A DNA stretch of 64,000 nt. It comes from Liolophura sinensis. Its lineage: Eukaryota; Mollusca; Polyplacophora; Chitonida; Chitonidae. The DNA lies in contig NC_088305.1 of the NCBI RefSeq assembly GCF_032854445.1, forward strand, positions 26,996,628 to 27,060,627. The letters run 5' to 3'. The notes under the pieces are model-generated. The model saw only the letters and a list, made by a program, of their open reading frames with translations. It made no database searches and had not been told where the DNA came from. The translations under genes and the position numbers were made by a program. Positions 1-64,000 of this stretch are shown piece after piece (positions within the stretch are counted from its first letter, which is position 1; each line of letters begins with the position of its first letter).

Positions 1-215
1 CTATAACTGTCTCGATGAGTATACATACATCAGTATGACTACCCACTATCGGACGGACATAGATATACGCTATTTCTATCTCGATGAGAAAACATATATC
101 AGTATCACTACCCACTATTATGTGGATATGGACATATTCTACCACTATCTCGGTAAGTGTACATACGTCAGTATCACTACCCACTGCAAGGCGGTTATGG
201 ACATCCATTTCCATT
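1..215. repeat. Tandem repeat, about 72-bp unit, three degenerate copies
   Basis: Three diverged copies of a unit containing TCAGTATCACTACCCACT and CTCGATGAG follow one another and run into the left window edge. The open frame across it results from the repeat and shows no protein signature. The array probably continues to the left. Confidence 0.6.
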
Positions 216-594
216 TTAAAAGTTGTTTTGTTTCGAGTATAAGACACCAGACTTACATGTATTGAAAGTATTTTTACTCAGTGGTTTTTCTGGTTTTCTT
301 TTTTTTTTCCCTTAACAGTCCCTATTGGGAACCCTGGGCCCCCACCAGAAGGCTGCTGTGGAGGTGGGTTACCGGGCCGTTGAGGACGGGTTCTGTCATC
401 CACGACTACAGTCAATGATGGTTAGGCAAATCACATCATGAACCCAAGTACAAATCAATCAAAATACTGACTACCGTTATTACAGTGTATGATGGTAATG
501 CTGTAACTCCAAATAAAATATAATTGTGTGGAACATTTATGTTATTTGTTTATGCTATTTACGTCCTTGTTGGAATACGTTATATAAAGGAATG
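216..594. other. Unassigned intergenic sequence
   Basis: AT-rich sequence with a T-rich run near 298-309. I see no exon, RNA gene or recognisable repeat. Confidence 0.4.
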
Positions 595-700
595 AATGAA
601 TGCTTGGGGTTTAGCGTCGTTTAGCGTCTACCGACTTTAAGGCGGACGCTCTAATCAATAGGCAACCGAGGCGGTCCGAAAGGCGTTATATATCGGATTA
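595..700 (-). repeat. Fragment of (ACTC)n-tailed SINE
   Basis: Reading left to right it starts with a degenerate tail and GCTTGGGGTTTAGCGTCGT, the inverted 3' end of the second SINE family, and then joins directly to a GCGGACGCTCTA stretch resembling the tRNA-like head. The middle of the element is missing, so this looks like an internally deleted minus-oriented copy. Confidence 0.5.
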
Positions 701-1312
701 TAGGTCAGCACAAACTTTTTATTAAACCACGTAATTCCATACAATGTCTTTCATACAATGTCTTTCATACAAACTTGTGCTGGGAAAACTCTTTACAGCG
801 AATGTGCCGCTCTCTACGTTCGCTTTACATCACTGCGACCACAACCAACATTTGAACAGAAATCTTCAACAACGCCGAGGTTACTGGGTTGACCATTATA
901 AAGCAATAAATCATGCAAGAAAAGTCTCTGTCTCAACCTTTGTTTGGTTGCACAACGTGAGCTTAACCAACATCTCATGCGATTTTGTTGCTGAATGCTG
1001 ACGAAATCGTTCCGCGTGAGGACAGTTGTGGTTAGGCAACGTCTTAACAAGCCTATGTGCTGCGCACAGGCACCAAAGGTCAAGTTTGTCTAGTGGTGGC
1101 AGTGATGTATAGTGATGTACATGGCGGCACATGCGCTCTAAGGAGTGTGTCCACAATCAATGCCTGTGGTAACTAGAGGGAATGTTCACATTTGCCCTAC
1201 GCCAAGATCAACTGTTTTGCACCAAGAACGAGAAAAGTATTCCCATCAACAACAACGCCTTGCTCCTGTGGAGCTGCTTGTGACACAGAGGGGCATAGTA
1301 AGCAGGAACTTG
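701..1312. other. Unassigned sequence upstream of a SINE
   Basis: Several short open frames overlap here on both strands, but none has a protein signature, consistent splice sites or convincing codon pattern. Nothing further is supported. Confidence 0.35.
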
Positions 1313-1592
1313 AAAAGAGGAAGTTGTAACTTCCTCGCTTGGAATTCAGCATGAAGGGGATAGTGTAACGACTGGTTGACCATTTTCACCATAATGGCTC
1401 GGGCGTGGCGGATTACTTGCCTTCGGTAAGTCATCTCAGTGAAGTAGCACTAGATAAAAGAGCGGTGGAAATCCGTCCTGCAACAAGGAGGCACATTACA
1501 TACACCCTAAGGATTCCTTCGTCTGACTTCATATGATTGAAAAATTGTTGAGTACGACGTTAAACCCCAAACACTCACTCACTCACTCACTC
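1313..1592 (+). repeat. (ACTC)n-tailed SINE, 3' part
   Basis: This is nearly collinear with 14544-14823: a GGAAGTTGTAACTTCC palindrome, AGCATGAAGGGGATAGTG, GGAAATCCGTCCTGCAACAA, then GACGTTAAACCCCAA and an ACTC tail. The tRNA-like head is absent, so it is a 5'-truncated plus-oriented copy. Confidence 0.75.
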
Positions 1593-1734
1593 TATCCACG
1601 CAAATACTTATTTTCGTGAATATGGGTACCACGTCCATTAACTTCAATGGTATATCCTTCGCTCTGGTTATCAGCAAGACTGTTCTCGGTGCACGTAACA
1701 CTGTGTGTAAGAGTGAACAGACTCCTGTACAATA

Positions 1735-1975
1735 TCATTACAGACGTACAGCATAGAGAGTAAAACCACAGCAACGACGACAGTCTGAGAAGTTGGCAAA
1801 TGGTCTCACGTAACCGGTGAAATGCAGCCTCTTGTCAATTTACCTCAGTCAAGGTTTTATTCTAACTGTTCATGTAAATGCATAAATACTAGCAATTTAC
1901 ACGACCCCTAGCACCATGGCTTAAACAGAATTAGGTAAAAAATATAGTGATGTTAATTGCAATATATTAAACGTC
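1735..1975 (+). repeat. Dispersed repeat family B, copy 1
   Basis: It shares GCATAGAGAGTAAAACC, the TGGCAAATGGTC-type core with CACGTAACCGGTGAAAT, TTTATTCTAACTGTTCATG and TTAATTGCAATATATTA with other places in the window, including the reverse complement at 16125-16385. No coding capacity is seen; it may be a non-autonomous transposon. Confidence 0.6.
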
Positions 1976-2114
1976 ACTTGTCTAGAATTACTCAGAATGC
2001 TGTGTTACAATCTCACGTAACATACAGTCACATTAAAACAATGCAAAGGGACCGCCCCCCGAGGATGTTGGTCCACCCGCAGAACCCTGGTTTATGCAGG
2101 AATACAATAGAATT

Positions 2115-2275
2115 AAAGACATACAGAATAGAGAGTAAAACCAGAGCGAAGATGACAGTGTGATAGCTGGCAAATGGTCACACGTAACCGGCGAGATACA
2201 GCTCATTGTAAATTTACCTCAGGCAGGGTTTTATTCTAACTGTTCATGTAAATGCATAATCGTTTATGTGAAAGC
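2115..2275 (+). repeat. Dispersed repeat family B, copy 2
   Basis: A second direct copy of the family, sharing AGAGAGTAAAACCAGAG, GTGTGATAGCTGGCAAATGG and the TTTATTCTAACTGTTCATG end. The sequence just before it (about 2050-2115, with GAACCCTGGTTTATGCAGG) is also found inverted near 16010-16060, so the unit may be longer than its core. Confidence 0.55.
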
Positions 2276-3187
2276 ATACACACATTCTTGTTAAAGACAA
2301 CGAGTTAAAATCACTCATGAGTATTTGCGCGTAGAAGTAACCCATAACGCAACCCAAATCTACGGACTATAAATAATAATCCTGTCATCGGTAATAGAAT
2401 TTCAGTTAAATTTTAATTAAATTTCAGGAAATATAATCGACAATCTTTGCTGAAACAGGCAAGTACTCCAGCAGACGATGTTTCATATGTATGTTTGAAA
2501 AGCTTAATTGCATTTTTGTAGTCTGAAAACGAACGGTGTGACAATTTCGCAGATCAGTATATGAATAATGCGATGTATTGGGGGATCAATGAAGACATTA
2601 ATAACAAGAATGGATCTCATTATTTATATCTGTAGTAATAAAGCATGCAAAGAGCCGTGAATTTTAATCCTTATAAGCAGTCAGTAGAAGTCTGTCCACG
2701 AACCAGGGTTGTAGAATGAAGTATTTCGAAGTAATATAAAAGACTTTCACCACGTGGCCTTACGGAAGAATCAGGTAGCACAAAGTACAACAGCTGATGT
2801 ACAGAGCTCAGAAACTTTCAAGGACAAAAATTCATCACCTGCCTCTAAGTCAAACATGCGCTGGACTTGAAAACTGAATTACGTGATTAAGTTGTCATCT
2901 TTGGACAGGAATGTAGGGTGAACTAAGAAAATGGCGGTTCAGCCAGCAAAATGAATGGAAGAATGAGACTGCAATGAGTAGCTGTTATACGGCAGCAAGA
3001 ACATTTCCAGGAAGAAAATTTACAACCTGTATCGAAGACAAATACGGATTTGTCGACTCTAGGTCTGTGCAGGACAGATTTTTTTCGTTAAGTATCGACG
3101 TATTCTACGCTATTAAATAGTGCTTCAAGTTTTGTGGGCCACATTTGCAGAATACTCGTCGAGTAAATATCATGAGAGCTTTTGAAT
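2276..3187. other. Unassigned sequence upstream of a signal-peptide exon
   Basis: AT-rich sequence with no open frame of note. If the exon at 3188 is real, its promoter and 5' UTR lie here, but I cannot place a TATA box or start site with confidence. Confidence 0.3.
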
Positions 3188-3254
3188 ATGACAGGGACCT
3201 TGCTTAAAACGTTTGCCTTGTTGGCGTGTGTTCTTGTCGTACAACACCAACCTG
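3188..3254 (+). CDS. Possible first coding exon with signal peptide
   Basis: An ATG opens a 22-codon frame starting MTGTLLKTFALLACVLVV, followed by a consensus donor GTAAGT at 3255. A short polar start, one basic residue and a hydrophobic core of about 12 residues are what a secretory signal peptide looks like. The exon ends one base into a codon. No matching second exon was found, so the product is unknown and a chance ATG plus donor is possible. Confidence 0.35.
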
Positions 3255-4050
3255 GTAAGTTGAATAAGATTATAATATTACAGTAAAATTATTCATGCAT
3301 ATGGTCAACAGGATTTTATACGATCTAAAATTACTATTTTAGAGGTTTTGTTTTGTTTATTAGTTTATTCCAGTTAAACGCTGGTGCCAACATGCATGGT
3401 TTCTCTTTGCCCAGAAAAAATGATTCAAACCAAAGCATTGAGCCAAAGCAGATAAAGAAAATTAAAACTGCTACCTGCTGCATATATGATAGCGAATTAA
3501 GACGGGAACCGTGAAACAGCAGTTCCGTGGCGTTTGAAGGAAAGCGATCACGAATATCGTATTCGCATGTGAATGTTTATACGTAGCCTTGAAAAATCTT
3601 TCTAATTTGAAAGAGCGAGTGACTTAGCGGTTGGAGGGCTATCTCCTTCAGGTGAATACGTCTAGTGTCCTGATCCTTGTGTGGTTTACATTCTTCATAT
3701 AGCGGTCCAAGTTAATGTCAAACCCGTGTCCAGTTCTATTCTAACTTTAGTTCATCAATTCATGAATTCCTTTTTTAGCTTAAATTTCAATAAACCGCAA
3801 AATGAATTGCTATTTTGAGATTCAATATGATATTAATTTGTTTTTACAACACACCTTATTTCGCCATAGGCTGGAGGTTGGGGTGTTTTAAGGCGCCTGC
3901 TGAAGATCGGTGGTTTACCCCGGACATCCCAAAGGAACAAACTAATGAAACAAAGAATAATGGATGGTTCAGGCATCAGGTCTAAAATAGCATTGTCCTT
4001 AGGGACAAAGAAGTGTCCATGTAGACAAGATTGTAAAGCTCCTACTGCTG

Positions 4051-4158
4051 CGTTCACAGATAGGCTGGGTTTCAACCCACCATAATGCGACCGCCGTCGT
4101 ATTAGTGAAATATTCTTGAGTACGGCGTAAAACACCAATCAATAAATTAATAAATCAA
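4051..4158 (+). repeat. AAATAAAT-tailed SINE, 3' fragment
   Basis: It contains CACCATAATGCGACCGCCGT, GTGAAATATTCTTGAGTACG and GCGTAAAACACCAATCAA followed by an AATAAATTAAT tail. This is the 3' end of the commonest SINE in the window. Confidence 0.75.
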
Positions 4159-4159
4159 C

Positions 4160-5455
4160 AGATAAACCGTGTAATTCACATTCATCATTCATCCGCATGG
4201 GAGCGTCAGATCCAATCAAATTATAACCCTGGGTGAAGAGGGGAGTTTAGAGTTCGAACTCTATTCTGGCCTAGTGTAAACAAAATATGTTAGATAACTA
4301 CTTTTAATTGCATTTACTATAACATCTTGTAAGTAAAAAGTTTTTGAAAAAAGTATTTAGAGTAGATAATTATTTAGAAGAGCTTAATGTTTATGAACGT
4401 AAGAAGTTCCAAAAGGAAGGAGGTGTTATGTTTGTGCACCTGAAACACAGTCAGATAGGTGACACGGTGAGATAGGTGGCACAGGTAAATTAATGCCAAT
4501 AAAGGTTAACATCTTTCAAAGCTCATCTTATGCAGCAGGACTCTTTACCAACAAAAGAGTTCGAAACTCCACTGCCGTTTTAAAGTGTCCGAAGAAACAA
4601 GTTTTATATTAAAGAAAGTTAACGTGGACATGGCTACTTGTACTGTATTGTTGAGTTGAGGCCGATAATCAAACCACACTGCTGAGCTCAAATTTAACAA
4701 ACACGCTTGACCTTGAAATTAGCCGGCAAGGTCAACTTTGAATTGAACCGACAGGGTGTACCTGAAAATCAATAAACACGGTTGACCTTGAAATCATCCG
4801 ATACAATTGATCGTTTTTGACATGGTTGACTTGGGGTTTAGTTGAATTGCTTTCGGTCTTGAAATGAGGTCATCTGACTTTGTATTAAACCATGTCGTCC
4901 GAAAATAATTTGTGTGACATTGTGTACCTACATGCACTGAAACAGATGCGTAAATAAGTAGACGCATGTCAGACATGTATCTAGGCGTCCGTCGAGAACA
5001 AAATATTAGCATCCTTAATAGATTATCTTAACTTCAGTGCTGAGTAAATAAAGACAAGGGAAGCAGGAATTCAGAATAATTAGACTCTTAATTCAGTTTA
5101 TTCAAGTTTAGAATCTCTCCCCCGTAAGTATGCATGGTCTCTGTAAATACACAAATTAACTGTAAATACAATGTGTTTTGCATAAATTTATTATATATTT
5201 TGAATGCAATTCTCAAGAAGGTTATTGCAGAGCAGTAGCAATTAATAAAGATGAAACTCCCCGACCTTTCTGGTTTGCACATGAATACACAGTACGCATT
5301 CTGGTTTTAATTATTGCTCTGGCTCAAGATGTCCACACATGTTTTGTGAGTACAGGATGCGACAGGAATTTTCTCCTTTAGCTATCATTTTAGCTTTAAA
5401 TATATCGCTATAGTGTAATCTTTTATTGACAACCTCATGACGTCCACAAATTTAT
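4160..5455. other. Unassigned AT-rich sequence
   Basis: Around 4690-4800 a motif like GACCTTGAAAT recurs two or three times with a loose period, a weak tandem repeat. Otherwise no exon or mobile element is recognisable. Confidence 0.35.
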
Positions 5456-5479
5456 CACGATTGTGCTCAGACATGTCAC

Positions 5480-6010
5480 ATGCTGTTCGTACTCTCCGCA
5501 ACGGGTCATGACCTCCGCTCATGTATCTAGAGTGTAACTTACTCTGTCCGTACACTTCGATTTATGTACTTTGTGATGACATCCGCCCATGCTTGTATTA
5601 AAAGCGAGCATAGGGAGACATTCTGTTCGTATACCTTACTAGCCCATGTTCTGACGAATGTGTGATGAATGCACGCAGGAAAACGCCACACACTCCATCC
5701 GCAGTCCTACACACTACACCAGCTTACATGTATGACGTCTTCACATATGAGTGTGCGCTGGAACACGTCGCATGTTCAGTTTGTATTCACATCATCAGAT
5801 CACGAATTCACACGTGTATCATGAGTGTGCGCTGGGACACATCACACGTCCTGTTTGTATACACATCATCAGCTCATGACTTCACAGGTGTATCATGAGT
5901 GTGAGCTGCGACACATTGCACGTTTTGTTTGTATACACTTCACCTGCTTATAATGTCTTCGCATGCCAAAATTGTGCGCTGGGACACATCGCATGTTCTG
6001 TTGTTATAGA
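5480..6010 (+). repeat. Degenerate tandem repeat, about 72-bp unit
   Basis: Imperfect copies contain CTGGGACACATCGCATGTTC, then TGTTTGTATACACATCATCAG and a TATCATGAGTGTG segment. The clearest copies lie at 5750-6005. Open frames inside it are repeat by-products. Confidence 0.6.
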
Positions 6011-6289
6011 CTTAAATCTCTCCATTTCATCTCCGCACCTTTATCATGAACAAAATGCAATTGACCATAAAACTGGGGAGATAAATTTTTGGAAACATCA
6101 AAGATAAAATAAACAATGGGGAACGAAACAAAAGCCTACTAGGTGGCAGATAATACTTATCTGTCAGACTACCATAGCAAAATATGACTAGAATATTCGA
6201 GAAACCTAAAAACAAACTGCGTACAGACGGTAGACCAAATAATTTTGGAATCAAAACAAGAAAAAGAAAACTACGCAGACAGCTTGGAA

Positions 6290-6631
6290 TTAGTCGTCGG
6301 TAGGTGATTGCAGGAACTCCTCTCTCTCCAGCTGTAATCCCCAGAAGGTCTCCACGTAGGTCCTCTTGTGCCAGCCGTTCTCGTCCTCATCCCACGCACC
6401 CAGGGAAAGGCGGATGTCACCTTCGGGGGACAGGTAGAACACGAAGGCCCTCTTGGCGCCCATTACATGTAGCACAGCATGTCCATCCTGGGTTTTGATT
6501 GAGGTGCGGACCTCGTGTGCGGGCACACCCAGTTTCTGGAAGAAGTCACTGACAATACGGCAGAAATCCTGCACCCTTTCGTCAATACTGCGGAGGATGA
6601 ACTGCCGGTACACCCTTAACCATCGGGGCAC
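6290..6631 (-). CDS. Unknown gene, last coding exon
   Basis: Minus strand. The acceptor (CTTTCTCCTCAG in reading sense) abuts GTG CCC CGA TGG. The exon has 113 codons and a stop. It starts VPRWLRVYRQFILRSIDERV and includes the hydrophobic strand AFVFYLSPEGDIRLSLG and an acidic tail ending QSPTDD. Local base composition is much more GC-rich than the surroundings, as expected of coding sequence. Confidence 0.7.
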   Translation of the reverse strand: MPRWLRVYRQFILRSIDERVQDFCRIVSDFFQKLGVPAHEVRTSIKTQDGHAVLHVMGAKRAFVFYLSPEGDIRLSLGAWDEDENGWHKRTYVETFWGLQLEREEFLQSPTDD

Positions 6632-9600
6632 CTGAGGAGAAAGAATAGGGTACCAAGCACCTTCGATTGCATATAGGGTACAGTGCTTTTATTAAATATG
6701 TTTAGAACGGAGTGTGTGCGTGTGTACATGCCATTTTGTACCTAGACCTTGAAATACATATATGTAAGGATTTTTATTTGTCTTTCCTCAACATTTGTAA
6801 ATTGACAATTTTATTTAATGACACAGATGAGTTGAGTTCAGGTTTCATACACCAAACTTTCTAGCATAAATCTACACGCAGAGAGAGCTGGATTCGTACG
6901 AAGTACCTCATTTGCCAAGTGTTAGTTGTCTCTATTGAGGCTATGTTTGCCGCTCTTCCCTGTAAGTTATACACGTCTCGCATAATCAAAATAAGCCTAC
7001 TTCTGTTATAACACCTTAGGGTATGAGACCCAGGGGCGGCTTTTGGGAGATATTGAATCCTTTTAAATCCGATGCAATGAGTACGTTAAAGTACTCTGGA
7101 ACACTTACAGCGTCCCCGCGTGCATCGATAACGCCATCTACGTTGTCATCGTCACGTGACCTTCCAGCGCCATCTACCTTTAACTCCTGACACAAATTTT
7201 CCCACACTTCAAGATAACTGTTGCAAATAAAACAAACAGGAAATAAAGTCTTAAACAGAAGTTTGTGGAAAAGTTTCAATTTTTACGACTACGGAGAATT
7301 CAGCAGTTTAAGAAATACCGGCGAAAAATAGAGAGCAAATTACAAGCCCTGGTAATATAAACTTACACCTTCTAAGGCACCACATAGTTAGGCTGAAAGT
7401 TTTATTCCTTGACTAAACATTAATCTGTGGTTAAAGTAGACCTAGGCCTACATATTATTACAAGTATACTGGTGGCATGTTTTTCCTTAATTCAAAATAC
7501 ATAGTCGTTACGGCACATTATTGTGCGCCTTTAGGTTAGTATGGACTACACAATTTTTGCAGTTTTATATATTAGTTATAAACATGACGTATTCATAAAC
7601 ATCCGTCTTTTCCATTTCTTCACTTCCGTAATGAAATCTATAATTAAGCTATGTTACGTTCACCGCATCACCTTCGAAATGGAAATAAAAAATCATATAC
7701 TGTTACATGAGGAGATGTTGGTTAATTTGTACATATTTATTACATCCAGTCAGTGGTTTCACAAAGTTTCACAAAATGACTGGCGCATGTCATTACCTGT
7801 TATCGCTGGTTCTACAGTCGGTAGATTCCCACCAGGAGTCACGCCACTAAAAATGTACAAAGAATGTTAGCTGACCGATTAGAATAAATTTTGATTCACT
7901 ACTGACAGAGTTATCCAGGTTGCCAAAGAGTGCATTTAAACCAATAGTTGGTTTGTAATACTTGTAATTTAGTGCTTGTAATTAGAAGTGTTCAGAAAGT
8001 AACTTTACCCGCTAATTCTTAACTTTTCACCACTTTGCCCAATTAACTTCCGTTTATGGTCGTGCATAAAACATTCTTTTGTTCCTCTTCCTCATTAAGA
8101 AAGCTTGTACAACTTTTTGTGTTGCTTCACATTTCATAGCATTTACATGAACGTGTTCTGTCTTATGCGGTGTTTCCACGGACATGCGTTTCTGTTTTCG
8201 ATTATTCGCTCGGTAGTTTTTCCGAGGATGGGAAATAGCCTGACATAGATAGACTGTCAGAGTGTTTTAACGGACTCCGCGCGATCCTTTATCACAGAGC
8301 GAATGGAGAATGACCCATTCTTAACGCATCGGACGGGGCTTCATTGCTGGGGTGGACTGACGGGGTGTTTGAATCGTACATGTAAACGCAGTTATTAACG
8401 CATCGGCCATCCATGGAAACATGTAGCGGGTACATGTAAGTCAAGAAATCGCATGAACCATCGCGAATGCAATCGCATGAACTATCACAAACGAAATCTT
8501 ATGAACTATCACAGAAGAAATCGTATGTCCGTTGAAACACAGCTTTACTAACAGAAAGATAAATTCGATAAAAGAGAAATTATCATAGTGATTTAATCTA
8601 ATTGTTTTTACCTGATAAGCATTTGCTGGAAACCCTTCGCCGTCAGGACCTTGCCTGTAAATGAAAACAGGTTTACTTTCAAATTTTGAACATGAAAATA
8701 AAACGTTTTATAAATTTTTATCATTATATTTGCCAATCTTCAGTATAAAATGGATCAATGTTCGAATTTTATATACAGTAATACCAAATCTTACGTATTT
8801 TATTTGAAAACGGATGTAAATAATTCATTTCGAAATCGATATTCATAGGTATTTATATATAGATGAGTATACATGTACGACAACAATCAGCAATAAATTT
8901 GAGCAAAATCATACAATTTGAATTTCTGAAACAGATTTATACACCCATTTAAGCTAACCTTCTCGGCATGGGGACAAGTTGGTTATCTCCCTTGTTTGTT
9001 TTGTAATGATTGTCACGCGCTCTTTGAGGCTATAAATGGAAGAGACGTAACTGTCGCGTAATCATGTAAAAAGAAAAAGGTTCTAAAGAAAGACGAAATA
9101 AAACTTCTTTAACATTCCAAGACTGAAAGTTAATACATTTATCATAATGTACAATGTACACAACCATACCAATTGCTGTGATGTAGGCCCAATTATCCAT
9201 TAGGGCGACCTCATGGGTTAATACGCAAGCGAATTATATTTCTATTTCTGTTGAAGTATGTAAAAACATAAATAAATAAAAGGAGATTGTATTTATTTTT
9301 AAACGGATCATCTACCAAAATCTACATGTTCTTTCGCTTTAAGTGATCAGTTTCCTTAAAAAAAACTAACTTTGGGCATAATGGTGTAACGTAACAATTA
9401 TATAGTAGCAGTCTATCATGTAGACCTAGGCTATGTTGTTGTGTTCTGAAACAAGCCTTCACATGTAAATAAATACATAAGGTATAGCTTGTTCCTGTCT
9501 TGCTACATCAGTAACCAAATATATTGTGTTGTGAAATTGTTAGGGTTGAAAATGCGTTTTCATAAAGATCCAGTATTTTATGGAAGTGTTATCAAATTGG

Positions 9601-10160
9601 ATATTCAGTATACCAGGTCTATAATATTTTGGTTGAAACTTCATTGGTTGGTAAAGTAAGAGAAGTGGTTTTAAGTACAGAATCTGATAAGTCACAGCAG
9701 TCTATTTTTATCTGTGCATCCACCGTTTTTTCACTGATGCAATTTAATAAGTATGCTATATGTCCACCTGAAGACAGCGTATACCTGTAGCCAGCCACAG
9801 TACGCGAGTATACGAAAGCTGTTGCATAATGTCAAAATACAAAATAACAGCATGTATAAGCTTATACAGGCTACTGGCTTAGACTAATAGATTTCACTGG
9901 TAGTCATGAAAAGACATCCTAGGCATCTCGAAGTAATTTTTTAAAACTAGGAAACTTGATAAAGATCCAAAACTTCAAAAGTCGTTTTTCGTGTATCAAG
10001 ATACCTTAAGCACATGGACAACTAATGAAATACAGGGAAAACATTCAAAATGAGGTACTGAACACAATTAACTTACCCTACAACAAGTCAGCAAACAATC
10101 AACAAATCGACTGATCGGTCCACGACCTTTCTTGTAGGATTTATGCTTTCCTTTAGCCAT
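6290..10160 (-). CDS. Uncharacterised small protein gene, minus strand (composite)
   Basis: The last four exons (8654-8612, 7846-7797, 7217-7109, 6631-6290) join with exact reading phases and good AG/GT borders, giving about 180 residues to a stop at 6290. The visible part runs from a short glycine/proline-rich start, through a Trp-rich exon (WRDSWWES) and an acidic linker (SRDDDNVDG), to a 113-residue C-terminal exon with mixed helix and strand character. A candidate first exon (10160-10077) encodes a basic start, but its phase does not fit the next exon, so a small exon may be missing or that exon is unrelated. I recognise no family, and no transmembrane segment is seen. Confidence 0.6.
7109..7217 (-). 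CDS. Unknown gene, exon with acidic linker
   Basis: Minus strand. It follows a TTGCAACAG acceptor and ends at GACGCT|GTAAGT. One base completes the previous codon, followed by 36 whole codons starting YLEVWENLCQELKVDGAG and ending DARGDA, then the phase-0 exon at 6631. Phase agreement on both sides is the main evidence. Confidence 0.65.
7797..7846 (-). CDS. Unknown gene, 50-bp Trp-rich exon
   Basis: Minus strand. An ACATTTTTAG acceptor is followed by 16 codons, WRDSWWESTDCRTSDN, plus two bases, then the donor GTAATG. The two-base overhang joins the one-base start of the next exon at 7217. Confidence 0.6.
8612..8654 (-). CDS. Unknown gene, 43-bp exon
   Basis: Minus strand. A CATTTACAG acceptor, one base, then 14 codons QGPDGEGFPANAYQ ending at CAG|GTAAAA. 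The phase-0 end fits the exon at 7846. The start needs a preceding exon ending two bases into a codon. Confidence 0.55.
8660..10070. other. Long AT-rich intron or intergenic stretch
   Basis: No repeat family or exon is recognisable. If the candidate first exon and the exon at 8654 belong to one gene, this is its first intron and could hide the missing small exon. Confidence 0.3.
10077..10160 (-). CDS. Candidate first coding exon, basic N-terminus
   Basis: Minus strand. ATG opens 28 codons beginning MAKGKHKSYKKGRGPISRF and ending at AGG|GTAAGT, a strong donor. The lysine-rich start could be a nuclear-targeting or nucleic-acid-contacting tail. It ends in phase 0, whereas the exon at 8654 needs a two-base overhang, so either an intermediate exon is unseen or the two belong to different transcripts. 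Confidence 0.45.
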
Positions 10161-10245
10161 TATAAAACTGGAGTCTCTATACTGACGTAACGTCTCTTGT
10201 ATAAAGTTGAAGAACGTCCGAGCGGTACCATGACGCAGGTCATAG

Positions 10246-10465
10246 TGACGTCATCAGCGAAAAATGATGACGCAAGGGTTTAGTGCTGGATAATAGATGT
10301 ATCGGCCTTTTACGGCTATTTACGATGATAAATGCTTGGTTTTCTGTGGCGTAACAATGAGGTAAAGGCGGATTTCCCCCTCTGTCTGTCGTTAAGCGAC
10401 ATAGGAACAAAAGCATGAGGCGCTCTTTCATATATGTCGTATTTTTCCGGCGCTCTGTGACGTCA
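10246..10465 (-). promoter_or_regulatory. CRE-containing promoter candidate
   Basis: Two perfect TGACGTCA palindromes, the binding site of CREB/ATF factors, lie at 10246-10253 and 10458-10465, about 90 and 300 bp upstream of the candidate minus-strand ATG at 10160. Their position is suggestive; binding is inferred only. Confidence 0.35.
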
Positions 10466-10919
10466 CGCTGTTGGAGCGAAAACAACAACCAACATGATTA
10501 AGGTGTGTTATAAGGTTAGTAGCTTTTGACGTCTAACAGTTTGGTACACTCCATCAATGAGGTTAGACCACACAGGTGGGCTAGTTTAGGAATAGTTACT
10601 CACGCCCGTCTTTGTGATATACTGCAGTAGCGCTAGGCTTTGAAGTGATAAATGTTGCAAATGGCAGACTACGCCTCTTTCACAAAACATCTCAAATCCA
10701 TTTTTCGTAACTTTTCTTGTAAATGACGTCGCCTTATGCCACTACAACCTAGACAACGTATAGGTTGCACAAAAAATGAGAATTTTTGTGAAAGCTGATC
10801 GCATTGCGTCCATAAGAACTGAACATGTCTTACACATTAAATAAACAGTTACTCGTTGGTTTGATATTATTGTTGAATATGACCTGTCTTTGTGGAAGAG
10901 CATGTGTCTGATGTGTATT

Positions 10920-11555
10920 ACATCACTTGATCCTAAGGTATAGTATCAGCTGATCCTGATTTATTACATCAGCTGATACTGACGTTCTACATCAGTTGAT
11001 CCTGACGTATTTCATAAGTTGATCCTGACGTATTACATCAGATGATCCGGATGCATTACATCCGTTGATCCTGACGTATTGCACCCGTTGATCTGGACGT
11101 ATTTCATAAGTTGACCCTGACGTGTGACATCAGTTGATCCTGACCTTCTACGTCAGTTGATCCTGACGTATTTCATCAGTTGATCCTGACGTTTTTTTAT
11201 CAGTTGAACCTGACGTATTGCATCAGTTCATAGCCCGGATGTACTACCTCAGCGGATCCTGGCGTATTACATCCGTCGATCCTGAGATATTTCATCAGTG
11301 GATCATGACATGTTTCATAAGTTAATCCTGACGTATTACCTCAGATGATCCTGACTTATTACATCCGCTGACCCTGACGCATTGCATCAGTGGAACCTGC
11401 GTATTACATCAGCTGATCCAGATGCATTGCATCAGTGGATTCTGGCGTATTACATCAGCTGATCCAGACGCATTGCATCAGTGGATTCTGGCGTATTACA
11501 TAAGCTGATCCTGACGCTTTAGATCAGTTGATCCTGGTGTATTTTATCTTTTGTT
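10920..11555. repeat. Minisatellite, about 23-bp unit, roughly 27 copies
   Basis: The unit is like TCAGTTGATCCTGACGTATT followed by ACA, with frequent substitutions and one- or two-base indels. CTGACGTA in many copies resembles a half CRE. It lies upstream of the minus-strand gene. Confidence 0.85.
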
Positions 11556-11559
11556 AACC

Positions 11560-14235
11560 GAAGAAGAATGACACGGGGTAAACTCATACAGTTGCGTTTA
11601 CCCACTGTCTTTATCTTTGAAATTTTATCGTCAATCTCATATATCTTGTACTGTTGTACATATGATGTTGTAAATCGGCCTTGTAAATGGGTTTAATGAC
11701 CTGTTGAGTCCGTCCTTGGAATAAACTAAGCATTAACAGAAATAGCAGTTACACGAAACTATACACCACTTCATGTCTAATACGTGACATCCTCTCTGGG
11801 GCGGGCCGTGCAGGAGTGGTTAAGCGCATGTCTAGAGGTGTGGGGTCAATTCCCGTCTTGGATAGGAAACGTGTTGATTCGCAATCTTTGGCTTAGTGGC
11901 AATATGTCGTGCGTGGTGCTCGTATACGGGTGTTTACATGAGCGTACATTCGTTGAAGACCACTTGTCTTCCACCAATATCTTTACGCCATTACAAATGG
12001 GTATGTCGGTCAGTAACTTGTCACAGGCCGGTGGTTTTGTCCTCTACTCCGCTTTCCTCCAGTCATAAAATTAATATCTATTGTATTTATAGTTTAAAAA
12101 ATTGATTATGCAGTTATACAATAAATCAATTAATCGATCAACTAAGCCCCTTGAAGACGATTAATCTGTTAATTCTGCGGATACCTGGCAAGGTAAGGTG
12201 GATTGCAGATATCGAACAGCACAAACACAATATATCTGCTCAAACATATTTTGTGAAGATACACACACATTACTATGAGTGAGTATACAGATTACCCTAT
12301 GGGAATGCATGAACATTCGAAGAGTTATATTAAATCACAATCAAATAACTAACGTGTTCTAACAAAGCAATAGTTTGTTTAATCTAGTAGTGGTGACAGA
12401 CATTTGTATACCAATCGCCAACTTTCCAGTCCCAGATCAATAACCGCAAGGCTAATTTTGAAAAACCAAACTTCAACACAAATATTTACTGAGTTTACAG
12501 AGAAAATCAAGCAATTCAATCTGTGCTACGAACCAGACATTCGTATACCAGCCGTCAACCAATAAGTACATTCCAGGTCAATAATCGCAAGGTCAATTCC
12601 CAAAACGACGTTTAACACAAACCACCAAAGAACTAAGAAAGTATATAAAGTACGAAAATAGGGTAAAATCATGCTAGGAGAAGCATTCAACAGTTTTCAA
12701 TGATGTTGGAAAGACGCAAGGTATGTTCTAGGCGACTGAGCGAAGAACAAGATATGAATGGTAACTATTAGACGTACCGGGACTGTATAAGACTTGAGTG
12801 ACAAAAATTCGAAGAGCGGGGCGTCGATTGGTGCTACCACCCTCTTTCTGGGTGAAGGTACAAAAGGTAAACAAAATACCACATAGAAAGAAAGGGAGTG
12901 AGAGAGACAGATAAACGGAGAGATAGACAGACAGATAAAAGAACAATGTGATCCTGAGTCTTGCGTCCACCTTTGTTAATCATCAATATTTTTTTCTCAC
13001 ATTCATATTTTAGCACACGTGGGACAGGTCAGATGTGGTAAAACAACGTAAACCGTTATACGCACGTAAACCGCAATTTCTGTACATGATTCAAAACAGA
13101 AGCGATGTTTGGTTTCGTTTTCGTTTTCAAGAAGGGAATGCACTATCTATGTGCATGTATGACTCATTGTATCTACCTTCTAATCTTTTTTTGTCTCATA
13201 TCACCTGTAATTATACTCGGTAGGCCTACTGGAGATAACCTGTTTGTAGGTGGAAGTGTTTAGCTCAGGTCAGTTAGCTTACTGCTACATGTATATATTC
13301 CGCATTTCATAGTGACAAACAATCACATGATTTTCGGCTTTGCAGACTAGAGACAAGGTAAAATGATATCGTTTGTAATGGTTTATTGATTTATTTGTAT
13401 ATTTATTTTTATTGTATGTTTCTTTATTGTTTTTTTTTTGTTATTTAATTTTCACTTATTCGATGGCTGTGATTTTTATCACTAACACACCAGAGTGTCG
13501 AGGGTAAAACACCGACGTTTGGCACTCTAGTGACGAACTTCTTCACCTCCTTTTCGCCGTACCTATATGTATATCTAATAGCAATTTACTGATATCGATT
13601 CATTGCTTAATAAGCTCCAAACGTTAGCAGCTCAAATTGTTGTTCTCTTATATATAAGCTATTGCTCGTATGTCTGACCAATATTTTAGCATTGCTTGCC
13701 CCGGCGAGGAACATTCTGTCAGAGAGTAGGGGGGTGCTTTAGAGGTGGGAAGATGCTGGTGATAGGGTGTGGGGAGTGGGGGGCGGGGTAGTCCGACACA
13801 ACCATCAGTTCAATTCATAAAAAGGGAAATAACTCTACTCTAATTTAAGCTGTACGGAGAATGTTATTCGGCTCATCCTTGATATGAGAAAATGGAAATG
13901 CATATAACGAAGAGTCAATTTTCATTGCATACATGCATTGAACATTTACACTTCGTTAAGTACGGAATGGTTTTATTTCCCGGTGTAGTCTGATTCTGTG
14001 GTGACGGGGGTGGAAGGCGACGAAATTTGTTGTGACATGTACTTGACACGCACATCTAATATGAATCACAGTTCAGTTTGGTAATAAATATGAGGAGCCG
14101 GTCATGACCGCGTCGTTAAGATCTTTGTATTTCAGGGGATGCGGGTTCAATCCCGGCCGTGAACCGAGAACTTATAGATTCTTATTCTCCGCTGCGTCAT
14201 CGTGGAACTTTAATGGCAAAGAGTAGTTGGAGAGT
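11560..14235. other. Unassigned sequence with homopolymer and G-rich stretches
   Basis: A T-rich run lies at 13398-13450 and a G-rich stretch at about 13726-13795 with many GGG runs. Scattered short open frames lack protein signatures. No exon can be supported. Confidence 0.35.
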
Positions 14236-14450
14236 GAGTGAGTGAGGGCTTGGGGTTTAACGTTGTACTTAACAACTTTCCAGTCATATGACGACAAAGG
14301 AGTCCTTAAGGTGCATATTCTTTTACCCAGAGCCGCTTCACTAAGACGACTTACCGAAGGTAAGTAAGCCTCCCCACCCGAGCCATTAAATTGATAGATG
14401 TCAACCTGTCGTTGCACTTCCACTTAATGCTGAAGACACAACTTCTTCTT
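14236..14450 (-). repeat. (ACTC)n-tailed SINE, inverted 3' fragment
   Basis: It starts with GAGTGAGTGAGTGAGG and GCTTGGGGTTTAACGTTGTA and continues as the reverse complement of the 3' part of the element at 14455. It sits head-to-head with that copy, so the pair can fold back on itself. Confidence 0.7.
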
Positions 14451-14454
14451 TTAA

Positions 14455-14825
14455 GGACCGGCCCGGATAGCACAGTTGGTAGAGCGTCCGCTTCGGGACC
14501 GGTAGATCCAGGATCAATCCTTGATCGAGTCACACCTAAGACTTTAAAAGAGGAAGTTGTAACTTCCTCGCTTGGCGTTCAGCATGAAGGGGATAGTGCA
14601 ACGACTGGTTGACCCGTATTAGTATAATGGCTCGGGCGGGGCGGCTTGCTTGCCTTCGGTAAGTCGTCTCAGTGAGGCAGCACTAAATAAAAGAGCGGTG
14701 GAAATCCGTCCTGCAACAAGGAGGCACATTACACGTACATGCACCCTAATGATTCCTTTGTCGCCATATGACTGAAAAATTGTTGAGAACGACGTTAAAC
14801 CCCAAGCACTCACTCACTCACTCTT
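14455..14825 (+). repeat. (ACTC)n-tailed tRNA-derived SINE, near full length
   Basis: The 5' end resembles a tRNA: ATAGCACAGTTGGTAGAGCG looks like a box A region, and GGTAGATCCAGGATCAATCC like a degenerate box B. A body with the GGAAGTTGTAACTTCC palindrome follows, then GACGTTAAACCCCAAGCACT and an ACTC tail. It would be transcribed by RNA polymerase III and moved by a LINE in trans. This is the most complete copy in the window. Confidence 0.75.
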
Positions 14826-15499
14826 CTTTTAAGGTCTTAGGTGTGACCCGACTCAGGACTGAACCTCGCGTCTCGTGTGTCCTAACGATTGAAGGACAGG
14901 TGTCCTGACTGCTGTGCCGCGACTGGATCCAAACTCAATTGTGATGTGAATAAAACTGAACATGTTTTATTGCGTTTTACACAATGGGATTGGGAACAAG
15001 TTCTAGAGCGCCTACTTGCCCCTTTTCCTAAATAAATACAGTTTAGCCGTTTTAATACAGATGTGAGAAAAGAATGGCGGTAGATTAAGACAGAAGAAAA
15101 GAGAAAAAGAAAGAATCAACGTTGCAAATTATAAAAAATGCTAAAACACAACATAAACAAGTAGAACGAGATTGAAAAGATAAGGCAAGAGTGAGAATTT
15201 ATACAGTGATGCACCAACGACAGAGCATTTGCACATGTATATAACATTGGGAAAGCCTCTTTCTGGCTTCTGTAAATTTCATTACTGATTTCATTACATG
15301 AGAACTATATTTAATAGATCTGGATTCATCACAGCTTTTTCTACAGTCATGCCATGAGGGAGGCTAGTCAATAGGTTAGGACGGATTGTGTCTCAGTCAG
15401 TTGTGACTTATATCAGATGGATGAGTGAATGACATCTAACAATTAATTCCCTCAAAACCTGCACTCAAATACCACGGAAGAAGGCTACACCCCGGAATA

Positions 15500-15710
15500 T
15501 TTGGTGTTTTACGCCCTACTCAAGAATATTTCACTTATACGGTGGCCAGCATTATGGTGGGAGGAAACCGGGCAGAGCCCAGCGGAAACCCACGACTGCT
15601 GGCAGACCTTCCCACGTACGGCCGGAGAGGAAGCCAGCATGAGCTTGAACTCACAGCGACCGGGTAAATACGCTGTGCTAGCGCGCTAATCAACTGAGCC
15701 ACGGAGGCCC
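15500..15710 (-). repeat. AAATAAAT-tailed SINE
   Basis: Minus-oriented copy running from TTGGTGTTTTACGCCCTACT through CATTATGGTGGGAGGAAACC to GCGCGCTAATCAACTGAGCC and ACGGAGGCCC, the inverted tRNA-like head. Confidence 0.85.
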
Positions 15711-15934
15711 TCACCCCGGAATGAGCTTATTCGCAGTAAAAGTTGTTGAAAGATCATACTTTGTCATACGCATACCGATTTTCGTATAACAAGAGAGAAT
15801 TACAATTCTCACAATTGCGTAAATCACCCTGACTGAGGTAAAATAACAAGACTAAATAAAGACAGTAAATTGACAAGACTGTAAACTCACAAGAGTATAA
15901 ATTGACCAGACTGTAAATTGACAAGAGACAGTAC

Positions 15935-16090
15935 TTCACAGGTTACTTGTGACCATTTGCCAGCTATCACACTCTCTATGCTGTACGTCTTTAATTATAT
16001 TGTATTCCTGCATAAACCAGGATTCTCCTGGCGTACTAAGCCTCCCCGAGGCCTGGTCCCTCAGCTTTGTTTTTATGGTTATTTTATGTT
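15935..16090 (-). repeat. Dispersed repeat family B, inverted copy
   Basis: It is the reverse complement of about 2040-2210: GTGACCATTTGCCAGCTATC, ATGCTGTACGTCTTTAATTA and TGCATAAACCAGGATTCTCC. It shows that the family extends beyond its core. Confidence 0.5.
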
Positions 16091-16124
16091 AAATGTGATG
16101 ACAGCACACCATTTTGGGTAACTC

Positions 16125-16385
16125 TACACCAGTGAAGTCCAATAAATTGCAATTAACATCAATGCATTTTACCTAATTCTTCTTAAGCCATTGCGCTGGA
16201 AGATGCGTAAATTACTACTATGTATGCATTTACATGAACGGTTAGAATAAAATCCTGACTAGAGTAAATTGGCAGGAGGTCGAGTTTCACCGGTTACGTG
16301 TGACCATTGCCAATTATCACACTGTCGTCGCTGTTTGGCTTTTACTCTCTATGCTGTACGTCTTTAATTATACAGTATAGTCTAT
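16125..16385 (-). repeat. Dispersed repeat family B, inverted copy
   Basis: Reverse complement of 1735-1975, including AATTGCAATTAACATCA, CATTTACATGAACGGTTAG, CACCGGTTACGTGTGACCA and TTTTACTCTCTATGCTGTAC. Confidence 0.6.
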
Positions 16386-16957
16386 CTTTCTATGCATTTG
16401 GTTCACCGTCTGAGACATTTAAAGTTCCCCATACGCCTTCGAACAGCTGGTGCGATGCAAGAGGAGGTAACTCACTTAAAATAGACAAATCTGGCTTTCG
16501 ATGTCTTCGGAGATAAACAGAGATATTCGATATGTGGTGCAATCCGCACATTGTGCAATGTAGGCTGGACTCGTCACTTAAATAGAAATAAAAATAGATT
16601 CGGATATGGAGTGTCAGTCCTGATCTCTCGCTAGCACACTGTAAATCCTTCATGAACTCTAGCGCTGTTTTGAATTAGGAAAATCCAGGACATTTTTGCG
16701 CCGACACATACATTTTTTCCTTCGTTACGAACCCATGGTGCGTCACCTGTTCGTGGTTTCTAACACAAACTGTTAATAAATGGTTAACATAAATGTACAC
16801 GTACATACATGTACGTGTATCAAAAAGGCCAGACTGTATACAAGCTAAAGAGAGAACATCAGGAAACAACAAATATCACCAAGGGAAGCTTATCGTGAAA
16901 TTTAACCAAAGTACTTTGGCGACAGGGAAAATTCACGAGATACATGATTTTTATTTT

Positions 16958-17283
16958 CACTGAAAAAATTACCATGTTAATTTTAACAGAAAGTTTGTTG
17001 TCTCACTGATGCTAGAATGTGTTCCGCTATTTCAGCAGATTGGTCTGTTAAATATAACATACATATTCCATGAATTCAAGGTAAAGGTTCTATTAGGCTA
17101 GCATGGTGTTATGTTGAATGTGACATAATATTATGTAATGATAACAGAATACATTCTAGCATCTCTCAGACAACAGTGAGTGAGTGCTTGGGGTTTAACG
17201 TCGTATTCAACAATTTTTTTAGTGAAATGACGATCTCAGACAACAGACTCTCTGTTAAAATTAACAGATTATTTTTCTAGTGT
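16958..17283. mobile_element. MITE-like palindromic element, copy 1
   Basis: The ends are inverted: CACTGAAAAAATTACC...TTAATTTTAACAGA on the left is mirrored by TCTGTTAAAATTAACAGATT...CTAGTGT on the right, and GATGCTAGAATG by CATTCTAGCATC. The arms are about 60 bp. It carries a 58-bp SINE-tail insertion and is flanked by related direct repeats of about 85 bp. Confidence 0.6.
17176..17233 (-). repeat. 58-bp insertion of (ACTC)n SINE 3' end with target duplication
   Basis: TGAGTGAGTGCTTGGGGTTT and ACGTCGTATTCAACAATTTT are the inverted last bases of the second SINE. CTCAGACAACAG occurs immediately before and again just after the insert, a target-site duplication of about 12 bp. Confidence 0.65.
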
Positions 17284-17427
17284 TACCAAGGGAGGTTATC
17301 GTTAAATCTGACTAAAGTACATGTACTTTGGGGACCGGAGAAAATCTAAGGGTTACGTGATATTCATCTTGGTGTCTGTCATTAACCGTTCAGACAGGTT
17401 GGGGGAAAAACGAACCCAGGATCAGAT

Positions 17428-17679
17428 ATGGTGACGAATCAAACAGAGGTTGTTACGGAGTTAAACAGGTGTGCTGAGATAGTGACGACGTTGATGACCG
17501 AGGAGTCGGAGGTGGCTGTGGATGCTAAGGGTGTGAATTTGGGAAGGACAGGCCCTCTTACCCTCCTACAGGTGGGCACCAGGGACGGGCAAGCCTATCT
17601 GTTTGATGTCCACACCAACAAGGCTCTCCTGACCGTAGGTTATCTTAAAGATCTGCTTGAGGCGAAGAATGTGGTTAAG
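17428..17679 (+). CDS. EXD1: EXD1-like, exonuclease domain N-terminal exon
   Basis: 84 codons from the first ATG to AAG|GTAGGT. Coding content begins VVTELNRCAEIVTTLMTEES and includes the first beta strand VAVDAKG. The frame is open upstream of the ATG (PGSD before M), and AG dinucleotides at about 17396-17424 could be acceptors, so the ATG may be internal. It ends in phase 0, matching the next exon. Confidence 0.7.
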
Positions 17680-20600
17680 GTAGGTCACATCGTAGTGTCC
17701 GAAAAATGACTTGTTAAGAGTTGTCTGAGTGATGCTAGGATGTATTCTGCTATTGCAACAGATTATTCTGTTAAATATAACACACATGCTCTATTAATTC
17801 AGCATAAAGATTCTATTAAAATAACGGGATAATAGGTTGAATATAAAATAATATTATGCTATAATAAAACTGTAGCATCGCTGAGACAACAGAATTTTTG
17901 TTAAAATAACAGATATTTTTGAGTGTAAATATTATTTATAGAATACTTCCAAATTCGGAAAACACGCAGACATTTCCGTGTTTCCGTAATCATTTTCTTC
18001 CTCTGTTTATTGCCAAAATAAATAAATTCTTCAGCTAAAACGGCATTAGCGTATCTGTTTTCTTCATCCCTGTATTGGCTAACCATTTCCATGGGCTCAG
18101 TATTGGAGTATCTTCGCTCTGAGCTGTCCAATCATTTTCTCCAGCTCTGCATGCACTAATCATCTATTTACAGCTCTGTATTCACTAATAATTTTTTCAT
18201 CTCTGCATGCACTAATCATCTATTTACAGCTCTGCAATCACTAATCATTTTCTCCAGCTCTGCATGTACTATTCATCTATTTACAGCTCTGCATTCACTA
18301 ATCATTGTCTCCAGCTCTGCATGTACTAATCATCTATTTACAACTCTGCATTCACTAATCATTTTCTCCAGCTCTGCATGCACTAATCATCTAGTTACAG
18401 CTCTGTATTCACTAATCAATGTCTCCAGCTCTGCATGCACTAATCATCTAGTTACAACTCTGTATTCACTAATCATTTTCTCCAGCTCTGCATGTACTAA
18501 TCATCTAGCTACAGCTCTGTATTCACTAATCATTTTCTCCAGCTCTGCATGCACTAATCATTTTCTCCAGCTCTGCATGCACTAATCATCTATTTACTGC
18601 TCTGCAATCACTAATCATTTTCTCCAGCTCTGCATGTACTAATCATCTATTTACAGCTCTGCATTCACTAATCATTTTCTCCAGCTCTGCATGCATTAAT
18701 CATTTATTTACAGCTCTGTATTCACTAATCATTTTTTCCAGCTCTGCATGCACTAATCATTGTTACGGTATTGAAAACAGCAACAGAAAACAGACTCAGT
18801 GACTCAATATTACAATGTAAACAATGCTTTATATATAAAATGAGACGTACAGTTTTACAGACAGTTCAACAACAACAACATAAAAAAAACATACACATCA
18901 GTATTACCGGTCTTTAAAAGTTTCCAGTTCACCTTTGCATCCCAAGGAACGTATTCCAGGAGATCCAACGTAAAGACCATGGGATAAACACACAATTCAC
19001 AAATTGTCCCAGTCAGGTACTTCGCTAGGTTAGCGAACACAGTACACAGGTTACACAGAACTGGAACAGTCAAGCCTTTGAATGACGTCACACCCTCAGA
19101 GCACAACACAGGGTAAATACAGGCATGGTATAATCCACTTTAGAACAGTCACAGCTCCCGCAGAAACTCACAAACGAGCCGTTCAGAGACGTAGAGTAAT
19201 GTCACCTTGTGGCAGAACGAACGTCCTTTGCAAAACTGAAAACTTCAGTTTAGAGTCCGTGACGACCTTGTCGGTCAGGTGAGGTCAGCGTGTTAAACAA
19301 ATTACACAGTCAACACTGTATAATCATAATAAAGATCCGAACACCAATAAACGTGACTTCCGCAGAAATTCACATAAACCAGACATCAGTACTACTGTGG
19401 TACACAAACGGTGCCGGCATAAAAATCTGTCCTCCCAAATGAAACTGGCATCACCAGCTCATATCAATATAATGGACTCGATACGAGAGCGTCGCACACC
19501 TCCTGGCTCCCAGTGGATGCAGCAAAAATACCTCCCCTCTGCACAGAAAACACGGCTTATATACGTTCCAGGTGGATTCAACTATTCTTAAACACAGAAT
19601 TAACAGCCAATGAACAGCCAATAAAATAAACAAAGCATTGAACAAGGTGCTTTCCATCCGGTCCGCGCTGTGCGTATATAACAGGGCCTGTTATGCTTAA
19701 CACAAAGGTCCGCAGACTAACAGTACATGAAAACATTAAATAGTCATATATAACATCATTTTCTCCAGCTCTGCATGCACTAATCATCTAGTTACAGCTC
19801 TGTATTCACTAATCATTTTTTTAGCTCTGCATGCACTAATCATCTATTTACTGCTCTACAATCACTAATCACTTTCTCCAGCTCTGCATGTACTAATCAT
19901 CTATTTACAGCTCTATTTACTTATCATTTTCTGTGGCCTTATTTTAGGCTAATCATCTTCTTAATGTTTCATTCTGTGTTTGCTAATCATTATCTTCGGC
20001 TCTGTACGGGCTACTTCGGCTGTGCGCGCGCTACTTTAGCTCTGTACTGGCAACTTCACCTCAGTACTTGCTACTTCAGCGCTGTGCTGACCACTTTAGC
20101 TATGTACTGGCCACTTACGTCAGTACTGGCTACTTTACCTCCACTGACTACTTCAGCCCATTGCTAGCTACTTTAGCTCTTTACTGGCTACCTTATCGCT
20201 CGCTAATCATTTTCGTCAGCAAGTCAGCAGCTGTTCATTTTCCTCAACTTTCTTCTGTTCTGTAGTGGCTCCTCAATTTCTTTACGTCTGTGCTGACTTG
20301 TTATTCTCTTCAGTGTTGCACTGGCTAACTATTATCTTCAACTCTACCTAATAATTTTTTTCAGCTATGTGTTGGATAGTCAGCTCAGTATCGATTAATC
20401 ATTCGGCTCTGTGTTTGCTAAGCATTCTGTTCAGCTTTGTTAAGTACTTTCTTCAGCTCCGTGCAGAATAATCATGTTCTGTTTTTGGTTATTCATTTTT
20501 TGACTTCTATACAGGCTATCCATTTTTTTAAACCCTTTTCTGGCTATCCATTTTCTTCAGTTCTATATTGGCTAATCATTTTTCTCAACTCCTCATTACC

Positions 20601-23148
20601 AAATCACTTCAGGTGTTAATTAGCCACAAATTATTGCTATTGTCTTAAACTGTAATCTTTCCCTTTATCTTGTGTCTGTAGATTATCCATTTGTGTAGAT
20701 GGGACAGCGCTGCCCTCATTGCCCAGTTCGGAGTTGTTCTTAACAACGTGTTTGACACACGGGTAAGTTTGATGTTAAACTCTCATACTAATGCCGCCCT
20801 TGCTGCCCAGTCTGAGGTTGCTCTTAACGATGTGTTTGACACACGGGTAAGTCTGATGTTATACTCGCATACTAGAACCGTTCTCACTGCCCAGTCCGAG
20901 GTTGTTCTTAAGCAATCTGTTTGACACGCAAGGAGATATGTTGTCACAGGTATACCAGTGCAGCTCCCGTGCCCAGTTCGGTTTATTACTCAACAATGTT
21001 TTTGACACACTTGTAGGCCCGTTGTTACACATGCATACTAGTGCTACTCTCACTGCCCAGCTGGAAGTTATATTCAGTCATTTAAGTGCCTGGAACAAGT
21101 GTAGATGTGTTGTTACACGCATACCAGTACAACTCCCAGAACCCAGTACCGAATTATACGCAACAATGTTTTTGACACAAGGGCAGGTCCGTTGTTACAT
21201 GTGCATATTAGTGCCGCTCACAGAACGCAGTTTAGACTTATACTTAGCAATGTGTTTGATACACGGTTAGGTTCGTTATTACATACGCATGTTAGTACCG
21301 CTCACAGAACGCAGTTCAGACTTATACTCAATAATGTGTTTGACACACACGTAGGTCTGTTGTTACACGCATACAAGTACCGCTCCCAGAACACAGTTCA
21401 GACATATACTCAATAATGCTTTTGATACACGGTTAGGTCCGATGTTACATGCGCATATTAGTGCCGCTCATAGAACGCAGTTCAGACTTAGACTCAGCAA
21501 TGTGTTTGACACACAGGTAAGTCTGTTGTTACACGCATACCAGTAGCGCTCCCAGAACCCAGTTCAGACATATACTCAATAATGTTTTTGATACACGGTT
21601 AGGTCCGTTGTTACATGCGCATATTAGTGCCGCTCACAGAAGGTAGTTCAGACGTATACACAGCAATGTGTTTGCCACAAGTGTAGATCTATTGTTACAC
21701 GCATACCAGTAGCGCTCCCAGAAACCAGTTTAGACTTACACTCAACAATGTTTTTGAAACACAAGTAGGTCCGTTGTTACGCAAGCGTATTAGTACCATT
21801 CTCACTGAACAACTGGGAATTATACTCAACAATGTGTTTGGCAAACGTGTAGATCTGTTGTTTCATACGCATATTAGAGCCGCTCACAGAGCCCAGTAGG
21901 CTACAGACTTATACTTAACAATGTGTTTGACACACAGGTAGGTTTGTTGTTACACGCATATCAATATCCTAGTTAGGGTTAACACTCAACGATACAGGTT
22001 TGATGATTATCATTTCTATCATTGTCCTAGCTATATTAATGGACGGCGTATCTAAGAATCTGGAGCTGTGTGTCAATTGCCCGTATGGCCGATTGTACAG
22101 ACGTCTGTAAATAACCAGGTCGACCTGATTGGTTGTTGGATCTGTTTGCATCATAATTTCAGTGCTGCTAAAACAAGTCGATTTAAACATTTCCTTTTTA
22201 CCTGTCTAACTCATAACTTTTACCAAGAAGATTTCATCAGATTCTTTATCATTTTAACAAGAACAACTGGAGCTTGTGACACATTCGAGCAGACACAACG
22301 ACAAAATGGATGAATGGTGTTGTTGTTGTTGCTGTTTGGATAGGTCGCTCACATGGAGGTGGAACTGTCAAAGGGTAACGTTTTCCCATGCATGCTGAAG
22401 TTGTCAGACATGTGCGAGACCTATGGTGGGAACTCTGCTACGTTAGCTTTCAAGAACGATGTCAAGGTCAGCATGATTAAATGTAAAAGAAAGATATTTT
22501 CTCAGTCCTGGATAGGAAAGGTAGAAATATTTGTCTAAAAACTGCTTTATTGTAGCTTATGTTCGTCTTCACGATTTGTCCGACCACATCCGGCTGGTGC
22601 ATCTTGTGTCGCGTCGGTGCATCATGTGTCGCGTCGGTGCATCTTGTGTCGCGTTGGTGCATCTTGTACGATATCGTTGGCGTGTTGCCATATCAGCGTG
22701 TTCTGTGTAATGTAGGTGTGTCTTGTATCACGTCAGTGTGTATTTGCAACACGTCAAAGTGTCATGTAGCATGTCAATGATTCCTGTGCCACATCAGTCT
22801 GTCTTGTATCGTATCAGTGTGAACTGTTCCATGTCAGTGCTGCCTGAACCGGGTCACTGTGTCTTGTGCTATGTCAGTGATATTATTTTGTACCACTTTA
22901 GGGTGATGAATCAGAGTGTGAGTGTCTTGTACCATATCTGTGTGTATTTCATCGCCTTAATGTGTTTTACAACACATCAGAGTGTTTTATAGACATACTG
23001 TTCTAGACAGAGGGTTATGTGTTTAGCAGAAAGACTGGTGGATGGAAACTGCCGCATACTGGGCCAGTCGTCCACTGACGCCGGAAATGATCCAGTACGC
23101 AGCCGCAAACGTCAGTGTTCTCTTCGGTCTCTATGATAACCTGTCCAG
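17428..23148 (+). CDS. EXD1: EXD1-like 3'-5' exonuclease-domain protein (composite of four exons)
   Basis: Exons 17428-17679, 20682-20762, 22344-22466 and 23027-23148 join without phase conflict into about 165 residues that follow the DnaQ-like fold of exonuclease-domain protein 1. Landmarks in order are VAVDAKGVNLG (Exo I region), GPLTLLQVGT, FDVHTN, LKDLLEAKNVVK, DSAALIAQFGVVLNNVFDT (Exo II region) and RPLTPEMIQYAAANVSVL (Exo III region). In vertebrates EXD1 is a catalytically inactive partner of the piRNA machinery. The acidic residues expected at the Glu of DxE, at Exo II and at Exo III are Lys, Leu and Asn here. The 5' end and downstream exons are not located. The intron after the second exon is an array of copies of that exon's 3' edge. 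Confidence 0.75.
17700..17928. mobile_element. MITE-like palindromic element, copy 2
   Basis: Related to 16958-17283: GAGTGATGCTAGGATGTATT at the left is mirrored by GTAGCATCGCTGAGACAACA at the right, with the same AT-rich middle. It starts about 20 bp after the EXD1-like exon's donor. Confidence 0.55.
18150..18760. repeat. Minisatellite, about 28-bp unit (57-bp dimer), left part
   Basis: Alternating subunits such as CAGCTCTGCATGCACTAATC plus ATTTTCTC, and CAGCTCTGTATTCACTAATC plus ATCTATTTA, form a two-unit higher-order repeat. It lies inside the EXD1-like intron and resumes at 19756 after an insertion. Confidence 0.9.
18761..19755. mobile_element. Probable solo LTR (995 bp) inside the minisatellite
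   Basis: The insert starts TGTTACGG and ends ATATAACA, giving TG...CA ends and a TGTTA/TAACA inverted pair. TCAT precedes it and recurs after it, and removing the insert restores an intact minisatellite unit. A TATA-like ATATATAAAA is at 18831 and polyadenylation-type AATAAA signals occur at about 19328, 19343 and 19620. There is no coding frame of note. This pattern fits an LTR left by recombination of a retrotransposon; orientation is likely plus but not proven. Confidence 0.6.
19756..20640. repeat. Minisatellite, about 28-bp unit, right part, increasingly degenerate
   Basis: Clear units continue to about 19950. Up to about 20640 looser copies follow (TCAGCTCTGTACTGGCTA-like and GGCTAATCATTTTCTTC-like). 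The decay gradient runs towards the next EXD1-like exon. Confidence 0.7.
20682..20762 (+). CDS. EXD1: EXD1-like, Exo II exon
   Basis: The acceptor TGTGTCTGTAG precedes 27 whole codons, IIHLCRWDSAALIAQFGV followed by VLNNVFDTR, ending CGG|GTAAGT. The family pattern here is HDCR.DSAAL; this copy has Leu where the catalytic Asp is expected. It enters and leaves in phase 0. Confidence 0.8.
20763..21960 (+). repeat. Tandem array from EXD1-like exon 3' edge plus donor, about 84-bp unit
   Basis: About 14 diverged copies follow the exon. Each keeps a version of CTCACTGCCCAGTTCGG, GTTCTTAACAATGTGTTTGA and CACACGG with GTAAGT-, GTAGGT- or GTAGAT-like bases, then a GTTACACGCATAC segment. The early copies are closest to the exon (20830-20850 has TTTGACACACGGGTAAGTCT). 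The unit covers roughly the last 55-60 bases of the exon and the start of the intron. Many open frames are repeat-derived. Confidence 0.8.
22344..22466 (+). CDS. EXD1: EXD1-like, third exon
   Basis: After TGTTTGGATAG, 41 codons starting VAHMEVELSKGNVFPCMLK and ending LAFKNDVK lead to AAG|GTCAGC. The start completes the FDTR-VAH join typical of the family (FDTQVAH). Phase 0 at both ends. Confidence 0.75.
22590..22990. repeat. Degenerate tandem repeat, about 20-22-bp unit
   Basis: Copies such as GTCGGTGCATCTTGTGTCGC become diverged versions with TCAGTGTGTCTTGTATC. It fills the intron between two EXD1-like exons. Confidence 0.65.
23027..23148 (+). CDS. EXD1: EXD1-like, Exo III exon
   Basis: From a GTGTTTAG acceptor, 40 codons plus two bases: QKDWWMETAAYWASRPLTPE, then MIQYAAANVSVLFGLYDNLS, ending at AG|GTAAGC. 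The RPLTPEMIQYAA block is the family's Exo III helix. The tyrosine is present, but the usual Asp of AAxD is Asn. The following exon is not found. Confidence 0.75.
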
Positions 23149-23295
23149 GTAAGCCTCCGTCGGAACAAATGTCAAACGTGTAGTGAATATATGCTATATT
23201 CATTTGTAATCCAACGTATATACCTGATAGTCGCGGCAAGCAAGCTTTACCTCTTACCACTTATCGACAGGTCTCTTACCAATGATATTTATTTA

Positions 23296-23543
23296 TTTAA
23301 TTTGATTCGTGTTTTACGCCGTACTGAAGAATATTTCACTTATACGCCGGCCGCCAGCATTATTGTGGGAGGAAACCGGGCAGAGCCCGGGGGGAACCCA
23401 CGACCATCAGCATGTTGCTGACAGGCTTCGCGACGTACAGCCGGAGAAGTCAGCATGACTTGGACTTGCGGCTGCATTGGTGAGAGGCTCTTGGGTCATT
23501 GCGCCACGCTGGCGTGCTATCCCACTCGGCCACGGTGGCCTCT
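23296..23543 (-). repeat. AAATAAAT-tailed SINE
   Basis: Minus-oriented, nearly full length: TTTTACGCCGTACTGAAGAA to the inverted tRNA-like head CCACTCGGCCACGGTGGCC. Confidence 0.85.
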
Positions 23544-23619
23544 ACCACTGATAGACAATATTCTTAACACTCTATGGTACTAACATGTCGGCCACAGCGT
23601 AAAACCACAAACAAAAAGT

Positions 23620-23885
23620 ATTGATTTATTTATTTATTTCATTTATCTTTTACGCCGTATTCAGGAATAATTCACTTATACGACGGCTGCCAGCATTATG
23701 GTGGGAAGAACCGGGAAGAGCCCGGCGGAAACCCACGACCATCCGCATTTTGCTGCCAGACATACTCACGTATGGTTAGAGAGGAAGCCAGCATGGGCTG
23801 AACATGAACACATAGCGACCGCATTCGTGAAAGGCTCCTGGGTCATTGCACCGCGCTGGCACGCTAATCACCTCGGCCATGCATT
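23620..23885 (-). repeat. AAATAAAT-tailed SINE
   Basis: Minus-oriented, tail TTTATTTATTTATTTC, body CATTATGGTGGGAAGAACC, inverted head ending CTCGGCCATG. Confidence 0.85.
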
Positions 23886-24135
23886 TTATTTTTGTGTTAC
23901 TTCTGATCATATAGCCTAGTATTTCAGCACATAGGAGAAAATGTAAGGTGAAATTGGGTCACCCTGTCTACACCCGAGGCTGATATCGACAAAGGACGAT
24001 ACATGTCAGTTTTGTAGCACACTTGTGAAGATATCTGTGTGAAATGTTTTCACCCATTTCCTAAAGTCTTTTCCAAAATTCAAGGATTCGAGAACTTCTT
24101 CTGTGAAGTCCGAGGAAATAGAATCAAAGGCTTTC

Positions 24136-24402
24136 TTAAAATCTTCTTAAAATTGAAAGGAGTAACCCTGGTATTTCCTTTTCTTTGGCTTCAAACATAA
24201 TATCATATATCAGATTTTCCGAGATACATCTGCCTGGTACAAACCCCCTCTGGTCATCGTGCATAATATTATCTAATAATATTTTCAGTCTATTTGCAAT
24301 ACATGCCCTGATAAGTTTGTAACTTACATCTGTTAAAGTTATAGGTCTCCTATTTTTGAGAATATCTCTCGGTTTATTTGGTTTTGGTAAGCATGTAATC
24401 AT
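24136..24402 (-). pseudogene. LINE reverse transcriptase fragment
   Basis: Open for 88 codons. It holds the fingers and early palm of a non-LTR reverse transcriptase (RRPITL, IANRLK, DDQRGFVPGR). The frame breaks where a short insertion of about 7 bp near 24140-24147 separates GLLLSI from the expected FKKAFDS block, which continues in another frame. Confidence 0.75.
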
Positions 24403-25542
24403 CCCTTGTTTCTGTGTAACAGAAAATACGTCTTCCCTGAAACTCTCATAGGTTGATCTTAAATCAAAATATCCTAAATCTTATCAGAATATTTTGTAAA
24501 ATTCCACCGGAAAACCATCCGACCCTGGGGTTTCCTCGTTTTCCACTGACTTCAAGCTAGTGCTTAGTTCCATATGCGTGATATCGCCTTCTAACACTTT
24601 ATGTTTAAGTTTGGTAAGTCTGTTAGTTTCATATCTTTTAATGCTTCTTTAATGTTATCTTTGTCAAAACAATTTGATGAAGCAGTATACAGGCTGCTAT
24701 AATGCATTTTCCGCTCTTCTAAAATATCTGATGTTTCAAATATTTCCTTCCCATTATCTAGCGTTAATTTCGTAATAAGTTTATTTGTGAAATTCTTTTT
24801 TCTAATGACAGAATAAACTTTTTTCTACATTTTCAGTCCAGTTTGCTTTTGATCTAGCTACAATACCTTCTATTTTTTTCTCGCAGTCTTTGATCTTCCG
24901 CTTTTGCATGGCTCAGCGTATCTATTTTTTCCTTTTGAACTTCTTATCATATTTTCTAACACATTTTCCTTAATCTGTCTATTTTCTTCTTTGTTGATGC
25001 ATATTTAATTGTTTCTCCTCTTATCTTTATTAACAAGACCTCCAAAAACAATGTATCATCAATAATCAGTTGCAATTCTGCTTAAGGGATAGTTTTTTCT
25101 GCAGTATGGCAGGGGACAGTACTCGTCTATTGTATTATTTTTGACAGAGTTCGCCGGTTTAATAATAGTCACCATTTGGGGTCTATATCTATACTTTTAA
25201 CTTTCTAGTCGAAATTTGAATAAAAAGTATTATGATACCTCTCGACTGAGAATTGTAAGGGCTTACCCAGGGCATCATGTTCCCAGTCATTTTTAGTAGG
25301 TCTCTCCATATCTAGGGTGGCTATGTGTGTCTAGAGAGCAAATAATAGAAAACTTTTTCTTTTTGAAGTAATGAAATACATCCGGTCTTTTTTTTTCACA
25401 TCAACCAGGCCCCGACAGTTCATAGATACTATATCATCAGTCTGAGTCATGGTTGTTTTATAGGAGTACTTTAGATGTATTATGCATTTTACTCTTCACA
25501 CTGTATTTTAGATGATTGAACAGATCTGTTCTTACACAACAG

Positions 25543-25810
25543 GGGACCTCCGTGGCTCAGTTGGTTAGCGCGCTAGCGCAGCGTAATGACCCAGGAGTCT
25601 CTCACCAATGCGGTCGCTGTGAGTTCAAGTCCAGCTCATGCTGGCTTTCTATTCCGGCCGTATGTGGGAAGGTCTGCAGCAACCTGCGGACGGTCGTGGG
25701 TTTCCCCCGGGTTCTGTCCGGTTTCTACCCACCATAATGCTGGCCGCCGTCGTATAAGTGAAATATTCTTGAGAACGGCGTAAAACACCAATCAAAAAAA
25801 AAAAAAAAAT
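25543..25810 (+). repeat. AAATAAAT-family SINE, full length, poly(A) end
   Basis: It begins GACCTCCGTGGCTCAGTTGG (box A-like) with GGTCGCTGTGAGTTCAAGTC (box B-like), then the standard body and a long A-run at about 25794-25809. It lies inside the LINE remnant. This is the best copy for reading the tRNA-derived head. Confidence 0.9.
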
Positions 25811-25842
25811 CTTACATAACACATTGGATTAAGTGGCATAAT

Positions 25843-26100
25843 TATTTATTTATTTGATTGGTGTTTTACGCCATACTAAAGAATATTTCACTTATACGAC
25901 GGCGGTCGGCATTATGGTGTGAGGAAACCGGACAGAGCTGGTGAAAACCCGTGACCTACCGCAGGTTGCTGTCAGACCTTCCCACGTACGGTTGGAGAGG
26001 AAGCCAGCCTGAGCTGGACTTGAACTCACAGCGACCGCATTGGTGAGAGACTCCTGGGTCATTGCGCCGCCGTAGTGCGCTAACCAACAGGTTTGCCTTT
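25843..26100 (-). repeat. AAATAAAT-tailed SINE
   Basis: Minus-oriented copy inserted beside the previous plus-oriented one, from TTTGATTGGTGTTTTACGCC to GTGCGCTAACCAACAGG. The two form an inverted pair. Confidence 0.85.
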
Positions 26101-27837
26101 CGCCCCCTCTGAATAGGCAGGTTAGGGCACCAACTGCCTCATCATTTTAGAGGTCATTGTTTGTCACACAATTTAATTTTCGACTTTTGTTACAATGTAT
26201 TTTTTCTTCGCTTTTTTTTTGGTTTTTTTTTTGGTAAATCTTACATGACACTGCATCAACTATTGAAAATTAGGAAAAAAGAAAAAAAAAGGAAGAGTGG
26301 AGAGAAAAAAATTGAATAAATTCTTAACATTTAAACAACGAATGTTACTGGGCATGAAGGCCATGGCGAGAACCGGTCAGGCCTGTGCTGAGTTATTCGT
26401 AGGATATTTATCAATAAGAATTTTAAAAAAAATGAAATACACTAAGTGCGTTATTTATGTTTTGTCCTGAACTTTATGCCACCCTGCTGCTTGTCGGGAC
26501 ATCAACTGGGGTTTTTCTCACTGCTGTGGGCAGGAGAATGACGGGATATTCTGGTGCGTCCCGGGGAAGGAGTAGCCACACTAGTTAGATCATCAATACA
26601 TTTTGTTGACTTTACCAGTCTTGTTGTTCATTGCAGTTTTTTGCAAATATTTTTCCATCGCTCGACCATGCCGAATTTATTCATTTGTGCGCAGCTGTGG
26701 ATTTCAGCAGTTGCTGGGGTTTTTTTGCGTAAGGTCCTCCTTTATAACTATTTCCGTGCCTTGTAGAGGGCTGCGCTGTTAAATTGCTTCAACTTTTGTC
26801 TTGATTGACGTAAACTTAACAAAGACCCCCCCCCCCCACTCCCGGCACTCATGTTTGCATGGCTGTCGTGCTGCACAGGCCTTAGGCTATGGGCAATAAA
26901 GATGTCACCAGGTGTTACGGACATATGCAGCTTGCTGTATCTCAGTTATTTTTTCCTCGTATTCCTTGAGTGTTTCATTAGCACTATCTTCCTTTGTTCC
27001 GTGGATTCTGATACCATCTTTTCCTGAGTGCTGCTCGAGATCGTTCTGTTTTGATTGTAGCAGTATTAGCTACCTGTTCACTCTGCTGAGCTCATCCTGT
27101 TTTTTTCTTCTTGTTGCTGACAGAGTTCCCTTAGACTATCATTTTCATTCTCTAAGTGAAAATTCATGATTCGTGTTGTTCTATAACCATCGTTAGTTTT
27201 GTCACTATTTTGAATTCAGTTTTGGTTAACTGTTCCTGAAGTTTTTCACCTGTGACCATGTTATCTAAGTTTGCATGATGAGATCAAGCTGCTCACTAGT
27301 ACCTGTACCACCTTTCTGCACGTCCGGATCTTCCACGAGAACCTGAGCCGGAGGTGCTGGCTGCTCCTCCACGCTACTCAGTGAAGAAAAGTCTCTCCGT
27401 TTGTGGCGTTTCTTAGATTGAGGAGTCTCTGTCCACGGACCGGCTAGTCGCTAACTTGAGGTTGACTCTGGTGCCACAGGAAGCCCATGCACTAGTCCTA
27501 TGCCATGCAAACCGGTTTTGGGTTCACCGTCGACCAGAGCAAGCAAACAACTGATCAGTACAAGTAGGTCACTGTGACCATATTAGGTAAGCCTTGATAG
27601 GCCTAAAGACTTACAGAATGAAATGACAATGTACCAAATAACTAACGCATTTCTCCCAATCAGAATGTAAAATAAACCGATTTTCCCACAACAGCTGACA
27701 GCTGACCAATTAACTTGATTGGTTTATACGAAATATCCAGTATTACATAATCGCGATGACATTAAGGTATGGTCGTGTTTAGAACTGAGTTTACCTCACA
27801 CTTTCAGTCCGCCATGTTCGTTCCTCGACCCGGAAAG

Positions 27838-27955
27838 TCCACATTTCACCGGTTATGTGTGACCACTTGCCAGCTATAGCACTGTCGTCGCTGTTCTAGT
27901 GTTGCTCTTTACCTTGTACCGTACGTCTTTAACTATATTCTTAACACGAAGGCTT
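27838..27955 (-). repeat. Dispersed repeat family B, inverted fragment
   Basis: It shares TTTCACCGGTTATGTGTGAC, TTGCCAGCTATAGCACTGTC and GTACGTCTTTAACTATA with the copy at 16260-16375. Confidence 0.5.
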
Positions 27956-28204
27956 TTCTTTAGTTCGTCCTACTTGTTGATGTTTATTTTGCCTGACTGA
28001 CACTAGCTCTATTCAACACATTTTTTAAATTCGTAGCTCACAGGTAATACGATTTCTTTACATTTCGATGTGCGATTTGACAGCTACCGGTCACATTTCT
28101 TCTGGTATGTTCGAGCGAATGTTGAGCAAGTGTGAGGGAGTATGCCACTAGCCTAAACGGGTTATTTCCCTTGTACTGGATGACGTCACATATTAAACAA
28201 ACAA

Positions 28205-28462
28205 AAGTTATTTATTTTATTTATACTCGGTTGGTGTTTTACGCCCTACTGAAGAAGATTTCACTTATACGACGGCGGCCAGCATTATGGTGGGAGGAAC
28301 TGGGTAGATTCCGGGGAAATCCACCGACCATCCGCATGTTGCTGCCAGACATTAGAGGAAGTCAGCATGGGCTTAACATGGACACATGGCGACCGCATTG
28401 GTGAGAGGCTCCTGAGTCATTGCGCCACGCTGATTTCCTAACCCTATCGGCCACTGAGGCCC
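28205..28462 (-). repeat. AAATAAAT-tailed SINE
   Basis: Minus-oriented copy with a small deletion after CATTAGAGGAAGTCAGC and a head ending CGGCCACTGAGGCCC. Confidence 0.8.
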
Positions 28463-28985
28463 CACAATCAAATTTAACAGGCTAGAACAAAAGAAACAGT
28501 CCAACAAGGATCTTTTGTCCAAGGCATAGCGTTGCTTGTAATACACATAGTATAAATCGTGGGAAGGGATAACAGGAATTCTGAGTTCGACTCCGTAGTG
28601 AGTTGAACATCACTTACGAGAGTTGGCAATTCCCGATATGCCATCCTAAGAAATTACAGTTTCATTACACCAAGAAATGTAGGCTAATCAAAATTAAAGA
28701 AACTTCTGCAGATGTGATGGACATCTTGCAGACGTGATCTTTACGCAACAAAATCTTTGTGAGAAACGTCACAAACTGAGCAAGTCAGCGTCCTGCTCTT
28801 TATATCTGACGTACAAGCAGAAGTCAGAAAGCAGACAAAAGGGATAAATATAGCGGAATTAACGCAAGATAGCATTGCCTATTACCACAAAATTTCTGGC
28901 TTTTACCTTGTGAACGTGAGCTGGGGGCTTTCGACTGGCTCTAAGCCAGGCCTCAGACTTCCCTTGTTAGGACAAACCAAACAAA

Positions 28986-29017
<32 letters not shown>

Positions 29018-29248
29018 GTCCTGTTCCTTAAATGCAATGACCATTCAATTCATCACCAGAAAGTCCATTTAAGTGGACTTATCGCTATATATCGATGCAC
29101 AATCATGACGTCATTTTACGTCATCGCTAAAGGTGCATTTAGGCCTAAATTATGTTCAGTATTACTATGGTCCATAAATCACAGCACCGGTATTTCTAAC
29201 GAGGAACAGTATTTTCTTTTAATGTTTCTAACTGTAACGCATGCTTAC

Positions 29249-29347
29249 CGAATCATGCAGATCAACTCGAGCTCCTGCTTCCAATAACAGGTCAATGATT
29301 TCTTTATGTCCGTTCCTACCTGCCACATGTAAAGGTCGATCTCCCGC
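29249..29347 (-). CDS. Ankyrin repeat exon
   Basis: Minus strand. Acceptor ATTTCCTGTAG, exactly 33 codons, donor TCG|GTAAGC. One exon per 33-residue ankyrin unit in phase 0 is a common arrangement and supports the call. Confidence 0.75.
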
Positions 29348-31230
29348 CTACAGGAAATATAACAGTTAAGAACTATACGGTGTCAAGACACCCATAAAAC
29401 AACACCGCCACGTGAGCTTTGTTAGGTGTCGGTAATAATGCTGTGCTATCTGTAGTTTTTCAAAAGAATGCACGGGACATGACTGTAGTTAAACACTTGC
29501 AGCAAGCAGGGATGTCACGGTGCTGAACAAAAACCGACAGTAGGCCTATCCTGTGCGGCAGCTGATTATTTATTTATTTATTTATTTCACTGTTTTTTTA
29601 CGCCGTACTCGGGAATATTTCAACTATGCGACGGTAGCCAGCATTATGATGGAAAAAAACCTACGATCATCCGCAAGTTGTCGATAGACGTTCCCACGTA
29701 CGACCGGAGAGGAAGTCAGCATGAGCTGGACTAACTCACAGTAAAACATGAAATAAATAAATAAATCAATACTGTGTATGCAAAATGCTAAGTTTAAAAC
29801 TGTATGGCACTGTGCGTAAACCATTCTGTGTGTGTCCATATGCCAGCTATCACACAATCGTCGCTACTCTTGTTTTACTCCCTGAGCTGTAAGTTTTTTT
29901 CTTATCATACATGTATATAGCAAGTTTTTGCATGTTATTCCAAAGGAATAATGTTTTGATCGGGACATATTGTGATGTCCAGAACACACATGTATTATTA
30001 TGTTGCAGTATCTTTTCCAGGATCACTTAGATTGCAGTATAGTATGTTATACTGAATGATTAGTTTTTAACGTGTACCTTGTGGATTACAATATACGTAT
30101 ATCTTCCTCCTCTCACTGTAACAATATATATCTCAGGTATTCAACCCTCAGTGCGCGATAACTTACAAATGTTCATGACGTTTACGTCTACGCCATCGCT
30201 GATGAACAGTCTTTTAGCATCCAACAATCCTCGGCCAGTGCGCTATGTATTAATGCCGGGTCAACCTGTAACGGTACAGGACAAACAATTCGATGCTTAC
30301 TGGAGTTTCAACCGAATGAATTGAAAGGTAAATGTATGTACATATTTATTTGATGTCAAATATAATTTAAGACGTACATCATAGAGAGTAAGAACAGAGC
30401 AGCAACGACAGTGTGATAGCTGGCAATGGTCACACGTAACTGGTGAAATACGGCCTCTTGCCAATTTACCGCAGCCAGAATTTATTCTAACTGTACTCAA
30501 AAATATTTCATTTATGCGACGGCGGGCAGCATCAGAATCCGGGGAAACAAACAACCATTCGCAGGTTGCTGGTAGACTTTCTCACGTACGGCCGGAGAGG
30601 AAGCCAGCATGAGTTGGACTTGAACTCACAGCGTCCGCATTGGGATAACTGTTATGTTCATCGGCAGATTGGGAGAAGCCTGGTACAAACATGCAGCGTT
30701 TTCAGTGGAATATGTATATGTACAGCAATATACGTTTTACTTGAGTCTATCGGATTGAGGGTCTTTAAGTGACGCCACTAGGTCACAAGCCTAAGTATCT
30801 TTGGGTGGATTTTCTGCTTTTTACCTGGGTTGTTCACTTAAGACGATGTTTGTTGTAAGCTTATAACAGATCTCGGGACTTGCAAATATGACACACCTGT
30901 TGTACAGATATAACTCTCACCTTAATGTACACATATAACCTTCACACCGTAAGACAGGCCCATTAATAGCAGCATACATGTAGCATGCAGGTCGCTTGAC
31001 AGACCATAAGGTAGGCTGTCTTTCAGGCCGTCCCACTTTACAGTTGTAGACGGAACATTTAGATATATACGGTAAATACCACGTACCCAGTCACGGTGGC
31101 TCTGTTTAGCACCATTTAGCAACAAATTTTGAATCATCTCGGATTTCAAGTTATTTATGGTCGATCGAAGCCGGGAATTCAAGAAATTTCTCTCCTCTTC
31201 TTCAAACTTTGAGCCTGCAAACTCTGTCAT
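29249..31230 (-). CDS. Ankyrin-repeat protein, first two exons (composite)
   Basis: A minus-strand gene start: exon 31230-31087 (48 codons from ATG) joins in phase 0 to exon 29347-29249 (33 codons). The first exon is charged and probably helical (FEEEERNFLNSRLRSTINNL). The second is one ankyrin repeat, GDRPLHVAGRNGHKEIIDLL then LEAGARVDLHDS, matching the G-TPLH-A--GH--IV-LLL--GA consensus. Ankyrin repeats mediate protein binding. The rest of the gene lies further left and was not located; the LINE and SINEs occupy much of that space. Confidence 0.65.
29565..29750 (-). repeat. AAATAAAT-tailed SINE, internally deleted
   Basis: Minus-oriented with tail TTATTTATTTATTTATTTCA. The segment around the GGGCAGAGCCCGG block is deleted, and the tRNA-like head is missing. 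Confidence 0.75.
29825..29905 (-). repeat. Dispersed repeat family B, short inverted fragment
   Basis: It shares GCCAGCTATCACACAATCGT and TGTTTTACTCCCTGAGCTGT with other copies. Confidence 0.45.
30138..30324 (+). CDS. Possible terminal exon, unassigned
   Basis: After a pyrimidine-rich stretch ending TATATCTCAG, the frame IQPSVRDNLQMFMTFTSTPS runs to QFDAYWSFNRMN and a stop. The composition is protein-like and a second open frame overlaps it. It lies downstream of the EXD1-like exons on the same strand, but the phase does not fit a direct join to 23148. It could also be chance. Confidence 0.25.
30362..30500 (+). repeat. Dispersed repeat family B, plus fragment
   Basis: It shares ACGTACATCATAGAGAGTAA, GACAGTGTGATAGCTGGCAA, CACACGTAACTGGTGAAATA and TTTATTCTAACTGT with the copy at 1735. 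Confidence 0.55.
30490..30645 (-). repeat. AAATAAAT-family SINE, internal fragment
   Basis: Minus-oriented body sequence (TCAAAAATATTTCATTTATG, CACGTACGGCCGGAGAGG, GGACTTGAACTCACAGCG) fused to the end of a family B fragment. The tail and head are missing. Confidence 0.7.
31087..31230 (-). CDS. Ankyrin-repeat gene, first coding exon
   Basis: Minus strand. From ATG, 48 codons starting MTEFAGSKFEEEERNFLNS and ending KQSHRDW, then donor TGG|GTACGT. The open frame extends upstream to another ATG at 31296; the inner ATG is preferred because the upstream residues look non-coding. Confidence 0.55.
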
Positions 31231-31490
31231 TATATATGTTACGGGCCTACACAATGCTATGCCTGGAACTTGCTGGCGAGTAAGACATACATGCAAATGA
31301 ATCCATATCTACCTATCTGTGCGCCGATCGTTGGTAGACTGAAAATCAATTCATGAATTCGTAAGCTACATGCAAGTAGGCATAGAAATCGGATAAGTGT
31401 GTTCATGTCTATGACAGCAGTCACCGACTATGCAAAGGCGAGAGTCCATACTTTTTCTCCGCACAAAACTGTTTGAAGACAACTATTCTA

Positions 31491-33015
31491 AACTCTGTCA
31501 AAAAAGAAACGCAACCCCCGTATTTTAGAGATTTTAATATTTAGTTTTAGGACGGCACAACTTTTTTCTTATTGAAGACAGAAGTCAGAAATTTGGCAGA
31601 ATAATAATCAAGATGGTCATGTTTAAAACTGTCTTTTCAAAAGTCATCTCACAGACACGAGTTGCTCACCAGGGGGCGTCTTCCTCAGTATCTCGTATGA
31701 CCACCACGAGCTGCAATCACTGCACGGCATCTCCTTGGACAAGAACGGATAAGACGCCGGATTCTCTCCTGGGGAATGGCCCTCCACTCCTCCTGTAACG
31801 CAACGGCGAGCTGTTGAAGCGTCTGTGGCGGTGGCTGACGTTGACGCACGTGTCGATCCAGAGTATCCCACAGGTGTTCAATAGGGTCTGGTGATTTAGA
31901 GGGCCACGGCAAGACATTGACGTTGGAATCCTGCAGAAAGTTCATTGTTGCACGTGCAGTATGAGGCCTGGCGTTGTCTGGTTGAAAAAGCTGTGTCTGT
32001 CGGTCAATAATCGGGAGAAGGTGAGGCTGTAACACGTGGTTGATGTAACGTTGGGCTGTCAGGTTCCCTGGAACGATCACCAAGTCTGATTTCTGGTTGT
32101 ACGAGATGGCTCCCCAAACCATAACACTGCCTCCACCAAATCTGTCCACCTGCCGGGCGCAGATGGGCGCAAAGCGTTCATGACGTCTCCTATACACACA
32201 CTGTCTTCCGCCGTGACGTGTCAAAAGAAAACGGGATTCATCAGAAAACCAGATGCGCCTCCAGTTTTGTAAAGTCCATATCCTTACGTTGTTGCACAAC
32301 CTGCGCCGTAGGCGTCGATGTAAGGGGAGTAGTACAGGTCCAACAACTGGTCTACAGGCACGTAAACCCGCTTCTTTCAGACGGTTCCTAATCGTTTGAG
32401 CCGACACTCTCCTCAAACCTGGTATTTGTGTGGCAGTCACGGTTGGTAGGGCATGCCGATTACGCAGGTGAAGGACCCGGATGTACCGATCTTGAAGTGG
32501 GGTCGTGATTCTTGGCCTTCCACTTCTCGGGCGATCGTTGGTCGAATTAAAGTTGTTGTAACGGCTCCAAAGTTGGGATATCGTTGTTTTGTGAACATTT
32601 AGGTGTCGTGCAATAGTACCAAAACTTTCTCCGGCTTGAAGACGACCAATGGCGATATTTCGGTCGGCAGCACTCAGTCGCGGCATTTTACCGACTGCCT
32701 TTCGTCGACGAATGAATGAATAAAATACGAAAGCACATGGGCTTTTATACACCCCCACACTATAACTGCCATTGACATGATTTGCATGTGAATGGTTCTG
32801 TGTGCGACGTCAACAGGGTCAGTCCATGTGTTGTGACGTCATAAGCAATAAAATACACTTAGGAGAGAAAAGGCAGTTGTTTGGATGGTAATCTTCATTA
32901 AAAACGTATATAATTTCATTACATTTGGCTAAAATTTAGTTTGGAAGCAATAACTTTATTCTAACGAATTTTTGATATCCGAGGACAGGGGTTGCGTTAC
33001 TTTTTTGACAGAGTT
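31491..33015 (-). mobile_element. Tc1-like DNA transposon, 1525 bp
   Basis: The element begins AACTCTGTCAAAAAAGAAAC and ends with its inverted copy (reverse complement AACTCTGTCAAAAAAGTAAC). The terminal inverted repeats are about 31 bp with two mismatches. A TA lies outside each end (31489-31490 and 33016-33017), the Tc1/mariner target duplication. Removing the element and one TA leaves ACTATTCTATATACATGTG, which is exactly a junction found inside the neighbouring tandem repeat. This confirms the boundaries. Confidence 0.93.
31685..32686 (-). CDS. Tc1 family transposase
   Basis: A 333-residue frame from MPRLSAADRN to a stop at 31685, the usual length for Tc1. An N-terminal helix-turn-helix (about residues 8-50), a GRPR linker (56-59), a second DNA-binding region (about 65-110) and the DDE catalytic core with D149 (WFSDES), D237 (FQPDNARPH) and E270 follow. 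Spacing from D237 to E270 is 32 residues instead of 34, because the usual SPDLNPIEHLW reads SPDPIEHLW: two residues next to the catalytic Glu are missing in frame. The open frame extends 24 codons upstream, but the family start is chosen. Activity is doubtful. Confidence 0.92.
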   Translation of the reverse strand: MPRLSAADRNIAIGRLQAGESFGTIARHLNVHKTTISQLWSRYNNFNSTNDRPRSGRPRITTPLQDRYIRVLHLRNRHALPTVTATQIPGLRRVSAQTIRNRLKEAGLRACRPVVGPVLLPLHRRLRRRLCNNVRIWTLQNWRRIWFSDESRFLLTRHGGRQCVYRRRHERFAPICARQVDRFGGGSVMVWGAISYNQKSDLVIVPGNLTAQRYINHVLQPHLLPIIDRQTQLFQPDNARPHTARATMNFLQDSNVNVLPWPSKSPDPIEHLWDTLDRHVRQRQPPPQTLQQLAVALQEEWRAIPQERIRRLIRSCPRRCRAVIAARGGHTRY

Positions 33016-33017
33016 TA

Positions 33018-33604
33018 TATACATGTGTTCAGGTGTACAAGTATGTGAATGACCTGAGTTACATACGACTACCTGACTATTCTATATACCTGTGCTCAGG
33101 CCTACAAGGTGGTAAACGACCTGAGTTACAGACGACTACCTGACTATTCTATATATGTGCTCAGGCCTACAAGGTGGTAAACGACCTGAGTTACAGACGA
33201 CTACCTGACTGTTCTATATACATGTGTTCAGGCTTACAAGGTGGTAAACGACCTGAGTTACAGACGACTACCTGACTATTCTATATAGGGCCTACATGTG
33301 TTCAGGCTTACAAGGTGGTAAACGACCTGAGTTACAGACGACTACCTGACTATTCTATATACATGTGTTCAGGCTTACAAGGTGGTAAACGACCTGAGTT
33401 ACAGACGATTACCTGACTATTCTATATACATGTGGTCTGGCTTACAATGTGGTAAACGACTTGAGCTACAGGCGACTACCTGACTATTCTATATACATGT
33501 ATTCAGGCTTACAATGTGGTAAACGACTTGAGCTACAGGCGACTACCTGACTATTCTACAGACATGTGTTCTGTCGTACAAGGTGGTAAATGACCTGAGT
33601 TACA
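33018..33604 (+). repeat. Tandem repeat, about 64-73-bp unit, 9 copies
   Basis: The unit contains TTCAGGCTTACAAGGTGGTA, ACGACCTGAGTTACAGACGA and CTACCTGACTATTCTATATA. Each copy has a CAG acceptor-like end followed by an open reading segment, YKVVNDLSYRRLPDYSI. It may derive from an exon, but no unique parent exon was found. The Tc1 element sits at its left edge. Confidence 0.85.
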
Positions 33605-34450
33605 AACAGAATGTACCAGGAGACGTCATGTTAGGCCTATAGTTTTTAATTTGACCTGTTGTCAATACTTCAAGAATAGCTAAGCCGACAAAGTCATTCT
33701 TTTCGAGGCAGGTTCATACTTACTACATAAATTAACCAACCAAAATTTTAATTGCTATATACTGAACCTTATATTATAGAGGTAGAATAATTTACTATCC
33801 GTCTATCTTAATCAGAGGTTGATGGCACTGAATTTATTAAAGAAAAACTACAAAGAAAATACAAGAGACGCTTCCATCGATCAAACGATCTTGAATAGAC
33901 CACGGATTCCTTTTACGCTTTTTGACAGCAGACCTTCCCCTGAATTAACACAAGGTTTTGTGCTGAAAGAATTTCACATATGATGCTTGTGTTGGACGTT
34001 ACACACAATACTTGTTGTAAAATACACAAGTTTTTGTTGTTGTTGTTGTATTGCATAAATTACGTCATCAACACAAGTTAGTGTTTTATTATTCTGTAAC
34101 GCAAACATGTGTAGCCTACTTCACATTTATTTAACACATGTTTGTTTTGGGGCAACAAATTTCTGTATCGAATGAAAACAACACAAGTTGTGTTAGCTTT
34201 CAAGGCAAGTGGTTTTTTGTGTGGGCTTTAATACCAGAGTCACCGAGGCTTGATCCCTTGGCGTTGTAGGCCTATTCATTTTATTGGTTGCATGTTAGCT
34301 ATTTGTCAACTGTCAAATTTCACGTATAGTATTTCATGCATAGAATACTCTAGCTTTATTCTGGATGCCGTAGTACTTATTCTGTATGATAATAGGCCTA
34401 AGCCATCAACAATAAGAAGAAATATTTCAACTCCGAAGTGGAGATGGGGA
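33605..34450. other. Unassigned AT-rich sequence
   Basis: Contains a short (TTG)n run near 34031-34050 and repeated AACACAAG motifs around 33950-34190. No exon is supported. Confidence 0.3.
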
Positions 34451-34454
34451 CGAC

Positions 34455-34640
34455 GTTTTCAAGAATATTTCACTTATCCCGGGCAGAGCCCGAGGGAAAC
34501 ACAAGGCCATCTGCGGGGAGTTGCTGGCAGATCTTCCCACGAGCGGCCGGGGAGGGAGCATGAGCTGGACTCCCGGCGACGGCATTGCATGATGAGAGAC
34601 AGACTCCCGGGTCATTGCGCCGCACAGGCACCCTAACTCT
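34455..34640 (-). repeat. AAATAAAT-family SINE, diverged copy lacking tail
   Basis: Minus-oriented: CAAGAATATTTCACTTATCC, GGGCAGAGCCCGAGGG and GGGTCATTGCGCCGCAC. It is shortened at both ends. Confidence 0.7.
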
Positions 34641-35479
34641 GCTCGTATGAAAAGATTTATAAAGCCTCACTCTGAATACCGGTATTGCAAGGCTCACTTT
34701 GTGTAGGCCTAAAAAGCGCATTCTTTAAAGCTTCAGAAAATATTTTATAAAAGACTTATTTTCTAAAAACAACTTATTAAAACGCATCTTTAAAAAGGAC
34801 TTTTTTTTTAAGATTGAAGATCTTAACAAATTTAAATATATTTAACAATGAAAATATAACATTTGTTTTCTTAGCAGACGGCTTATAGGGCAAAGCTTTA
34901 AAAATCATTTTTCACATTTTAAAACCTTTTTACTAAACCTGATTAAAAATGCAACGATAACCATATGTGGATATATATGTATTGCTTACTGCACATTTCT
35001 GCATTTTCAAATTCCCCCCAAATGTTTATAAGAGAACTTCACAGTTCATGATGTATCTATTTTAGTGTAAGCACCAGTTTAAGCAAAGATATGGAATGTT
35101 TTCCTTGCTACCTAGGCCTACATACACACACAATGCACGTTTGTATTAGGCTGCCCAGGTAAAAAAATCATTAAATGCACGAGTCTTTACAAAACAACTG
35201 GTACATTTTGGCGGGGAATTTAGACGTGGGGAAGAAGAGGACAGATATGACACTTCGTATTTCAGTCAAGGTGCCGAGTTTTGAAAGCCTTATTCTTGTC
35301 CACGGCAGAAGAGATGGATTACGATGTTGAAAGGGGTGGGTTTAGTGTGGTATTCTTGTAAGGCGGAAAAAACAAAACTTTAGAAAATGGAGAAAATGCG
35401 TAACGAAAACAGGCCACCAAGTAAACCCAATGTCTTGTGGGAAGCGTGATCATGCTGATGAAATGTGTTTTGATTTATT

Positions 35480-35588
35480 CACGGGAGTTTTTATCTACCC
35501 TTAGTCCAGTCTCGCCTCTCCACACACAGCACTATATAATAAGTGTAAATAGACGAGATTAGACTGAGGGTAGATAAACACTCCTGTG
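35480..35588. repeat. Palindromic (MITE-like) hairpin, about 34-bp arms
   Basis: CACGGGAGTTTTTATCTACC plus CTTAGTCCAGTCTCG on the left is mirrored by CGAGATTAGACTGAGG plus GTAGATAAACACTCCTGTG on the right, around a loop of about 39 bases. Confidence 0.6.
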
Positions 35589-35825
35589 GATTTGTCAGAT
35601 ATAGTCATTGGCTATGATGGCATGATATGATATTTGACAGATAGTCGCCTACCTCGGTGCTGGGAAATATACAATTTACGGTATAAATTCTGGCACAAAA
35701 TTCAGTGTTGAGACTGAACTGGGTTTAGTTCAGTCACAGTCAGCAGTGTTTAGATAGGCTTTATTTTCACTCTACCGGTACTACATTCAGTCAACACAGA
35801 GACAGAAATTTTAGTTTTAGTTTTA

Positions 35826-35887
35826 GGGTGCCACCTAGCACAATTGTGAGCCTAAGGCTATCCCTAGAATTGTACTAGGTGCTACCA
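35826..35887. repeat. Short palindrome, about 19-bp arms
   Basis: GGTGCCACCTAGCACAATT is mirrored by AATTGTACTAGGTGCTACC. A related, weaker palindrome with AGCACAATTGTAGGGCTAGC occurs at about 37415-37490 in the next intron. Confidence 0.5.
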
Positions 35888-36191
35888 GTACTAAATAAAT
35901 TTTAAGGGTTGGATGCTCATGTTCCATCCAAGACTTTACAATTGCTTATCCTTCCTTGACATTTGAGTAATATAAGATTAATTGGCGTTTCCTTGGATGA
36001 CCAAGCCTTAATGTAAATCATGGAAAGAAAACAGCAGTTACAACAGGACTGATGTGCAAAATTTCAGTGCTATTCAGCTCTACTCCTGTCTTTCAGAATC
36101 GCTAAAGTTACATTATTTGTTGTCTTTTCTTTTAAAAATTGTTTGTATACTCTTTCATTTATGATTTTTTTCTTCATTTGTATTCATTCAG

Positions 36192-36306
36192 TGTTTCAAG
36201 TCCTCCAGGCACTCTACAGTGAAGTGTGGGTACTTCATGACTGGCTGAGGTTAATCAGTGCAGAAGGAGAGGGGAATCCCCTTGTGCAAGCTGCGGATTC
36301 ACAAAA
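36192..36306 (+). CDS. TERT: TERT exon, TEN domain start
   Basis: Acceptor TTGTATTCATTCAG; two bases complete a codon, then FQVLQALYSEVWVLHDWLRL continues to NPLVQAADSQ plus two bases, donor GTGAGG. It aligns with the vertebrate start (LLRSHYREVLPL). A frame from ATG at 36161 runs into it without splicing, but encodes MIFFFICIHS through the pyrimidine tract. I favour a spliced upstream exon. Confidence 0.8.
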
Positions 36307-39300
36307 GTGAGGAAAAAATTCAGTTGTCAAATGACCGTACTTGTAAAATACGTATCATTTGAAATCTGTCTAGAGTGAAAAACGACAAGGAATTTTACAT
36401 TTTATTGTGAAAACTGATAGACCTCAGCATTATTAGTTGAGGGAAAAACAAAAAAAACCTGATTAAATCAGTAGCAGACAGTGCTGAAGCAAAGGGAGAC
36501 CACTCTCTCTGATCATTAAGGCATAGACGACAGCTGTAGCAATTTTAGAAGCCACATCAGGAAAATATCAAATCAAATTTTCGGCATTTACCTTATTTAT
36601 TTATTTGATTGGTATTTTATGCCGTACTCAAGAATATTTCACTTATACAACGGTGACCAGCATTATGGTGGGTGGAAACCGGGCAGAGCCCGGTGGAAAC
36701 CCACGATCATCCGCAGGTTGCCGGCAGACCTTCCCACATATGGCCGGAGAGGAAGCCAGCATGAGCTGGACTTGAACTCACAGCGACCGCATTGGTGAGA
36801 GGCTCCCAATTACGCTCCACTAGCGTGCTAACCCACTCAGCCACGGAGGCCCAACTGCATTTACCAAGAATAGCTCATTATATTGCCTTTCACTAGATAT
36901 CACGCTCATAGCTGTAATATTTATAGTTTTAAAATAATTCTAAATTATAATGTGACCAATCGTGCCAGGTCTCTAACTTTTAAGGAATTTATTGCCGATT
37001 CTTTAATGGTAACAAAGGCTTACAAAAGGCTGATAATTTATGAAAGGTAACTATTTGGGCTATTCTAAAACAACAGCAATTATTTTACTTAACTCGTAAG
37101 TGGGAAAGTCTTCCAGCAACCTGCGGATGGTCGTGAGTTTCCCCTGGGCTCTGCCCGGTTTCCTCCCACCATAATGTTGGCTGCCGTCGTATAAGTGAAA
37201 TATCCTTGAGTATGGTGTAAAACACCAATCAAATAAATTTGACTTAATTTGCTCTGTTCGATTTTATGCCATAAATGGGTAGAATGGCTTCTTTAAATTC
37301 AGCTTTGATTTAAACTTTGGAACTAGATGCACCTGTAGATTGATAGACTGGCCAACAATAAGAGTAGCCTACGTGTATAGGCCTGCCATACCTGTAGCAT
37401 CAGGACTGCACCCCATGGAGTAGCACAATTGTAGGGCTAGCCTTAACAATCTTGACCTTTAATGCTAGCCCTATAATTATGCAACCCGTAGAGGTAGACA
37501 AGATGTGGAGTATTTCATGAGATGAGAATGGCTGTATTGATTTTGGAATGAACTGTAAACAGATGTGAGAGATGACTTGTCATTAGTTGATCAAACAGGA
37601 CATTACAAACAGTAACTGCTGTCATTAACATGTATTTTCATTATCTAATACGTCTTCTATTGTATGCATTTTTTCCATCAGTGTTTCGACATTTTTGGAA
37701 ATGACATCTTAAGAGCACTTTAAAGTGTGAATGCAGGATCAGCTTGATTTGTTTGGACAACTATCAGTCTTGACCTCACAACTGCAGGATACTTAATTTC
37801 TGGACTGACTGCTGACGATGTAGGAAAACTGTTCTTTAAAGCCTTTTTTTAAGAAGGAAGCTGAGAGAAACACATGGACGTAAACACCAATCGCTCCAAG
37901 TATCCTGCAATGCCAGCTGGCATCATTTCTGCGTAATGCAGTGTCTGTGACAGTCTGACACGTCGTAGCTCCTCTTACCCCAGTATAGGCACCCCAACAT
38001 GCATAGCCTGCTGGAAAAATTCATGACGATTTGTATAATTGGTTTATCTGAAATCAGTGTGCAATTTCACCAGCCATGTAAGCCACATCCACAGCAAATT
38101 ACTGAAAACTGGTCTGCTAGCAACATGCAGATGGTTGTGGGCTCTCCCCAGACCCACCATAATGCTGGCTGTTGTCGTACAAGTGAAATATTCTTGAATT
38201 TAGTGTAAATCATCGATCAAATATAAATATAAATCTTTGGATCTTTTCAGTTTCAAACTGCTCCTAAGCTCCACTGTGGTTGCCTTTTCCGCTAACAAGA
38301 AACCCCCACCTAAATGCCAGCGTGTTATCAGCTGTTCACACCAGAGGGAGCTGTTATTTAGGGTCGTTGGGGTAAGGAATTTGAGCCTTGGAATGTCCTT
38401 AACATCCATAATAACAGATGTGGGTATTTTTGGGTGACAAAGTCTTCAGAGTGTGTTCCTCTCTGGTTTTGTGCTGGTTCTTTTGTCGGTCTAAGACAAG
38501 TAAATATTTTAATCAAATGAATTAATAGAAAGATACATGTACAGTATATTCAAAATAGTTTTATAATGGCACAGGTCATAATCAGTAACTGTATTGACGT
38601 CTTTTTAATATAGAGAATAAAGAAGCAAGGCAGAGCAAACAAGAATGTGCTGACTCTGGGATTTGGAATGGTTTGTACAAATTACAGTGCATTTAACTTC
38701 GAAGTGAAAGTTACAGTACCTGAGAAAAAAGTAAATGTCAGTGTGAACATCATCAGAAAACTATATATTTCCATGTCTGAAACTACCTTTGTGTTTTTTT
38801 TTTTAGATTTGTTTTGACCAAATAAGATAAAGTCTATTGATTTAATTCTATGATGGTCTGTTTGTATCAATTTAGTTGTGTGATATCACAGAAGTTTTCT
38901 TTACATCTTGAATGCATGTCCTGTATTTCACCCCAAGTTCAGCATTTATCAAACGACCCATTATAGTTCTGATTGATTCACCCACCTTTTAGGGGCCTCC
39001 GTGACACAGTTGGTTAGCGCGCTAGCGCACCGTTATGACCAAAAAGCCTCTCACCCATGCGGTCGCTGTGAGTTCAAGTCATGCTGGATTCCTCTCCGGC
39101 CATACGTGGGAAGGTCTGACAGCAACCTGCGGATGGTCATGGGTTTCCCCTGGGCTCTGCCCGGTTTCCTCCCACTATAATGCTGGCCACTGTTGTATAA
39201 GAGAAATATTCTTGAGTATGGGGTAAAACACCAATCAAATAAATAAATAGATAATCACCTTTAACGGCTGCTTGAAAGGGTTTTCTTTTCTGAAGTTTGG

Positions 39301-42300
39301 CTAATTTCTTATCAGAAAAACTTATGTGTTAACTTACGTCTGATTTTAAGGCCTTTATGTGTTTTTGAAAGTGCCATGTGTACATACCAAACTTTGTAAG
39401 AAATACACTGCCCTATTTAATGGACTCTTTTGCTGAAAGAGCTCTTCTGGGTTTTGTTTGGCTTTCAGATATCTGATGATCAAAATGGCCGCATTGGCAG
39501 CCTCCCTGACATGGAATACCAGTACCCAAACAGCAACTTCAGTCAGCTCCATCTCTCTGTCTGGAATAAGCTATTGTCACGGTCAGTTTTGTTGTATTTA
39601 TGTATTTGTATATCTGACTGGTGAGTAATGACCAAAATATGATGACTTGAAGGCATCTGATTTATGGGTAACTGGAACCGAAGTGTCCAGAGTTAAAGTG
39701 TGGCGAGTGTGGCTGTGTTGGCAAGGCTGCATTATACCAGAGAAATTGGCACTTTAACTTTGATTTGATGACCTATTTCGGGATTATGGGTGGGGGTAGT
39801 GGGTGTGTCTGTGTTGGGAGGGGGGGGGGGGGGGGGGCGTTGGAATGCCTGGAGTATCATTCATTAGGAAGGGTTTTGCTGAAGATAATGTACATGTTAT
39901 GCATGGGCCTTTAAGTTTGGTGGAGTAATTAATGCACAAGCTGATGCGGGCTCCTTCTTTGCCTGTATGTGGCAAGGTTGGGCGGAAACTTGCGGTTGGT
40001 TGTGGGTTTCCCCCGGGCTATGCCACGTTTCCTCCTACCATAATGCTGGCCACCATCATCTAAGTGAAATACATGTATTCTTGAGAATGGCGTAGAACAC
40101 CAATCAAACATTTACATGTAAATAAATGAATTACAATACATGTACATGTGTAAAAGCATGGTGCAGAAGGTGGGTGTGAGCACTGTGTATCATTTTCAGC
40201 ATTGTGTATCATTTTCAGCATTGTGTATCATTTTCAGCGCAATGAGCTAATAAGTCAGTGCCACATGTAAGTGTCGGACTGGAGTCCTGTAAAGTGCCTT
40301 GTCTGTGTTAAGTTTGGTGTCGGACTGGAGTCCTGTAAAGTGCCCTGTCTGTGTTAAGTTTGGTGTCGGACTGGAGTCCTGTAAAGTGCCCTGTCTGTGT
40401 TAAGTTTGGTGTCAGACTGGAGTCCTCTAAAGTGCACTGACAGTGTTAAGTTTGGTGTCAAACTGGAGTCCTCTAAAGTGCACTGACAGTGTTAAGTTTG
40501 GTGTCGGACTGGAGTCCTGTAAAGTGCCCTGCCTGTGTTAAGTTTGGTGTCAGACTGGAGTCCTGTAAAGTGCCCTGTCTGTGTTAAGTTTGGTGTCAGA
40601 CTGGAGTCCTGTAAAGTGCCCTGTCTGTGTTAAGTTTGGTGTCGGACTGGAGTCCTGTAAAGTGCCCTGTCTGTGTTGAGTTTGGTGTCGGACTGGAGTC
40701 CTGTAAAGTGCCCTGTCTGTGTTAAGTTTGGTGTCGGACTGGAGTCCTGTAAAGTGCCATGTCTGTGTTAAGTTTGGTGTCAGACTGGAGTCCTCTAAAG
40801 TGCCCTGTCTGTGTTAAGTTTGGTGTCGGACTGGAGTCCTGTAAAGTGCCCTGTCTGTGTTAAGTTTGGTGTCGGACTGGAGTCCTCTAAAGTGCCCTGT
40901 CTGTTAAGTTTGGTGTCAGACTGAAGTCCTCTAAAGTGCCTTGTCTGTGTTAAGTTTGGTGTCAGACTGAAGTCCTCTAAAGTGCACTGTCTGTGTAAAG
41001 TTTGGTGTCAGGCTGCAGTCCTCTAAAGTGGCCTGTCTGTGTTAAGTTTGGTGTCAGACATTGAGCTAATATGTCAGTGCTAAGTGTCAGACTGGAGTCC
41101 TCTAGATTGCCCTGTCTGTGTCAAGTTTGGTGTCAGACTGGAGTCCTGTAAAGTGCCATGTCTGTGTTAAGTTTGGTGTCGGACTGGAGTCCTCTAAAGT
41201 GCCCTGTCTGTGTTAAGTTTGGTGTCGGACTGGAGTCCTGTAAAGTGCCATGTCTGTGTTAAGTTTGGTGTCGGACTGGAGTCCTCTAAAGTGCTCTGTT
41301 GTGTGTGTTAAGTTTGGTGTCGGACTTGAGTCCTGTAAACTGCCATGTCTGTGTTATGTTTGGTGTCGGACTGGAGTCCTCTAAAGTGCCCTGTCTGTGT
41401 TAAGTGGTGTCAGACTGAAGTCCTCTAAAGTGCCCTGTCTGTGTTAAGTTTGGTGTCAGACTGAAGTTCTCTAAAGTGCCTTGTCTGTGTAAAGTTTGGT
41501 GTCAGGCTGCAGTCCTCTAAAGTGGCCTGTCTGTGTTAAGTTTGGTGTCAGACATTGAGCTAATAAGTCAGTGCTAAGTGTCAGACTGGAGTCCTCTAGA
41601 TTGCCCTGTCTGTGTCAAGTTTGGTGTCAGACTGGGGTCCTCTGAAGTGCCCTGTTTGTTAAGTTTAGTGTCAGACTAGAGTCCTTTAAAATGCGCTGTC
41701 TGTGTTAAGTTTGGTGTCAGACTGAAGTCCTCTAAAGTGCACTGTCTGTGTAAAGTTTGGTGTCTGGCTGCAGTCCTCTAAAGTTTCCTGTCTGTGTTAA
41801 GTTTGGTGTCAGACATTGAGCTAATAAGTCAGTGCTAAGTGTCAGACTGGAGTCCTCTAAAATGCCCTGTCTGTGTTAAGTTTGGTGTCATACTGGGGTC
41901 GTCTGAAGTGCCTTGTCTGTGTTAAGTTTGGTGTCAGACTGAAGTCCTCTAAAGTGCCATGTTTGTGTCAGGTTTGGTGCCAGATTGGAGTCCTCTAAAG
42001 TGCCCTGTCTGTGTAAAGTTTGGTGTCAGACTGAAGTCCTCTAAAGTGCCTTGTCTGTGTAAAGTTTGGTGTCGGACTGGAGTCCTCTAAAGTGCCCTGT
42101 CTGTGTAAAGTTTGGTGTTGGACTGGAGTCCTCTGAAGTGCCCTGTCTGTGTTAAGTTTGGTGTCGGACTGGAGTCCTGTAAAGTGCCATGTCTGTGTTA
42201 AGTTTGGTGTCGGACTGGAGTCCTGTAAAGTGCCCTGTCTGTGTAAAGTTTGGTGTCAGACTGAAGTCCTCTAAAGTGCCCTGTCTGTGTCAAGTTTGGT

Positions 42301-45300
42301 GTCAGACTGAAGTCCTCTAAAGTGCCTTGTCTGTGTAAAGTTTGGTGTCAGGCTGCAGTCCTCTAAAGTTTCCTGTCTGTGTTAAGTTTGGTGTCAGACA
42401 TTGAGCTAATAAGTCAGTGCTAAGTGTCAGATTGGAGTCCTCTAGAATGCCCTGTCTGTGTCAAGTTTGGTGTCAGACTGGAGTCCTCTAAAGTGCACTG
42501 TTTGTTAAGTTTGGTGTCAGACTAGAGTCCTTTAAAATGCGCTGTCTGTGTTAAGTTTGGTGACAGACTGAAGTCCTCTAAAGTGCCTTGTCTGTGTAAA
42601 GTTTGGTGTCAGGCTGCAGTCCTCTAAAGTGCCCTCTCTGTGTTAAGTTTGGTGTCAGACATTGAGCTAATAAGTCAGTGCTAAGTGTCAGACTGGAGTC
42701 CTCTAAAACGCCCTGTCTGTGTCAAGTTTTGTGTCAGACTGATGTCCTCTGAAGTGCCCTATCTGTGTTAAGTTTGGTGTCAGTCTGGAGTCGTCTAAAG
42801 TGCCATGTTTGTGTCAGGTTTGGTGCCAGATTGGAGTCCTCTAAAGTGCACTGTCTGTTAAGTTTGGTGTCAGACTAGAGTCCTTTAAAATGTGCTGTCT
42901 GTGTTAAGTTTCATGTCAGACCGGAGTCCTCTAAAGTGCCTTTGTGTCAGACTGGAGTTCTTTAAAGTGCCTTGTCTGTGTTAAGTTTGGTGTCAGACTG
43001 GGGTCCTCTAAAATGCCTTGTCTGTGATAAGTTTGGTGTCAGACTGGAGTCCTCTGAAGTGCCCTGTCTATGTTAAGTTTGGTGTCAGACTGGAGTCCTC
43101 TAAAGTACACTGTCTGTTTCAAGGGAATGGGCCAGAGCCCTGTAGAACCCAAAACACCATGTGAGGCACACAGCTTAAAAAAACCTCTTCACACCAGGCT
43201 TTACTACTTCCAAACCAACATCACCTGGATTTGAGCCTACAGTCATACCTAATCCTTAGAGTCCCTGGTCTAGAGCTAGGTGGGTTAAACCTGAGGGAGT
43301 GTCGACTGCTAAGCCAATACATCTACTCTTGGGGAAAATATAAGTATCTGCATTAAAAGTAATATGTCATAACCTTCATTCGGCTTTAAATGCCTTTTGG
43401 GGCCAATTTTTAGGCCAAATATGGTATGTTTTCAGCACTTTGTGGAGACGACATTTTTCGCCAAATTCATTATTAGATTGAAGTTAATAATTTGTCTGCA
43501 TGTACTGCCCATGAATATTAGATTTTTATGTGATCTGTTTCAGGGTGGAGGATGCTGTAATGATGTACTTACTGGAGAATGCCTCCCTGTTTCTGCATGT
43601 AGAGGGCATACATATAAGGTTTTGCTGCGGTCTATTTCAGGGTGGGGGACGCTGTAATGATGTTCTTACTGGAGAATGCCTCCCTGTTTCTGCCTGTACA
43701 GGGCATACATGTAAGGTTTTGCTGTGGTCTGTTTCAGGGTGGGGGACGCTGTAATGATGTTCTTACTGGAGAATGCCTCCCTGTTTCTGCCTGTACAGGG
43801 CATACATGTAAGGTTTTGCTGTGGTCTATTTCAGGGTGGGGGACGCTGTAATGATGTACTTACTGGAGAATGCCTCCTTCTTTCTGCATGTAGAGGGCAT
43901 ACATGTAAGGTTTTGCTGTGGTCTATTTCAGGGTGGGGGACGCTGTAATGATGCACTTACTGGAGAATGCCTCCCTGTTTCTGCCTGTACAGGGCATACG
44001 TGTAAGGTTTTTCTGTGGTCTGTTTCAGGGTGGGGGATGCTGTAATGATGTACTTACTGGAGAATGCCTCCCTGTTTCTGCCTGTACAGGGCATACGTGT
44101 AAGGTGTTGCTGTGGTCTATTTCAGGGTGGAAGACACTGTAATGATGTACTTACTGGAGAATGGTTACCTGTGTCTGCCTGTATAGGGCATATGTGTAAG
44201 GTGTTGCTGTGGTCTGTTTAAGGGTGGGAGACACTGTAATGATGTACTTACTGGAGAATGCCTCCCCGTTTCTGCCTGTACAGGGCATACATGTAAGGTT
44301 TTGCTGTGGTCTATTTCAGGGTGGGGGACGCTGTAATAATGTACTTACTGGAGAATGCCTCCCTGTTTCTGCCTGTATAGGGCATACATGTAAGGTTTTG
44401 CTGTGGTCTGTTTCAGGGTGGGGGACGTGGTAATGATGTTCTTACTGGAGAATGCCTCCCTGTTTCTGCATGTAGAGGGCATACATGTAAGGTTTTTCTG
44501 TGGTCTATTTCAGGGTGGGGGACGCTGTAATGATGTACTTACTGGAGAATGCCTTCCTGTTTCTGCATGTAGAGGGCATGCATGTAAGGTTTTGCTGTGG
44601 TCTATTTCAGGGTTGGAGACACTGTAATGATGTACTTACTGGAGAATGCCTTCCTGTTTCTGCATGTAGAGGGCATACATGTAAGGTTTTGCTGTGGTCT
44701 ATTTCAGGGTGGGAGACACTGTAATGATGTACTTACTGGAGAATGCCTTCCTGTTTCTGCATGTAGAGGGCATACATGTAAGGTTTTGCTGTGGTCTATT
44801 TCAGGGTGGGGGACGCTGTAATGATGTACTTACTGGAGAATGCCTTCCTGTTTCTGCATGTAGAGGGCATACGTGTAAGGTGTTGCTGTGGTCTATTTCA
44901 GGATGGGGGACGCTGTAATGATGTACTTACTGGAGAATGGTTACCTGTGTCTGCCTGTATAGGGCATATGTGTAAGGTGTTGCTGTGGTCTGTTTAAGGG
45001 TGGGAGACACTGTAATGATGTACTTACTGGAGAATGCCTCCCTGTTTCTGCCTGTACAGGGCATACATGTAAGGTTTTGCTGTGGTCTATTTCAGGGTGG
45101 AGGATGCTGTAATGATGTACTTACTGGAGAATGCCTCCCTGTGTCTGTATGTACAGGGCATACATATAAGGTTTTGCTGTGGTCTAGTTCAGGGTGGGGG
45201 AGGCTGTAATGATGTACTTACTGGAGAATGCCTCCCTGTTTCTGCATGTAGAGGGCATACATGTAAGGTTTTGCTGTGGTCTATTTCAGGGTGGGGGACG

Positions 45301-48300
45301 CTGTAATGATGTACTTACTGGAGAATGCCTTCCTGTTTCTGCATGTAGAGGGCATACATGTAAGGTTTTGCTGTGGTCTATTTCAGGGTTGGAGACACTG
45401 TAATGATGTACTTACTGGAGAATGCCTTCCTGTTTCTGCATGTAGAGGGCATACATGTAAGGTTTTGCTGTGGTCTATTTCAGGGTTGGAGACACTGTAA
45501 TGATGTACTTACTGGAGAATGCCTTCCTGTTTCTGCATGTAGAGGGCATACATGTAAGGTTTTTCTGTGGTCTATTTCAGGGTGGGGGACGCTGTAATGA
45601 TGTACTTACTGGAGAATGCCTTCCTGTTTCTGCATGTAGAGGGCATACATGTAAGGTTTTGCTGTGGTCTATTTCAGGGTGGGGGACGCTGTAATGATGC
45701 ACTTACTGGATAATGCCTCCCTGTTTCTGCCTGTACAGGGCATACGTGTAAGGTGTTGCTGTGATCTGTTTCAGGGTGGGGGACGCTGTAATGATGTACT
45801 TACTGGAGAATGGCTACCTGTTTCTGCCTGTACAGGGCATACGTGTAAGGTGTTGCTGTGGTCTATTTCAGGGTGGGAGACACTGTAATGATGTACTTAC
45901 TGGAGAATGCCTCCCTGTTTCTGCCTGTACAGGGCATACATGTAAGGTTTTGCTGTGGTCTATTTCAGGGTGGGGGACGCTGTAATGATGTACTTACTGG
46001 AGAATGCCTTCCTGTTTCTGCATGTAGAGGGCATACATGTAAGGTTTTGCTGTGGTCTATTTCAGGGTGGGAGACACTGTAATGATGTACTTACTGGAGA
46101 ATGCCTCCCTGTTTCTGCCTGTACAGGGCATACATGTAAGGTGTTGCTGTGGTCTATTTCAGGGTGGGGGACGCTGTAATGATGTACTTACTGGAGAATG
46201 GCTACCTGTGTCTGCCTGTACAGGGCATACGTGTAAGGTGTTGCTGTGGTCTATTTCAGGGTGTGAGACACTGTAATGATGTACTTACTGGAGAATGCCT
46301 CCCTGTTTCTGCCTGTACAGGGCATACGTGTAAGGTGTTGCTGTGGTCTATTTCAGGGTGGGGGACGCTGTAATGATGTACTTACTGGAGAATGGCTACC
46401 TGTGTCTGCCTGTACAGGGCATACGTGTAAGGTGTTGCTGTGGTCTATTTCAGGGTGGGGGACGCTGTAATGATGTACTTACTGGAGAATGCCTTCCTGT
46501 TTCTGCCTGTATAGGGCATGCATGTAAGGTTTTGCTGTGGTCTATTTCAGGGTGGGGGACGCTGTAATGATATACTTACTGGAGAATGCCTCCCTGTTTC
46601 TGCCTGTACAGGGCATACGTGTAAGGTGTTCCTGTGGTCTATTTCAGGGTGGGAGACACTGTAATGATGTACTTACTGGAGAATGCCTCCCTGTTTCTGC
46701 CTGTACAGGGCATACGTGTAAGGTGTTTCTGTGGTCTATTTCAGGGTGGGGGACGCTGTAATGATGTACTTACTGGAGAATGGCTACCTGTTTCTGCCTG
46801 TATAGGGCATGCATGTAAGGTTTTGCTGTGGTCTATTTCAGGGTGGGGGACGCTGTAATGATGTACTTACTGGAGAATGCCTCCCTGTTTCTGCCTGTAC
46901 AGGGCATACGTGTAAGGTGTTGCTGTGGTCTATTTCAGGGTGGGAGACACTGTAATGATGTACTTACTGGAGAATGGCTACCTGTTTCTGCCTGTACAGG
47001 GCATAGATGTAAGGTGTTGCTGTGGTCTATTTCAGGGTGGGGGACGCTGTAATGATGTTCTTACTGGAGAATGCCTCCCTGTTTCTGCATGTAGAGGGCA
47101 TACATGTAAGGTTTTGCTGTGGTCTATTTCAGGGTGGGGGACGCTGTAATGATGTTCTTACTGGAGAATGCCCCCCTGTTTCTGCCTGTAAAGGGCAAAC
47201 ATCTAAGGTTTTTCTGTGGTCTGTTTCAGGGTGGGGGATGCTGTAATGATGTTTTTACTGGAGAATGCCTCCCTGTTTCTGCCTGTACAGGGCATATGTG
47301 TAAGGTGTTGCTGTGGTCTATTTCAGGGTGGGGGACGCTGTAATGATGTACTTACTGGAGAATGGCTACCTGTGTCTGCCTGTATAGGGCATGCATGTAA
47401 GGTTTTGCTGTGGTCTATTTCAGGGTGGGGGACGCTGTAATGATGTACTTACTGGAGAATGGCTACCTGTTTCTGCCTGTACAGGTCATACGTGTAAGGT
47501 GTTGCTGTGGTCTATTTCAGGGTGGGAGACACTGTAATGATGTACTTACTGGAGAATGCCTCCCTGTTTCTGCCTGTACAGGGCATACGTGTAAGGTGTT
47601 GCTGTGGTCTATTTCAGGGTGGGGGACGCTGTAATGATGTACTTACTGGAGAATGGCTACCTGTGTCTGCCTGTATAGGGCATGCATGTAAGGTTTTGCT
47701 GTGGTCTATTTCAGGGTGGGGGACGCTGTAATGATGTACTTACTGGAGAATGCCTCCCTGTTTCTGCCTGTACAGGGCATACGTGTAAGGTGTTGCTGTG
47801 GTCTATTTCAGGGTGGGAGACACTGTAATGATGTACTTACTGGAGAATGGCTACCTGTTTCTGCCTGTACAGGGCATACATGTAAGGTGTTGCTGTGGTC
47901 TATTTCAGGGTGGGGGACGCTGTAATGATGTTCTTACTGGAGAATGCCTCCCTGTTTCTGCCTGTACAGGGCAAACATCTAAGGTTTTTCTGTGGTCTAT
48001 TTCAGGGTGGGGGACGCTGTAATGATGTTATTACTGGAGAATGCCTCCCTGTTTCTGCCTGTACAGGGCATACGTGTAAGGTGTTGCTGTGGTCTATTTC
48101 AGGGTGGGAGACACTGTAATGATGTACTTACTGGAGGATGCCTCCCTGTTTCTGCCTGCACAGGGCATACATGTAAGGTTTTGCTGTGGTCTGTTTCAGG
48201 GTGGGAGACACTGTAATGATGTACTTACTGGAGAATGCCTCCCTGTTTCTGCCTGTACAGGGCATACATGTAAGGTTTTGCTGTGGTTTATTTCAGGGTG

Positions 48301-51300
48301 GGGGACGCTGTAATGATGTACTTACTGGAGAATGCCTCCCTGTTTCTGCATGTTCCTCCGTCCTGTTATACACAAATCACAGGTGAGCCTCTGTCTCATA
48401 TCCCCTTTCCGGAACAACATAACATTTAATTGTTTAATGCTGATTTTAAACGTTTGTAGTTGTAAAACACCTTTAAGCTCATAATACAGAAGGGCGGAGG
48501 GGGGGTGGCAATATTTTTCATTTTTGGGCTATTTGTTGTAATTTTAATGCCTGTTTATGCATAATTTCAGTTAGCACTTTGTATTTTGCAAATGCCACAT
48601 CAGTGTGATTAGAGCAAACAGCCAGATATGGAGCCTGTCATCAGTTTATTTAATGCACAATCTTCTTGTCTCTCTCCCATATGGTTGTTTTGACGGTATT
48701 CTACATCATCAGTCTACATGTAGTTCATTAGCTGTCCAGTTGACTGCTTAATGGAATTAAACCTCACCTTTAAAGCAATTTTTACTTCCTAAGAAAAATA
48801 TAGAGCACAAAAACATTAAGTTTCCTGAATTTTAAAAGGAGGAGAAAACATAAAAATGATGCCAATATCAAATGAAAGAGCGTCAAAACATATTTGCAAG
48901 TACGATCTTTAATGTGTTTTTGGAATTTTTTTTTTTTTTCAAGAGAAAAGGGTATTTGAAAATATTTGTGTATGGTGGGTATTTGGGACCAACTTTTGGT
49001 ATTTATCATTGTTGCATAATAATGTTCTAAATAAGGATGTGATGCTTGACTATTAAATGTATTTCAATGTAAATTTGTTGTTTATATCGAAACACATGCA
49101 TATAACCTAAATTATGATAATATTTATGAACATATTAAAAATATAACTATGATCCAAAGTGAGGTTTAATACATTTGTTAGCTGAGAAAAACACACTCTA
49201 GTGCCAAAATATTTTTTTTAACCTGTGTTACATCCTAATTTATGACATTATTAAACAAAGACTAAATACCAAAAGGTGGTCCCAAATCCCTACCATACAA
49301 AATTATTTTCAAGTGTCTTTTTCTCCTTAAGGAAAAATCGGAAAAAAATATTGAATCTGTTTTGGTGTAATTGTTAGTGTCAGTTTTTATGTTGTTGTTA
49401 ATGTCAGTTTTGGTGTGATTGTTAGTGTCAGTTTTTGATGTCATTGTTAGTGTCAGTTTGGTGTGATTGTTAGTGTCAGTTTTGATGTCGTTGTTAGTGT
49501 CAGTTTTGGTGTGATTGTTAGTGTCAGTTTTGATGTTGTTAGTGTCAGTTTTGGTGTGATTGTTAGTGTCAGTTTTGATGTCGTTGTTAGTGTCAGTTTT
49601 AGTGTGATTGTTAGTGTCAGTTGTGATGTCATTGTTAGTGTCAGTTTTGGTGTCATTGTTGGCTCTGTTCTCTTTAACCTCCAGTGATTTAATAAGCCAG
49701 TGATGTAATAAGCACCCAGTTAAGTCATTGGAAATATGAGAGACAATGTACATGTAGTTCTCAGTTACCAGGCTCATGAAAAGAAAAAAAGAAAATAATC
49801 ATGTATAAATGTCTCGGTCACAAATTTGTCATGGAAAAGGCATGGCTTTCTATTTTCTGAAAATGTTCATCATGAATATGGATTTGTGATATTTTTTTAT
49901 CAATGCTCCATTCACACATGTCTGATGGTCAGGGCTACGTAATTTTATTTGTGCAATGGTGGTTTTCAGATTTTCTCTTTTGAGATGGCAGAAGTCCAAA
50001 ACTATTTTTATATTTTCTTTTTTTGTAGTGTATGTATATAATGCATAAAATGTTATTCAGCGCTGTGAAGGACTGGTGGTTTAGTTCTGTCGTTTTTCAG
50101 GTTTTCCTGCTCACAATCTACCATGTTTCGATTTTCGATCTCGTGAGTTGTGTCTGAAAGCCCCTGCCCATTTGTCTGTGAAGGAAAAACCCAGGTCCAG
50201 TCTGTGTTCAGGAGGTAGTGCTAATACTACTGAGGAGCAGCCTGAGGAGATGAGTGAAGCAAAACATGCCGCAAAACAACTCTCAAGGAAACGAAAACGA
50301 TCCATTGAGGATGAAAAAGAGTTGTTCACAATAGGAAAACGAAGATGCTTTCACCAGTGTGTTGCTACAAAGACTTGCAGCGGGAAAATTTCGGTGGTTG
50401 AGGTATGTGATGATCACATGTATATGTATGCATTTGATCATGTTAATTAGTTCTTATATACGTGTATTTTATATTGGGTGAAAAGACAATATCCTGTGAC
50501 TGCTGTTTCACCAAGAAGGTGGATTGGACAAGCTAATGTTGTCAACTGAGACATACATGTAAAGCATGAGGAAAAACATTTGACATGAGAAGACGGTGCA
50601 AGTACCATATATATATATATCACTGTACTGGGAATATTCTTCAACTTTTTCGTATTTTGCAAGGAGTTTATTCAAGCATATTGTGAAGGCATTGTTCTAT
50701 GTACAGTGTAGACTGATAAATTATACTTTTTCTGAAGCCTTGAAACTGGCCAATCCAACAAATGTAGCTTTGTCTCCAAAATCAGATTAAAAACGAGAAA
50801 AAATTGCACTGAAAGTTGCTCTTTCATATGCAAGAACTTTGAACTGTGATGTCACTCCTGTGCAATATCACAAATATAAAACGTTATGCTTTTAAAAATT
50901 CCTGTGGCATAATTTATCGATGAATGTATACATTTGGCCTAGAGTCAGTAGTTTTGTCGGGTATTCAGGAAAGAGCTGTGGTTTAGTGGGCACTTCACTT
51001 ATAAACCTTAACACTCAAGTTCACCATGGCATTTTTTCATGGCAGTTTCTACAGCTTCAGTGCTCAAGTCACATTTAGGTCAGGAATTTAATGATTTATT
51101 TATTTGATTGGTGTTTTACGCCGTACTCAAGAATATTTCACTTATACTATGATGGCAGCCAACATTCTGGTGGGAGAAAACAGGTCAGGAGTTTTAAATG
51201 TACATGTCTGGTCATTATTGCAGATCTTTGTAACAAGCTGGTCGCAATGGTGACATGTTGGCAGTGCTGCCTCACTAAATAACCATACTCAAGACACCTG

Positions 51301-54300
51301 ACATGATACCCCACCCAGTCACTGTGTACATACAATGGGCAGGTCAAGAGGTTAGATCCCTAATACATTCATGAATTTTCGCTTCAGCAAGTCACTGAGA
51401 GAAAAACGTCGTCTGGAACTTGTGATGTCATTGTTCCTGAACAATGTCAGACATCTAAATGGAAAATGCGGCGTGGCAAGAAGAAAAGGATTCAAAGACA
51501 TCCACCGCATGAAGTTACAGCAGCTTCTCTGAAATATAAGTAAGGGCTGGACGTGCATTATGCTTTGTTTTTAATTGGATGGCATTTTGATTACAGTTTG
51601 CTTAGTTTTAATTGAATGGTGTTTCGATCACATTATACCTTGTTTTCATTGGATGATGTTTGATTTGCTTGACTGTCTCGGGCATTAAAGTTAGTGGATC
51701 CTGGGGTATATTTTTTGCAACAGTCTTTGTAATATGTGTGTTAATTATATATATTTATTTGATTGATGTTTTACGCCATACTCAAGAATGTTTCACTTAT
51801 ATGACGACGGCCAGCATTATGGTGGGAGGAAACTGGGCAGAGCCCGGCCAAAACCCATGACCATCCACAGGTTGGTGACAGACCTTCCCATATACATTGA
51901 AGAGGAAGCCAGCATGAGCTGGACTTGAACTCATAGCAACCACGTAGGTGAGAGGCTCCTTTTTCATTGTTGATTATAGATTTGTTGGCATTTGGAATGT
52001 TGAACGAATGTTGGGCGAGAAGGCAGCTTATTGATAAATGATTTTTTAAATTATTTCAAGGAGCAGTTCAATAGACATGCACACGTTCCCCAAAACTGTT
52101 GGAAAAAAACTGGAATTAATTTTCTTAGGCAAGTTTTCATTTTTTCAAGTTGCAACAAAACCTTGAATTGGGCTCGGTGTTTGTACAGAAGAGACCTGAG
52201 AGAAAAGTGGCCTAAAGATCGTAAGTTTTGTGTAGGAATCTATGTTTTGTGAACATCTGTGTCTTTTAATACTTAACTTCACAGTAGGCCTCACGATCTT
52301 ACTCCAGTACCAGTCTTTCACTACAGTAGTAGGCCTCAAGATCTTACTCTAGTACCAGTCGTTCACTACAGTAGTGGGCCTCAAGATCTTACTCCAGTAC
52401 CAGTCGTTCACTACAGTAGTGGGCCTCAAGAGCTTACTCCAGTACCAGTCGTTCACTACAGTAGTGGGCCTCAAGATCTTACCCCAGTACCAGTCGTTCA
52501 CTACAGTAGTGGGCCTCAAGATCTTACTCCAGTACCAGTCATTCACTACAGTAGTTGGCCTCAAGATCTTACCCCAGTACCAGTCGTTCACTACAGTAGT
52601 GGGCCCCAAGATCTTACCCCAGTACCAGTCGTTCACTACAGTAGTGGGCCTCAAGATCTTACTCCAGTACCAGTCATTCACTACAGTAGTGGGCCTCAAG
52701 ATCTTACCCCAGTACCAGTCGTTCACTACAGTAGTGGGCCCCAAGATCTTACCCCAGTACCAGTCGTTCACTACAGTAGTGGGCCTCAAGATCTTACCCC
52801 AGTACCAGTCGTTCACTACAGTAGTGGGCCTCAAGATCTTACCCCAGTACCAGTCGTTCACTACAGTAGTGGGCCTCAAGATCTTACTCCAGCACCTGTC
52901 GTTCACTACAGTAGTGGGCCTCAAGATCTTACTTCAGCACCAGTCATTCACTACAGTAGTGGGCCTCAAGATCTTACTCCAGTACCAGTCGTTCACTACA
53001 GTAGTGGGCCTCAAGATCTTATTCCAGCACCAGTCGTTCACTACAGTAGTGGGCCTCAAGATCTTACTCCAGCACCAGTCGTTCACTACAGTAGTGGGCC
53101 TCAAGATCTTACTCCAGTACCAGTCGTTCACTACAGTAGTGGGCCTTAAGCTCTTGAGACAGTGGACAATGGACGAGTCTTCTCCACGTGCAGAAAGGCA
53201 GAATTTAAAATTTAGATGGATGTAATAAATGCATCTATATCCAGTACAGCTGGTTCCTAACCATCAGTCCTACGCCCACTTGGGCTGGAGGATATGCTGA
53301 CAGTTGACCCATGGTCAGCGTACGATACACCAGCCATGCACCTTCATACACCTACCATGACACTATCCCCCGGCTGTCATACACCGGCTGTCAGCAGACC
53401 ATTGGCCCATGATCATCAAATGTTTTAACGCTAAATACAGACCCATTTCCTGTAACCAGTCATGTCTAAACACCATGATGGCTTGCAGCATATTTACTTG
53501 CTCACGAATTTTGCACAAAATTTAAGTTTTAATGGCTTACTGTATGGGACCGCTACTGTTTTGGTCCGCCACGCGTGTACACTGTTCTCTATAGGTCGGG
53601 ATTCAAGTATGTACCAGCTGCCTCAGGTGTACGATTTTTTGTTTTAATACAAATTACTTCAATAGTTATTAAATAACAGGTCTGCTTAGAGGCATTTACG
53701 GCAGAGTTATGTTGGGACAAATATATGTATATGCAACACATTGCTTTCTCTGAAGTCTGCGCTGTACATGACAGCTCTGTACAACCGTGGCAGCATTTCA
53801 GAATTTGGAAACAGACTCCTCGGTTCCTTGGCTTATCAGTAAATTTATCACAGTTTTCATGTTGGATATAAAATTACAAAGGAATATTTGACTTTATTAT
53901 GTGATATGTGTCAACCTGCGTGCTGATATACGCTTAAAAAACCTCTATTGAATATGTATATGTAATTAGTCATATCGGTACATCACACAAGGCCTAATGT
54001 ATAAAATTCAAACCACTGACACATGTAATGGTCATCATGTTAATGTTTAATCTTGAGTCCCTAAATTGTATCCCCAATGTCAAAGTCCTATTATTTATTA
54101 ATTTTATAAGCACAGAAATGGGTTTATTATAAGAAGAGTGCAATCATATGTAGCCTTTGTATATGGGTGGAGACATGCAATGTAGGCCCCAGGCCTACAT
54201 ATATGTGTATGCATCTTAAATCTTGCATAAAATCAAGCTATAAAATGTATTACATATTTTCATAACATTCCTCTACCTATCCATTTATAAAGTATTAAAA

Positions 54301-57300
54301 TACACCAAGAAAGTATAGATCAAAATGGAGACTTTTCATATGGGTGAAAGGAAATCTATTAGAACAATTCCAGTCCAATTTTTGGTGTTACTTTAGAATA
54401 GCCCTGATAATTACCTTTCACGAAATATCAACCTCCTAATACAAGGTCGACGTTAAACCCCAAGCACTCACTCACTCACTCCTAATACAAGGTCGACGTT
54501 AAACCCCAAGCACTCACTCACTCACTCACGTTAAACCCCATGCACTCCCTCACTCACTCACTCACTCACTCACTCCTAATACAAGGTCGACGCTAAACCC
54601 CAAGAACTCACTCACTCACTCCTAATACAAGGTCGACGTTAAACCCCAAGCACTCAATCACTCACGTTAAACCCCAAGCATTCCCTCACTCACTCACTCC
54701 TAATACAAGGTCAACGTTAAACCCCAAGCACTCACTCACTCACTCACTCACGTTAAACCCCAAGCATTCCCTCACTCACTCACTCCTAATACAAGGTCAA
54801 CGTTAAACCCCGAGCACTCACTCACTCACTCACTCACACTAAACCCCAAGCATTCCCTCACTCACTCACTCCTACTACAAGGTCAACGTTAAACCCCAAG
54901 CTCTCACTCACTCACTCATTCCTAATACAAAGTCGACGTTAAACCCCAAGCACTCGCTCACTCACTCACTCACGTTAAACCCCAAGCACTCCCTCACTCA
55001 CTCACTCCTAATACAAGGTCGACGTTAAACCCCAAGCACTCACTCACTCACTCACTCACGTTAAACCCCAAGCACTCCCTCACTCACTCACTCACTCCTA
55101 ATACAAGGTCAACGTTAAACCCCAATCTCACTCACCCACTCACTCGTAATACAAAGTCGACGTTAAACCCCATGCACTCACTCACTCACTCTCTCACTCC
55201 TAATCCAAGGTCAACGTTAAACCCCAAGCTCTCACTCACTCACTCCTAATACAAAGTCGACGTTAAACCCCATGCACTCACTCACTCACTCACTCCTAAT
55301 ACAAAGTCGACGTTAAACCCCAACAGTGTACGTCCAGTGTCATTACATCAGACTCCAGCAAGGGAGTGAATGTCACAAAATGATACGCTGACCATGGCGC
55401 AACCATGCAATGACTGTCGGCGGACCATGTGCTGACCCGGATGGGAGGCGAAGGATGACAGTGTGTTTAATCGGGGTCCGGCCAGGGTCGGTGTATAGTG
55501 TATGATCCACAGACCATGACTGTACTGTACTCTTAGATTTAAGCAGTGGAATTTTTTTTTTTTTAATTTGTCTGGTTTCAAAACTATATTCAAACATACT
55601 TCACTGTTTGATGAGTTCATGTTTAATTTACAGGGGAATCGAGAAAGCCAAGTGCTTTTGTCAGGTAATTATAAAATCTGCTTGTATTTTTTCAGATTGC
55701 ATGAATTTTCACAGCATTAGCAAACAAGCCCAAACAACAAAGCTTTTCCATTCAATGTTTGCTGAAGTTTTACCTCCTGAGAAACACAGCAGTGCATTAA
55801 AAGGTAGAAATATGACTGAAGTACCTCAACTTGATGGACAGCCTCCTAGTGAGAATGACCAGAACTACAGCACTGAAGAGATGAGAGGGGAGACAACTGC
55901 AGACAGTGGTGGATTACTGGCTGTCCTTACCAAAGTTAAACCACACCTCGAACACATTATAGCAAACCACAGGTATGGCTAATGAAATTAAAAAAATTTC
56001 AGATTTAGTTATTTTAAATCAAAGCTCATGTAATTTTATGAAGTGATTTCTCGCATGGTTGACCTTGTGTGAAAATACTGTTTATGATCCAGTTATTTTT
56101 TTGGAATGGTGGACCCTATAGTGACCATGGAGCCTATAGTCATTGTTGCACCCTATGGTGATATGGTGGGCCTTATTAGGAACTCTATACTGACTGGGGG
56201 CCGTATAGTGGTTGTGAACCCTATAATGATTGTTGCTCCCTATAGTGATTTTTGCACTTTAGAGTGATTGGTGAGCCTTATAGTGATTAAGAACTCTATA
56301 GTGACTGGGGGCCCTATAGTGATTGGTGGGCCTCATAGTGATTAGGAACTCTATAGTGACTGGGGGCCCTATAGTGATTGTGAACCCTATAATGATTGTT
56401 GCACCATATAGTGATTGTTGCACTTTAGAGTGATTGGTGAGCCTTATAGTGATTAAGAACTCTATAGTGACTGGGGGCCCTATAGTGATTGTGAACCCTA
56501 TAATGATTATTGCTCCCTATAGTGATTGTTGCACTTTAGAGTGATTGGTGAGCCTTATAGTGATTAAGAACTCTATAGTGACTGGGGGCCCTATAGTGAT
56601 TGTGAACCCTATAATGATTGTTGCACCATATAGTGATTGTTGCACCCTATAGTGATTGGTGAGCCATATTGTGATCAGGAACTCTATGGTGACTGGGGGC
56701 CCTATAGTGATTGGTGGGCCTTGTAGTGATTAGGAACTCTATGACCACCTGCACGTTGCTGCCAGACCTTCCCATGTATGGGAGGAAGATAGAGGCTCCT
56801 TCTGGCATGCTTATCAAGGGACATTATGCCATAATAACTCACCATTAATTTTTTGTGGTCAGAATTTTCTCTCACATTTCATGATATTAATCAAATGATA
56901 TCTAAAATAATTTAACAGGAGGTTAACCCTGTGATATATGTCTCTCTCCCCCTGTCTCTGTACACAGGTCTTGTCCATTCCGTCCCTTGCTGAATCAGTA
57001 CTGTTCCATTTCCAAGATGAAAAGAAGTTGCAGATGTTCATCTCGTGTTAGGAACACGAATGCACCCGTGTCAAGCACGTATCAAAGTATCTCTGATGTC
57101 CCTCACCCTACCGTTGAGAACCATGACCATGTTATTTCAGATGCAGGTTCAAGTCCAGCAGTCAGCACAGTACCACGTAAGTGTGCATGTAATCATGTGC
57201 TCTGCATAACTGTCAGGTCCGATGGAGGTACATGTATTGCCAAAGATGTTGGTGTTTTTTTTGAGATCTTTGTTTTGTTTTTTTTGCGACTAATTCTTTT

Positions 57301-60300
57301 TTGGAGGCCATTTTTGCAAGATATTCCACACTCACTTAAAAGAAGGACATTTAAACCTCATAAGGCTATTCAGGTGGATTTGCTGTGAATTCTTTAACAT
57401 GAAGATGGATCAATGCAAAAAAATAATGCATACATTGATGGAAGTTACCATGTAAAATGTTAAGTCTCAGTGTCTCATTAGCTAGATTATGTGACGTGTT
57501 ATGATCATAAATCTTCAGCATTCAGACAGAATATATGATATGATTTGATGTCACATTGATTAGAGCTCATATTACAACAAAAATATAATAATTTAGTGTA
57601 TCCACAAAAGTTTTGTGGCCTCTGAGCTAACTACATGTATATGTACATGTGTAGTACAAGACGCTTGAAATTCTTGGTATTCATAAGAGAGAACCTCAAA
57701 CAAAGGAGAGTACTCCTACTGACCAATAACACCCTGAAGTCCAGCAAGGTTGAGATGCTTGATGCTTTAAAATGTTAGATTGTCAGGCTGCTAGTTCAGA
57801 CCCTATGTTGGACCAGGAATGTTTGAGATTTCCTGGTCTTCACCATTCTTGGGGCCTTGGCTGAACGAAGCCATCAACAGCTCTTGTAGGGCCTGTAGGA
57901 AAGTTGGCCAGTTGCCTGCCGAAGGTGAGCGGTTTCCTCCACAGGTATTCGTGTTCCAGTGTCTTGTTAATATATTAAGTGAAATATTTTCTTGGTACAT
58001 ATGCAGCATTGTTAAAACCCATGGGAAGGTGTTGCCAGCAAACTGTGGATGGTTGTGGGTTTCCCCCGAGCTCTGCCCGGTTTCGTCTCACCATATCCTG
58101 GAAGGTTTGGCAGTAAACAGTGGATGGTCGTGGGTTTCCCCTGGGCTCTGCCCGGTTTCCTCCCACCATAATGCTGGCCGTCATCATATGAGTGAAATAT
58201 TCTTGATTATGGCATAAAGCACTAAATAAATAAAGGTAGAAGAGTTAAAATTATCCCCCCGCCCCTCCCCCTTTCAGATGCAATGGCAGCATTTTTACAC
58301 CTGTCTGCATGTCAGTGGGCATTTTTCGCATGTTTCTCAATATACCCCAAACCATAAAAGGGAGATGGGATGTTGAACTTAAGTGTTTCAGCTGAAAAAC
58401 TTATCTCAGCAGCTACTGTCAAGATTACATGACATTAGACTAATTGTTACCCTGCATCAATAAAACAACTTCCTGGACATGAAAATAGCAACATCTGTGA
58501 GAGGCATGTAGAAGTTGTAGAGTTGAGTGTGAAGCTGTTGTTGGAGAACTTCATTTTCATTGTTTTCTCTGTGTACACAGATCTGTGCCCACAGTTGTTT
58601 GGTACCTCAACATTTTGCCGAACTAGGTGTAAGCTCAGGAAGAAACGTGTCAGAATGAGTCTGTTGTTGGGAGATCATGTCCATCCTAGAAAGGTAAGTT
58701 TTGGTCGATCATGTGAGAATTTCGGAGGTCAGTATTTTATCTCATGCTTTCACATCATGGTGAAAAATATTTATAATTTGAATCTGTCCATTTATCTGTT
58801 TGCTTGCCTGGCATATATTTAATTCCATCCCATAATTACTCCAGATATTGTCCAATTTTGACAAAATTTTGTGTGCAGTTTTTTTTTGGGTATTCTCCAA
58901 TGATTCTGTTTTGTTGATTCTATAAATTGATTTAATTTTGGTTTTCAAATATAATCAAATCAAATCAGTCTTTGTTAAATTTTGCTAACGGTTTTGTCTG
59001 TAGTTTTTTGTGGCCCCTCAAGTGAAGTTCCAAACCCAAATGTATCTACAGCAGTTGTTACATATTTAACAATTTCCTTGATTTGATCCCCCTGATAGCT
59101 TGTATTAAGCCTGAGACATGTTATTCTCTGAATTTACTTGTTTTTGATCCCCTGAAAGTCTGAATGTTGGACTTGTCATGCTCTTCTTATTTTGATTTAC
59201 ATACAGTATATTTATGTATTTATTTATTTATTTGATTGGTGTTTTTTGCCATACTCAAGAATATTTCACTTCTACGACGGCGGCCAGCATTATGGTGGGA
59301 GGAAACCGGCCATAGCCCATGGTAAACCCATGACCATCCGCAGGTTGCTGACAGACCTTCCCACTTACGGCCATACAGTATACACACTGTTCATGTACCA
59401 GTGGACATGGAGATGTAATATGTTATTCAAGTTGGTGTATAATCTCAAAGCCCATTCTGACTTCAGGAAAACCTTTAAATTTCACGACGTTTCACTCAAA
59501 TGAGTATAAAATAGTTTTATGAAGATGGCCTCGCTGTGGTTATAATTCTGTTTCTCTCTCGTCCCTGCAGGTATTCCTCTTCCTAAGGCAAGTCTGCTTG
59601 CGAGTCATCCCAAAAGATTTACTCGGCTGTCAGAACAACTGGAACAGATTCATGAATAACATACGATCCTTATTATCTATGGGACGGTATGACAAAATAA
59701 AACTGGATCATCTACTCCTCAGGATGAAGGTAAAGACCGTATTTCTATTTTCTGTCTGTTTTTTTTTTCTTTGTCAACAGTTTGTGGTGAGAAGACATTT
59801 ATACGCTTGTAATTTGTTTCTAAATCATGAATAGTGTAACTCTGAAAAATGAAAACTTCATTATGACTCAGTATTTTGGCATTTTAGCATTTCATTTTGC
59901 CGTCATGTGGCTTCTGGTGACTCAAAGTAAAATGCCAGAGTCTTGATTTGCAATGTTATGAGGTCTTTGTTTTTCAGAGTTGTGTGTTATGTAAAACTAA
60001 AGTGGCACAACATTAGTTTCTTTCTTCCATGAAAGAATAGAATGTTTGACAAAGGCTATATACATGTATATCAAGACTGTATTAAAGTGAAAGACAGCAC
60101 CAGACTAATGGGTATGCCCACTGAAAGACCTACCATTCAAAGTATCTGGAACCGGCATTAAATATTTTTTTAGATTTTTTTCAACCCAGTCAGGGTTTAG
60201 TGAAACTTCATCTTGTCACAGCCTTAGCACGTCTCCATATACAACATTAAGGCGACATTGTGTTAACTCTGTAAAGTGGAAGTTATTTTCTGTATTATAG

Positions 60301-62086
60301 TCTAAGCAGTAGCTTATAGGAGATTTAAAAAGTTGTGGACTTGGGTGATGAAGGACCAAGTGATAAATATCTTTCTCGAAACTTGGACATATTGGAACGA
60401 TATTTCTTCCACTGCCTGTCATATACAGTTTACCAGTAATCTGCAGATGCATAGCCGGGATATTCCAGCTTCAGGTTGTAGCCTCCGGAAGGGTTGTGCT
60501 GGTACTGGTAATTCTGACCTATAATAAATGTGTACAAAATTACAATAGGATAGTTGTGTAACTGGAGTCATGCTAAATTCTGACACAAATGGAACTAAAT
60601 TTAAGCACCACTGAGGATGATCCAGGCATTCAACTGTCCCTGGATTTTAGGCTTCTAGTTATCGTGGACGTCAGAGAAAGCACCTCAGCTTAAACACGGC
60701 GTTTCAATAATTTTACTGTATTTTATAAAGGAAAACAGAAAAAAAACATTCCTTGTATGCGGGAAAGACAAAGAAGCAAAATTTAAATTCTTCACTTGTA
60801 ATAAATTCTGAGAGAAAAGTTAAATCATAGTATTTGATTAATTTTAAGGGTTGTTTGGTGAGATACCGTCTTCTCATTTCCATAAACATTCGGCATCCCT
60901 GAAGAATTTTTCACAGATTCTGATATTTGTTATTTAGAAACTTCATGCTGACTAAAGGCTAACGTGAAGGACAAAAAAATGTATTCATATAATTCAAACA
61001 GCGTGTCAAAGTAGGCCTAAGATCTACGGGGGAGATGAGTACTGTCTTATGCAGTAGTTCTGTGTTATCCTGTGTGTCACTTCATGGAGTGAATGGGTAA
61101 AGGCTACGTCACAGCTTAGGCTGCACAATCTGATTGCAACATGTTTGATTGGATAAAATTCTCAAGCTGGCTGCCTTGATTCACACCAGCCATTTGTGCA
61201 GTTTTGTCATTTTGTTTTGCATGTTATTCGTTGAAATATATGATACCTTCTAGAAAGTTTGACTATCTTGCTTTCAATTGAAATATGTTTTAGCGAGGTG
61301 CGGGGTTGTCCTTGAATGATTTATTCATTATCCTACTGTCACGACTGTCATTAATTATATAGGTGGTTTTGAAATTTTTGTACAGTTTTTAAAGCTACTC
61401 AGTCTACCCTGTTGGTCATTTCAGTTGAACTCTGTCAAATGGCTGCCCTGTGTTGACCACAAGTCACGAGTAGCCATCTTGTCCAGCTGTGTCTGGTGGC
61501 TGTTTAGCAACTATGTCATGGTCATTTTGAAGGTAAGTTAGAGTGTTTGCAGCATTTGATTCTTCCAAGGCCATAGACCAAAGGTGAAAGGAAGGACTTT
61601 AATTATCCATTAAGTCCCCAACCATTATGTCTGAGAGAACTCTAAGTTTACATCTTATCTATCTGTCCCTCAAGAATCAGTTTTCTTGACTTACGTTAAA
61701 AAAAAAATTGGTTTCTTCCACCATAATGCTGGCTGCCGTCGTGTAACTAAAATATTCTTGAGTTCCGCATAAAACTCCAATCAATTAAATAAATCAATAA
61801 GTAAATGTTCAAGAAGCTTCATTCTGTTGAATTGAAACTTAAATTACATGTTGTACATACCTTCAATATGACAAGTTGCAATTTTGAGTTTCAGGCTATT
61901 TCATACATTTCTCAGAAAATTATGGCCTTTCTGTCCTAATGTGGACATGAGAAAAGAACTTGATTTTAACATTTTTGTTTTGTTTTCAGACTTATTTTTA
62001 TATCACAGACACAACCCGCTTCAGAAACAAGCTGTTTTTCTACAGAAAGGCCGTATGGAATCGTCTGAAGAACCAGGCTCAGGGAG
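36192..62086 (+). CDS. TERT: Telomerase reverse transcriptase, N-terminal and RNA-binding domains (composite of 14 exons)
   Basis: TERT is the catalytic subunit of telomerase: it copies its RNA template onto chromosome ends in the nucleus. Fourteen exons joined in phase give about 600 residues collinear with vertebrate TERT. Exons 36192, 38251, 38614, 39469 and 48297 cover the TEN domain (ANKNVLTLGFGM; VGDAVMMYLLENASLFLHVP). 50101 and 51388 form a basic, low-conservation linker. 52150 to 61532 form the RNA-binding domain (LYRRDLREKWPKD; NHRSCPFRPLLNQYC; FLRQVCLRVIPKDLLG; SLLSMGRYDKIKL). 61990 holds motif T (FRNKLFFYRKAVW). The catalytic palm and thumb must lie to the right of the window, and the N-terminal start is uncertain. 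Introns are packed with SINEs and tandem arrays. Identification is by my own recognition of the family and by phase consistency. Confidence 0.93.
36593..36852 (-). repeat. AAATAAAT-tailed SINE in TERT intron
   Basis: Minus-oriented, nearly complete: tail TTTATTTATTTGATTGG, body GGGCAGAGCCCGGTGGAAAC, inverted head ACCCACTCAGCCACGGAGGC. Confidence 0.88.
37094..37242 (+). repeat. AAATAAAT-tailed SINE, 3' part
   Basis: From GGGAAAGTCTTCCAGCAACC through CTGGGCTCTGCCCGGTTTCC to GTAAAACACCAATCAAATAA. The tRNA-like head is missing. Confidence 0.82.
38116..38236 (+). repeat. AAATAAAT-tailed SINE fragment abutting a TERT acceptor
   Basis: CTAGCAACATGCAGATGGTT, CACCATAATGCTGGCTGTTG, GTGAAATATTCTTGAATTTA, then ATCAAATATAAATATAAAT. 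Its tail ends about 10-15 bases before the TTTTCAG acceptor of the exon at 38251, so the SINE supplies or borders the branch-point region. Confidence 0.75.
38251..38371 (+). CDS. TERT: TERT exon, TEN domain
   Basis: Acceptor GGATCTTTTCAG; one base completes the previous codon (AA+T, Asn), then 40 codons FKLLLSSTVVAFSANKKPPP to HQRELLFRVVG, donor GTAAGG. It aligns with vertebrate [20 protein letters not shown]. Ends in phase 0. Confidence 0.85.
38614..38670 (+). CDS. TERT: TERT exon, TEN domain, 57 bp
   Basis: Acceptor TTTTTAATATAG, 19 codons RIKKQGRANKNVLTLGFGM, donor GTTTGT (weak). It matches the conserved KNVLAFGFAL block of vertebrate TERT. Phase 0 at both ends. Confidence 0.88.
38992..39252 (+). 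repeat. AAATAAAT-tailed SINE in TERT intron, full length
   Basis: Head GGGGCCTCCGTGACACAGTT with GGTTAGCGCGCTAGCGCACC, box B-like GGTCGCTGTGAGTTCAAGTC, tail AATCAAATAAATAAATAG. Confidence 0.9.
39469..39581 (+). CDS. TERT: TERT exon, TEN domain
   Basis: Acceptor TTTGGCTTTCAG, 37 codons ISDDQNGRIGSLPDMEYQYP, then NSNFSQLHLSVWNKLLS plus two bases, donor GTCAGT. It matches the vertebrate segment ending SGAWGLLLRR. The CG overhang makes Arg with the first base of any copy of the next exon. Confidence 0.88.
39819..39837. repeat. Poly(G) run of about 19 bases
   Basis: A homopolymer in TERT intron DNA; it could form a G-quadruplex and is prone to sequencing error. Confidence 0.7.
39940..40135 (+). 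repeat. AAATAAAT-tailed SINE, diverged
   Basis: CTCCTTCTTTGCCTGTATGT, CGGTTGGTTGTGGGTTTCCC, CATAATGCTGGCCACCATCA, GTAGAACACCAATCAAACAT. The head is mostly lost. Confidence 0.75.
40185..40240. repeat. 20-bp tandem repeat, three copies
   Basis: ATTGTGTATCATTTTCAGC is repeated three times, each ending in an acceptor-like TTTTCAG. Confidence 0.8.
40270..43125. repeat. Minisatellite, 46-bp unit, about 60 copies, with higher-order structure
   Basis: The unit is GTGTCGGACTGGAGTCCTGT, AAAGTGCCCTGTCTGTGTTA, AGTTTG. Left units are very uniform; right units are diverged and shorter forms appear. A variant block ACATTGAGCTAATAAGTCAG plus TGCTAAGTGTCAGA recurs at about 41057, 41551, 41813, 42398 and 42659, marking higher-order repeats. 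It fills the TERT intron after 39581 and has no coding role. Confidence 0.95.
43544..48296 (+). repeat. Exact 49 x 97-bp array of a TERT acceptor plus partial exon
   Basis: Each unit starts with the base after TATTTCAG and reads GGTGGGGGACGCTGTAATGA, TGTACTTACTGGAGAATGCC, TCCCTGTTTCTGC, then a CTGTACAGGGCATACATGTA AGG-type segment and TTTTGCTGTGGTCTATTTCAG. The first 57-60 bases match the true exon at 48297. The remainder, with ACAT|GTAAGG, replaces the exon's 3' half. The length from first to last acceptor is 4753 bp, exactly 49 x 97, so no net indel has occurred. Substitutions fall into classes shared by distant units. Confidence 0.95.
48297..48382 (+). CDS. TERT: TERT exon, TEN domain, the complete copy
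   Basis: Acceptor TTTATTTCAG; G completes Arg, then VGDAVMMYLLENASLFLHVP and PSCYTQIT plus one base, donor GTGAGC. Vertebrate TERT has VGDDV...LL...LFVLVAPSC here. It is the only one of the 50 copies that carries the PPSCYTQIT end and a donor in the phase of the next exon. Confidence 0.93.
48383..49360. other. TERT intron, AT-rich
   Basis: No repeat family or exon recognised. Confidence 0.4.
49365..49665. repeat. Tandem repeat, about 24-bp unit
   Basis: GTTAGTGTCAGTTTTGGTGT GATT-type units, about 13 copies, open in frames on both strands because the unit length is divisible by three. Intronic. Confidence 0.85.
50101..50402 (+). CDS. TERT: TERT exon, linker with basic cluster
   Basis: Acceptor CTGTCGTTTTTCAG; GT completes Gly, then 100 codons FPAHNLPCFDFRSRELCLKA to SGKISVVE, donor GTATGT. 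The region between TEN and RNA-binding domains is poorly conserved and rich in Ser, Glu and Lys. LSRKRKRSIEDEKE is a good candidate nuclear localisation signal. Confidence 0.85.
51088..51185 (-). repeat. AAATAAAT-tailed SINE, 3' fragment
   Basis: TTTATTTATTTGATTGGTGT, CGTACTCAAGAATATTTCAC, then GGTGGGAGAAAACAGG, where similarity stops. Confidence 0.8.
51388..51539 (+). CDS. TERT: TERT exon, basic linker
   Basis: Acceptor ATTTTCGCTTCAG, 50 codons QVTERKTSSGTCDVIVPEQC to HEVTAASLKY plus two bases, donor GTAAGG. WKMRRGKKKRIQRH is strongly basic. It shows little similarity beyond its place in the series, but is phase-consistent on both sides. Confidence 0.8.
51745..51965 (-). repeat. AAATAAAT-tailed SINE in TERT intron
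   Basis: Minus-oriented: TATTTATTTGATTGATGTTT, CATTATGGTGGGAGGAAACT, ending GGTGAGAGGCTCCTTTTTC. The tRNA-like head is missing. Confidence 0.85.
52150..52220 (+). CDS. TERT: TERT exon, start of RNA-binding domain
   Basis: Acceptor TTTTTTCAAG; T completes Asn, then CNKTLNWARCLYRRDLREKW and PKD plus C, donor GTAAGT. It matches the TERT pattern of an aromatic-Tyr pair, a gap and L/W-P-K before the HIL block. C plus AT of the next exon gives His. Confidence 0.82.
52278..53150. repeat. Minisatellite, 45-bp unit, about 19 copies
   Basis: Unit GTGGGCCTCAAGATCTTACT, CCAGTACCAGTCGTTCACTA, CAGTA. It is very uniform and stays open on both strands (LLQYQSFTTVVGLKI on plus) because 45 is divisible by three. 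It starts 57 bases after the exon donor at 52221, and its GTGGGCCTCAAGATCTTA resembles the exon end GTGGCCTAAAGATCGTA. Confidence 0.93.
53160..54430. other. TERT intron, unassigned
   Basis: No exon or recognised element. CACCATGACACTATCC-like imperfect repeats near 53300-53400 are weak. Confidence 0.35.
54444..55324. repeat. Array built from the (ACTC)n SINE tail
   Basis: Units of CCTAATACAAGGTCGACGTT AAACCCCAAGCACTCACTCA CTCACTCAC, of variable length, are repeated about 20 times. GACGTTAAACCCCAAGCACT with the ACTC run is exactly the last part of the second SINE. CCTAATACAAGG is the sequence preceding the first copy. Confidence 0.85.
55696..55972 (+). CDS. TERT: TERT exon, RNA-binding domain
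   Basis: Acceptor GTATTTTTTCAG; AT completes His (KDH), then 91 codons CMNFHSISKQAQTTKLFHSM to VKPHLEHIIANH plus two bases, donor GTATGG. The middle is an acidic, Ser/Thr-rich loop. LEHIIANH corresponds to vertebrate LELLGNHAQ. Confidence 0.88.
56105..56750. repeat. Tandem repeat based on CTATAGTGATT, about 20-bp subunits in higher-order units
   Basis: Subunits such as GGGGGCCCTATAGTGATTG, GAACCCTATAATGATTGTTG and GAACTCTATAGTGACT combine into blocks of about 118 bp that recur near 56281, 56458 and 56575. It follows the donor at 55973 by about 130 bases but shows no match to the exon. Confidence 0.88.
56745..56815 (-). repeat. AAATAAAT-family SINE, small fragment
   Basis: CACGTTGCTGCCAGACCTTC and CCATGTATGGGAGGAAG match the SINE body at the edge of the array. 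Confidence 0.6.
56968..57176 (+). CDS. TERT: TERT exon, RNA-binding domain
   Basis: Acceptor TCTCTGTACACAG; G completes Arg, then SCPFRPLLNQYCSISK (vertebrate CPYGVLLKTHCPL), a Ser/Val-rich loop ending AVSTVP and one base; donor GTAAGT. Confidence 0.9.
58018..58230 (+). repeat. AAATAAAT-tailed SINE with internal partial duplication
   Basis: GGATGGTTGTGGGTTTCCCC...GCTCTGCCCGGTTTC occurs twice, at 58047-58085 and 58121-58159, followed by the normal 3' end and ATAAATAAA. It is a duplication or two nested fragments. Confidence 0.75.
58581..58693 (+). CDS. TERT: TERT exon, RNA-binding domain
   Basis: Acceptor GTGTACACAG; AT completes His, then 37 codons LCPQLFGTSTFCRTRCKLRK to LLLGDHVHPRK, donor GTAAGT. 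The end corresponds to vertebrate LVQLLRQHSSPWQ. Ends in phase 0. Confidence 0.88.
59212..59372 (-). repeat. AAATAAAT-tailed SINE, 3' part
   Basis: Minus-oriented: TTTATTTATTTATTTGATTG, CGGCGGCCAGCATTATGGTG, ending CAGACCTTCCCACTTACGGC. Confidence 0.85.
59571..59729 (+). CDS. TERT: TERT exon, RNA-binding domain (QFP region)
   Basis: Acceptor TCGTCCCTGCAG, 53 codons VFLFLRQVCLRVIPKDLLGC then NNWNRFMNNIRSLLSMGRYD to LLLRMK, donor GTAAAG. It matches vertebrate [20 protein letters not shown] and KKFISLGKHAKLSLQEL. Phase 0 at both ends. This exon alone is enough to identify TERT. Confidence 0.95.
59730..61424. other. TERT intron, no recognised elements
   Basis: Unusually for this gene, a 1.7-kb intron without a tandem array or SINE. 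AT-rich, no exon seen. Confidence 0.45.
61425..61532 (+). CDS. TERT: TERT exon, RNA-binding domain (CP region)
   Basis: Acceptor GGTCATTTCAG, 36 codons LNSVKWLPCVDHKSRVAILS to WWLFSNYVMVILK, donor GTAAGT. It corresponds to vertebrate [21 protein letters not shown]. Phase 0 at both ends. Confidence 0.93.
61715..61800 (+). repeat. AAATAAAT-tailed SINE, 3' end fragment
   Basis: TTCCACCATAATGCTGGCTG, CTAAAATATTCTTGAGTTCC, then ACTCCAATCAATTAAATAAA. Confidence 0.8.
61990..62086 (+). CDS. TERT: TERT exon, motif T
   Basis: Acceptor TTTGTTTTCAG, 32 codons TYFYITDTTRFRNKLFFYRK and AVWNRLKNQAQG plus G, donor GTGGGT. It matches the telomerase-specific motif T ([20 protein letters not shown]). The next exon, leading into RT motifs, is not identified. 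Confidence 0.95.
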
Positions 62087-62965
62087 GTGGGTGTTGTTAA
62101 GCAATGTTCACTCTCCTGTTGTACACTGCCCTCTTTGTGTCCAGTTTTGCTGTCTGTCTTTGTCTTTTCACTGTCCAGGTTACTTCAGTTTTTCAGATTG
62201 ACTTCGAGGTGAGTTGGTGTCGTTAAGCAATGTTCACTCTCCTGTTGTACACTGCCCTCTTGCGTGTCCAGTTTTGCTGTCTGTCTTTGTCTTTTCACGG
62301 TCCAGATTACTTCAGTTTTTCAGATTGACCTCGAGGTGAGTGGGTGTCGTTAAGCAATGTTCACTCTCCCGCTGTACACTGCCCTCTTTGTGTCCAGTGT
62401 TGCTGTCTGTCTTTGTCTTTTCACGGTCCAGGTTACTTCAGTTTTTCAGATTGACCTCGAGGTGAGTGGGTGTCGTTAAGCAATTTTCACTCTCCCGTTG
62501 TACACTGCCCGTTTTGTGTCCAGTTTTGCTGTCTGTCTTTGTCTCTTCACTGTCCAGGTTACTTCAGTTTTTCAGATTGATCTCGAGGTGGGTGGGTGTC
62601 GTTAAGCAATTTTCACTCTCCCATTGTACACTGCCCGTTTTGTGTCCAGTTTTGCTGTCTGTCTTTGTCTTTTCACTGTCCAGGTTACTTCAGTTTTTCA
62701 GATTGACTTCGAGGTGAGTGGGTGTCGTTAAGCAATGTTCACTCTCCCGTTGTACACTGCCCTCTTTGTGTCCAGTTTTGCTGTCTGTCTTTGTGTTTTC
62801 ACGGTCCAGATTACTTCAGTTTTTCAGATTGATCTCGAGGTGAGTGGGTGTCGTTAAGCAATTTTTACTCTCCCATTGTACACTGCCCGTTTTGTGTCCA
62901 GTTTTCCTGTCTGTCTTTGTCTTTTCACTGTCCAGGTTACTTCAGTTTTTTAGATTGACTTCAAC
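62087..62965 (+). repeat. 126-bp tandem array starting at the motif T exon donor, 7 copies
   Basis: Each unit starts GGTGAGTGGGTGTCGTTAAG, continues through CTGCCCTCTTTGTGTCCAGT and ends CTTCAGTTTTTCAGATTGAC CTCGA, so it contains an acceptor-like CAG, about 12-20 bases, and a donor-like GAG|GTGAGT. The first unit begins directly at the real exon's donor. 126 is divisible by three, giving long open frames. Confidence 0.9.
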
Positions 62966-63255
62966 ACTGCTCACAGTGCAGGTTTTAATGACTGCACTTT
63001 TCCTACACTTTCGTATTCCTCACATGACGTTTTTTTATTGGTGGCGCACTTTAAGTTTTCTGATTTTATTTCAGCCCTGGACAGTGAATTTCTTCATTCA
63101 CTTTTCTCACTGGTTGTGGGACCTTGGTAATGAATACATGTAAGTGGTGGATGGCACACGTGTGTCCATTTACTCTGCCTAATGTTCATTGAAGATCACT
63201 TGTCTTCCACCAGTATTCTATGAGAAAGGTTGTAAAAATCAAACTTCCCAAAGGT
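62966..63255. other. TERT intron or beyond, unassigned
   Basis: After the last array unit an acceptor-like TTTTTTAG is followed by ATTGACTTCAACACTGCTCA, which could start an exon, but I see no TERT match. Otherwise nothing. Confidence 0.3.
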
Positions 63256-63259
63256 TGTT

Positions 63260-63755
63260 GGATTACACCAGGCACTCTGATTTCTTCCACCTACTGACCA
63301 CCAGGTGGATTACACCGGACACTCTGATTTTCTCCACCCACTGGCCACCAGGTGGATTACACCGCGCACTCTGATTTTCTCCACCCACTGGCCACCAGGT
63401 GGATTACACCGCACACTCTGATTATCTCCACCCATTGACCACAAGGAGGATTACACCAGAGACTCTGATTTCCTCCACCCACTGACCACCAGGAGGATTA
63501 CACCTCACACTCTGATTTCCTCCACCCACTGACCACCAGGAGGATTACTTTGGACAGTCTGATTTCCTCCACCCACTGACCACCAGGAGGAATACACCTC
63601 ACACTCTGATTTTCTCCACCCATTGACCACCAGGAGGAATACACCGGACACTCTGATTTCCTCCTCCCACTGACCACCAGGAGGAATACACCGGACACTC
63701 TGATTTCCTCCACCCACTGACCACCAGGAGGAATACACTGGACAGGCTGACAACA
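63260..63755. repeat. Minisatellite, about 47-bp unit, 10 copies
   Basis: Unit GGATTACACCGGACACTCTG, ATTTCCTCCACCCACTGACC, ACCAGGA. It is open on the minus strand as a by-product. Probably in a TERT intron. Confidence 0.92.
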
Positions 63756-64000
63756 TATAAATGCTGATACAAATGAATACCCGCTCTGTTTGTCTACCCA
63801 TTTTGCACAGCAGCCTACATGGTGCGTTTTATGTATATAACAGATCTGTTTAAAGCAAACAATCTTCTACAAGTTTCAAGCAATACTGCGTATTGTAGCC
63901 AAGGTTATAGAACAGTGCAGCTAGGGAAATATCAGTTTCAGAGGTTGGGATTAATTTATTTGATTATTTATTTGCATGTTGTGAATGCCATATATGTACT

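Follow-up and report, generated by a model that had tools for sequence, protein, structure and literature searches.

The TERT locus

The 64,000-nucleotide window analysed here comes from the chiton Liolophura sinensis, where it is part of pseudomolecule C11. Exact spliced mapping of the annotated protein places TERT at this locus, with 32 coding exons and an open frame; the 3681-nt CDS translates to the NCBI L. sinensis TERT-like protein (P0001, 1226 aa) followed by a stop. The Pfam TEN, RBD, RVT_1 and TERT_C domains (PF11474, PF12009, PF00078 and PF21399) are found in that order, all above the cut-off. Together, the spliced mapping and the four domains confirm the gene as TERT, the identity proposed in an earlier sequence-only reading of the window. 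The smallest intron of the gene is 242 nt. The exon 24/25 junction of the annotated model is non-canonical.

Intron 5 houses two arrays, a 46-bp minisatellite and a 97-bp boundary array (Table 1). The latter consists of decoy copies of the boundary between intron 5 and exon 6, the exon that had already been taken as their parent. A second boundary array lies in intron 15, where the motif GAG/GTGRGT recurs six more times past the true donor; the part of exon 15 common to this array seems to be at most its last 3 bases.

Table 1. Features of the TERT locus in window coordinates; a slash marks the exon–intron boundary.
Feature	Position	Strand	Basis
TERT gene, coding exons 1–15 in the window	35314..64000, on to 80249	+	spliced mapping, Pfam
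TERT coding exon 5 (TEN domain), donor ACG/GTCAGT, phase 2	39469..39581	+	spliced mapping
TERT intron 5, 8715 nt, longest in the gene model	39582..48296	+	spliced mapping, Tandem Repeats Finder
46-bp minisatellite in intron 5; no exon placed in it by the gene model	40271..43117	+	Tandem Repeats Finder, exon map
Partial first unit opening with CTGCATGT; formerly the 3' end of intron 5	43496..43543	+	register match
Decoy array of 49 units, each 97 bp long and beginning just past its decoy acceptor	43544..48296	+	Tandem Repeats Finder, unit comparison
Genuine coding exon 6 of TERT (86 nt), which codes for VGDAVMMYLLENASLFLHVPPSCYTQIT plus split codons	48297..48382	+	spliced mapping
CTGCATGT in exon 6, right end of homology, inferred duplication breakpoint	48346..48353	+	8-mer comparison
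About 7 units of 126 bp, starting at exon 15's own donor GAG/GTGGGT	62087..62959	+	Tandem Repeats Finder, exon map

Anatomy of the boundary array

Each unit is made up of 57 bp resembling exon 6 followed by 40 bp from the 3' end of the intron, and exon 6 itself supplies the final copy with its first 57 bp. The distance from the first decoy to the true exon (48297 − 43544 = 4753) equals 49 × 97, and an anchor motif found 50 times is spaced by 97 bp in all 49 intervals. Tandem Repeats Finder gives the array a score of 8075, with 49.7 copies, 93% matches and 0% indels, which excludes a chance origin. The number and length of the units are as the sequence-only reading had them, but its description of the repeats as exact does not hold: the 49 units comprise 43 different sequences, and pairwise identity ranges from 81 to 100% with a mean of 92.6%. 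The shared exon part had been put at 57–60 bases, and it extends to 57 bp and no further. No decoy matches these 57 bp of exon 6 over their full length; the best nine of the 49 agree at 56 of 57 positions.

The splice signals have been copied along with the rest of the unit. The acceptor AG is kept in all 49 units and CAG in 47, while the hexamer TTTCAG, previously counted at 50 acceptors, is present in 46 decoys (47 of 50 when exon 6 is included), the others being two TTTAAG and one GTTCAG. A GT donor-like site at +70, which had been ascribed to each unit, occurs in 45 of the 49 and has lost its GT in four. Those 45 units, having both an AG acceptor and a GT at +70, would form a 70-nt pseudo-exon; adjacent pseudo-exons are 27 nt apart, far less than the length of the smallest TERT intron. 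The 3' part of the exon and its donor (CAG/GTGAGC), by contrast, are present in the last copy only, as had been noted. The unit thus spans an exon–intron boundary, and the authentic boundary stands intact at the array edge, where it is used in the annotated protein.

Edges and origin

Both edges of the array fall on CTGCATGT, an 8-mer common to the intron and the exon (43496–43503 and 48346–48353). Compared in register with the unit consensus, the partial first unit matches at 36 of 49 positions (43495–43543), and farther upstream the homology ends (12 of 49). At internal positions of the partial unit 22 of 34 match, whereas shuffled sequences average 9.2 and never reached 22 in 20,000 trials; of the other windows at the locus that end in CAG, 1816 in number, not one did as well. 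Within the array, variants are common to several copies. Identity peaks at lags of 8 and 9 units (93.7% and 93.9% vs 92.6%), a small excess, and there is an exact match of 213 bp at lag 9; both fit unequal exchange. The first whole unit differs from the consensus at 10 positions, and an internal unit at 44126 at 11. Polarity of growth from the exon side was rejected, as the similarity of the units to exon 6 does not change along the array in any consistent direction (Spearman −0.04 with P = 0.76; 84 columns, five of them beyond the shared 57 bp). The shared variants and the mild excess at lags 8–9 agree with the earlier view that the array was recently homogenised; its mean identity of 92.6% and the diverged left edge (36 of 49) do not.

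Judging from this anatomy, the array most likely arose by tandem duplication plus unequal exchange. At the start, CTGCATGT would have stood both in the 3' end of intron 5 and at positions 50–57 of exon 6, at a distance of 97 bp. The intervening 97 bp (40 of intron, with the acceptor, and 57 of exon) may have been duplicated when the two copies underwent slippage or unequal exchange, and later unequal crossing-over and conversion would have produced the 49 extra units, leaving the complete exon 6 at the downstream end alone.

Splice-site strength and predicted effects of the decoys

Splice sites were scored with a matrix built from TERT's own canonical junctions, the non-canonical junction being left out. 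The true acceptor of exon 6 (8.9) beats 47 of the 49 decoys, whose median is 7.1. Even so, 47 decoy acceptors exceed the gene's weakest canonical acceptor and 45 decoy donors its weakest canonical donor, and 27 of the 49 decoy donors score at least as high as the true donor (6.2). The true boundary is not strongly singled out by its splice sites. In the gene model, the annotated 1226-aa protein is read from the exon 6 that begins at 48297, and all 49 decoys are passed over.

All decoys enter in one phase, as the sequence-only reading had stated, because the units are copies. A decoy acceptor followed by read-through of the array meets a stop within 71 codons for 48 of the 49 decoys and at codon 77 for one; the earlier figure was about 70 codons. 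Modelled inclusion of decoys ends early in every combination: for single decoys (49 of 49), for non-adjacent pairs (1128 of 1128), for non-adjacent triples (16215 of 16215) and for a decoy joined to exon 7.

Variation among the decoys is similar in the exon-derived part (4.5%) and the intron-derived part (5.2%), and the distinct codon changes comprise 24 nonsynonymous, 3 synonymous and 1 stop; on both counts no coding constraint is visible. Departures from the consensus number 0 of 98 at the acceptor AG, 0 of 147 at donor positions +3 to +5 and 4 of 98 at the donor GT, compared with 4.75% per site overall. This could hint at constraint on the signals, but the units of an array are not independent and the low variation is given little weight.

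RNA pairing of the kind described for human TERT was considered and rejected: when the unit was compared by BLAST with 101 kb of the locus, only eight matches, of 11–13 bases, lay outside the array. Three units folded together were not unusually stable (z = +1.42), and 187 of 200 shuffled versions were as stable or more so. The G4Hunter maximum is 1.48, with 304 25-nt windows at 1.2 or above and none at 1.5, and G-quadruplex potential is a weak possibility.

Interpretation

The array is probably a minisatellite that has grown from an exon–intron boundary within a chiton TERT gene that is itself intact; lancelets have repeats of this kind, known as ‘mirages’. The effect of the array on TERT is probably mostly harmless. 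Splicing most likely selects the final copy, which is also the one used in the annotated protein. The spliceosome would mainly link exon 5 to the final acceptor, and the 49 decoys would depart with the intron. As the splice sites by themselves do not mark out the true boundary strongly, the reason for ignoring the decoys is inferred: the last acceptor would mainly be chosen because it is the sole acceptor on an exon that has its own 3' half and donor. If a decoy were used now and then, whether as a 70-nt pseudo-exon or by read-through, the frame would shift and an early stop would follow, and nonsense-mediated decay would be expected to remove the decoy-containing RNA. Apart from such splicing mishaps, the decoys would be free of selection.

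It is unlikely that the array is instead a working brake, in which up to 45 pseudo-exons vie for the exon 5 donor and divert a regulated share of transcripts, with array length setting TERT output. The scores of the decoy acceptors and donors, the early stop after every modelled decoy use and the scant variation at decoy splice signals would all suit a brake, as would isoform ratios that shift when the human TERT intron 6 minisatellite is deleted, reported in passages of PMC11830802 and PMC3948165. The decoys are nevertheless absent from the annotated protein, three units have no special RNA fold, and passages of PMC3087553 and PMC3902484 report that lancelet arrays splice normally. Moreover, 2 of 62 TERT splice sites lie inside arrays, fewer than the mean of 15.3 under random placement (P = 0.001), as if such arrays were usually selected against. 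A more specific form of the idea is quite unlikely: a length-coded telomerase brake, in which about 45 poison exons, each 70 nt long, vie with exon 6, the number of units, inherited or somatically gained, sets the amount of productive TERT mRNA, and control of TERT splicing by minisatellites evolved independently in chitons and primates. A tuning role for the array is possible but unsupported. The sequence-only reading had suggested that the array might tune or cripple TERT splicing, which has no direct support: the annotated protein skips 49 of 49 decoys, the decoys are without coding constraint and the lancelet arrays reportedly splice normally. Its other option, that the array is skipped entirely, is the best supported, as the annotated gene model skips every decoy.

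A gene crippled by the array and on its way to becoming a pseudogene is hardly credible, even with 50 acceptors in competition and every modelled decoy use ending early: the 3681-nt frame is open over 32 exons, four TERT domains are recognised, and no other match to exon 6 was found in the genome (one candidate region scored; counts are lower bounds). In addition, the L. sinensis assembly paper reports telomeres on 7 of 13 pseudomolecules and tabulates TTAGGG-type sequence. The same paper gives a modest coverage of 14x and a mean HiFi read of 8,347 bp, which, with a second array (the 46-bp minisatellite) just upstream, raises the question of an assembly artefact, the copy number being inflated or collapsed and the real array different or absent. 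This is very improbable, for the tract of 4.86 kb is shorter than the mean HiFi read, and 49 units with 43 different sequences in a block pattern are not expected of a simple artefact; the count of 49 may, however, be one haplotype's number. The decoys could also be taken for alternative coding exons that give the TEN domain more than one form; every decoy has an in-phase acceptor, and 45 of the 49 have a donor-like site. The pseudo-exon length of 70 nt, however, is not divisible by three, and the early stops with one, two or three decoys and on read-through, along with codon changes free of constraint, all but rule this out.

Significance

As a boundary minisatellite, the array provides a natural test of splice-site choice, with 50 near-identical acceptors in one intron that differ mainly in what lies downstream. 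Near-constant choice of the last acceptor would mean that exon definition prevails over ‘first come, first served’; otherwise, a single gene reveals the leakiness of the choice. Public L. sinensis RNA-seq (BioProject PRJNA973839) covers digestive gland, foot, gill, gonad and heart, and the main question may therefore be answerable without new sequencing. The array further illustrates how a minisatellite can take in part of a functional exon, which it could then overwrite.

Comparison with known systems

Decoy exons of retained or detained introns are unproductive exon-like sites able to engage the spliceosome. OGT (PMC12017769) is an example from intron retention or detention; unlike such decoy exons, the chiton array repeats a real boundary 49 times in tandem and is known from sequence alone. 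The human TERT intron 6 minisatellite VNTR6-1 resembles the array in being a long minisatellite in a TERT intron. According to passages of PMC11830802 and PMC3948165, it has a 38-bp unit in 24–66.5 copies about 3.5 kb from exon 7, its deletion affects splicing, and it is absent in non-primate species. The chiton unit, in contrast, is 97 bp long and holds the exon 6 acceptor itself, so the array is not of the VNTR6-1 type.

Among other TERT genes, the passages of the metazoan TERT paper PMC5405514 that were considered contain no such array, and two protein searches included no second chiton TERT among the proteins listed (2 and 4). Titles and abstract openings in the largely open-access literature mention no boundary array in a mollusc or in TERT, and the boundary arrays found there are those of lancelets.

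Lancelet mirages, as described in passages of PMC3087553 and PMC3902484, are minisatellite-like tandem duplications of exon–intron boundaries in Adh3, the globins BflGb6 and BflGb9, TnC and PGBD5. The BflGb6 unit comprises the 3' end of an intron and the 5' part of exon 2, with units 81–100% identical; RT-PCR suggested regular splicing, and the Adh and TnC mirages are said to yield no aberrant mRNAs. Length variation and correct splicing are lancelet reports, the chiton array being known from one assembly and its gene model. In the features described in those passages, the two agree in joining an intron end to the adjoining part of an exon, in copied splice signals, in an authentic boundary at the edge and, possibly, in internal homogenisation. 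BflGb6 is of the 3'-boundary type, as is the exon 6 array, while the intron 15 array repeats a 5' splice site like other mirages. The chiton differs from the lancelet cases in its mollusc host, in the gene concerned, in having two such arrays in one gene and in the donor-like site of most units. It also has far more units than the lancelet globin case, with 49 extra copies compared with 6 and 3 reported for the two BflGb6 haplotypes; for PGBD5 three copies are given.

TERT gene model and its surroundings

A protein search with a composite of the exon pieces from the window returned two matches, of which P0001, named at NCBI as a telomerase reverse transcriptase-like protein of Liolophura sinensis (1226 aa), was the best by far. 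The chiton genome paper describes an assembly of 609.5 Mb in 632 scaffolds, built from HiFi reads with a mean length of 8,347 bp at 14x; in a published correction to that paper the species, first given as L. japonica, becomes L. sinensis. The 3′ part of TERT beyond the window was included, and exact spliced mapping of P0001 placed 32 coding exons at 35314–80249 in window coordinates. The 3681-nt coding sequence translates into P0001 plus a stop, and Pfam recognises all four TERT domains (TEN, RNA-binding, reverse transcriptase and C-terminal). The smallest intron of the model is 242 nt and the longest, intron 5, is 8715 nt. GT–AG is found at 30 of the 31 junctions; the exception, between exons 24 and 25 (72564/73375, beyond the window), is a non-canonical GT..TG in the annotated model, which is therefore open to some doubt and may be wrong at this point.

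Three other open stretches lie in the window before TERT. About 2.5 kb upstream of its start is a 374-aa stop-to-stop frame with DDE_3 and HTH domains, from a Tc1/mariner-like transposase. A stretch matching DNA_pol_A_exo1, barely over the Pfam cut-off, may be an exon from an exonuclease-like gene that precedes TERT, and one matching RVT_1 is probably a retroelement remnant.

Features in and near TERT (window coordinates)
Feature	Position	Strand	Description
DNA_pol_A_exo1 match	17386–17706	plus	open stretch
RVT_1 match	24139–24480	minus	open stretch
Transposase frame	31688–32809	minus	stop-to-stop
TERT coding exon 6	48297–48382	plus	donor CAG/GTGAGC; P0001 mapping
Second boundary array	62087–62959		about 7 units of 126 bp; begins exactly at TERT exon 15 donor

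Anatomy and origin of the 97-bp array

The sequence-only reading had described 49 exact 97-bp repeats. The 49 units directly upstream of exon 6 (hereafter decoys) are indeed spaced by exactly 97 bp, but they comprise 43 distinct sequences, with a mean pairwise identity of 92.6% (range 81–100%) and 43 variable columns, the minor base occurring in at least two units at 23 of these and only as a singleton at 20. Each unit consists of 57 bp resembling the start of exon 6, not the 57–60 bases initially read, and 40 bp resembling the end of intron 5. The TTTCAG acceptor is present in 46 decoys, two others having TTTAAG and one GTTCAG, and the donor-like GT once placed in every unit is found at +70 in 45 of the 49. 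In a DNA search with one candidate region scored, at least 50 genome matches to exon 6 were obtained, all in the array stretch of the window, corresponding to exon 6 and the 49 decoys.

To the left of the first acceptor, 43495–43543 matches the unit in register at 36/49 positions. When boundary words are excluded, 22 of 34 positions match at this edge, against a shuffle mean of 9.2; this likeness was reached by 0/20,000 shuffles and by none of 1816 other CAG-ended windows. Because the left edge is in register and likeness further upstream is at chance level (12/49), the homology runs from CTGCATGT in the intron (43496) to CTGCATGT in exon 6 (48346–48353), two copies which would have lain 97 bp apart in the ancestral layout. 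This footprint suggests that the array began when the segment between two short direct repeats was duplicated in tandem. Identity is greatest between units 8 (93.7%) and 9 (93.9%) positions apart, a small excess over the overall value, and a 213-bp exact match links units at lag 9; unequal exchange of blocks would give both. Differences from the consensus average 4.6 per unit; the first whole unit, with 10, ranks among the most divergent, although one internal unit has 11.

Constraint on the decoys

Variation is similar in the exon-derived (4.5% of sites) and intron-derived (5.2%) parts. Over 18 codons, distinct changes relative to exon 6 number 24 nonsynonymous, 3 synonymous and 1 stop (113, 21 and 1 when counted per unit), all possible single changes being 119, 38 and 5, respectively. 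As both parts vary alike and codon changes show no constraint, the decoys are not maintained as coding sequence. Splice signals vary less than the overall 4.75% (AG 0/98, donor +3 to +5 0/147), although donor GT is changed at 4/98; this is weak evidence either way, the units being related. Both parts of exon 6 itself are still TERT-like in comparison with oyster, toad and urchin TERTs: the array part is alike at 7, 12 and 10 of 20 positions, and the unique part at 6, 6 and 8 of 10.

Splice-site choice and modelled outcomes

Splice sites were scored with a weight matrix derived from the canonical junctions of TERT itself. On this scale the true acceptor reaches 8.9 and the decoys 1.7–8.9 (median 7.1); 2/49 decoys equal or exceed the true acceptor, and 47/49 exceed the weakest real one. 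The true donor, at 6.2, is equalled or exceeded by 27/49 decoy donors. Splice sites by themselves give the last copy a slight advantage, and since they barely favour it we infer a contribution from exon definition. Adjacent pseudo-exons are separated by 27 nt, compared with 242 nt for the smallest intron. Most likely the array would be mostly skipped in splicing, and a dosage role for it is improbable.

In silico, inclusion of a single decoy exon (AG and GT both being present in 45 of the 49) places the first stop at codon 145, 163 or 210 in 49/49 cases. Two non-adjacent decoys give an early stop in 1128/1128 pairs; three would restore the length frame, yet an early stop follows in 16215/16215 triples. 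Splicing from a decoy to exon 7 also ends early (49/49), and skipping of exon 6 gives a stop at codon 158. Reading through from a decoy was expected to reach a stop within about 70 codons; 48 decoys do so within 71, the other at 77.

Tandem arrays across TERT

Arrays of period at least 10 and at least three copies cover 30.9% of TERT intron bases (35314–80249), compared with 6.7% (range 0–22.8%) across 20 segments of 10 kb sampled from other parts of the genome (200 kb in all). Cover in the flanks is 0.8%, 14.8% and 12.6% in three upstream stretches and 18.6% downstream; as these are partly raised too, TERT may simply occupy an array-rich region. Only 2/62 splice sites fall within arrays, against 15.3 expected (P = 0.001, random placement of 11 tracts), a pattern suggestive of selection against arrays at the edges of exons. 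The second boundary array, in the same gene, repeats GAG/GTGRGT six more times after exon 15's own donor, and is a 5′-boundary counterpart of the 97-bp array, almost without exon sequence.

Comparison with known systems

Human VNTR6-1, in intron 6 of TERT, is reported to affect TERT splicing (PMC11830802, PMC3948165). Its 38-bp unit lies ~3.5 kb from exon 7, whereas the 97-bp chiton unit contains the boundary, and VNTR6-1 is therefore a functional parallel at most. Closer in anatomy are the mirages of lancelets, minisatellite-like tandem duplications of exon–intron boundaries (PMC3087553, PMC3902484), of which those in Adh and TnC are reported to yield no aberrant mRNAs. The chiton array has the anatomical features of lancelet mirages: it is a real, striking and oversized mirage-type array, in a mollusc and in telomerase.
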